Assembly (NCBI GenBank): GCA_024226335.1
Contig: JAAELY010000551.1
Span: 1-37,241 of the forward strand
Length of the DNA: 37,241 bases
Origin: a bacterium
GTDB taxonomy: Bacteria > Myxococcota_A > UBA9160 > SZUA-336
Direction of reading: 5' to 3'
This document shows, piece by piece, positions 1-37,241 of the stretch. The translations under genes were made by a program, and so were the position numbers. Positions within the stretch are counted from its first letter, which is position 1; every line of letters starts with the position of its first letter. Below the pieces are notes generated by a model. It worked only from the letters and a program-made list of their open reading frames with translations. It had not been told where the DNA came from and did not search any database.

Positions 1-134
1 CGAGAAGCGGGAGTCGCCGCCTGAGCAAGAAGCGTGATCCGATCGCAGATCCGTAGATCTGCAGAGGGTCGCGCGACGCAGCGCAGGCGGATGCATCGCG
101 CTTCGCAGCCGCAGCCTCCCTGTGCAGAGGTTCC
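1..134. other. Left-edge non-coding stretch with a short hairpin
   Basis: No gene can be assigned here. All three forward frames close within about 55 bases, so this may hold the last codons of a gene lying to the left, but nothing is recognisable. A 7-bp inverted repeat (GCAGATC / GATCTGC, 4-base loop) lies at 45-62. It has no T-run, so calling it a terminator for either side would be a guess. Confidence 0.3.
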
Positions 135-3100
135 CTAGGTCTTCGTGGAACTCTCCGAATCTCCCGGATTTTCCGGTTCGCCGTCTCGGTCCTCTTCCTT
201 GGAAAGAGGAATATCTTCGATCTCGTCGATCGCTTCTTCGATTTCAGCGACCATCATATCGCCCACTGCTTCATCTTCAGGTTCGCTTTCGCTGATATAG
301 GTCGATGCAGCGTCAACCAGAGTGGCCAGCTTCGTGTCGATCTGAGGACGGATCCACGCGACCCTACTCGCCTTCATGTCCTCGAAGCCACGGATCTCTC
401 CGGCCAGACTCGCGATTTCCAACGATTCTTCGGCGTTGTTCTCGCAAAGGTGCGTCGCCAGCCTTTCCAGTACCTCCGTGTACCAGCCGACCAGTTCGCG
501 CTCCAGGAGCCGCGAAGGCAGGCGGTGGAACGGGTCGAGCCAGGTTCCGCGCAAGCGACGCAGCGAAATCATGCAACTGAGAATGGGTTCAACCCAGCGC
601 CCCAGACGGACCTTCTTCTTCAGCCCGATCGCCTTGAGAAGCGGCGGGTGCAGGTTGTAGGTTACTTGCGCACGACGTTTGCTGTGACGGCCGAGCCAGC
701 GACGATACGGCCCGCGCAAGAGAAGGCGTGCGACTTCGTACTCGTCCTTGTACGCCATGATGCGGTAAAGCTCGCGCGCCGCCGCTTCAGTCAACGGTGC
801 GGCTGCGCGGTCGATCGCGACTTCAGCATTTGCGAGACGCCGCACCAGGTTCAGGTATCTCACGGCGTAGCGCTTGCTCTGATAGCTGCGAAGATCGAGC
901 GCAAACGAGGCGACTCGCTCTTCGAGCAGTGAGGTGCGGCAATCGAAGCTCTGCAAGGCAGACTCCAGGCGTTCCCAGGCGTCGCCGAAGACTCGCTTCG
1001 CTTGCCGAATACAATCCTCGTGGACTACGCCCGGTGGCGATGCGTCATCGAGCAACTTGGCGACCAATTTCGGTTCCGCGACGACTGCGCGTCCCAGCGT
1101 CAGCGCGCGCAGATTCTGCTCGACGGCCACGCCGTTGTCGCGGATTGCCTGCTCAAATGATTCGAGTGATACAGGCAAAAGTCCGCGTTGCATCGCACTG
1201 CCCAGGAGTACGAGATTCGCACACAACACCTGATTCAGGACAGCTTCCGCTAGTGGTTCCGCCGGGATCGTTACGAGATCATGCGTCATCTTGCGGAGCT
1301 GTGCGGGGAAGGTCTCGGCTTTGGGTGGTTTGAATCCCAGATCCCCGATCTCCGCGCCCGTCGGTTCGTAGTGCTCGTGAACCACCGCACGCGTGCGTTC
1401 GGGATCCAGCAATCGACGCGATTCCCGATCGCTGGAGCCAAGTTGATCGAAGGCCAGAAGTACATCTGCTCGGCCGTAACCGACGCGCGGGCTGCCAATG
1501 ACGGGACGCCGGCTGATCACGCAATGCGAGACGACCTTTCCGCCTCTTTGTGCCAGGCCTGTTTGATCCATGTGGATTGCGTAGAGTCCGTCGAGTTCAG
1601 CAGCTCGTACCAGAAGAGCATCAACGGTAACGACCCCTGTGCTGCCGATCCCGACCATCAAGACTTCGTAGCGGTCGGTTTCAAGATCGGCACGTGCGGG
1701 CTGCGGAAGTGGCGCTACCAGCAAGTCTTCGAAGTTCTCCCTATCCGCCGGTTGATTCACCACACCGATGAACGCGGGGCAATCGCCGTCGAGGCATGAG
1801 CGATCGTCACTACAAGAACTTTCGTGTACACGGGTCTTGCGCCCAAGCGCCGTTGCGATCGGATGTAGGGAAACACAAGAGGACTTGACGCCGCAATCAC
1901 CGCAGCCCTCGCAAACGTCTTCGTCGATCATCACGCGCTCTACAGCACGTTTCAGAACGCCTCGGCGCTCCAGTCTCTGCCGCTTGTTCGAACACATCTG
2001 GTCATAGACCAGCACCGTCACCCCTCGCACCTTTCGGATCTTGCGCATCGCATCATCCCAGCCGGCCTGGGTTACGCATTCCACGCGACCATCGGCGTGC
2101 GAGAGAGCGATCAGTGACTTGTCCTTGGTCATGGCCACGACTCGGCGTACGCCATCTGAGAGCAGATCGCGTACGATGAGCGTCAACGGTTTCGCGCCGA
2201 CAGGCTCTTGACCGCCGGTCATCGCGATGCCGCCGTTGTACAGGATCTTGAAGGTGATGTTGCTACCGGCGGCGACGCAAGCGCGTACGGCCGAGCGTCC
2301 ACTGTGGAAGTAGGTGCCATCGCCCAGGTTCTGGAAGATATGTGGCACGTCCGCGAACGGTTCCATGCCGATCCACTGGCCACCTTCCGTTCCCATGGCG
2401 CCGACGTACTTTACTTCGCGGTCCATCAGAAGGGCCATCGTGTGGCAGCCGATACCGCCACCCGCGACCGATCCCTCGGGTAGACGAGTGGAGGTTCCGT
2501 GCGGGCATCCGCTGCAGTAGTGGGGGCCCCGACTCGGTGACGGTGCCTCTTCCGCTCGATCGATTGCGCATTGCACTGGTGTGGCGGTCGCGATCAGGCT
2601 GCTCTCTTCCAGTCGCCCGCCCAGGTGGTCCGCCAGGTCGAGCGCGAGAGTGCCCGCCGTTACGCGATCGCGACGTGCGATCCAAGGCTCGCCTGTTTCC
2701 CGGCGCTGCCCCAGGACCATCGGATGATCTGGCTCGTTGAAAAGGGTGGCACGGATCTGCTCTTCTATGAACCCGCGCTTCCCGTCTACGACGATGATCT
2801 CGTCGAGACCGTCTGCAAACTCGCGCAGCCTTCTTGGCTCGAGAGGGAAGAGCAATTCCAGCTTCATCAAACGGATTCCGAGCTTCTCGAGTCGGCCCGC
2901 TCCCAGTCCCATCATGTGCAGGGCGGATTCCAATTCGTGGTAGAGCGCACCCGCGGCGACCAGGCCGATGTGGTCCTTCTTGTGCCGAACCGTGATCGGG
3001 TTGAGACCGTTCGCATAGGCGTAGCGACGGACCGCTTCGAGTCTTCCGTAGATCAGGTCTTCTTCAATGCTGATTACGTGAGGAGGAAGCAAGCCAGTGT

Positions 3101-3824
3101 CGAGCCGCGCTGCAAAGGGTTGGCCGCCTACTTCGAACTTTGGCAGCTCGACGTCCTGAAGCGGTTGGAGTTCGAAGACGGAACCCGCATCGGCTACGTC
3201 GGCCACGATGCGCAGACCCGTCCAGAGTCCTGCGTAACGCGAAATCTCGACCGCGTGCTGTCCGAGGGAGAGCACGTCAGCGGGATCGGCTGGCGCCAGT
3301 AGGGGCATGAAGGCGTGGGCGAAAGCGTGCTCACTATGGCTGGGGAGTGATGAACTCTTGCAGAACGGATCGTCACCCACGACCGCGATCGCGCCACCGA
3401 AACGCGATGTCCCGGTGAAGTTCGAGTGCCGCAGAGCGTCCAGCGCGCGGTCCAGGCCCGGTGCCTTTCCGTACCACATTCCCAGGACGCCGTCGTACTT
3501 GGAGTGCGGAAACAGGTCCACGAGTTGCGTACCCGAGATCGCCGCGGCAGCGAGTTCTTCGTTCATACCCGGAAGCAGGTATACGTCTTCCCCGAGGAGG
3601 TCCTTCAGGCTGTTTAATTTCAGATCCAGGCCGGCGAGCGGGGAGCCGGGATAGCCGGAGAACACGGCGCCGGTACGCCGGCCGTCTCGCTTGTCGGCGC
3701 GGAGTCGATCGAGCGGCAAGCGAATCACCGCTTGCAGACCAGTTAGATGAACCCGGCCCTGCGTACGCGTGTAGCGTTCCCAGAGAGGGGGAATTGTTTC
3801 GGTTTTTGGAGGGGTATCAGCCAT
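135..3824 (-). CDS. iorAB: Indolepyruvate:ferredoxin oxidoreductase, fused alpha-beta
   Basis: This 1229-residue protein is the fused form of indolepyruvate:ferredoxin oxidoreductase, a cytoplasmic enzyme that oxidatively decarboxylates aryl-pyruvates to aryl-acyl-CoA and reduces ferredoxin. The N-terminal pyrimidine-type domain covers roughly residues 20-230. The thiamine-diphosphate domain follows at about 430-560, with CSGCPHG near 437 and GDGTYFHSG and ILYNGGIAMTGGQ at 501-539. A Cys-rich Fe-S insert has Cys638/641/644/650 and Cys671/677/682. The gamma-type domain starts near 720 with VGIGSTGVV and carries MDQTGLAQRGGKV. After it comes a long C-terminal region of the kind seen in proteobacterial fused homologues, with an acidic tail. 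The ATG at 3824 faces the MFS gene across a short divergent gap. Cellular role is probably aromatic amino-acid or aryl-acid catabolism; substrate specificity is not readable from sequence. Confidence 0.93.
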   Translation of the reverse strand: MADTPPKTETIPPLWERYTRTQGRVHLTGLQAVIRLPLDRLRADKRDGRRTGAVFSGYPGSPLAGLDLKLNSLKDLLGEDVYLLPGMNEELAAAAISGTQLVDLFPHSKYDGVLGMWYGKAPGLDRALDALRHSNFTGTSRFGGAIAVVGDDPFCKSSSLPSHSEHAFAHAFMPLLAPADPADVLSLGQHAVEISRYAGLWTGLRIVADVADAGSVFELQPLQDVELPKFEVGGQPFAARLDTGLLPPHVISIEEDLIYGRLEAVRRYAYANGLNPITVRHKKDHIGLVAAGALYHELESALHMMGLGAGRLEKLGIRLMKLELLFPLEPRRLREFADGLDEIIVVDGKRGFIEEQIRATLFNEPDHPMVLGQRRETGEPWIARRDRVTAGTLALDLADHLGGRLEESSLIATATPVQCAIDRAEEAPSPSRGPHYCSGCPHGTSTRLPEGSVAGGGIGCHTMALLMDREVKYVGAMGTEGGQWIGMEPFADVPHIFQNLGDGTYFHSGRSAVRACVAAGSNITFKILYNGGIAMTGGQEPVGAKPLTLIVRDLLSDGVRRVVAMTKDKSLIALSHADGRVECVTQAGWDDAMRKIRKVRGVTVLVYDQMCSNKRQRLERRGVLKRAVERVMIDEDVCEGCGDCGVKSSCVSLHPIATALGRKTRVHESSCSDDRSCLDGDCPAFIGVVNQPADRENFEDLLVAPLPQPARADLETDRYEVLMVGIGSTGVVTVDALLVRAAELDGLYAIHMDQTGLAQRGGKVVSHCVISRRPVIGSPRVGYGRADVLLAFDQLGSSDRESRRLLDPERTRAVVHEHYEPTGAEIGDLGFKPPKAETFPAQLRKMTHDLVTIPAEPLAEAVLNQVLCANLVLLGSAMQRGLLPVSLESFEQAIRDNGVAVEQNLRALTLGRAVVAEPKLVAKLLDDASPPGVVHEDCIRQAKRVFGDAWERLESALQSFDCRTSLLEERVASFALDLRSYQSKRYAVRYLNLVRRLANAEVAIDRAAAPLTEAAARELYRIMAYKDEYEVARLLLRGPYRRWLGRHSKRRAQVTYNLHPPLLKAIGLKKKVRLGRWVEPILSCMISLRRLRGTWLDPFHRLPSRLLERELVGWYTEVLERLATHLCENNAEESLEIASLAGEIRGFEDMKASRVAWIRPQIDTKLATLVDAASTYISESEPEDEAVGDMMVAEIEEAIDEIEDIPLSKEEDRDGEPENPGDSESSTKT

Positions 3825-3924
3825 GACACGCCGTCATCGGCGCAGAATCTGAGTGACTTGAGACGCAACTTGGCCCGAGTTGCGTACTCCTGATCCTGCT
3901 ACTCTACGGCCGGTGATTGAGAGA

Positions 3925-5355
3925 ATGTCGCGCTGGCGCCGGATCGGCTACGCGTTGGGATCGACGGGTTTCCAGATTTCCGATCGCATCGTCGTCGCGA
4001 TCGCCTTGTACTACTACCTGCCACCGGGTGGGCGCGGTCTGGAGCCGCAGGTTTCGCAGACACTCTTCCTGGGAGTGCTGACGTTGTACGGAGCTGCGAT
4101 GCTTATCGGGCGAGTCTTTGACGCGCTTGCAGATCCGATCGTTGGGCACCGTTGCGATCGTTCCCGCTCCCGACTGGGGCGCCGCCGCAGCTTCATGATC
4201 TACGGGATCGTTCCGATGCTGGCGCTTCCCGTCTTCCTGTTCTTTCCGCCCGGGGAACCCGGAGACCCGCTCAACGGCATCTGGCTGGCCGTCATACTCT
4301 CGTTGTATTTCATCGCCTTCACGATCTACGTGGCTCCCTACCTCGCGCTCTTGCCAGAGATTGCGCCTGACCCCGAGGATCGAACTCGCCTCTCGACCCT
4401 GCTTGCGATCCTGTCGTTTCCCATCGTCATGCTCTTTGGAGCAGGTTGGGCCGTCGGCCTGGACTGGGGCCGGGCGCAGGGTTTGAGCAGCGAAGAGGCG
4501 ATTCGCTGGATCGTCGTGATCTCATCACTCGTGGGTTTCGGTCTATGTCTGGGTCCGATCCTCGCGGTCGATGAAACACGACACACCAATGCCGGGCCTT
4601 CTGAACTCAGCTTGCGAGAGGCCTTTTCGAGCACTCTCCGCGATCGCGCGTTCCTCATCTACATGGCTGCGCAGATCTTCTTCATCCTCTCGATCAATCT
4701 TCTGGGGCCGTCTCTGGTGTACTACGCAACCGTGGCGCTCGGCCGTAGCGAGGGATTTGCCGGAGTTCTGGGCGGAGTCAGTCTGATCTCGGTCATCTTT
4801 GGCTTCGCCGCCGTAATGCGCTTTTCGCGCGCATTCGGGCCCAAGCGCACGGTGGTCGTCGCCAATCTCCTGTTCTCGATTTCTGTGGGAATGCTCTGGT
4901 GGCTCGTGCCCGATGTGCCGGACGGACCAAACGATCGCGCGAATCTGATCCTGGTCATGAGTTCGCTCGCACTCATGGGGCCGGCGATCGCGGGCTTCCT
5001 GGTTGTGCCCTACTTGTTGATCGGACAACTGATCGACGCCGATGTCGTGCGCAGCGGTGCAAGTCGGGCGGCCATGTACTTCGGTATGCAGGGCCTGATG
5101 ACCAAAGGGGTCTTCGGCGTTTCTTCGGCGCTGCTCGCGTTCCTCTTTGCGCGTTATGGCAACAGCCAGGAAGAGCCGCTCGGTGTACTTCTGATTGGTC
5201 CGATCGCAGCTCTTTTCTGTCTGGTGTCCGCGCTCATCTTCCTGACGTATCCAGAAGACGAGGTTCTGGCAAAAATCAGGGAAGGTCGAAGTGAAGGTAG
5301 ACACCTACTAGATGAGAGTCGATCTCGGTTTCGTCGATCGACCGATCCCGGCTAA
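3925..5355 (+). CDS. MFS transporter, GPH (sugar:cation symporter) type
   Basis: This is a polytopic inner-membrane carrier with about twelve hydrophobic segments. The N-terminal RIGYALGSTGFQISD and the loop FDALADPIVGHRCDRSRSR followed by GRRRS are characteristic of the glycoside-pentoside-hexuronide:cation symporter (MelB-like) branch of the major facilitator superfamily. Such proteins move sugars or other small organic solutes with Na+ or H+; the substrate here cannot be told. The start is uncertain. The frame is open from a TTG at 3880 and has a GTG at 3913, but the ATG at 3925 best matches the family N-terminus. The 3' end overlaps the convergent small secreted-protein gene by 80 bases. 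It is divergent from iorAB, so the two could share a control region at 3825-3924. Confidence 0.85.
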   Translation: MSRWRRIGYALGSTGFQISDRIVVAIALYYYLPPGGRGLEPQVSQTLFLGVLTLYGAAMLIGRVFDALADPIVGHRCDRSRSRLGRRRSFMIYGIVPMLALPVFLFFPPGEPGDPLNGIWLAVILSLYFIAFTIYVAPYLALLPEIAPDPEDRTRLSTLLAILSFPIVMLFGAGWAVGLDWGRAQGLSSEEAIRWIVVISSLVGFGLCLGPILAVDETRHTNAGPSELSLREAFSSTLRDRAFLIYMAAQIFFILSINLLGPSLVYYATVALGRSEGFAGVLGGVSLISVIFGFAAVMRFSRAFGPKRTVVVANLLFSISVGMLWWLVPDVPDGPNDRANLILVMSSLALMGPAIAGFLVVPYLLIGQLIDADVVRSGASRAAMYFGMQGLMTKGVFGVSSALLAFLFARYGNSQEEPLGVLLIGPIAALFCLVSALIFLTYPEDEVLAKIREGRSEGRHLLDESRSRFRRSTDPG

Positions 5356-5749
5356 CCCGCCAATCGAAGCCCGCTCTTGCGAATGAGCTCAGGCGACGCG
5401 CCAATCCGAATTCTCCCCTCAATCCGGGAAAATTCGCCGCGCCGTCCGGCATGGCCAACTTCAGGTGCCAGAAATCGGAGATGGAATCGAAACGGCCGAG
5501 ACGCAGATCACCAAACATCGGCGCGCGAATAGCGCGCACCGGTAGAACGTCCAGGATCCCGGACATGTGTTTGAGTCGCGGTAGTCTGAGCATTTCGGGC
5601 CAGGCTGCGTCCGCTGCACCGACGTGGGCGAGCGTATTTTCTGCCGCCTCGCTGAGGGATCGAAGACCCCAGTTCGACTCAGCACGCGCATCTGTCGATG
5701 CGAACATGGAGCCTAGTGCAACTAACGAGCAGATCAGTAACGTCTTCAA
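5276..5749 (-). CDS. Small secreted protein of unknown function
   Basis: A 157-residue protein whose first 23 residues form a clear Sec signal peptide: basic start (MKTLL), hydrophobic core ICSLVALGSMFAS, then DARAES with a probable cleavage after ARA. The mature part has no family I recognise. It ends in an aromatic/hydrophobic alternating stretch, SHLVGVYLHFDLP, which could be a terminal beta-strand of an outer-membrane or periplasmic beta protein. The start is a TTG at 5749 that overlaps the stop of the upstream HD-GYP gene (TTGA), which implies translational coupling. The signal peptide supports TTG over the internal ATG at 5707. Its last 80 bases run antisense through the end of the MFS gene. 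Confidence 0.7.
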   Translation of the reverse strand: MKTLLICSLVALGSMFASTDARAESNWGLRSLSEAAENTLAHVGAADAAWPEMLRLPRLKHMSGILDVLPVRAIRAPMFGDLRLGRFDSISDFWHLKLAMPDGAANFPGLRGEFGLARRLSSFARAGFDWRVSRDRSIDETEIDSHLVGVYLHFDLP

Positions 5750-7773
5750 GTTTTCTCCCGGGCAGAGCTATCAATAAGCGCAAGTACTTCTTCACCTTCG
5801 GTGTCGAGAACACTGAAAAACAGGTCAACGATCACAGGATCGAAACGAATACCACTGTCCTTTCGCATGATTTCGCGGATGCGCAGAGCATCGAACTCCG
5901 GCTTATGTGGGCGGGCGCTCGAGAGCGCTTCCCAGACATCGACAACCGATACGATGCGTGCTGAGATCGGGATTTCATCTCCCGCAAGGCCGTCGGGATA
6001 GCCGGTTCCATCCCAGCGTTCATGGTGATGGCGCACGCAGGATAGAGTGGTTGGGGAAAGGCCTGGAATGCCCGAGACGATCCGATGACCGATCACCGGG
6101 TGTTTCTCTATCTCGAAACGGTCATCGGGCGTGAGCTTCCCTTGGCACATCAGGATCTCTTCGCGCACACCCACCTTGCCCAGGTCGTGTAGTAGGGCAC
6201 CGATCCCAAGACCTTCCAGCTCCCCCTCCGACAATCCCAGTCTCTGCCCCACTAGCAGCGAAAGCGCGGCAAGGCGTGGGCAGTGATCATGCGTATACCC
6301 GTCACGTGCCTCGACGGCACTCGCGATCGCCGTGATCGAAGCAGTGAACTTCTGCGTAACGTCTTCAAGGCGACGCGCGCTATCAAGGGCCAGGGCGAGT
6401 TGCGTGCCCACGCTCTTGATCGTGCGTATCTGATGCTCATCGAGTCGGGACGGATCCCCCCGCTCGAGTACCAATACTCCGACCGCAGATCTTTCTGCGA
6501 AGAGGGGAGCGTATACCGCGAGACCCGAGCAGTCCGTTCCGGGGATGCTCCCTTCAAAGACGCGCATACGTTCGCTGGAGAGTGCCTCACAGGCTGTACC
6601 GAAGTCTCCAGCCTGATGGAAGCCCCTTGCGTTCCACCCAGCGCGTGAATCGGAGAGGGTCCCATCGGCACGAGCGCGAAATAGCGCCACGCTGTTTGCC
6701 GAGATCGCTTCGCCCAGAAGACGCAGCGCAAGATCAAGGCCGGGTTCACTACCGGTCTGTTCCGAGTGCGAACCTGACGGGACGTATGAGACCTGTCCCT
6801 CCGGCCCACGCTCGAGTCGGGTCGCCCGGCGGCGCACTTGATCGAGTGCAAGTATTCCGTGGATTGCGATCGCGCTTGCAGGTAGTACCGGATCGAGCTG
6901 CAATCCGTGGAGCACCAGGGCGGCCAGCGAAGTCATTCCGCTGCCAATCGCCAATCCGGCCAATGCGAGGAAGCGTCGTGGGCTGGCGCTCGTGCCGATG
7001 ATCGCAGCGATTCCCGAAACGAGCAGTACGAAGGCGAACGACCCTGCTTTGCCCACAGGTTTCAAGGTCGAGAGCCCCAACTCCCGTGCGGATTCGCCGC
7101 GTAGGGCCAGCGCTTCGATCCAGACCCCGGGCCGGCTCGGTCCGATTGGAGTCGGCCAAAGGTCTCCGAGTTCGGCACTGGTGGGACCGATCAGCACATG
7201 GCGGCCCGCGATCTCGGAAGCATCGAAGCTTCCGGAGAGAACTCGCACGATCGGGATCACCGGGATTTCCGGGTGTGCACGACGATAGTCGATGGGCACG
7301 CCTCGAAGGGATCTTACATTTCCGTTCGCTCGAACCTGCTCAGAAAACCCCGGCGCGGGCCCGCGTTGCACGATGGGCCCGTAGGCCTTCATCTCGTCCG
7401 GGAAGGCTGGCTCGCTCTGGATGGAGTTCGCTTCCCGAAGCGGCAGGTGAAGAGAAACGGATACCGCGCCGGCTCCGCTGAGACGTTCGAGCGCGCTGAC
7501 GAAGTGTGAACGCGGCCATGGCCAGGAGTCGGGAACAGCTCGTAGACTGGCGGGATCCAGTGCGACGATCATCACATCCGGCAAGTCTGATACCGGCTCT
7601 GGTGGAATCAAGCTAGCGAGATGCAAAGCAGCGTCAGCAAACGCCTGGGTCAGGGATTTCCCATCTTCAGACCAGATTGCGCAGGCAGCCAGCAACGCAA
7701 CGGCAATCGCCGTTGAGGTGGCCAGGAAATGACGATGCACGAGCACGAGTGGTATTTCGGCGGCGGTGTTCAC
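5746..7773 (-). CDS. CHASE2-GAF-HD-GYP membrane signalling protein
   Basis: A 675-residue sensor, probably a cyclic-di-GMP phosphodiesterase. A transmembrane segment at about 17-33 is followed by a periplasmic CHASE2-like domain (PDVMIVALDPASLRAVPDSW, LIGPTSAELGD). Two to three membrane segments follow near residues 225-300, then a GAF-like domain at about 345-475. The C-terminal HD-GYP domain has His495 in the first helix, HD at 529-530 (LLHDLGKVGV), the histidine run RHHHERWDGTGYPDG around 581-595 with an intact GYP at 591-593, and the closing VVDVWEALSS. All the motifs associated with activity are present, so it is likely catalytic. It is the first gene of a two-gene unit with the secreted protein. 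Periplasmic sensing coupled to cytoplasmic c-di-GMP breakdown is the inferred role; the ligand is unknown. Confidence 0.88.
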   Translation of the reverse strand: MNTAAEIPLVLVHRHFLATSTAIAVALLAACAIWSEDGKSLTQAFADAALHLASLIPPEPVSDLPDVMIVALDPASLRAVPDSWPWPRSHFVSALERLSGAGAVSVSLHLPLREANSIQSEPAFPDEMKAYGPIVQRGPAPGFSEQVRANGNVRSLRGVPIDYRRAHPEIPVIPIVRVLSGSFDASEIAGRHVLIGPTSAELGDLWPTPIGPSRPGVWIEALALRGESARELGLSTLKPVGKAGSFAFVLLVSGIAAIIGTSASPRRFLALAGLAIGSGMTSLAALVLHGLQLDPVLPASAIAIHGILALDQVRRRATRLERGPEGQVSYVPSGSHSEQTGSEPGLDLALRLLGEAISANSVALFRARADGTLSDSRAGWNARGFHQAGDFGTACEALSSERMRVFEGSIPGTDCSGLAVYAPLFAERSAVGVLVLERGDPSRLDEHQIRTIKSVGTQLALALDSARRLEDVTQKFTASITAIASAVEARDGYTHDHCPRLAALSLLVGQRLGLSEGELEGLGIGALLHDLGKVGVREEILMCQGKLTPDDRFEIEKHPVIGHRIVSGIPGLSPTTLSCVRHHHERWDGTGYPDGLAGDEIPISARIVSVVDVWEALSSARPHKPEFDALRIREIMRKDSGIRFDPVIVDLFFSVLDTEGEEVLALIDSSAREKT

Positions 7774-7941
7774 ATGCTTTAGCGCACGTCCCGAAGTGTC
7801 TTTGAGCGGCCCAAGATGGCCTGGACGGGCGCCCGATAAACACCTGGGGGCACGACATACCGCTGCTGTCCTGAGATGCCAGCCCCGGCATCGGCAATAG
7901 CACCGCGACCTGATGGGAAATCCGGGCTAGCTTCGGTCGGA

Positions 7942-8634
7942 ATGATCGACACCGTCCACTTCGTACAGACCCCAGAAGGCGTCGAACTCGAGTTGCGTGT
8001 AGCGGGTCCCGTGGTCCGTGCCTACGCATGGCTGGTCGATGCGTTCCTTCGCTCGGCACTGGTGTCCGCATTTAGCATTATGCTCGGGGTCCTCGGTGCT
8101 TTCGGCCAGGGAATCCTGATGGTCGTGTTCTTTGTGGTCTGGTGGTTCTTTCCTGTGTTCTTCGAGATCTACGCCTCAGGCCAGACACCCGGCAAGAAGC
8201 TCATGGGGCTGCGCGTCGTTCAGCAGAATGGTACGCCCGTGGATTGGTCCGGTTCCATCCTGCGCAACTTTTTGCGGGTAGTGGACTTCCTGCCATTTCT
8301 GTACCTGATCGGACTCGTGTCGATGCTGATCGACCGCAGCTTTCGTCGGCTCGGAGACCTGGCCGCTGCGACACTTGTCGTCTATGCATCAACTCCGACC
8401 GCTCGGGTCCAGGAGGTCCCGGAAGTCATCCCTGTCTTGCCCCCGGTTCCTCTCGCTCTGGACGAACAGCGTGCGGTCATTGCCTTCGTCGAGCGTTCAC
8501 CGTTTCTCACACCCGAACGCTCTTCTGAACTCGCCGGAATTCTCGTGCCGCTGCTGGGTGATGATGAACCGATAGGGCGATTGGGGCGGATCGCCGCTTT
8601 CCTGGTGGGTCGTAGCCTTCCGGAGCGTCCGTGA
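7942..8634 (+). CDS. RDD-family membrane protein
   Basis: A membrane protein of about 230 residues with an RDD domain. After MIDTVHFVQTPEGVELELRVAGPV come two hydrophobic hairpins (from VSAFSIMLGVLGAF to VVWWFFPVFFEIY, and LRVVDFLPFLYLIGLVSMLID), the loop GQTPGKKLMGLRVV and the basic element DRSFRRLGDLAAATLVVY, all typical of the family. RDD proteins are of uncertain function, and some are linked to ion transport. The frame extends upstream to an ATG at 7876, but that adds a Pro/Ala-rich leader, and the ATG at 7942 starts where family members start. It is the first gene of the MoxR-DUF58 operon, and its stop overlaps the next gene's GTG start by four bases. Confidence 0.85.
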   Translation: MIDTVHFVQTPEGVELELRVAGPVVRAYAWLVDAFLRSALVSAFSIMLGVLGAFGQGILMVVFFVVWWFFPVFFEIYASGQTPGKKLMGLRVVQQNGTPVDWSGSILRNFLRVVDFLPFLYLIGLVSMLIDRSFRRLGDLAAATLVVYASTPTARVQEVPEVIPVLPPVPLALDEQRAVIAFVERSPFLTPERSSELAGILVPLLGDDEPIGRLGRIAAFLVGRSLPERP

Positions 8635-9590
8635 AACAGCAGTTTTTCGAACAACTGGGAGAGGCGCGGTGGAGTGAACTGCGAAGCATCCTCGATGCAT
8701 TGGATCACGGCCGGACCGCGGATACGAAGGACTTTCCGCGCTTGTATCGGCGTGTATGCCAGGACCTGGCGCTTGCCCGGGATCGCCGTTTTGGGGCGCG
8801 CCTCGTCGATTTACTGAATGAACTCACGCTTCGAGGTCATCGTCACCTGTATGAAGCGCGAGTGCGTCGCGCCAATGGGATCAGGCGCTTTGTGGTTGGT
8901 GAGTTCCCGCGCGCGGTGCGCGCCGAGTGGAAGCTGGTGCTTCTGGCTTCGTTGCTGTTTTACGGTTCAGGAGTAGTGACGGGTTGGTTGGTCTACGACA
9001 ACCCCGATCTGGTCTACAGTTTCATTTCGGCGGACCAGATCGAAGAGATCGAGTCGATGTACCGCCCGGGAAATCATCCGATCGGAGACCGCGGTAGCGA
9101 CGACGATGTGGCCATGTTCGGATTCTACATCTGGAACAATGTCTCGATCGCCTTCCGCACCTTTGCCAGCGGCCTGTTTTTTGGGGTGGGGACGCTCTTC
9201 GTCTTGATTTCCAACGGCCTGTTCCTGGGAATCGTCGCTACCCACCTCGCGCAGGTTGGTTCCTCTTCGACCTTCTTTCCCTTCGTGATCGGACACGGAG
9301 CTTTCGAGTTGACTGCGATCGTGCTCGCTGGCGTTGCAGGTTTGCGTCTCGGCCTCTCACTCCTCGCACCGGGTCCCTTCAGTCGACTCCAATCTCTTAG
9401 AAGAGCCGCTCGGCGCAGCTTGCTGATCGTCTACGGAGTTGGCGGTATGCTCTTCATCGCTGCGCTGATCGAAGCCTTCTGGTCGCCGAACACGGTCTTT
9501 CCTCCAACTGTGAAATACACGGTGGGAGTGGTGTTCTGGCTGCTGGTTGGCTCGTATTTCGTTTTTCCGGGGCGCGGGTATGCAGACTGA
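8631..9590 (+). CDS. SpoIIM/DUF95-family membrane protein
   Basis: A 319-residue protein with a soluble helical N-terminus (about 100 residues), a membrane segment at roughly 105-125, and then several more from about residue 165 to the end. The features FYIWNNVSIAFRTFASGLFFGVGTLFVLISNGLFLG and IGHGAFELTAIVLAG (cited here as two motif regions) match the stage II sporulation protein M (DUF95) family. The name is historical: outside Firmicutes these proteins occur beside RDD, MoxR and DUF58 genes and do not imply sporulation. The start is the GTG at 8631 overlapping the RDD stop. The stop overlaps the next ATG by 11 bases. Its role is probably as a membrane component of the system encoded by this operon. 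Confidence 0.85.
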   Translation: MKQQFFEQLGEARWSELRSILDALDHGRTADTKDFPRLYRRVCQDLALARDRRFGARLVDLLNELTLRGHRHLYEARVRRANGIRRFVVGEFPRAVRAEWKLVLLASLLFYGSGVVTGWLVYDNPDLVYSFISADQIEEIESMYRPGNHPIGDRGSDDDVAMFGFYIWNNVSIAFRTFASGLFFGVGTLFVLISNGLFLGIVATHLAQVGSSSTFFPFVIGHGAFELTAIVLAGVAGLRLGLSLLAPGPFSRLQSLRRAARRSLLIVYGVGGMLFIAALIEAFWSPNTVFPPTVKYTVGVVFWLLVGSYFVFPGRGYAD

Positions 9591-11091
9591 GGATATCCAG
9601 GTCGCCAGTCGCTCCCGTAGTGGTTGGGAAGCCGTCGATCTGGGGTTCAGCATGGTGCGGACCTGGTGGAAACCCCTGTACGGCGCGTGGATCGTGCTGG
9701 TCTGGCCCGTTGCGCTGCTTCTACAGTTGGTGTTGATAGAACATCTCTGGGTCGTACCGCTCGTGCTTCTCTGGCTGAAGCCGCTATTCGATCGCGTCGC
9801 GATGTATGTGTTGAGCGAAGCGCTGTTTGGAAAGGCGCCGAGCTTGAGAGAGACGATTCTGGCTGCACCCGGCTTGTTGCGAACCGGCGTCATAGCGTCT
9901 CTGACGTGGTTGCGTTTTACGCCGCTGCGCTCGTTTTCGATGCCCGTGCTCCAACTCGAAGGGGCTCGGGGCGAGCGCCGTCGTGACCGGACGAGACTTC
10001 TGATCGGTCGCGAAAGCCATATTGGAATGAGTCATCTCCTGGCGTGCTTTCATTTCGAAGTACTGCTGTATCTTGGCAGCTTCTACCTTCTCTGGAGCTT
10101 CATACCCAGAGAGGTCGATATCGACTTCACGACTTTCCTGTTCGATATCGAATCACCGGGTCAGCAGATCCTTTCAAACACAATCTATATCCTGAGTGTG
10201 ACGTTAGTGGAGCCGTTCTACGTCGCGGGCGGCTTCGGCCTGTACATCAATCGCCGTATGTATCTCGAAGGTTGGGATATCGAGCTGGCGTTCCGTCGTC
10301 TCGCGAATCGAGTGGAGGCCGAGCGGTCCCGTGCGCCGGGAGTCGCGACGACGTTGGTATTCTTTCTGGTACTGGGAGCGGCCGCATTTCCCAAGAATGC
10401 GGTGGCCGATGAGACGGTTCCGGCCAGGATCGCCTGTCCAGCCGCCCGGCCTCAAGATGCGTCGGACTGCATTGCGCGAATCCTGGAGCAGCCGGAGTTT
10501 GATACGACCGAGGAAGAAACCTTCTGGAGAAGGGTCGGCGGCCCAGAAGAAGAGGAGAACCCGGAGCCAGTCTCTCCCGGTGCTCTGGATGGATTGTTCG
10601 AACTCTTCGGGTCGGTTCTTTCCGCGGTGTTCAAGAGCATTGCGTGGATCGCGATTTTCACCGGCGTGGCGATTCTGGGCTATCTGGTGTCGCGTTACTC
10701 GGCTCGTTCCGGGGTCGAGGATCCTGAGTCGATGGATGAACCAGAGTTCCGCTTTGGACTCGATCTTCGACCGGAGTCGCTCCCGGACGATATTCTCGCG
10801 GCAGCCCGCGCTGCTTACCAGGCAGGGGATCCCGCTGGCGCGCTCAGCCTGCTCTATCGCGGCGCGCTGATTTACCTGACCCGCGATCGGGGTCTTGACC
10901 TGCCAGCGAGCGCTACCGAAGGTGAGTGCACGCGTCTGGCGAGCCACCGGCTCGACGCCGGACTGGCCCGTGATTTCGGCGATCTCACTCTGGCTTGGCA
11001 ATTCTGCGCATACGGAAGCAAGGAACCCGGTTTCGAAGCATTCGCCGAACTCTGTGAGCGCTGGCGTCCATATCTTCAGGCTGCCGCATGA
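9580..11091 (+). CDS. Membrane protein with C-terminal DUF4129 domain
   Basis: A roughly 503-residue membrane protein. The N-terminal half has several hydrophobic segments (WIVLVWPVALLLQLVLIEHL, VLLYLGSFYLLWSF, TIYILSVTLVEPFYV). A central hydrophobic segment, TTLVFFLVLGAAAF, leads into a loop ending at a last transmembrane helix (SIAWIAIFTGVAILGYLV). The C-terminal 100 residues (AARAAYQAGDPAGALSLLYR, then LTRDRGLDLPASATEGEC) form a DUF4129 domain, which commonly sits next to DUF4350 and MoxR genes. The chosen ATG at 9580 lies inside the 3' end of the SpoIIM gene; the open frame also extends to 9547 but that start has no support. The stop overlaps the next gene by four bases. Function is unknown; a membrane scaffold working with MoxR is the usual inference. 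Confidence 0.82.
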   Translation: MQTEDIQVASRSRSGWEAVDLGFSMVRTWWKPLYGAWIVLVWPVALLLQLVLIEHLWVVPLVLLWLKPLFDRVAMYVLSEALFGKAPSLRETILAAPGLLRTGVIASLTWLRFTPLRSFSMPVLQLEGARGERRRDRTRLLIGRESHIGMSHLLACFHFEVLLYLGSFYLLWSFIPREVDIDFTTFLFDIESPGQQILSNTIYILSVTLVEPFYVAGGFGLYINRRMYLEGWDIELAFRRLANRVEAERSRAPGVATTLVFFLVLGAAAFPKNAVADETVPARIACPAARPQDASDCIARILEQPEFDTTEEETFWRRVGGPEEEENPEPVSPGALDGLFELFGSVLSAVFKSIAWIAIFTGVAILGYLVSRYSARSGVEDPESMDEPEFRFGLDLRPESLPDDILAAARAAYQAGDPAGALSLLYRGALIYLTRDRGLDLPASATEGECTRLASHRLDAGLARDFGDLTLAWQFCAYGSKEPGFEAFAELCERWRPYLQAAA

Positions 11092-12287
11092 GCACGTCTT
11101 CCACGAAGCTGAGCTGGCTGGTCGTTTCGCTGATCGCGTTGCTCGTTCTGTACTTCTTCATGAATTTCGAACGCGCCACGCGCGAGATCACCGTCGGATT
11201 TCGCGGAGAGGCGGAGACCAATCGCTATCTGGTCGCGCAACGCCTGCTCGAGAGCATGGGGGTCAGAACACATCCGGTCCACGGAATCCAGGAACTCGAC
11301 GAGGAACCTCTGAGCGAGGCGACGATTCTATTGCCGACGCGGCGCAGAACTCTGTCCCGGGAACGCTCGGAGCGACTCTTGGACTGGGTGAGGCGAGGTG
11401 GACATCTGATCGTTCTCGCCTGGATCGATAGTGAGAACCCCGAAAAACGAACGGATCATCTACTCGACCCTCTCCACTTCGAACAATACGTCGCAGAGGT
11501 CGGCTCCCGTAACCTGTCCATCGATCCGAACGCACCGCCGGGTAACGAGCACGAAGGCGAGTCCTATCTCGACTACACGGCGATTGCGCGCATCCATTTC
11601 CGAGACCGGGACGATCCGCTCCTCGCGGAATTCTATCCTCAGTACAGTCTCGTCCGGACTCAGGGACCCGTACGCTGGTCGATATCCGACAGGAATGGAG
11701 CGCATGTGATGCAGATCGATCTGGGAACAGGTCTGCTCACTGTCATGACGGACGACTCCATCTTTGCCAACAACAGTATCGGAGACCACGACCACGCCGA
11801 ACTGTTCTGGCGTCTGCTTCACGGCTCCGGGCGAGACGGTCCCATCTGGATCGTGTCGAGTGAGGATTTCCCGGGTGCCTGGTCGCTATTGGTCTCGAAG
11901 GCCTGGATGGTACTGAGCAGCCTGATCATTCTGGTGTGTGCATGGATCTGGTCCGTCTCGCTCCGCTCCGGTCCCCGGCAACCCGACGAGCAGGAACAAC
12001 GCCGCCGCCTGATGGAACACGTCGAAGCTTCCGGTCGTTTCCAATGGCGCCTCGGGGAAGGGACTGTCCTGACCGCAGCCGTTCGCGCGGCCGTGATGGA
12101 TCGTGTGCGGCAGCGCCATCCGGGCTGGGTCGCGCTCTCGCCAGCTGAGATCAGTCAACGATTGGCCGAACTCGTGGATCTGCCTGCTGAAAGCGTTGCC
12201 CGCGCCCTGATCTTCCAGCGCAAAACGGATCGCGAGCGCTTTCCGCAAGACATTGCCACCTTGGAGAAAATCAGAAGGGCACTATGA
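11088..12287 (+). CDS. DUF4350-domain membrane protein
   Basis: A 399-residue protein with an N-terminal membrane anchor (LSWLVVSLIALLVLYFFMNF), a large domain of about 230 residues, and a second membrane helix (AWMVLSSLIILVCAWIWSV) followed by a cytoplasmic tail. The large domain contains GEAETNRYLVAQRLLESMGV and LLDWVRRGGHLIVLAW, the signature of DUF4350, a GATase-like fold that appears to lack a catalytic cysteine here. The orientation implied by the two helices puts this domain outside the cytoplasm. The start (ATG) and stop both overlap neighbours by four bases, so it is translated as part of the MoxR operon. The biochemical role of the family is not established. Confidence 0.82.
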   Translation: MSTSSTKLSWLVVSLIALLVLYFFMNFERATREITVGFRGEAETNRYLVAQRLLESMGVRTHPVHGIQELDEEPLSEATILLPTRRRTLSRERSERLLDWVRRGGHLIVLAWIDSENPEKRTDHLLDPLHFEQYVAEVGSRNLSIDPNAPPGNEHEGESYLDYTAIARIHFRDRDDPLLAEFYPQYSLVRTQGPVRWSISDRNGAHVMQIDLGTGLLTVMTDDSIFANNSIGDHDHAELFWRLLHGSGRDGPIWIVSSEDFPGAWSLLVSKAWMVLSSLIILVCAWIWSVSLRSGPRQPDEQEQRRRLMEHVEASGRFQWRLGEGTVLTAAVRAAVMDRVRQRHPGWVALSPAEISQRLAELVDLPAESVARALIFQRKTDRERFPQDIATLEKIRRAL

Positions 12288-13279
12288 GCACTCCGAACGA
12301 AGGGATACAGACGGAACGACCGGATCTGCAACTGGCGGCCCAGCAGACCCGACGCATCCGTGACGAGGTTCGCAAGGTCGTAATCGGTCAGGACGAAGTG
12401 ATCGATCAAGTATTGGTGGGACTCTTTGCTGCGGGTCACGTGCTGATCGAGGGTGTTCCCGGATTGGGCAAGACTCTGCTTGCTCGCGCGCTTGCGCGCA
12501 GTTTCGACGGCGCGACCTCCAGAATCCAGTTCACACCCGATCTCATGCCGGCCGACGTGGTCGGCCACGTGATCTACGATGCGCAGTCTGCGGAACTTCG
12601 GGTGCGCAAAGGGCCGGTGTTCACAAATCTGTTACTCGCAGATGAGATCAATCGCGCTCCGGCCAAGACACAGGCAGCGCTCCTCGAGGTCATGCAGGAA
12701 CACCAGGTAACGCTCGAAGGGAACTCCATGCCAGTTCCTCGACCGTTCATGACGCTGGCCACGCAGAATCCGATCGAGCAGGAGGGGACCTATCCGCTAC
12801 CCGAGGCGCAGATCGATCGTTTCTTGCTGAAGATCCAGATCGAATATCCGGCCGAACAGGCGGAATTCGATCTCGTGGAGCGGGTCACCCGGAATCGAGT
12901 TGGAGATGGGCTCGACACCGAGGCCGTACAACCCGTCATCGACGTCGCCGGAGTTGCTCGCTTGCAAGCCGCATCGTCGCAGGTGCTCGTAGACGAGCGT
13001 GTGAGTCAGTATGCAGTCCGCATCGTGCGCAGTACACGCGAGTGGGCTGGCGTGGCGTTGGGTGCGGGGCCACGTGGAGGACTTGCGCTTGTGAGGGCGT
13101 CCCGCGCACACGCGCTTCTGAACGGACGCGATTTCGTCACTCCCGACGACGTGAAAGCGATCGCGATTCCAGCGCTGCGTCATCGACTCCTTCTTTCTCC
13201 GGAAATCGAGCTGGAAGGTCAGCGTTCCGACGATCTGCTCTCGGCGCTTCTGGACCACGTCGAAGTGCCGCGCTTGTGA
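12284..13279 (+). CDS. MoxR-family AAA+ ATPase
   Basis: A 331-residue AAA+ ATPase of the MoxR group. It shows Walker A GVPGLGKTLLAR at about 64-75, Walker B LLADEINRAPAKTQAALLEV at about 121-140, sensor-1 ATQNPIEQEGTYPLPEAQ near 160-178, and the C-terminal lid with ASRAHALLNGRDFVTPDDV. MoxR ATPases act as chaperone-like remodellers, often working with von Willebrand factor A or DUF58 partners in maturation of protein complexes or envelope stress responses. The gene starts at an ATG overlapping the DUF4350 stop by four bases. Its own stop overlaps the GTG start of DUF58 by four bases, a tight coupling expected for interacting partners. The client protein is unknown. Confidence 0.95.
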   Translation: MSTPNEGIQTERPDLQLAAQQTRRIRDEVRKVVIGQDEVIDQVLVGLFAAGHVLIEGVPGLGKTLLARALARSFDGATSRIQFTPDLMPADVVGHVIYDAQSAELRVRKGPVFTNLLLADEINRAPAKTQAALLEVMQEHQVTLEGNSMPVPRPFMTLATQNPIEQEGTYPLPEAQIDRFLLKIQIEYPAEQAEFDLVERVTRNRVGDGLDTEAVQPVIDVAGVARLQAASSQVLVDERVSQYAVRIVRSTREWAGVALGAGPRGGLALVRASRAHALLNGRDFVTPDDVKAIAIPALRHRLLLSPEIELEGQRSDDLLSALLDHVEVPRL

Positions 13280-14580
13280 GTCCTGCTCCGCGACTCCTCT
13301 GGTTGCTCGGTGTCTGGCTCATTCTGGCGGTAGCGGTAGCCTTCGCTCCTTCACTCTTGATCGCCTGGAAGATCTCAGGAGGAGTACTCGCCGGACTCGC
13401 GACCATTGACGCGATGGTCGCCTGGTTCCCTGCTCCTGCGAACATCGAACGAATCGTTTCGCACAATCTCTCGGTCGGTGATTGGACCCCTGTTATCGTG
13501 CGCGCTGCGAACCTGGGTGCTCGGCGCCTGGATTTCACCTTGCATGATCACCATCCGACCAGCGCAGAGGTTCGTGGTGTGCCAAGCACGATCTCACTGG
13601 CGGCCGGTGAAAATGTCGAGATCAGCTATCAGATCTATCCGCGAGAACGGGGAATTTTCATTTTCGAACCTCCCGCATTTCTCATCCGGTCGCCGTTCCG
13701 ATTCTGGGTACGCAGACGCCGTCTGGGTCCAACACACGAGGTCCGTGTGTATCCGAACTTTCGAGCCGTGATGAAGTACAACCTGCTCGCGACGGACAAT
13801 CGAACCAGTGCGCTCGGTATCCGGCGCAGACCGCGGCGTGGTGAAGGACTGGACTTCTTGCAGCTACGCGAATATCGCGATGGAGATTCTCTGCGGCAGA
13901 TCGACTGGAAGGCGACGCTTCGCTTGCGGAAGACAATCTCGCGGGAATACCAGGACGAGCGCGATCAACAGATCGTGTTCCTATTGGATTGCGGTCGCAA
14001 GATGCATTCCCGCGATGATGAGCTCTCGCACTTCGATCACGCACTCAACTCTGTTCTGCTGCTCGCTCACGTCGCCTTACGTCAAGGTGACGCCGTTGGC
14101 CTATCTACTTTCAGCGGACCCGAGCGCTGGCTTGCACCCCGGAAGGGTACGGGGCATCTGAACGCGATGCTGAATTCGGTCTTCGACCTGCAGACCAGTA
14201 CGCAGGCGTCGGACTATGTGAGTGCAGCTCAGGGACTCGCGCGGCGGGTCAACAAACGAGCTCTGGTGGTGCTGGTTTCCAATTTGCGCGATGAGGATCA
14301 CGAGGAACTGGCTCTGGCAGCGCGTCTTCTCGGCCGCAAGCATCTGGTGCTTCTGGCGAGCATGAAAGAAGCCGTGCTGGCCAAAACGCTCGCGCAACCG
14401 GTACAGGGCTTCGAGTCGGCGCTGCGCGTTGCGGCGACCCATCAGTACGCACACTATCGGCGTCGCGCGCATGAGAATCTGCGCCGTACAGGAGTCTTGA
14501 GTCTTGACGTCGAACCACAGCAACTGGCCGTTGCATTGGTGAACGGCTATCTGGACATCAAGTCCAGAGGCGTTCTCTGA
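13276..14580 (+). CDS. DUF58 (vWA-like) protein, MoxR partner
   Basis: A 434-residue protein with two N-terminal membrane helices (LLWLLGVWLILAVAVAFAPS and a following segment to about residue 55), a beta-rich middle part, and the DUF58 signature RRPRRGEGLDFLQLREYRDG then DSLRQIDWKAT. A vWA-like domain follows, starting FLLDCGRKMHS. In canonical vWA/DUF58 proteins the metal-binding motif is DxSxS; here it reads DCGRK, so metal binding may be weakened or lost. The frame is open far upstream (to 13042), but that part is the shadow of moxR, so I take the GTG at 13276 that overlaps the moxR stop. The stop lies only six bases from the convergent ferredoxin stop, leaving no room for a conventional terminator between them. 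Confidence 0.88.
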   Translation: MSPAPRLLWLLGVWLILAVAVAFAPSLLIAWKISGGVLAGLATIDAMVAWFPAPANIERIVSHNLSVGDWTPVIVRAANLGARRLDFTLHDHHPTSAEVRGVPSTISLAAGENVEISYQIYPRERGIFIFEPPAFLIRSPFRFWVRRRRLGPTHEVRVYPNFRAVMKYNLLATDNRTSALGIRRRPRRGEGLDFLQLREYRDGDSLRQIDWKATLRLRKTISREYQDERDQQIVFLLDCGRKMHSRDDELSHFDHALNSVLLLAHVALRQGDAVGLSTFSGPERWLAPRKGTGHLNAMLNSVFDLQTSTQASDYVSAAQGLARRVNKRALVVLVSNLRDEDHEELALAARLLGRKHLVLLASMKEAVLAKTLAQPVQGFESALRVAATHQYAHYRRRAHENLRRTGVLSLDVEPQQLAVALVNGYLDIKSRGVL

Positions 14581-14586
14581 ACAGCG

Positions 14587-14781
14587 TCAGCCTTCTTGAA
14601 TGGAAAGCGCCTGGCGCGGGCATAGTCGGACGGCCGACTCGATCTTCTCGCGCTTGTCATCTCCAGGGCTCTCTTCCAGCAAGTGGAGGCAGTCTTCCTC
14701 ATCGACCTTGAAGATCTCTGGCGCTTGTCCCTCGCAGACAGCGTTCGCTTCGCAAAGGTCATAGTCAACTACGATTTTCAT
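14587..14781 (-). CDS. 3Fe-4S ferredoxin, P450-partner type
   Basis: A 64-residue ferredoxin beginning MKIVVDYDLCEANAVC. Its three conserved cysteines are Cys10, Cys16 and Cys54 (in LCPRQAL); the position of the fourth 4Fe-4S cysteine is not Cys, so a 3Fe-4S cluster is expected. The sequence resembles the small acidic ferredoxins of actinobacteria and some proteobacteria that donate electrons to cytochromes P450. No P450 gene is in the window, so the partner is elsewhere or different. The ATG at 14781 is preceded by GGAG about 11 bases upstream on its own strand. It lies 104 bases downstream of patB on the same strand and may be read through from it. Confidence 0.88.
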   Translation of the reverse strand: MKIVVDYDLCEANAVCEGQAPEIFKVDEEDCLHLLEESPGDDKREKIESAVRLCPRQALSIQEG

Positions 14782-14885
14782 CTTGGGGGAAACTCCAGAT
14801 CTGTCTGAGGAGCCCAGCGTAGCACGGGGCTTCGGGGTTGGTAGGGTGGCCCAGGTCCAGGCGCATCGAGGCGTTCGGCTCGCCG

Positions 14886-16037
14886 CTACGAGATGGACTT
14901 CGCCATGCGCTCGAGCACCTCTGTGAGGATTACCCTCGAGGTCGCGAAATTGACGCGAACGAAGCCCTCTCCGCCCGGACCGAATCTGGGTCCGCTCGAC
15001 AAGCCCACGCGAGCCTGTTTCAGGAAAAACTCGTACGGATCGCCCGGAAGTCCGAGTTCGCGGCAATCGAGCCAGCCCAGGTAGGTAGCTTCCGGTCGTT
15101 GGAATCCGATCCCCGGCATCCGCTCGCGCACGAAATCCTCGATGAAATTCCGATTGCCGTCGAGGTAGGCCAGCACCGAGTTGAGCCATTCATCGCATTG
15201 CGTCCAGGCGATCTCGGTCGCGTGCAGACCGAGCATTCCCAGTCCGCCGCGGATATGTCGAGGAAGAGAGTTGAAGCGAGTCATGAGGGCTTCGCTGCCG
15301 AAAACCGCGACCGCCGTGCGCAGACCCGCAATATTGAACGCTTTGGTTGCGGAAGTTAGTGTGAGAGTACGCGCTTCGATCTCGGGGCGGAGCGAAGCGA
15401 TCGGGATGTGCTCGGAGCCGGCAAAAACAAGGTCGCTGTGAATCTCATCCGAGATTACATACAGATCGTGTTCGATCGCGATCTCGGCCAGTTGTTCGAG
15501 TTCGTCACGTCTGAAGACACGCCCGGTCGGGTTCTGCGGATTGCAGAGCATGAGGACACGTGTACGCGGGTCGATGCTGTTGCGCAGAGCCTCGAAGTCG
15601 ATCTCATAGGCTTTGTCGCCGCGCACCAGTTGGTTGGTGATTTGCCGGCGGCCGACTTCCTCGACGCAATCGATGAATGGGGTATACACAGGAGTCTGTA
15701 TGATGGCTGCCTCGCCGGCTTCGGAAAGCACCCAGAGTCCGATGTACATCCCCTGAACGACGTCAGTCAGGACCTCTACTCGTCGTGGATCGACCTTCCA
15801 GCCCCAGCGTTCCTGGGCCCGGCGAGCGAAAACCGATGGCAATCCCGCCGCGGTGGGATTGTTTGGGTAGCCGATGTCGGTTTCGAGCAGGGCTTCCTTC
15901 AAGTACTGCTCGATGGGCTCGGCAACGCGGAAGTCCATATCGGCGACCCAGGCCGGAATCACGTCGTCAGGGTACCGCTGCCATTTTTCGCCCCGTCGCT
16001 TCCTCAGCTGAGCGATGTCCAGGTCGTCGAAGCTCAT
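14886..16037 (-). CDS. patB: PLP-dependent C-S lyase, MalY/PatB family
   Basis: A 383-residue fold-type I pyridoxal-phosphate enzyme of the MalY/PatB group, which cleaves cystathionine or other cysteine S-conjugates to a thiol, pyruvate and ammonia. The start MSFDDLDIAQLRKRRGEKW and VIPAWVADMDFRVAEPI are diagnostic. PLP-site residues are visible: Tyr118 in TPVYTP, Asn166 in CNPQNPTG, Asp197 in ISDEIH and the Schiff-base Lys232 in SATKAFN. The C-terminal Arg that binds the substrate carboxylate is in GFVRVNFA. The ATG overlaps the addA stop by four bases (ATGA), making it the last tightly coupled member of an addB-addA-patB unit. No mechanistic link with the nuclease is apparent; the coupling may be only transcriptional. 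Whether it is a cystathionine lyase or a conjugate lyase cannot be decided. Confidence 0.9.
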   Translation of the reverse strand: MSFDDLDIAQLRKRRGEKWQRYPDDVIPAWVADMDFRVAEPIEQYLKEALLETDIGYPNNPTAAGLPSVFARRAQERWGWKVDPRRVEVLTDVVQGMYIGLWVLSEAGEAAIIQTPVYTPFIDCVEEVGRRQITNQLVRGDKAYEIDFEALRNSIDPRTRVLMLCNPQNPTGRVFRRDELEQLAEIAIEHDLYVISDEIHSDLVFAGSEHIPIASLRPEIEARTLTLTSATKAFNIAGLRTAVAVFGSEALMTRFNSLPRHIRGGLGMLGLHATEIAWTQCDEWLNSVLAYLDGNRNFIEDFVRERMPGIGFQRPEATYLGWLDCRELGLPGDPYEFFLKQARVGLSSGPRFGPGGEGFVRVNFATSRVILTEVLERMAKSIS

Positions 16038-19000
16038 CCCGCGATTGTACGCTCTTGAAGGCGGACGCGCTCCCCAGTGCGTACGTAGATCAGTTCGAGC
16101 GTTGGCGCCGGGTGATCGGGGAACGCGCGCTGGATGCCTTCCGCATAGGTCTCGAGTTGCGTGCGATAGCGCTCACGTGACGCCGGATCCGGCTGCCGAT
16201 CGGTCTTGTAGTCCGAAATCACGAGATGTCCGTCGGGATCCATATGGAGCAGGTCAAGGGTTCCGCTACAAGCCACGCCGCGGCTGTCCAAAAACAGTAT
16301 GGGTAGCTCTCGCGCGATCACCTCCACTCCTCGCAGGTATTCGGGCAGGTCAGAGGCGAGAAGGGCTTCGAGTGTCTCGGTCGCTTCCCTGCGCAACGCC
16401 TTCGCCTGTCCTGGCTGCCGGGTGTTCTCGGCCGCGATCAGATCGTCGAGGATTACGCGGGCCATGCCGGGGTCCGAGAAGTCCCAGCGTTCGAGCAGCT
16501 GGTGAATGAGATCTCCTACTTCTCGAGCGACCGACGAGCCCCGTCCCGAATTTCGCATCCGCCCGGACGGTGGCGATCCGTCTGGTTGCTCGAGTTCGGC
16601 TTCGCGTTCTTCGCGGATACCTGTTGCGCTGCGAAACGGTACGCGCAGGCTTTCGTGAACCGATGCCGAAATGCTCCTCGCGCGAGATATCGCCGTGTGA
16701 ACATCGATCGTTTCGCCGGGTGGCTCTTCGAGCACGATATCGCTGGTCTCACTCATGTGTTTCGTCAGAACACCTGGCATGTTTGCGAGCGCCTCGTCGG
16801 CGCTCAAGCCGCAGAGCGGATAGCCCCACGGTTGCAGATACTGAACGACGGCGTTCTTGGGCGTGTTCTTGCGGGGAGCGTGAACCAGGATCAAGTTCTC
16901 TTGCGCGCGTGTGCAGGCGACATAGAACAGTCGTTTGCTCTCGGCTGTCTCATGGCGCCGCTCCTCGCGTTGCTGGACGAGCCAGGTCGATGAGCTTCCC
17001 GCCGCAGTCTCGATCGCGAAAGTTCCCAGATCAGGAAGCCACGTCGTCTGCGCGAGAGGCCCAGCCTTTCGCCCCCGGGCCTCTGCGCTGCGGCCGAGGT
17101 CTGGAAGGATGACGGTCGGGAATTCCAAGCCCTTGGCAGCGTGAATACTCATTATGCGCACGGTATTCCCTTCACCGGGGGTACCGCGGCGTCGTCTCAT
17201 ATTTCCGCGTTCGAGCCAGAGAATCAAAGACCTCAGGGTGTGCTCGGGTTCGGCGCGAGCCAGTTCGACGAGTGGATCCAGAACACCTCTCAGAAACGAA
17301 ATTCTCTGAATCCCATCGCCCGCAACCGCTTGCAAGGGAAGCAGCGACGAGTCCCGGATGATCTCGCACAATACCGCATCGATGGGCTGATCCTGTACTC
17401 GTTGGTAGGTACGCTCCAACCAGTCCAGAGTGCGAGTCACGTTCGGGAATTCATCCCGCGCTTCGCAGCGGATCGGATCCTCCAACACATAAGTCCAACT
17501 ACCTCCGGCCCTGGAAAACGCGGCAAGTTCCCGATCGGTTGCGCCGCCAAAAGGCGATCGCAGAACTCCGAGAACTGCGGGTGCATCACCTGGGTTCGCC
17601 AGAGCACGCAACAACGCCCACAGTTGTTGCCCTTCCGGGCGCTCGAGTAGATCACCGCCTGCTTCGACGGAAAAGGCCACTCCGCTTGCGGCCATCGCGC
17701 GAGTGTACGTCTGCAGATTGGCCAGCGATCGGAAGAGAAGCGCGACCTCGCCCGGGCTCTTTCTCCCCGCGCGCGCCTCGGTCGCGATCCAGTCAGCGAT
17801 GGCATCAGCCTCGCTCCTGCGGGCTGTCTCGGCGCGACGAGCCAGTGAAGTATCGCCTACGGTCCAGACCTCGATCCGGGGTCCATCATGGGCAGAGTTC
17901 CGGCCGGATTCCAGCGTCTCGTAACCGGAGTAGGCGTCCTGCTCGTCCGCCGCTCCGGGTTTGAGCAGCGATGGGAACAGCCGATCGAGGGGGTCGAGGA
18001 TCTCCGGCAGCGCGCGCCAACTCGTCGTCAGTTTGAGCTGGCGTCCGCCTGAATCGAGTATGTGGCGCACCGCCCGCTGATAGGCGCGGATGTCGGCACC
18101 TCGAAAGCGGTAGATCGCCTGCTTGGGATCGCCGACGATGAAGAGCTTGCCGGGCGTGAGAGGCTTCGCGAAGGGGTCTGTGTCTGCAGGCCCCGGCCCT
18201 TCTAGCGGTTGTTCAGCCAGGTGGAAAACGATTTCGTACTGAAGCGGATCGGTGTCCTGAAACTCGTCGAGAAAAAGAGTTCGATAGCGCTCACCCAGAA
18301 TACGTCTGATCAGTGGATTCCGGGCGAGCATATCGCGCGTGAGTCGGAGCAGAGCATCGAAAGGCAGAATGTTGCGGCGAATGGCTTCGCTTCGCACGAG
18401 TGCGCCGAAGGGTGTCGCCAGGCGGATTACATCCTTGATCAGCGCATCATCGACCTGGACGAGGCTGCGCAACAGGGAACTCGTTTCCTTCGCGCAGTCT
18501 TCCGCCTCCGGGTTCTTCTTCGATCTGGGTGGCGTGGTTTCGGTCAAGGTTCGCGGTTTCCTGCCACCGTCGTAGAGCGTGGTCGCGATCGCTATTCGAA
18601 AGGCGTCCAGTCCGTTGTCGAGCAGGACACGAAGGACGGGCCGTGCGGTAGACAGGAATTTTTCGGGCCCATTGCTCGGTTCGCCGTCGAACGCGTCGTC
18701 GTTCTTTTCGAGTTGCTCTTCGATCAGAGGTGCGAGGACCCGAACTGTGTCGAGTTCAAGGAGAGGCGAAGTCAGGCTCGGAAGACTGAAACTCGAAAGC
18801 TCGAAGGCCAGGGCCTGGATTTCCGCTAGATCGAGCGATTTCATGACGGATGTCCAGAGTTCAGAAGACTCTCCGTCGGGGCCGTACGAGGACGAAAGGA
18901 ATTCGTGCCAGAGAGAGTTTCGCAGAGAATCGAACTGGAGCCCGTCATCGACACTGAAGTCGGGATCGACACCGGATTCTAGAGGGAACTGTCGCAGGAG

Positions 19001-19402
19001 GGAGGCGCAGTACCCGTGGACGGTCGAGATGCTCGCGTGCGTGAGTTCGGCCTGCCTGCTTTCGGCGCGGTTCAGCAGAGTGTCGGCGGAAACTCGTTCG
19101 CACAGGTAGCCATAGGCGCGATCTGCCTCGCGCTTCAGGTCGAGTTCCGCCGCTGGACGACGCTCCCGCGCGAGTTCGAGGAGTCTTTCCAGGCCGTTCT
19201 CCAGGCGTATGCGCATCTCGGCGGCGGCTTTCTCGGTGAACGTGATGGCCGCGAACTCGGTCGCTGAGAGGTCGGTCTCGATCATCTGATTCAGAACGCG
19301 CTCGACCAGCAAACTGGTTTTCCCCGTGCCGGCTCCGGCAACTACGACCACGTTGAGATCGTACTCGCGGACAGCCGCTTCTCGCGCCTCGGCGTCACTC
19401 AT
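16034..19402 (-). CDS. addA: UvrD/RecB-type helicase-nuclease, AddA-like
   Basis: A protein of about 1122 residues combining an SF1 (UvrD-like) helicase with a C-terminal PD-(D/E)XK nuclease, as in AddA. Walker A is AGAGTGKTS at 22-30, with a Q-motif-like start before it. Walker B is LFLDEFQDTDPLQYEI, and later helicase motifs are VGDPKQAIYRFRGAD, IMSIHAAKGLEFPTVILP and RLFYVACTRAQENLIL. The nuclease has GTLDLLHMDPDG then VISDYKTDRQ, giving the catalytic Asp, Asp and Lys. It would unwind and process double-strand-break ends for RecA loading together with AddB. The frame is open to 19588, but the ATG at 19402 (MSDAEAREAA) precedes the helicase core properly and overlaps addB by eight bases. 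The stop overlaps patB by four bases. Confidence 0.92.
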   Translation of the reverse strand: MSDAEAREAAVREYDLNVVVVAGAGTGKTSLLVERVLNQMIETDLSATEFAAITFTEKAAAEMRIRLENGLERLLELARERRPAAELDLKREADRAYGYLCERVSADTLLNRAESRQAELTHASISTVHGYCASLLRQFPLESGVDPDFSVDDGLQFDSLRNSLWHEFLSSSYGPDGESSELWTSVMKSLDLAEIQALAFELSSFSLPSLTSPLLELDTVRVLAPLIEEQLEKNDDAFDGEPSNGPEKFLSTARPVLRVLLDNGLDAFRIAIATTLYDGGRKPRTLTETTPPRSKKNPEAEDCAKETSSLLRSLVQVDDALIKDVIRLATPFGALVRSEAIRRNILPFDALLRLTRDMLARNPLIRRILGERYRTLFLDEFQDTDPLQYEIVFHLAEQPLEGPGPADTDPFAKPLTPGKLFIVGDPKQAIYRFRGADIRAYQRAVRHILDSGGRQLKLTTSWRALPEILDPLDRLFPSLLKPGAADEQDAYSGYETLESGRNSAHDGPRIEVWTVGDTSLARRAETARRSEADAIADWIATEARAGRKSPGEVALLFRSLANLQTYTRAMAASGVAFSVEAGGDLLERPEGQQLWALLRALANPGDAPAVLGVLRSPFGGATDRELAAFSRAGGSWTYVLEDPIRCEARDEFPNVTRTLDWLERTYQRVQDQPIDAVLCEIIRDSSLLPLQAVAGDGIQRISFLRGVLDPLVELARAEPEHTLRSLILWLERGNMRRRRGTPGEGNTVRIMSIHAAKGLEFPTVILPDLGRSAEARGRKAGPLAQTTWLPDLGTFAIETAAGSSSTWLVQQREERRHETAESKRLFYVACTRAQENLILVHAPRKNTPKNAVVQYLQPWGYPLCGLSADEALANMPGVLTKHMSETSDIVLEEPPGETIDVHTAISRARSISASVHESLRVPFRSATGIREEREAELEQPDGSPPSGRMRNSGRGSSVAREVGDLIHQLLERWDFSDPGMARVILDDLIAAENTRQPGQAKALRREATETLEALLASDLPEYLRGVEVIARELPILFLDSRGVACSGTLDLLHMDPDGHLVISDYKTDRQPDPASRERYRTQLETYAEGIQRAFPDHPAPTLELIYVRTGERVRLQERTIAG

Positions 19403-22382
19403 CCTGAACTCCGTGGAGCGCGAAGTAGTCTCGGAATGCGGTCGCCCCAGTGACTCTCTGCTCACTGGGAGAGTGGTTTTTTCGGCATGCGACTTCGTAC
19501 GCGCAGAACTCGCATTGCAAGCCGCGCCGGAAGGGGAACAGGGCGTCGCGCTGCAATGTGGCGAGCACATCCAGAACCCTCGGAACACACTCTTCTACGT
19601 CGCTCAGAGACAGGCTCGCCCGTTTTGCGCGCTGGTTGTTTCGATCGCGAAGAGGCCAGGGTTCAACGGGCAACGCTTCTCCTGAAACGGTTTCCTTCTC
19701 TTTCACCTGCGCGGTTCCCAGCACGTAGAGCGGCAATTGGAGCACTTCGCCGCGGGCCATGCCTGGTCTTCTCACATAGGACGCGACGTTGGAATTCGAC
19801 TTGTAGTCTCCCATGCGGGTTTCGCCCGAATTCAATGTGAGTACGCGATCGGGAGTGCCTCGTAGATCGAAGCGTCCGGCAGCCGTGTCAAATCCGAAAC
19901 GGATCTCCTGCTCAACGGCCAGTTCGGTCAGGCCATCGGGCAGGAGCGTGGACAGATCACGCTGGCAGAAGTCGTCAGCGGCTTCCATGAGCCTCGTCTT
20001 CAGCGAAGTCCAGACACGCGGGTGTCGTTCGCGAAGGCGCTTGCGCAGTTCCTCGGCGCCCGTCTCGATGGCTTCGGGAAGCAACTCGCGCGCTCGTTCC
20101 AGAGCCCGCTCGGGTGACTCTCCCGGAGCGAGTGCGCCGGTGTCGAAGAGTCTCTGGTACAGGCAAGCCAGTGCACGGTGCAGGAAGCTGCCGCGTTCGC
20201 GTTTCTCGAGTGCGTCCGGCGGAGGGCTCTGGACCTCATGTACGCGCAAGCTACGCGAGAAGAAGGCACTCAACGGGCAACGCCCGAGCATTTCGACGTG
20301 GCTCGGCGAGAAGCGTTCTGGCCTTCGTACCGCATCCGGATCCATCGCGCCGTCGTAGCTCAGGTCTTCTCCGTCGGATTGCTCGACGGCCGCGATCTGC
20401 GCGAGCCCGGCACGTACGGGTGGAACCAGTTCGGTTGCGAATTCGCGGGTGAGATCGAGCAACAACTGGCTGGAGTTCTCGGTTGAGATCCGCGCAATGC
20501 CGCGAACCAGCCCCGAGCCTCTCGCAAGCAGGTCATCCGAATTGCCTTCCGCTTCCGCGTGCTCGACGACCGAGGTTCGCGGGCCGACAAAAGGCAGCGA
20601 GCGCAGAAGCGATGATGGAGCGACCGGACGCCCGGAAGAATCCTCTGATGCCCACGATAGACGCACGCTCATCCGTGCCTGGGAGAGCATCAGTCCCAAC
20701 AGGAAGCGTTCCTCCGCGTCAGCTCGTTTCGCAGTTGGAACGGGTCGCCCCGTTTTCTGGCGCAGTGCTTCGCGCGCAGCGCCGGGCAGGAATGGGTCTT
20801 CGCGGTGCTCGCGCGGCCAATTTCCGTGCGCAAGGCCGACGATCATCAGGTGATCGCAGGGCACGCCTCGGGCCTGCAGCGCGTCGAGCACGCGAACACC
20901 CCCGCAGTCGGCCTCTCTCGGACTCCGTTTCAGGGAACGCAATACTTGCTCCAGCGCTTCGAGCAACTCATCGCGTGTGATGTGGTTCCCGGACTCAGCC
21001 GCCTGATCGGCGTAATCGAGCCCCGCCATTCCTGCGAGTGCTCCCCGTACGTCTGCGTCGATCTGTCGCGTTTCTTCGTCTTCGGGTGGATCGAAGAGGG
21101 CGTCCATCGCGTTCATCAGCCGAATACCGCACTCGGCAAAACTCTTGCTTGCAACAAGCGACGCAGCGGAATCCGCAATCACCTCGAGGGTACTGCCCAG
21201 CGCTTCGAAATCTCCGGGTTCGAAGTCAACACGTTCAGCTTTGGCGATCTGTGCGGCCTGGTCGAGGCCCGCACGCCAGTCGACCATTCCGCGTACCACG
21301 CCCGCGTGTCGCGCCAGGAAGTCGGCGACGATTGGCAGCCGGGATGCGTCTTCGCGCGTCGCGACCAGACGCGTAGAAATGAGCACGCGCAGTGTCGGCG
21401 CGGTTTCGAGTCCCCCGAGCAACGCTTCCGCAAGATCGAGCCAGCGTCGAGCCTCTGGGTGTCGGACGAAAGGCTCGGAAAGCGAAGAGGTGTAGGGAAT
21501 ATCAAATTCCGCAAAAACCGATTCGATCCACGCGGCATGTGTTTCCAGTGAGCGAGCAACGACGCAGATCTGGCCGGGTTGAGTGCCAGTTTCGAACAGG
21601 CGCAGAATTGCCCGGGCAACGGCTTCGATCTCCTCACGCGGACTCGGCGGCGCGCTCACTTGCAAAACGCCATCGGGGATCTCGCCGTCGCGCGACAGCG
21701 CTGGGGTCTCTACGATTTCTACCGACTCGGGCGAGAACTGCCACGGCCAGTTCTCGCGCAGTTCCTCGGCATAGGCGTTGGCCCAGTCGGCCTGAAACAT
21801 GCGCAGCGGCACCTCCTTTGCCAGTGCCTCGACTAAATCCCCTGCAGATCCAACTAGTTCGGTCGCTCCATGGACTTCGACTCCAGCGATGCCCAGTCGG
21901 CGGATCCAGTCTGCAGCACCCCGGCACGCAAGCTGGAAAAGCCCCACTCGCTCGTAGATGCCATCGTTCTGGAGTCGGGCCAGGGTAGCGAGCATGGCTT
22001 CGTACACCTGACGGATTTCGCGCTGCTCAGATGTTAGTTGTTCCGGTCCAACGCCCGCGTCATACAGGTCGCGCAGTGACGCAGATAGAGCGCCGGCCAG
22101 TCCCGGTCGGCTGTCGAGCAGCCTGCCGAGGCTGCGACTCGCCGATGCACAGTGCCGTACGATTCGCTCGAACCCGTTCTGGTCGAGCAGGTTGCTAATT
22201 CCTACGCCTGTTTCGGCGGCGCAATGTTCCGCGACGCCGCGAAGGTTGAGAAAGTGGCGGCCGAGAAGGACGCCATCGGGAGAAGCGCGTAGCGCTGCGA
22301 GTCGTCTTTCGCGAAGCACGCGAGTAGACGAGGCGATTTCCAGCACACGCTGGATGGCTCCCGATTCACCCCCCATGCTCAC
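19395..22382 (-). CDS. addB: AddB-like helicase/nuclease subunit (PD-(D/E)XK, Fe-S)
   Basis: A protein of about 995 residues that fits the AddB/RecC-like partner of AddA. The N-terminal part is a degenerate helicase without a clear Walker A. The middle holds VLDALQARGVPCDHLMIVGL, a helicase-remnant motif typical of the family. The C-terminal nuclease has RGTPDRVL and MGDYKSNSN (catalytic Asp, Asp, Lys). A Fe-S cluster is suggested by a Cys in LGRCPLSAFF plus the terminal CEFCAYEVAC (C-x2-C-x5-C), as in AddB nucleases. Two starts are possible, GTG at 22382 and ATG at 22376; GGGAG lies about eight bases from the GTG. The gene sits upstream of addA with an eight-base overlap, the order expected for an addBA operon. 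Function in break resection is inferred from family and context. Confidence 0.88.
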   Translation of the reverse strand: MSMGGESGAIQRVLEIASSTRVLRERRLAALRASPDGVLLGRHFLNLRGVAEHCAAETGVGISNLLDQNGFERIVRHCASASRSLGRLLDSRPGLAGALSASLRDLYDAGVGPEQLTSEQREIRQVYEAMLATLARLQNDGIYERVGLFQLACRGAADWIRRLGIAGVEVHGATELVGSAGDLVEALAKEVPLRMFQADWANAYAEELRENWPWQFSPESVEIVETPALSRDGEIPDGVLQVSAPPSPREEIEAVARAILRLFETGTQPGQICVVARSLETHAAWIESVFAEFDIPYTSSLSEPFVRHPEARRWLDLAEALLGGLETAPTLRVLISTRLVATREDASRLPIVADFLARHAGVVRGMVDWRAGLDQAAQIAKAERVDFEPGDFEALGSTLEVIADSAASLVASKSFAECGIRLMNAMDALFDPPEDEETRQIDADVRGALAGMAGLDYADQAAESGNHITRDELLEALEQVLRSLKRSPREADCGGVRVLDALQARGVPCDHLMIVGLAHGNWPREHREDPFLPGAAREALRQKTGRPVPTAKRADAEERFLLGLMLSQARMSVRLSWASEDSSGRPVAPSSLLRSLPFVGPRTSVVEHAEAEGNSDDLLARGSGLVRGIARISTENSSQLLLDLTREFATELVPPVRAGLAQIAAVEQSDGEDLSYDGAMDPDAVRRPERFSPSHVEMLGRCPLSAFFSRSLRVHEVQSPPPDALEKRERGSFLHRALACLYQRLFDTGALAPGESPERALERARELLPEAIETGAEELRKRLRERHPRVWTSLKTRLMEAADDFCQRDLSTLLPDGLTELAVEQEIRFGFDTAAGRFDLRGTPDRVLTLNSGETRMGDYKSNSNVASYVRRPGMARGEVLQLPLYVLGTAQVKEKETVSGEALPVEPWPLRDRNNQRAKRASLSLSDVEECVPRVLDVLATLQRDALFPFRRGLQCEFCAYEVACRKNHSPSEQRVTGATAFRDYFALHGVQDE

Positions 22383-22844
22383 CCCAGAAACTCCCAGAAA
22401 CGCGTCGTTGCGCCGCCGAGACTACCACGACATGAGAATCGAACGAATACCTCGTTTCGGTCGCGATTCGTCTTGACACACCGACGCTGTCGGCGCACAG
22501 TTTAGGTGTCGATCGAGGCCGGGACGGGGAGGAATGAGGTACTCGTCCTGAAGACAAGATCGCGTTTCGGTCAATCGATCGATGGAACGTCGACAGGGCG
22601 AGTGAGCGGGTGCTCCGGGGGACCACCGGGAGCGTCAATACTGGCCAGGAGGGCCGGCGGCAATAGACCTGATGGCGCGCATTTTCTGAACGCGGCATGT
22701 CGTCTGCTGCGATTGCGCGGCGACCCACAGGCGCTCGTCGACCACATCTTCCGCCCCTATACCAAACGGCGAAATGCCGGGCGGCGGTCGGTGACTCTTG
22801 CAGCCCAAAGGTTCCGAGGTTGAGTATCTTCGGCGCCCGCAGCC
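22383..22844. other. 460-bp intergenic region upstream of addB
   Basis: No convincing gene is seen. It lies between the ycaQ stop and the addB start, both on the minus strand, so it should carry the addBA promoter. A 10-bp-spaced direct repeat of CCCAGAAA is at 22383-22400 next to the addB start. Short inverted repeats lie at about 22482-22494 (CCGAC/GTCGG) and 22609-22630 (GCTCC/GGAGC core), neither with a T-run. A forward frame from 22506 to 22823 is open, but its composition looks like a chance GC-rich frame. Confidence 0.45.
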
Positions 22845-24230
22845 TCAATCCCCGTGACCCTTCACAACGGGTCTTGCACTGGGTTTTGCATTCCCGGCAG
22901 GTCGCTTTCTCGCTGCTCCCTTCGCCGTCCATCCTTTCGGCCAGCGAACCTGCTCTGCGCCGATCTGTTCGGCGAAACGTTCCGTTGCTTCGTGCAACGC
23001 TCGCCGTCTCGTCTGTGTCGGTTTGATTCCGGCCTCCCACCACACCCTGCGCACCTCCAGCGTTCCCTGATCGCGGTGGAATTTCGGGTCCACGCGGCCG
23101 ATCAGGCGATCGCCTTCGAGCAGAGGCATCACGTAATAGCCGAAGCGACGTTTGGACTCGGGAACGAAGGCTTCGAAAGCGTATTCGAAGTCGAAGAGGC
23201 GGAGGGTTCGCTGACGATCGCGAATTGCTGGATCGAAGGGATTGAGCAGGCGGATGCGCCTGGGCGCATCCGCCAGGCGCGCCGCTCTGCGCTTCCAATC
23301 GGGTTTTGCGATCGCCTTGCGCGATTTGCTTCCGTCCGCTGAGGCCAACTCGACTTCGATCACCTCGCCTGTCGCGGTCGCCTCTTTGCACCAGCGCCGT
23401 GCCGAATCGATTCCGATGGCCAGCCAGAACTGCTGCAACTCCCTGGGGGTTGCGATCACAAGCCGCTCGAGCGCTTCCCGGCAGGCCCAGTCGAGGTGCC
23501 CGTCTTGTGAAGGCGGGGGTTGCTCGTGATGTTCCGGTAGCCAGCGCGAGCTGAGTTCGTAGACCTTCTGAAAACTGGTGCGAGCCGAGATCGACAACTC
23601 GCCGATGCGCCACAGGTATTCGAGTGCGGCTTTTTGCGGCTTCCAGTTCCACCAACCCTCGCCTCGCTCTTTCGTTCGCGCGCTCTTCACCTCTTCGAAG
23701 TCCCGGCTCATCAAAGGGCCTTCCTTTTCGATGCGCTCGAGTACATGTTCGATGACCCGATTCGCATTGCGGCCGATCTTGCGCAACGCCCAGCTCTGTA
23801 GCCGATGATCGGGCTGCTTGGCGCGTTCGAATCGATATCTCCATTGCGGATACAGCCCGATCGGAATGATCGAGGCGTCGTGAGTCCAGTGCTCGAAGAG
23901 CGTGCGCTCGCGTTCGAGCAAACGCGTCAGCGTCGCGGGTCGGTAGCGATCGAAGCGCGTGAGCAAGATGTGCTGGTGGGCGCGCTCGACTGTGTTGATC
24001 GTGTCGACCTGTACGAACCCCATTCGTTCGATCTGTTTCAGAACCCGCGCCGCACTCGCAGGCCGATCGGGATCCTCGAGAAGGCCCGCGCCACCCAGGA
24101 GCAAGTGGCGTGCGGTCTCGGCGGGTATGATGGGAGGGGCGGCCTTCACGCGCTCATTGGAGCTTGTGCGGGATTTCAGCGCAAGTCGCGGTCCGGGCCT
24201 CTTTCCTGCGCGGTTCTCAGCGGAAGTCAT
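22845..24230 (-). CDS. ycaQ: YcaQ-family winged-helix DNA glycosylase
   Basis: A 461-residue protein of the YcaQ/AlkX-like winged-helix (HTH_42) superfamily, whose studied members unhook interstrand crosslinks and remove bulky alkylated bases. The hallmark QxD motif is present as VQVDTINTVERAHQHIL, with Gln74 and Asp76. Further family features are FEHWTHDASIIPIGLYPQWR, VYELSSRWLPE, and NPFDPAIRDRQRTLRLFDFEY with YVMPLLEGDRLIGRVDPK. The C-terminus is a Lys/Arg-rich tail that could bind DNA. Its ATG at 24230 lies inside the last codons of dnaE2 (14-base overlap), so the two are translated from one message. Repair of crosslinks or bulky adducts alongside translesion synthesis is the natural reading, but the coupling itself is the evidence, not an experiment. 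Confidence 0.88.
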   Translation of the reverse strand: MTSAENRAGKRPGPRLALKSRTSSNERVKAAPPIIPAETARHLLLGGAGLLEDPDRPASAARVLKQIERMGFVQVDTINTVERAHQHILLTRFDRYRPATLTRLLERERTLFEHWTHDASIIPIGLYPQWRYRFERAKQPDHRLQSWALRKIGRNANRVIEHVLERIEKEGPLMSRDFEEVKSARTKERGEGWWNWKPQKAALEYLWRIGELSISARTSFQKVYELSSRWLPEHHEQPPPSQDGHLDWACREALERLVIATPRELQQFWLAIGIDSARRWCKEATATGEVIEVELASADGSKSRKAIAKPDWKRRAARLADAPRRIRLLNPFDPAIRDRQRTLRLFDFEYAFEAFVPESKRRFGYYVMPLLEGDRLIGRVDPKFHRDQGTLEVRRVWWEAGIKPTQTRRRALHEATERFAEQIGAEQVRWPKGWTAKGAARKRPAGNAKPSARPVVKGHGD

Positions 24231-27200
24231 GTGAAGGGGGCATGCGCGTGGTGTTGTCTTCGCGATCGAGTCGTTCGAAGCGCCTCGCCTTTACGTGGAT
24301 CACGCCTTCTTGATTCTGTACCGAGCCCTCGATCAGCAGGAGACCCGCACTCTGGATCAGGCGGCGGTTCTGATGAAACAGATCGGGCAGGACGACCGCA
24401 TTCGAAGTGCCCGTCTCGTCTTCGAGCGTGATGAAAAGAAATCCTTTAGCCGTGCCCGGGCGTTGGCGGACGATGACTGCGCCCGCGATCCTGGCCCAGC
24501 GACCGTCGGGAACCGAACGCAGTTCGCGCGCAGTCAGTACGCCGCGAGCCTTCAGTTGCTCGCGGAAGTGCGACATCAGATGCTCGCCCGTAGTCAGGCC
24601 GGATCCTCGATAGTCTGCCAGGGTTTCTTCGTACTTCGTCATGGGTGTGAGCGGAGAGGGCGTGTCGGATGTGGCGCCGGATAGCAGTCCGCCCTGGAGT
24701 GCAGCGATCTGCCACAAGGCTTCGCGTCGTTCGAGTCCGAGGCTGGCACAGGCGCCGACTTCGGACAGGCACTCGAGTTCGTCGCGATGCAACTGTGCGC
24801 GATGTGCGAGATCGCCGATGGATTCGAATGGCGACTCTGCTGCAATGCGCTCACCCGCATCTGCACGCAATCCGTCGACATAGCGCAAACCCAGGCGCAC
24901 TTTCTTGTCGTCGGTGATGTGACACAACCAGTCGCTTTCCTGAACATCGATCGGAAGCATGCGCACGCCGTGATGCTGGGCGTCTTTGACCAGCGAAGCC
25001 GGACTGTAGAAGCCCAGTGGATAGTTGTTGAGCATGGCTGTGAGAAAGCACTCGAAGTGGTGTGCCCGGATATAGGCCGATGCGTATGCGAGCAATGCGA
25101 AGCTGGCGGCGTGACTCTCGGGAAAACCGTAGAGTGCGAACGATCCGATATGGCGTTCGATCTCGTCCTGCGCTTCGAGGCCAATGCCGCGCTCGCTCAT
25201 GCCCGCTCGCAAGCGTTCCATGATCGCGCCCATGCGTTCGACCGAGCGCTTGAAGCCCATGGCGCGGCGCAGTTCTTCGGCTTCTCCACCACTGAATCCC
25301 GAGATATCCATGGCCATGCGCAGGAGTTGCTCCTGGAACAGCGGAACGCCCAGCGTGCGCTTCAGAATCGGTTCGAGTGAAGGATGCGCATAGGTGACGG
25401 GTTCGCGGCCCGCGCGTCTCTTGAGATAGGGGCGCACCATATCGCCGGAGATCGGGCCCGGACGGATGATGGCGACCTCTACTACCAGATCGTAGAAGGT
25501 GCGCGGTTTCATGCGCGGGAGCGTTGCCATCTGGGCGCGGCTTTCTACCTGGAACACGCCCATCGTGTCGGCACGTTGCAGCCACTCAAACGTCTTGGGA
25601 TCGTCCGGTGGAATCTTCGCCAGGTCGACGTCGGCACCGTCGTGCGTGCGCACTAGTGGAATCACATCCTCGAGCACCGCCATCATTCCCAGGCCGAGTA
25701 GATCGATCTTGATGATGCCCAGATCCGCGCAATCGTCTTTGTCCCACTGGATAACCGTGCGGTTGGCCATGCGTGCCGGTTCGACTGGAACGACTTCGTC
25801 GAGTCGCCCGCGCGCGATTACCATGCCACCGGAGTGTTGACCCAGATGGCGTGGCAGATTCTGGATCTCGTGTATCAGACGCACCAGTTGGCGCACGCGC
25901 GGAGCGTCCGGATTCACGCGCGCATTCCTGATCTGTTCCTCGAGTGCTTCGCGATCGTCGATGAATTCGTGGCGCGACAAGAGCCTGGCCAGGCGGTCGA
26001 TCTGTTCGGGCGCAAAGCCCAGGACCTTGCCCATTTCACGCACCGCGCTCTTGGGGCGATAGGTGATCACATTGGCCGTCATGCCCGCGCCGTGCGGACC
26101 GTAAGTCTGGTAGACGTATTGAAGGATTTCCTCGCGGCGATCCCCCGAAGGCAGATCGATGTCGATGTCGGGCCATTCTCCGCGTTCTTCGGACAGGAAG
26201 CGTTCGAACAGCAGTTCATAACCGACCGGATCGATTGCAGTAATGCCGAGCGCGTAGCACACCAGGCTATTGGCGGCCGAACCGCGTCCCTGACACAGGA
26301 TCCCGCGAGCACGGCATTCGCGCACGATGTCCCAGACGATCAGGAAGTAGCCCTCGAGTTCGAGCTTGCGGATCATGGCGAGTTCTTTGTCGAGTTGCGC
26401 GCGCACCCTCGCCGAAAGAACCCCGCTGCCGTAACGCTCGCGTGCACCCTGTTCCGACAGACTTCGCAGCAGGCCGGGCAATGTCTCGCCCGGTCCGAGC
26501 GGAAAATCGGGAAACGTGTAGCCCAGATTTTCGAGTGTGAAGTCGCACGACTCGGCGACTCGCAGAGTATTGAGCAGCGCCTCGGGCAGGTCGCTGAAGC
26601 GCTGCGCGATTTGTTCGGGAGCGCGCAGGTGGCGTTCGGCATTGGGCAGGAGCAGACGTCCCGCTTCGTCGAGTCGCGTCTTGTGATGCAGGCAGGTGAG
26701 TGCGTCCAGTAGTCGTTTCCCGGCGGGTCGCGCGTGGCGCACATCACCGGTGGCGAGCGGTGGGAGTTTCGTGGCCAATAGCTTGCGATTCAAACGCTCT
26801 TCCAGCGGATCGCAGTGTCGCCAGATCTCCGCAAAGGCTTCGTCTCCGAAGATCTCCTGGACATCCTTTGCGATCTCTGGCTTGCGCACCACTGCGAGCA
26901 GTCCGTCGGCGTGCTCGCGCAGTTGCTCGAGCGTGACGCGACACCAGGGCTTTTCGAACGAGCCGTGTCCCAGCGTCAGCAGGCGACTCAGATTGCGATA
27001 GCCGGCGCGGTTCTTCACGTAAAGCGTGACGCGGCCCTGTTCGGGCGGTGGATCTGACTTGCGTCGCCGCTGGCCTGCGCCCAGTAGCGCGATGCGCGAG
27101 CCGACGATCGCCCTTACGCCCAGCTCTCGTGCCTTTTTGTGAAAGCGCGGGAGCCCGTACAGACCGTTTACGTCCGCCAGCGCCAGCGCGCCGTGTCCGA

Positions 27201-27309
27201 GTTCGGCCGCGCGTTCCACGAGATCTTCGGGGGGCGAACTCGATTCGAGAAAGCTGAAGGCGCTGCGAGTGCCTAGTTCTATGTAAGGTGGGGAGGGGGA
27301 GGGCGGCAT
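24217..27309 (-). CDS. dnaE2: Error-prone DNA polymerase DnaE2 (ImuC)
   Basis: A C-family DNA polymerase of about 1030 residues. Length and motifs match DnaE2/ImuC, the damage-inducible translesion polymerase, rather than replicative DnaE1. The N-terminal PHP domain (YIELGTRSAFSFLE, ALALADVNGLYGLPRF) has lost the usual HxH and DH metal ligands. Active-site aspartates are in PDIDIDLPSGDRREEI and IIKIDLLGLGMM. The regions GRGSAANSLVCYALGIT and PESHAASFALLAYASAY are strong family markers. A C-terminal OB domain (FLFITLEDETGTSNAVV) follows. The frame is open to 27357; the ATG at 27309 is preferred because homology begins just after it. It is first in a two-gene unit with ycaQ. Partner ImuB is encoded about 5.8 kb away, and no imuA is visible. 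Confidence 0.93.
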   Translation of the reverse strand: MPPSPSPPYIELGTRSAFSFLESSSPPEDLVERAAELGHGALALADVNGLYGLPRFHKKARELGVRAIVGSRIALLGAGQRRRKSDPPPEQGRVTLYVKNRAGYRNLSRLLTLGHGSFEKPWCRVTLEQLREHADGLLAVVRKPEIAKDVQEIFGDEAFAEIWRHCDPLEERLNRKLLATKLPPLATGDVRHARPAGKRLLDALTCLHHKTRLDEAGRLLLPNAERHLRAPEQIAQRFSDLPEALLNTLRVAESCDFTLENLGYTFPDFPLGPGETLPGLLRSLSEQGARERYGSGVLSARVRAQLDKELAMIRKLELEGYFLIVWDIVRECRARGILCQGRGSAANSLVCYALGITAIDPVGYELLFERFLSEERGEWPDIDIDLPSGDRREEILQYVYQTYGPHGAGMTANVITYRPKSAVREMGKVLGFAPEQIDRLARLLSRHEFIDDREALEEQIRNARVNPDAPRVRQLVRLIHEIQNLPRHLGQHSGGMVIARGRLDEVVPVEPARMANRTVIQWDKDDCADLGIIKIDLLGLGMMAVLEDVIPLVRTHDGADVDLAKIPPDDPKTFEWLQRADTMGVFQVESRAQMATLPRMKPRTFYDLVVEVAIIRPGPISGDMVRPYLKRRAGREPVTYAHPSLEPILKRTLGVPLFQEQLLRMAMDISGFSGGEAEELRRAMGFKRSVERMGAIMERLRAGMSERGIGLEAQDEIERHIGSFALYGFPESHAASFALLAYASAYIRAHHFECFLTAMLNNYPLGFYSPASLVKDAQHHGVRMLPIDVQESDWLCHITDDKKVRLGLRYVDGLRADAGERIAAESPFESIGDLAHRAQLHRDELECLSEVGACASLGLERREALWQIAALQGGLLSGATSDTPSPLTPMTKYEETLADYRGSGLTTGEHLMSHFREQLKARGVLTARELRSVPDGRWARIAGAVIVRQRPGTAKGFLFITLEDETGTSNAVVLPDLFHQNRRLIQSAGLLLIEGSVQNQEGVIHVKARRFERLDREDNTTRMPPSHDFR

Positions 27310-27407
27310 CGGGGAAGTCGAGTTTCGTATTTTGTTCGCCCTGATGTCAAGCACCACTCGTCCGCACCACCGCCCTTGGCTGGTTGCCGCAGATCGCGTA
27401 TCAACAA

Positions 27408-27425
27408 GAACTCGGAATCGAGTTC
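27408..27425. promoter_or_regulatory. Perfect dyad, candidate operator between dnaE2 and carbonic anhydrase
   Basis: The sequence GAACTCGGAATCGAGTTC is a perfect 7-bp inverted repeat around a 4-base spacer. It lies about 44 bases before the carbonic anhydrase ATG and about 100 bases before the dnaE2 ATG, in the divergent intergenic region. Such symmetry is typical of a dimeric repressor site, and dnaE2 is commonly LexA-controlled. It does not exactly match the LexA boxes I know (GAAC-N4-GTTC or direct GTTC-N7-GTTC), so the regulator is unassigned. Confidence 0.45.
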
Positions 27426-27469
27426 ATGAGCCTGCAACGAAAAACAGCTAGATCTCGCACGGAGCGTCG

Positions 27470-28111
27470 ATGAGCACCGCACTTGAAGCTCTCGAACGCC
27501 TGCGTGACGGAAATCAACGCTTTGTCTCGAGCGTTCGGGGTCACGAGTCATTCACGAGTCAGACTCATTCCAGTGGCCTGGCGGCGAGCAAGGAACCGTT
27601 CGCCATCATTCTGGGGTGTTCCGACGCGCGTGTTCCGGCGGAAATCGTCCTTGACCAGGGGCTGGGTGATCTGTTCGTCATCCGGGTCGCTGGGAACATC
27701 GTGGCGCCTTCCCAGATCGGCAGCGTCGAGTACGCCGCTTCGAGGTACGGAACGCGACTGGTGGTGGTTCTGGGGCATTCCAGCTGCGGCGCCGTTCAGG
27801 CCACTCTGGAAACACTTCAGCAGTCGCTAGAGAGCCAGTCGCGCAACATACATTCGATCGTCGATCGCATTCGGCCAGCGCTGGAGCCGTTGCTGAAGAC
27901 AGAACTCAAGCATGATCCGGACGAACTCGAGCGTCAGGCGGTTCGGGCCAATATCAGCGCATCCGCCAGCCAACTGCGGCACGGATCGGAGATTCTGGAG
28001 GAAATGATCCAGACCGCGGGACTTCTGGTCATCGGTGCCGACTACTCGCTCGAGACCGGGTTCGTCGACTTTTTCGACGGAGTACCGGAGTCTTTTGGCG
28101 GGCGGTCGTAG
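27470..28111 (+). CDS. Beta-class carbonic anhydrase
   Basis: A 213-residue beta-carbonic anhydrase, interconverting CO2 and bicarbonate. The zinc site is complete: Cys50 in ILGCSDARVPAE with the Asp52-Arg54 pair, His103 and Cys106 in GHSSCGAV. The VIRVAGNIV stretch and the late segment GLLVIGADYSLETGFVDFF are family features. No signal peptide is seen, so it is cytoplasmic. The ATG at 27470 follows GGAGCG eight to twelve bases upstream. It is divergent from dnaE2 and is followed on the same strand after about 60 bases by a GFA-family gene, with which it may be co-transcribed. Physiological roles include bicarbonate supply for carboxylases and pH balance; nothing here picks one. Confidence 0.95.
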   Translation: MSTALEALERLRDGNQRFVSSVRGHESFTSQTHSSGLAASKEPFAIILGCSDARVPAEIVLDQGLGDLFVIRVAGNIVAPSQIGSVEYAASRYGTRLVVVLGHSSCGAVQATLETLQQSLESQSRNIHSIVDRIRPALEPLLKTELKHDPDELERQAVRANISASASQLRHGSEILEEMIQTAGLLVIGADYSLETGFVDFFDGVPESFGGRS

Positions 28112-28174
28112 ACGAGCCAGTCTTCGGCCCGATCCTGAATTTTGAGGTGTCGGCTGGGCGGAGAAGGAACGACG

Positions 28175-28588
28175 ATGGCGAGCAAGATCTACGGATACTG
28201 TCTGTGCGGCCAGATCACCTATGAGTACGGCGGTTCGGTCGGCCCGGCGGGTTACTGTCATTGCGAGGATTGTCGACGTTGCACCGGTAGTGCCTTCAAT
28301 ATCAGTGTTCGCTTCGATCTCTCCGAGTTTCACATAACAAGTGGCAGTCCAAGAGGGCTCACGAAACGCGGAGATAGCGGCAATGAGCTCACGCGCTTCT
28401 TCTGCCCGGAATGTGGATCTCCCATCTACACGGCATCTCCGACGCATCCGCGCCAGGTGTACGTAAAAGCCGGCACCCTCGACGATCCGAAGGCCGTCCA
28501 GCCGGCCCGCCAGGACTGGGTTGCGTCAGTCGTGCCCTGGAGCCGGATCGATCTGGACATCGACAGCTTCGCAGGGGGCGGGGAATAG
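28175..28588 (+). CDS. GFA/CENP-V-type zinc protein
   Basis: A 137-residue protein of the GFA family (glutathione-dependent formaldehyde-activating enzyme-like, CENP-V fold). Zinc ligands are visible in YCLCGQITYEY (Cys9, Cys11), GYCHCEDCRRCTG (Cys28, Cys30, Cys33) and RFFCPECGSPIY. The name overstates knowledge: most family members have no proven glutathione activity. The frame begins at 28142, but the ATG at 28175 is preceded by GGAGAAGGA at good spacing and starts where homologues start. It is the middle of a same-strand trio after carbonic anhydrase and before a WapI-like gene. A second, distinct GFA gene lies at 35018. Confidence 0.88.
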   Translation: MASKIYGYCLCGQITYEYGGSVGPAGYCHCEDCRRCTGSAFNISVRFDLSEFHITSGSPRGLTKRGDSGNELTRFFCPECGSPIYTASPTHPRQVYVKAGTLDDPKAVQPARQDWVASVVPWSRIDLDIDSFAGGGE

Positions 28589-28642
28589 CATGCAGGGCAT
28601 CCTTCCCCGAGCGGAAACGGCCAGATCTGCGGTCCTCGTGTG

Positions 28643-29086
28643 ATGGAACGCGATCCCGATTTCATGGTGGCCCTGCTCAAGGTCTGGGTTTGCGGGCGAC
28701 AGTTTGCTGATTCTCAAGACTACTTGGACGGAAACAGGCTGCGGGTCAGCGCGGAGTGCGGCGACTCCGGAACGATCGTGAAGACGGAGGGACCGTTTCT
28801 CCATCTCGGCGATGTCGCGAAATTCCTGGGCGAATGCGAGGTACTCCACCAGGAGTCCCGAGGAGTCGCCCGACTCCGCACCACCGGCCCCAATCTCGCA
28901 GCTTCACTCGAAGCGAGCGATTCGATCGGCGGAATCGAGGCCAGTATCCAGATCACTTCCGAGCACCCCGTAAAAGAGCACTCGTTCACGTTCGCCATCG
29001 ATCAGAATCACCTGCCCTACATCATTCGAGGACTGAAGGCGGTACTGGATCAATACCCCATCCGCGGTCGTCCAGCGCAGGCTTGA
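28643..29086 (+). CDS. WapI-family immunity-like protein
   Basis: A 147-residue soluble protein with the pattern DYLDGNRLRVSAECG, a long amphipathic middle, and the closing FAIDQNHLPYIIRGLKAVLDQYPIRG. This layout resembles the WapI-type immunity family, whose characterised prototype protects Bacillus subtilis from the WapA contact-dependent toxin; the tail FxxDQxxLPxxIxxLxxxLxxYPxRG is the strongest match. I see no toxin, Rhs repeat or other immunity gene nearby, so this is an orphan and may have another role. Start choice is between GTG 28640, ATG 28643 and ATG 28664. It follows the GFA gene by about 50 bases and may share its transcript. Confidence 0.55.
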   Translation: MERDPDFMVALLKVWVCGRQFADSQDYLDGNRLRVSAECGDSGTIVKTEGPFLHLGDVAKFLGECEVLHQESRGVARLRTTGPNLAASLEASDSIGGIEASIQITSEHPVKEHSFTFAIDQNHLPYIIRGLKAVLDQYPIRGRPAQA

Positions 29087-29147
29087 TCTTCAAGCCGCAC
29101 CGCGATGCCCAGGCCGTGGTGGTTTCGACCGGGGTCGACCGTTCGAA

Positions 29148-30551
29148 TCAGAGTTTGCGAAGGGTTTCGAACTCCTCTTCGATCGCCAGTACGAACTCGT
29201 GCAGATCTGGTACTGCGTTCCAGTCTCCATTGAAGCCCCAGTAGAGACCGCCGTCGTAGCTGAAGAGCGCGACCCCCAGCGCCTGGTTCTCGTAGAGCGG
29301 TACCAGCGGATAGCTTCCGAGCATGCGCGCGCCGTTCAGGTAGATGGGGAACTGGGGTCCCGGGACGTTGGTGACGACGAGGTTGAAGCTGCGACGAGCC
29401 GAGGACAGTCGAGTGAAACTCGTGAGCAATCCGCTCGCCGTCCAGTCGCTGAGTTCCTCGAGCATTTCAGTGCCTTTGGCCTGACCGGAGTTCTTCAGTC
29501 CCCGAGTTTCTTCTACAACCGCCATGAGGCGCTTCTGCGGATCCTCCTCACCCACGGGCAGGGAAGCGAAGAGCATCGAGACGCGATTCCCGAGCTTGCC
29601 GTGTTCCTCGTCGGAACGGGTGCTCACGGGGATGAAGGCACGGAAGTCGATGCCATCCAGAGCTACACCGCGGTCTGAGAGGAAGCGGCGCACACCACCG
29701 GCGACGCACGCGAGGACGACGTCGTTGATCGTCGCACCGGCTTTGTCCTTCACCTCCCGAACGATGCCAAGGTCGAAGCGAGTCCAGTCGAAGCGTCGGT
29801 GCGGGCCGATTGGGACATTGAAAGGCGTATCCGAGGCGGGAGTGATGGCTTTCCCCAGTCCCTCGACGAATCCCGAGACTGCGTGCGAGACCTCGTCGTA
29901 CGTCTGCCCGGGATTGCGAAGTGCATTGACAGCACCGGAGAGCGCCCGCCCGGGGATCGACGCGCGCCGTCGGAGTTCACCACCCAGAAGTGCCAGAGGG
30001 CCGGGTACGGGTCGCGGCATCCAACGCGAGTGGCTGCGCTCGGCGCGGTACTCCTCGTCGATTCCCATGAAAGCCGAAAGCAGATCCACACCTGAAACTC
30101 CATCGATCAGGCTGTGATGCACTTTGGATATGACGGCAAGTCGTCCGTTCTCCAGACCCTCGACGAACCAGAGTTCCCAGAGCGGCTTCTCTCGCTCCAG
30201 CTTCTGCGACATGATGCGTCCCGCCAGTCGCTTGAGCTGTCGCTCCGTACCGGGAAGCGGGAGGGCGGTGTGACGAACGTGGTAGGTCAGATTGAAGTGC
30301 GCGTCGTCGACCCACACGGGATGCCCCGAAATCGGCGCGCGTGCGAGCTTCTGGCGAAAACGCGGTGTGCGCGCGAGCCCGGCCTCGGTGAGAACCAGGA
30401 CCCGCTCGAAATCGAGCCCGCCTTCTTCGTCGGCCAGGGGCCCAGGATCGAAGATCCCCACGGAGCCCACGTGCATGTGCACACCCGGAGTCTCCAGGTC
30501 GAGGAAGGCCGAATCGAGTGCAGTCAACCGGTCGTAGTGTGTATACGCCAC
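29148..30551 (-). CDS. Wax ester synthase/diacylglycerol acyltransferase (WS/DGAT)
   Basis: A 467-residue acyltransferase that joins acyl-CoA to a fatty alcohol or diacylglycerol, making wax esters or triacylglycerol storage lipid at the inner membrane. The catalytic HHxxxDG motif is HHSLIDG at 145-151. Other family blocks are the start YDRLTALDSAFLDLETP, EREKPLWELWFVEGL, GATINDVVLACVAGGVRRFL (the ND motif) and FNLVVTNVPGPQFPIYLNGA. The length is standard and no active-site residue is missing, so it should be functional. It is transcribed convergently to the WapI-like gene, with about 60 bases between stops, and has a long upstream gap. Lipid storage of this type is common in actinobacteria, marine gammaproteobacteria and myxobacterial relatives. 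Confidence 0.93.
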   Translation of the reverse strand: MAYTHYDRLTALDSAFLDLETPGVHMHVGSVGIFDPGPLADEEGGLDFERVLVLTEAGLARTPRFRQKLARAPISGHPVWVDDAHFNLTYHVRHTALPLPGTERQLKRLAGRIMSQKLEREKPLWELWFVEGLENGRLAVISKVHHSLIDGVSGVDLLSAFMGIDEEYRAERSHSRWMPRPVPGPLALLGGELRRRASIPGRALSGAVNALRNPGQTYDEVSHAVSGFVEGLGKAITPASDTPFNVPIGPHRRFDWTRFDLGIVREVKDKAGATINDVVLACVAGGVRRFLSDRGVALDGIDFRAFIPVSTRSDEEHGKLGNRVSMLFASLPVGEEDPQKRLMAVVEETRGLKNSGQAKGTEMLEELSDWTASGLLTSFTRLSSARRSFNLVVTNVPGPQFPIYLNGARMLGSYPLVPLYENQALGVALFSYDGGLYWGFNGDWNAVPDLHEFVLAIEEEFETLRKL

Positions 30552-31004
30552 CGCCTGGTCCTCCTAACGTGACCGCCTCGGGAAGGTCGTCGGAGCGCCA
30601 CGTTGGACTTGGGGAAACAAGAACCCGTTGACCAGAGTGCAATGCGCGTACCGGATTCGAAGGCGCTTTAGCGGGTCTTGAAGCGAGTCACCCACAGAAG
30701 TGCGTCATTTTTTCCCAGGCTGGATCAGAACTACAGGAAGTTGGAATTTCTCCTCATCGGCCGAGAGAAGTCCTGCCCCCGGCGACCTGGCTAGCCTAGC
30801 CTGGTCGAGAGGCGCCTGAGCAAGCGTTGGATCGGGTAGCGCTCGGGGTCGGCGCTGCGCAGTTCGACGAGCAGACACGAGAAGTACTGTGGGGAATTCG
30901 TTGCAACTGCAAGCGGAGCCGTCCAGACTGTCCTGGTGCAGGTAGAAGCCGGGACACGAACTCTGGGATCGGGTACGCAGCCATGCGTTAGGCGGGTTTC
31001 CGCA
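30552..31004. other. 450-bp region between divergent WS/DGAT and exported-protein genes
   Basis: No gene is supported. Frames open on either strand (for example a minus-strand one at 30705-31418) have biased composition and no recognisable motif. The region should contain the promoter of the WS/DGAT gene to the left and of the IPTL-CTERM-like gene to the right. A GC palindrome (GGCTAGCC) lies near 30790. I cannot identify promoter hexamers with confidence. Confidence 0.35.
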
Positions 31005-31850
31005 TTGCGAAAGCCCTTCGCAGTGGCAACACAGCTTCGTTTCTTTCTCCTTCTCACGCTCAGTGCGGGCGGATCTGGATGGATCTCCTCCTATGCCGGT
31101 GCAGCGCCGCTCGCGCTCGTCAACTCCGGATTCGAGGACATTTCCGGCGAAACACTCTCGAACGAGTTTACCTTCGGACCCTTTAGTGGGTGGGATCTTT
31201 ACGACCCCAATGGCGTGACCGACGGTGGTGCCGGCCCCACCTACTTCATAGGGACGCTCACGCCCGTCGAGCCCGATCCGATCGGTGCTCCCGGCGTGTA
31301 CACGTTCTTTCCCGATGGCGCTCCTGAAGGTCAGAGAGTCGGAATCGCGTTCAGCTATTCTGGCACTGGAGGCCAGGGCGAATGGGGACTGGTCCAGACG
31401 CTGGCCGACACATTGCAACCTGAGACCCTGTACACATTGCAGGTCCGCATCGGCAACATCGCCTCGGGTACCTCTGTTGGCGGTGGAGTCTTCCCACTCG
31501 ACGGATTTCCCGGGTATCGCGTCGATCTACTCGCGGGCGGGGTCGTCGTCGCCCAGGACGACAATAGCCTGGCGGGCACGATCCCTGAAGGTGAATTCGC
31601 GAATACGACGCTCGAACTCACCACCGGCACGACTCACGCGCAGCTCGGTCTGCCCCTCGGGATCCGTCTGGTCAACCTGAACATCGCCGACCCCAACCAC
31701 CCCGCCTCGGATCTCGAAGTCGATTTCGATGACGTGCGTCTCGACACGACGGCCGCGCCGGCACTGATTCCTGTTCTGTCCGGGCGTTACGGGTTGCTTC
31801 TGGCAATGCTGCTCGCCGGGTTGGTCGCGTCTCGTCTGCGGAGTTCGTAG
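31005..31850 (+). CDS. Exported protein with IPTL/PEP-CTERM-like sorting tail
   Basis: A protein of about 281 residues with an N-terminal signal (RKPFAVATQLRFFLLLTLSA, cleavage probably after AGA) and a C-terminal sorting signal. The tail reads IPVLSGRYGLLLAMLLAGL then a basic end RLRSS, the three-part motif, hydrophobic helix and Arg cluster of IPTL-CTERM or PEP-CTERM proteins processed by exosortase-type enzymes. The body is beta-rich and jelly-roll-like, with VNSGFEDISGE, GLVQTLADTLQPETLYTLQV, GYRVDLLAGG and FDDVRLDTTA, a pattern found in many PEP-CTERM surface proteins. The start is uncertain: TTG 31005 has AGGCGGG upstream and supplies a basic N-region; GTG 31023 and GTG 30936 are alternatives. 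No exosortase gene is in the window. Confidence 0.75.
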   Translation: MRKPFAVATQLRFFLLLTLSAGGSGWISSYAGAAPLALVNSGFEDISGETLSNEFTFGPFSGWDLYDPNGVTDGGAGPTYFIGTLTPVEPDPIGAPGVYTFFPDGAPEGQRVGIAFSYSGTGGQGEWGLVQTLADTLQPETLYTLQVRIGNIASGTSVGGGVFPLDGFPGYRVDLLAGGVVVAQDDNSLAGTIPEGEFANTTLELTTGTTHAQLGLPLGIRLVNLNIADPNHPASDLEVDFDDVRLDTTAAPALIPVLSGRYGLLLAMLLAGLVASRLRSS

Positions 31851-31859
31851 GCGCCTGCG

Positions 31860-32285
31860 CTAGCGGGGGTCGAGCCGGAAATAGGCAGTGTCGTCTTCCG
31901 GCCGAAGATTGGGCGGCGGGTCGGCATCGTGGCGCTTCCACCAGAGCCGACTGTAGGCGCGCAGGCGCTCGTCCGGGTCGTCGATCTCCTGGGCACGCAC
32001 GGCGAAGACACGCTTGCCGATCGCAATGCGCACACCGGGTTCGGCGCGCAGATCGGCCACCCAGGCCTCGTCGTTGGCACTCTCGACTTCGAAGTAGAGA
32101 TGCGGACCCTGATCGGCGAAACGCACGCGCACCGTGTAGGGATTGGCGGGGCGCAGCTCGAGAGTCACCCTGCGCTCCGCGCGGCTGAAGATCCAATTCT
32201 TCGGATTCGGCTCAGCCTCACCTTCGATCGCCCCACTTCCACAGGTGAGTAGTAGCAGGGCGGCGGCGATGATCGATTTCTGCAT
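31860..32285 (-). CDS. Small exported protein, possibly split-barrel-like
   Basis: A 141-residue protein starting MQKSIIAAALLLLTCGSGAI, a signal peptide with a Cys at residue 15 that could be a lipidation site, although Thr before the Cys is not the favoured residue. The mature part (GPHLYFEVESANDEAWVADL, EPGVRIAIGKRVFAVRAQEI, DDPDERLRAYSRLWW) resembles the flavin-reductase/deazaflavin-nitroreductase split-barrel proteins in layout. An exported or lipid-anchored member of that fold would be unusual, so I hold the family assignment loosely. It is convergent with the IPTL-CTERM-like gene (nine bases between stops) and divergent from dcd. Confidence 0.6.
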   Translation of the reverse strand: MQKSIIAAALLLLTCGSGAIEGEAEPNPKNWIFSRAERRVTLELRPANPYTVRVRFADQGPHLYFEVESANDEAWVADLRAEPGVRIAIGKRVFAVRAQEIDDPDERLRAYSRLWWKRHDADPPPNLRPEDDTAYFRLDPR

Positions 32286-32338
32286 ACCAGGAGCATATCG
32301 CAGTCATCGGGGACAGGGAGTGAGAGGAAAGAGCCCGT

Positions 32339-32404
32339 TATACTCTGGGTCGGGAGCACTGAGGGGAGCCCGATGCGTCGGGCCGCATCTGAGGAGGGCA
32401 GTAC
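32339..32404 (+). promoter_or_regulatory. dcd leader: -10-like box, hairpin and Shine-Dalgarno
   Basis: A TATACT hexamer at 32339-32344 matches a sigma-70 -10 box, but I see no good -35 at normal spacing. A perfect 6-bp stem (GCCCGA / TCGGGC, loop TGCG) occupies 32368-32383. GAGGAGG at 32391-32397 is a strong ribosome-binding site eight bases before the GTG start of dcd. Confidence 0.4.
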
Positions 32405-32962
32405 GTGAGCATTCAATGCGACCGCTGGATCCGCGAGCAATCGCTGGAGCACGGTATGATCGAACCATTCGTCGAGCGCTGCGAAGGCGACGGAATCGTG
32501 AGCTACGGTCTTTCGAGTTACGGATACGATGTTCGCGTCGGCCCCGAGTTCAAGGTCTTCACGAACGTCAATAGTTCGATCGTCGATCCGAAGAACTTCC
32601 GCGAAGACGCGTTCGTCGACATCAAGGGGGATGTCTGCGTGGTTCCCCCGAACTCGTTCGCACTCGCACGGACGGTCGAGTACTTTCGTATTCCCGAAGA
32701 CGTCCTGACGATCTGTGTGGGCAAGAGCACCTACGCTCGTTGCGGGATCATCGTGAACGTGACGCCATTCGAGCCGGGTTGGGAAGGCACGGTGACGCTC
32801 GAGATCTCCAACACGACTCCGCTTCCGGCCCGGGTCTACGCGGGTGAGGGAATCGCGCAGGTTCTCTTCTTTCGCGGCGAACAACGTTGCGAGACGAGCT
32901 ACTCCGATCGTCGGGGAAAGTACCAGGGCCAGTCCGGGATCACGCTTCCTCGAGTGACCTAG
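32405..32962 (+). CDS. dcd: dCTP deaminase
   Basis: A 185-residue dCTP deaminase of the dUTPase superfamily, converting dCTP to dUTP for thymidylate synthesis. Conserved elements are [14 protein letters not shown], the catalytic region [17 protein letters not shown] and [10 protein letters not shown]. They supply Ser108, Arg112 and the general base Glu133, equivalent to Ser111, Arg115 and Glu138 of the Escherichia coli enzyme. The C-terminal [11 protein letters not shown] closes the active site in relatives. Length is slightly below the usual 190. The GTG start is backed by a strong GAGGAGG site. It stands alone on its strand between a divergent small exported-protein gene and the convergent imuB. 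It may be the standard dUTP-forming type or the bifunctional type; these cannot be separated here. Confidence 0.95.
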
Positions 32963-32975
32963 TCCGACCTAGTCC
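32956..32975. repeat. 10-bp tandem duplication over the dcd stop
   Basis: The unit GACCTAGTCC occurs twice head-to-tail. The first copy contains the TAG stop codon of dcd, so the second is outside the gene. It looks like a recent slippage duplication at the start of a region that also holds a broken gene. Confidence 0.75.
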
Positions 32976-33036
32976 GAAGTGCAGACGAGATCCGTCTCGA
33001 TTGAACGGCTCGGTGTCGCTTCGCGAAAGGCTGTGT

Positions 33037-33143
33037 GTGGTGGAGATCCGCGATTACGATCCGTCGCGCGGTCTCTGTATGTCGAGGAGGGTTTCGAGGA
33101 GTCCAGGGTCTTTCTGGAGAAACTGCTGGCGTCTCAGTCGTAG
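33037..33143 (+). pseudogene. Internally deleted GNAT acetyltransferase remnant
   Basis: Two pieces in different frames look like the two ends of one acetyltransferase. From the GTG at 33037 the frame reads MVEIRDYDPSR, a common N-terminus in the GNAT family, with GAAAGG upstream. From 33072, in another frame, it reads SLYVEEGFEESRVFLEKLL and ends at a TAG at 33141-33143, like the closing LYxxxGFxxxxxxLEKPL of such enzymes. About 120 residues in between, including the acetyl-CoA-binding loop, are missing. Its stop overlaps the convergent imuB end by ten bases. This is pattern recognition by eye; chance cannot be excluded. Confidence 0.45.
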
Positions 33144-34741
33144 ATTCCATCTATGTACCAGGAGTTGTCTTCCAGGTTGTGGTACAGGCGATAGAGGCCC
33201 TCGTCGGACAGTTCTACGTCGTAGTAGTCACGTGCGAAACGGCTTTCGCCCCACCACTCGCCGAACAGGCGCCAGGGACCGGCGCACTGGCGCACTACAC
33301 CGCCCGCGATGCTGAGGCCGGGCTCGTGCAGTGGGCCGATGTGTTCGGGTTGTTCATCTGCGCGCACGCGCACCATGCGTGGGGGGCGAAGCGCGCGCAG
33401 GGCGATCGTGGCGCGTGGGGAAAGCGACGGTGCTTCACTCCAGGACGCGTCGCGTGCCTGCGAAGTGCCCGAGTGACTCAATGCCTCGTAGTCCTGGGCG
33501 CGTGCCTTTTCGTGTTCGAGGCGGAACGTTTCCATGCGCGCGGCGTCAGGTTGGTGCGTGTCCTGTAGACCCGGTGCGCCGATCGTGCCCTGACCGCAGA
33601 GCGATTCGATGCGCGCAACGGTCATCGCGAGTTCGGCGGGTGCGGGCAGGGGAGGCATGAAAAGATCGAGTTGCGCCGTTTCGATGTTTCCCGGCGTGGC
33701 GACTACGCGTGCGCATTCGACGGGTTCGGGCGGCGGATCGCTTTCGAGTGAGAGCCGTACCAATGAGGTCAGCACGTGGACTTCGAGTGTGGGTGCGGCC
33801 AGCTTTACTTCGCGAGCGGAGGTGCGACCGCTTTCGAGCGTGAGTTCGAGCAAGAGTTCGCGCGCGGCGAGCGCACGTATGCGCAGTCGTCGCGACAGGC
33901 GATCGAGCACGCTGCGCAACAGGAATGAAAGTGTCTCGAGATTGCCGACGGGGAAATCCGACTCGAGTGATTCCTCGAAGCGCATCCTGGGTGGGGAAGG
34001 CTGAAACGGCGTCAGGTCTTCGCCGCGTGCTCGGCGTGCGAGCGCCACACCCTCTTCCCCCAGGCGCGCTCCCAGCGCAGGTCGTGCGATGCGCGCCAGC
34101 TCACCGAGTGTTCGCACCCCCCAGCGCCAGAGTCGATCGATCAGCTCTTCGGATGGATCGAGCAGATCGAGCGGAAGCGGATCCAGAAACTCCTGGGCCT
34201 TTGCATGTGAAACGATGTGTCCGCCACCGCGATGGCGCGCTGCAAGAGCGGCGACGCCGCGCGTGGACCCGATGCCGAGTCGCGCAGCTTCGAGCCCCAC
34301 GTCTGCGAGTCGCGCTTCGAGTGCCGTGAGCAGACCGCGCTCGGATGGAAACAGGGCCTGCGTTCCGTCGAGGTCGAGAAACACCAGGCCGAGTGTTGCG
34401 TCCATGACGCCGGGCGTGACCGAGCTGGCCACGTCGACCAGGGCCTGGTGCGCCGAGTGCACGCCTTCGATCGAGAGTGCGCGGACCTCGAGATCGGGTT
34501 GTACCGCGCGCGCCTGTGTGACGGTCATGCCGCGCATCCAGCCGGCGACAATGGCAGGTGCGCGATTGTGTCGCCGATCCGGGCGCACTTCGAGAATTGC
34601 CAGCGGCTTGCCGCGCAGTTCGGGCTCGCTGCGCAGCGCCGCCGCCAGCGGAAGGTCGGGAATCAACAGACACGCGACGCGACCGGGATTGGCCTGCGTG
34701 CGTTTCGAAATGGAGCGAGTTGTCTTGCGTGCCGCGGACAA
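33134..34741 (-). CDS. imuB: ImuB, Y-family polymerase-like mutasome subunit
   Basis: A 535-residue ImuB, the non-catalytic Y-family homologue that links DnaE2 to the sliding clamp during damage-induced mutagenesis. The start ACLLIPDLPLAAALRSEPEL aligns with the Y-family N-terminus but lacks its first metal-binding Asp. LGLVFLDLDGTQALFPSE replaces the SIDE-type motif, retaining one Asp and losing the adjacent Glu. A helix-hairpin-helix-like segment (LWRWGVRTLGELARI) and little-finger-like domain follow. A beta-clamp motif QLDLF is at 357-361. The C-terminal part (GPWRLFGEWWG, FARDYYDVELSDEGLYRLYH, ending WYIDGIYD) is typical of ImuB. The start is a TTG at 34741 immediately after an in-frame TAA, with AGGGA upstream. 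No imuA precedes it, and dnaE2 lies about 5.8 kb downstream. Confidence 0.9.
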   Translation of the reverse strand: MSAARKTTRSISKRTQANPGRVACLLIPDLPLAAALRSEPELRGKPLAILEVRPDRRHNRAPAIVAGWMRGMTVTQARAVQPDLEVRALSIEGVHSAHQALVDVASSVTPGVMDATLGLVFLDLDGTQALFPSERGLLTALEARLADVGLEAARLGIGSTRGVAALAARHRGGGHIVSHAKAQEFLDPLPLDLLDPSEELIDRLWRWGVRTLGELARIARPALGARLGEEGVALARRARGEDLTPFQPSPPRMRFEESLESDFPVGNLETLSFLLRSVLDRLSRRLRIRALAARELLLELTLESGRTSAREVKLAAPTLEVHVLTSLVRLSLESDPPPEPVECARVVATPGNIETAQLDLFMPPLPAPAELAMTVARIESLCGQGTIGAPGLQDTHQPDAARMETFRLEHEKARAQDYEALSHSGTSQARDASWSEAPSLSPRATIALRALRPPRMVRVRADEQPEHIGPLHEPGLSIAGGVVRQCAGPWRLFGEWWGESRFARDYYDVELSDEGLYRLYHNLEDNSWYIDGIYD

Positions 34742-35017
34742 TTAGAAATTCCCTGTGAATGAACCTCTGGCCAGGGAAGGACCGGGATGCGCGCAAACTT
34801 CTACGGAACTCGCTGGTGCGGGGAGTGGAGAGTCGGGGGGATTGGCGCCGGCCTTTCTGCCTGAACTCTCCGACGGTAGTTTCGCCTTTATTTCGCCTAC
34901 TCGTCAAGTCCGATTTTCGACCTGCAAGCACTCCGGTAGACTCGTTTCACGTCCCCCCCCTAAAAAAATACCGCGCCCGCGTGTCCGCCAGCGGGTCGCC
35001 TCCAATCGGAGTCCTCC
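34742..35017. other. Divergent intergenic region, imuB / GFA gene
   Basis: This 276-bp stretch separates minus-strand imuB from the plus-strand GFA gene and should hold both promoters. A run of eight C (34953-34960) followed by T and seven A (34962-34968) is the only low-complexity tract. A half-site GAACTCG occurs near 34807, the same heptamer as one arm of the dyad upstream of dnaE2, but without its mirror half. I find no imuA fragment on the minus strand here. Confidence 0.4.
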
Positions 35018-35461
35018 ATGTCGATTGCCACTCAGTCGGGAGCCTGCCTCTGCGGGGCCGTGCGCTTTACAGTAAAGCTGCCGAGTTCGTTCTGCGGACA
35101 TTGCCATTGCTCGATGTGCCGTCGGAATCACGGAGCTGGCTTCGTCACCTGGTTTGCCGTACCGGAGCAACAACTGTCGATTGACGAAGGCAAAGACGAA
35201 CTGGTGAAGTTCGCCTCTTCCGATCACGGAACGCGTTCGTTCTGCAGTCGTTGCGGCAGTTCGCTGTTCTGCGTGACCGGATTGACTCCGGATCATATTG
35301 ATATTCCACTCGCCAACATGGAGGGTCCGATCGATCGCGAACCGCAGATCCACGTGTACTACGACGACCGAGTGCCGTGGGTCGACGCGAACGACGGCTT
35401 GCCGCGACTCGGCGGAGAGACGGGACTCGAACCGATCACCGAGTCGGACGATCCCTCGTGA
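35018..35461 (+). CDS. Second GFA/CENP-V-type zinc protein
   Basis: A 147-residue GFA-family protein beginning MSIATQSGACLCGAVRFTVK. Zinc-binding cysteines are Cys10/Cys12, the cluster FCGHCHCSMCRR (Cys26, Cys29, Cys31, Cys34) and SFCSRCGSSLFC. The C-terminal half has IPLANMEGPIDREPQIHVYY and VPWVDANDGLPRLGG, typical of the subgroup whose last residues form a lid. It is not a close duplicate of the GFA protein at 28175: spacing and C-terminal half differ. The ATG is preceded by GGAGTCCTCC. It is followed after about 30 bases by the histidine-phosphatase gene on the same strand. Function is unproven for this family. Confidence 0.88.
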   Translation: MSIATQSGACLCGAVRFTVKLPSSFCGHCHCSMCRRNHGAGFVTWFAVPEQQLSIDEGKDELVKFASSDHGTRSFCSRCGSSLFCVTGLTPDHIDIPLANMEGPIDREPQIHVYYDDRVPWVDANDGLPRLGGETGLEPITESDDPS

Positions 35462-35493
35462 TCCACTTCAGAAGCGACGCGATCGTCTGAGTC

Positions 35494-36090
35494 ATGCGAG
35501 AGTGCGAGCGACGCGTCTACGTCATCACGCATCCCGACGTCGTCATGGACCCGCGGGCACCGGTTCCGCGCTGGCCGCTATCGGAACGTGGACTGGAGCG
35601 AATGCGCGCGTTGCTGGGCGCCGAGTGGATCAACGATGTAACGGCCGTCTACTCGAGCACCGAACAGAAGTCGCTCGACGGAGCGGCGCTTCTTGCGGCG
35701 CATCTGGATCTGGAAGCACGAGCCCTGGCCGAGTTGGGAGAGAACGATCGATCCGCGACGGGATTTCTTCCCTCAGAAGAATTTGAAGAAACAGCGAACG
35801 CGTTCTTCGCCAGGCCCGACGAATCGATTTGCGGCTGGGAGACCGCGCGGGCCGCCCAGGAGCGGATGCTCGCTGCGGTCCGCGGCTTGAGCGCGGCTGA
35901 CCCATCCGGGGGGCATATCGCGATCGTCTCGCACGGTGGCGTGAGCACACTCCTGCTCTGTGAACTTTCTGGCTGGGAGATCGCGCGAGAACGCGATCAG
36001 CCGGGCGGCAACGGCGGCAACTATTTTGCTTTCCTGCGTCACAGCGAAGAGCTCTTGCACGGCTGGCAGCCGATCGACCCGGAGGCCTGA
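35494..36090 (+). CDS. Histidine phosphatase-family protein with THP motif
   Basis: A 198-residue protein of the histidine phosphatase (phosphoglycerate mutase-like) superfamily. The fold markers are VYVITHPDVVMDPRAPVPRW at the start, LSERGLERMRALL, VYSSTEQKSLDGAALLAAHL, and the second catalytic block HIAIVSHGGVSTLLLCEL with His147. The normal RHG triad at the start is THP (residues 12-14): the nucleophilic His13 remains but the phosphate-binding Arg is Thr and the Gly is Pro. In YSSTEQK the usual second Arg is also absent. It is therefore an atypical member, perhaps a phosphatase with altered substrate or one that has lost activity. The ATG at 35494 follows the GFA gene closely. After its TGA the same frame stays open over a hydrophobic stretch. 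Confidence 0.82.
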   Translation: MRECERRVYVITHPDVVMDPRAPVPRWPLSERGLERMRALLGAEWINDVTAVYSSTEQKSLDGAALLAAHLDLEARALAELGENDRSATGFLPSEEFEETANAFFARPDESICGWETARAAQERMLAAVRGLSAADPSGGHIAIVSHGGVSTLLLCELSGWEIARERDQPGGNGGNYFAFLRHSEELLHGWQPIDPEA

Positions 36091-36231
36091 ACTTCCGGCG
36101 CGGTACTCGGTTTTCTGGCCGGTTTCCTCTCGATTGCCGTACTGATTTTCGACACTCTTCTGACCAGCTGGATATCCGTGAATGCCAGGCGAGCGCTGCG
36201 TTCATCTGTTCAGGCCACGCCAGCAAGCTAG
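36091..36231 (+). other. Hydrophobic open frame directly after the phosphatase stop
   Basis: In the same frame as the histidine phosphatase, translation past its TGA gives GAVLGFLAGFLSIAVLIFD followed by TLLTSWISVNARRALRS and ends at TAG 36229-36231. The 17-20 residue apolar core followed by basic residues looks like a transmembrane helix with positive-inside flank. There is no ATG, and no good start is visible, so this is either a fragment of another membrane-protein gene, a readthrough extension, or coincidence. Confidence 0.3.
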
Positions 36232-36257
36232 ATGGTGATCCGGAGCTTCACCCGGCC

Positions 36258-36284
36258 GGGAGAAGCGGGAGAAGCGGGAGAAGG
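36258..36284. repeat. GGGAGAAGC triplicate carrying Shine-Dalgarno copies
   Basis: The 9-bp unit GGGAGAAGC is present in three consecutive copies, the last with a final G. Each contains a purine-rich ribosome-binding core, so the following GTG start at 36291 has three candidate sites. The closest core, GGAGAAGG, is about six bases from the GTG. A near-identical AGAAGCGGGAG string also occurs at the extreme left of the window. Confidence 0.7.
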
Positions 36285-36290
36285 ACGATC

Positions 36291-36827
36291 GTGCCCAGCA
36301 GTGATCTGAGAATACGGCCGTGGAAGTTCGACTACGCGCAGGCACTCGAGGAGGCGATCTTGGAGTCCGCCGCCGAACTGCGTCCTTGGATGCCCTGGTG
36401 CGTACCCGACTACGGCCCAAAGGAAACCCGGGCTTTTTTGGAAGCGACGATCAGAGGTCGGCAGGAAGGCACCAGTTACGAGTTCGCAGTATTCGACACG
36501 AACGAACTCCTGCTTGGAGCGTGCGGTCTCAATGGCGTCGATCTGTCGAACAAGCGAGCGAATCTCGGCTACTGGGTGCGCACTTCGCAGATGGGGAAGG
36601 GCATTGCCACGGCGGCCACTCTAGAAGTGCGCGACTGGGGTTTCGAGAATACCGATCTGGTGCGCATGGAAATCGTGGTCGCTCTTGGAAATCGGGCCAG
36701 CCAGAGGGTTGCGGAGAAAGCCGGTGCAGAGCGGGAGGGGGTCGCGCGCAGACGACTTCTCCTGTATGGCGAATCCCACGACACAGTCGTGTATTCGTTC
36801 ATTCGGAGCGACCAGCCCGATCCGTGA
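36291..36827 (+). CDS. GNAT N-acetyltransferase, RimJ/RimL type
   Basis: A 178-residue acetyltransferase of the RimJ/RimL-like GNAT branch, which transfers acetyl from acetyl-CoA to a protein N-terminus or small amine. Diagnostic stretches are LRPWMPWCVPDYGPKETRAF, FAVFDTNELLLGACGLNGVD, the acetyl-CoA loop NLGYWVRTSQMGKGIATAAT (Q/R-x-x-G-x-G/A form) and the late MEIVVALGNRASQRVAEKAG followed by REGVARRRLL. No export signal is present. The GTG at 36291 is chosen because of the strong GGGAGAAGG before it. The TGA overlaps a GTG that opens the next, apparently truncated, frame. Substrate is unknown; ribosomal protein acetylation or antibiotic/amine detoxification are both possible. Confidence 0.92.
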   Translation: MPSSDLRIRPWKFDYAQALEEAILESAAELRPWMPWCVPDYGPKETRAFLEATIRGRQEGTSYEFAVFDTNELLLGACGLNGVDLSNKRANLGYWVRTSQMGKGIATAATLEVRDWGFENTDLVRMEIVVALGNRASQRVAEKAGAEREGVARRRLLLYGESHDTVVYSFIRSDQPDP

Positions 36828-36979
36828 TTCAGGCGCTTCTTTTCGCTGTCGACGGAGTGCCGCGAGGGCACCGGTCCGTTCGAAACAGTGCTCTCCCGCC
36901 TCCAGCAAAAGGCGCCGTCGGATTCTCCCGTGTTACTGGAACCAGGGATTCCATCGATACTGCAAACCCGGAAGGGTAA
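36824..36979 (+). pseudogene. Possible HAD-hydrolase start, truncated
   Basis: A GTG overlapping the GNAT stop (GTGA) opens a 51-codon frame beginning MIQALLFAVDGVPRGH. This looks like motif I of haloacid-dehalogenase hydrolases (MIxALLFDVDGVL), with the nucleophilic Asp replaced by Ala and Leu by Pro. After about 15 residues similarity disappears and the frame ends at 36979. A coupled gene that was cut off, or a chance match, are both possible. Confidence 0.3.
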
Positions 36980-37033
36980 ACTGAAGCGAATGAAGTCGCT
37001 TCGCCCTGCTGATTACGAAGAGGTTCCTTGCGG

Positions 37034-37052
37034 GCGCAGCGTGAAGCTGCGC
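37034..37052. other. Perfect 7-bp hairpin
   Basis: GCGCAGC and GCTGCGC are separated by the five bases GTGAA, giving a stable hairpin. It is not followed by a T-run on either strand. It lies between the HAD-like remnant and the IS3 fragment and may be a palindromic repeat or an end of the inserted DNA. Confidence 0.5.
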
Positions 37053-37094
37053 GGTCGTGAGTACGGAGACTTGAAGCGGCGCCACAATAGCTGA

Positions 37095-37169
37095 GCCTTG
37101 GCCTGTGCCACTTCGGCTTCTCGCAGCTTCGCGATGATCGGCTCTGCCGTATGCCGCTTCCTTGCCATC
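37095..37169 (-). pseudogene. IS3-family transposase OrfA, N-terminal fragment
   Basis: On the minus strand from ATG 37169 the frame reads MARKRHTAEPIIAKLREAEV and then AQAKA, which closely matches the first 20-25 residues of IS3-family OrfA proteins (pattern M-x-x-KRHT-x-E-x-IIAKLREAEV), the first helix of their helix-turn-helix. After about 25 residues the match stops: the expected recognition helix and YYRWR motif are absent. So only the 5' tip of the element is left here and the rest has been deleted or replaced. It marks this end of the window as a former insertion site. Confidence 0.7.
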
Positions 37170-37241
37170 TTCGTTCCCGCTCCGAGCACCGGGATTCGAC
37201 ATGGCCTCGGCTCAGGGCTCAGGGGTCAGGTCAAGTCTGTC
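37170..37241. other. Right-edge non-coding DNA with CAGG-rich repeats
   Basis: No gene is seen. The last 35 bases contain the partly repeated string CTCAGGGCTCAGGGGTCAGG, then TCAAGTCTGTC at the edge. Strings like GGGTCAGGTC are often seen beside REP-associated tyrosine transposase genes or their remnants, but the window stops before this can be judged. Confidence 0.3.

Follow-up and report, generated by a model that had tools for sequence, protein, structure and literature searches.

Does the overlap of dnaE2, the gene for an error-prone translesion polymerase, with ycaQ, the gene for a DNA glycosylase acting on interstrand crosslinks, reflect a dedicated repair module, or has one gene come to lie behind the other in a single lineage? 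We addressed this question in a contiguous stretch of 37,241 nucleotides, referred to as the window, in which the two genes and their junction are placed as follows.

24217..27309, minus strand: dnaE2 (imuC), error-prone DNA polymerase (NF004225; Pfam PF07733, PF17657, PF02811, PF14579)
22845..24230, minus strand: ycaQ/alkX-type interstrand-crosslink DNA glycosylase, with an alternative start at GTG 24149 (PF06224, QVD motif, PDB 9ZD6)
24217..24230, minus strand: ATGACTTCCGCTGA, the 14 bases common to the 3' end of dnaE2 and the longest ycaQ frame (sequence reading)

In a profile search, DnaE2 scored 1209 bits against NF004225 ('error-prone DNA polymerase'), for which the cut-off is 939. The AlkZ-like/HTH_42 domain was found to span most of the window's YcaQ, the sole PF06224 match in the genome, with the AlkZ-like profile covered from position 1 to 328 of 329 (E 2.5e-64, 218 bits). 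The catalytic motif Q-phi-D distinguishes the YcaQ/AlkX branch from AlkZ-type enzymes, which have Q-phi-Q (PMC7367128). In the window's protein this motif is Q74-V75-D76; its Q and D were invariant in an alignment of eight homologues, and it aligned with the QID motif of 9ZD6, the accession for the solved AlkX structure (PMC13303869), which matched YcaQ with an E value of 1.7e-43. The gene is intact and the catalytic residues are all present. Judged from what is known of the family, the product is predicted to be a typical YcaQ-like glycosylase, with N7-alkylpurine cleavage and crosslink unhooking as its activities.

The initial annotation had reported that ycaQ starts inside the end of dnaE2, and the overlap was reproduced when the longest frames were read. 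Both genes lie on the minus strand and have the 14 bases ATGACTTCCGCTGA (24217..24230) in common; the minus-strand sequence of the junction is CGCATGCCCCCTTCACATGACTTCCGCTGAGAACCGC, the C-terminus of DnaE2 reads ...SHDFR-TGA with the stop at 24217, and the longest YcaQ frame opens at ATG 24230. This ATG is embedded in the codons CAT-GAC of the conserved DnaE2 tail. Of six family members read, four have the tail SHDFR and two a related one, and where the codons are CAT-GAC or CAT-GAT an ATG arises with or without a downstream gene; relatives G006 and G002 carry an identical CATGA at the end of dnaE2 and no ycaQ there. Since the ATG belongs to a conserved DnaE2 tail, the true start of ycaQ could be the in-frame GTG 24149, in which case the genes would not overlap but be separated by 67 nt. 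The N-terminal ~28 residues of the long YcaQ frame are absent from most homologues, only the YcaQ of G063 having a loosely similar N-terminal extension, and no clear Shine-Dalgarno sequence precedes either ATG 24230 or GTG 24149. Because the start codon is uncertain, we regard translational coupling of dnaE2 and ycaQ, from the sequence, only as possible. An overlap of such short length is ordinary in bacterial operons.

We then considered dnaE2 together with its mutasome partners. The genome encodes all three components, at three places instead of in a single cassette: the window has dnaE2 and imuB, apart from each other, and imuA is on contig C240.

33134..34741, minus strand: imuB, Y-family polymerase-like mutasome protein (PF00817, E 1.5e-11)

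The window's ImuB is 57-64% identical to the products of those relatives' imuB genes that adjoin dnaE2. The statement of the initial annotation that imuA and imuB are the usual neighbours of DnaE2 is true of the family insofar as imuB lies directly upstream of dnaE2 in G007, G006, G002 and G010, but it does not describe the window, where 5.8 kb separate dnaE2 from the upstream imuB and where imuA is missing, being on a different contig. The interval between imuB and dnaE2 (27470-33000) holds carbonic anhydrase, GFA-type enzyme, WapI-like, WS/DGAT, HpiC1-like and dCTP deaminase genes, and these split an imuB/dnaE2 cassette that is contiguous in several relatives. A perfect inverted repeat, GAACTCGATTCCGAGTTC (27425-27408), was also seen in the interval that separates dnaE2 from the divergently oriented carbonic anhydrase gene and was considered as a LexA site or a terminator.

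Comparison of the sequences upstream of the mutasome genes revealed a strictly spaced motif, TTGAC-N7-CGAA-N7-CGAAA. The 5.75-Mb genome contains exactly three exact copies, each before one of the three scattered genes.

27323..27350, minus strand: promoter/operator-like motif before dnaE2 (exact match)
34880..34907, minus strand: the same motif before imuB (exact match)
G000 C240:41995-42022 (L169): the same motif before imuA (exact match)

The start of dnaE2 is probably ATG 27309 rather than GTG 27357, because the conserved motif (27350-27323) falls inside the longer GTG frame. Across 11 genomes of the family, all 14 exact copies precede imuA (6), imuB (5) or dnaE2 (3) in the same orientation. 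When the scan was extended to 379 genomes of the phylum, ~288 of them outside the class, 33 exact copies were found within the class, 30 of which stand before imuA, imuB or dnaE2 by BLAST and one more by reading of the N-terminus. The other ~288 genomes yielded only three exact copies, none before mutasome genes, and a reversed control pattern yielded five in all 379 genomes. Since the start codon often lies about 8-20 nt downstream, the motif probably includes the core promoter, with TTGAC as the -35 element, combined with a direct-repeat operator and short leaders. No earlier description of the motif was found in the searchable literature, outside of which most subscription journals lie, and the class-wide mutasome motif is provisionally regarded as new.

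The relation of this motif to LexA was also considered. It was absent before the genome's own lexA. The M. xanthus SOS box (CTRHAMRYBYGTTCAGS) had only one match with two mismatches in the window, at 2813, which is at chance level, and none near the mutasome genes; with no SOS box nearby, LexA control of the M. xanthus type at these genes is unsupported. The sequence GAACAAAATACGAAA inside the dnaE2 motif is one of many near-matches to direct-repeat LexA sites, and direct-repeat LexA control of dnaE2 is a possible reading of it. A CGAA-N7-CGAAAC repeat occurs shortly before addB; it has no TTGAC element, and no such repeat was seen ahead of addB in G002; for these reasons addBA were dropped as members of the regulon.

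Is ycaQ, then, expressed from the dnaE2 promoter? No copy of the motif precedes ycaQ, no terminator-like site above chance was found at the dnaE2-ycaQ junction, and a consensus scan of 22300-27600 detected no sigma-70-like promoter, a scan which also misses the mutasome promoter itself. Since neither the motif nor a promoter-like or terminator-like site lies before ycaQ, the simplest assumption is that transcription reads through from the dnaE2 promoter, and co-transcription of the two genes appears likeliest, although a promoter of a type outside the consensus scan could lie within the 3' part of dnaE2. The proposal that both genes come from one transcript, probably with coupled translation, is therefore retained in part: the shared strand, the overlapping or near ends and the lack, at the junction, of any promoter-like site and of terminator-like sites exceeding chance speak for a single transcript, but the uncertain start codon does not allow the coupling to be upheld.

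The initial annotation had further suggested that the two genes form a functional pair, and had named confinement of the pair to one genome as an outcome that would speak against this. Joint searches for both families identified 104 other genomes of the phylum that have both genes (35 relatives and 69 more across the phylum), and dnaE2 and ycaQ were adjacent in none of them; in a few of these dnaE2 runs off the contig end, and adjacency is excluded less directly there. In a tally of the first 35 genomes the two genes were almost always on different contigs, and the nearest case on one contig (G293) had them ~52 kb apart. DnaE2 was likewise not found beside YcaQ at any of the 80 YcaQ loci that best matched the query, which belonged to Acidobacteriota, Planctomycetota, Alphaproteobacteria, Myxococcota and a few others and were read with flanks of up to 6 kb (shorter at contig ends), nor did a concatenated DnaE2+YcaQ query find the two side by side among 72,556 plasmids. 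The genus itself is represented by one genome, the window's own. The phylum is probably Myxococcota, since G053, a genome of the same class, has a YcaQ identical to that of locus L123 and the YcaQ of G044 is identical to that of L097, and both loci group with Myxococcota. A search of the accessible papers for work joining YcaQ and DnaE2 found none beyond DnaE2 in one reference title. The pair was thus confined to one genome in every sample examined, and the suggestion of a recurring module was not borne out. Nor does ycaQ have a conserved genomic neighbourhood: it lies elsewhere in relatives, and the dnaE2 neighbourhood is unique to the window's genome. The dnaE2-ycaQ pair is best read as a single natural variant, probably a gene capture in a single lineage, and not as a module.

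How ycaQ came to this position could be read from the genes that flank it, which in relatives adjoin each other without it.

22500..22844, minus strand: ancestral element between dnaE2 and addB, with conserved counterparts in G002, G007 and G009 (sequence comparison)
19395..22382, minus strand: addB-like nuclease/helicase subunit (PD-(D/E)XK; PF12705, synteny with relatives)
16034..19402, minus strand: addA-like UvrD-family helicase-nuclease (PF00580, PF13361, PF12705; synteny)

The addB-like gene scored below the cut-offs of TIGR03623 and the AddB models, and the addA-like gene below those of the AddA models. The order imuB-dnaE2-addB(-addA), with no ycaQ at the site, was found in G002, G006 and G007, and G009 has dnaE2-addB-addA-aminotransferase, also with no ycaQ at the site and with imuB off the contig. 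A spacer of ~340 nt is conserved between dnaE2 and addB, with counterparts at L065:1117-1456, L061:8420-8780 and L062:3395-3760 and conserved blocks that include TTTGACGYCCCCGG and CCGGAGCACCCG. In G002 about 20 nt separate the dnaE2 stop from the spacer; in the window it is the ycaQ stop that the spacer follows, with no gap. The position of ycaQ is therefore precisely where dnaE2 ends, between the dnaE2 stop codon and the ancestral spacer towards addB. The spacer was tried as a structured RNA and rejected, having no Rfam match and folding no better than shuffles (z 0.78), and we treat it only as a marker of conserved synteny. The linkage imuB-dnaE2-addB-addA, which joins the mutasome to AddB/AddA-like double-strand-break repair genes at the level of the family (L061, L062, L063, L065), predates the insertion of ycaQ.

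Other sequence occupies the same dnaE2-addB junction in G009 (~0.4 kb) and G007 (~1.6 kb), which suggests that the junction tolerates inserts. In relatives G005, G009 and G002, ycaQ is on a different contig. In the tree, the window's YcaQ pairs with that of G063, a member of another family (100/97 support, 60% identity), while the copies of G005 and G009 from its own family group together and the G002 copy is far away; this topology points to transfer or differential loss as the origin of the window's ycaQ. The GC/GC3 contents of ycaQ (61.8/70.8%) equal those of dnaE2 (61.7/70.8%), so there is no compositional sign of a recent foreign origin.

Overall, these results make it probable that a one-off insertion placed ycaQ at the 3' end of dnaE2, where read-through would have captured it for the motif-marked mutasome regulon. 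According to this reading, ycaQ would have been inserted once, in the window's lineage, exactly behind dnaE2, and would owe its transcription to read-through from dnaE2, whose promoter bears the motif. Judging from the genes that the motif precedes and from M. xanthus, in which DnaE2 is induced by mitomycin C (PMC12288472), this promoter may respond to DNA damage, and glycosylase and translesion polymerase would be produced together. As expected from its family, YcaQ would remove N7-alkylpurines and unhook crosslinks, leaving AP sites, sometimes on both strands, and DnaE2-ImuB might, more speculatively, copy past the remaining lesion. In E. coli, neither mechlorethamine nor MMS induces ycaQ, and its expression looks constitutive (PMC7367128); damage control is thus no requirement of the family, and such control here would be a departure. 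We are rather doubtful of a bolder version, that a mutasome regulon with a class-specific motif, apart from the LexA/RecA genes, recruited a crosslink glycosylase in one lineage and so made a damage-induced unhook-and-bypass operon.

Whether selection built the pair is a separate matter. A selected unhook-and-bypass module would have YcaQ cut one arm of a crosslink or an N7 adduct, giving an abasic site opposite the adduct that DnaE2-ImuB would copy past, with one transcript balancing both enzymes. The chemistry would suit this: the unhooking reaction of YcaQ yields monoadducts and AP sites, the latter at times in both strands with a risk of double-strand breaks, and excess YcaQ is toxic in E. 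coli via AP sites (PMC7367128), so that matched expression could matter; translesion polymerases and the downstream AddAB-type genes could handle such products, and the glycosylase has kept its complete catalytic residues. However, the survey of 104 genomes, 80 YcaQ loci and plasmids gave no second instance, the addB side retains its own conserved spacer, and G007 and G009 have other inserts at the same site. Random placement would moreover yield such a pair in 105 genomes with a chance of ~1-2%, which is not small enough for a pairing picked out post hoc. Such a module is unlikely, and we favour an accident of placement or a mild benefit over it. It is somewhat easier to accept, though still improbable, that the two genes are fortuitous neighbours, with ycaQ driven by a promoter of its own within dnaE2 or having a separate start, constitutive as in E. 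coli, and overlapping dnaE2 only through annotation; the ATG built into the dnaE2 tail codons and the 67-nt gap that GTG 24149 would give fit this reading. Against it, no promoter-like site was found, within the limits of the scan, and ycaQ abuts dnaE2 with no space for a normal intergenic promoter. The arrangement is unique and the assembly is in 556 contigs with an estimated contamination of 3.73%, so an artefactual joining of unrelated stretches in a metagenome bin was considered as well. The two flanks of ycaQ nevertheless form one ancestral locus, with dnaE2 on one side and the spacer, addB, addA and the aminotransferase gene on the other in the relatives' order, and the GC content of ycaQ matches that of dnaE2. 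A chimera would require two joins within 1.4 kb that restored the synteny; the intact synteny on both flanks argues against mis-assembly, which we consider very improbable.

With single-lineage capture as the preferred reading, the dnaE2-ycaQ pair drops off the list of candidate repair systems, and greater value attaches to the class-wide mutasome motif. The mutasome genes of this class, even when scattered, share a motif that is nearly exclusive to them within the genome. In Myxococcus, the control of ImuB that is independent of LexA and DdiA has been stated to be unidentified (PMC12288472), and so clean a motif offers a direct handle for finding the regulator in the window's class. If ycaQ is under the motif, this genome would also be a natural test of whether unhooking coupled to error-prone bypass helps or harms.

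The LexA box of Alphaproteobacteria is the direct repeat GAAC-N7-GAAC. The mutasome motif resembles it in being a direct repeat with the same N7 spacing and an A-rich centre, but its half-site is CGAA(A), it is locked to a TTGAC element, and it was not found before lexA. Likewise, the LexA-independent, DdiA-dependent control of dnaE2 in M. xanthus (PMC12288472), an organism probably of the same phylum, is comparable in that dnaE2 and imuAB are controlled at least partly apart from classical LexA; it differs in that the motif is absent before the mutasome genes in the sampled genomes of the phylum's other classes. The window's YcaQ resembles E. coli YcaQ and T. fusca AlkX (PDB 9ZD6) in its AlkZ-like/HTH_42 fold family, its Q-phi-D motif and its full length, and is encoded by a single copy in the genome. 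In contrast to E. coli ycaQ, which is in a putative operon with msbA and lpxK, it is encoded behind dnaE2, and it differs also from the YQL genes of Streptomyces, whose own near-invariant neighbourhood is not a requirement of the enzyme family (PMC7367128, PMC9040887). Compared with the ImuA-ImuB-DnaE2 cassette, the window's genome has all three genes and one common promoter motif, but the genes are scattered to three locations, and the dnaE2 arm carries a glycosylase gene in addition.
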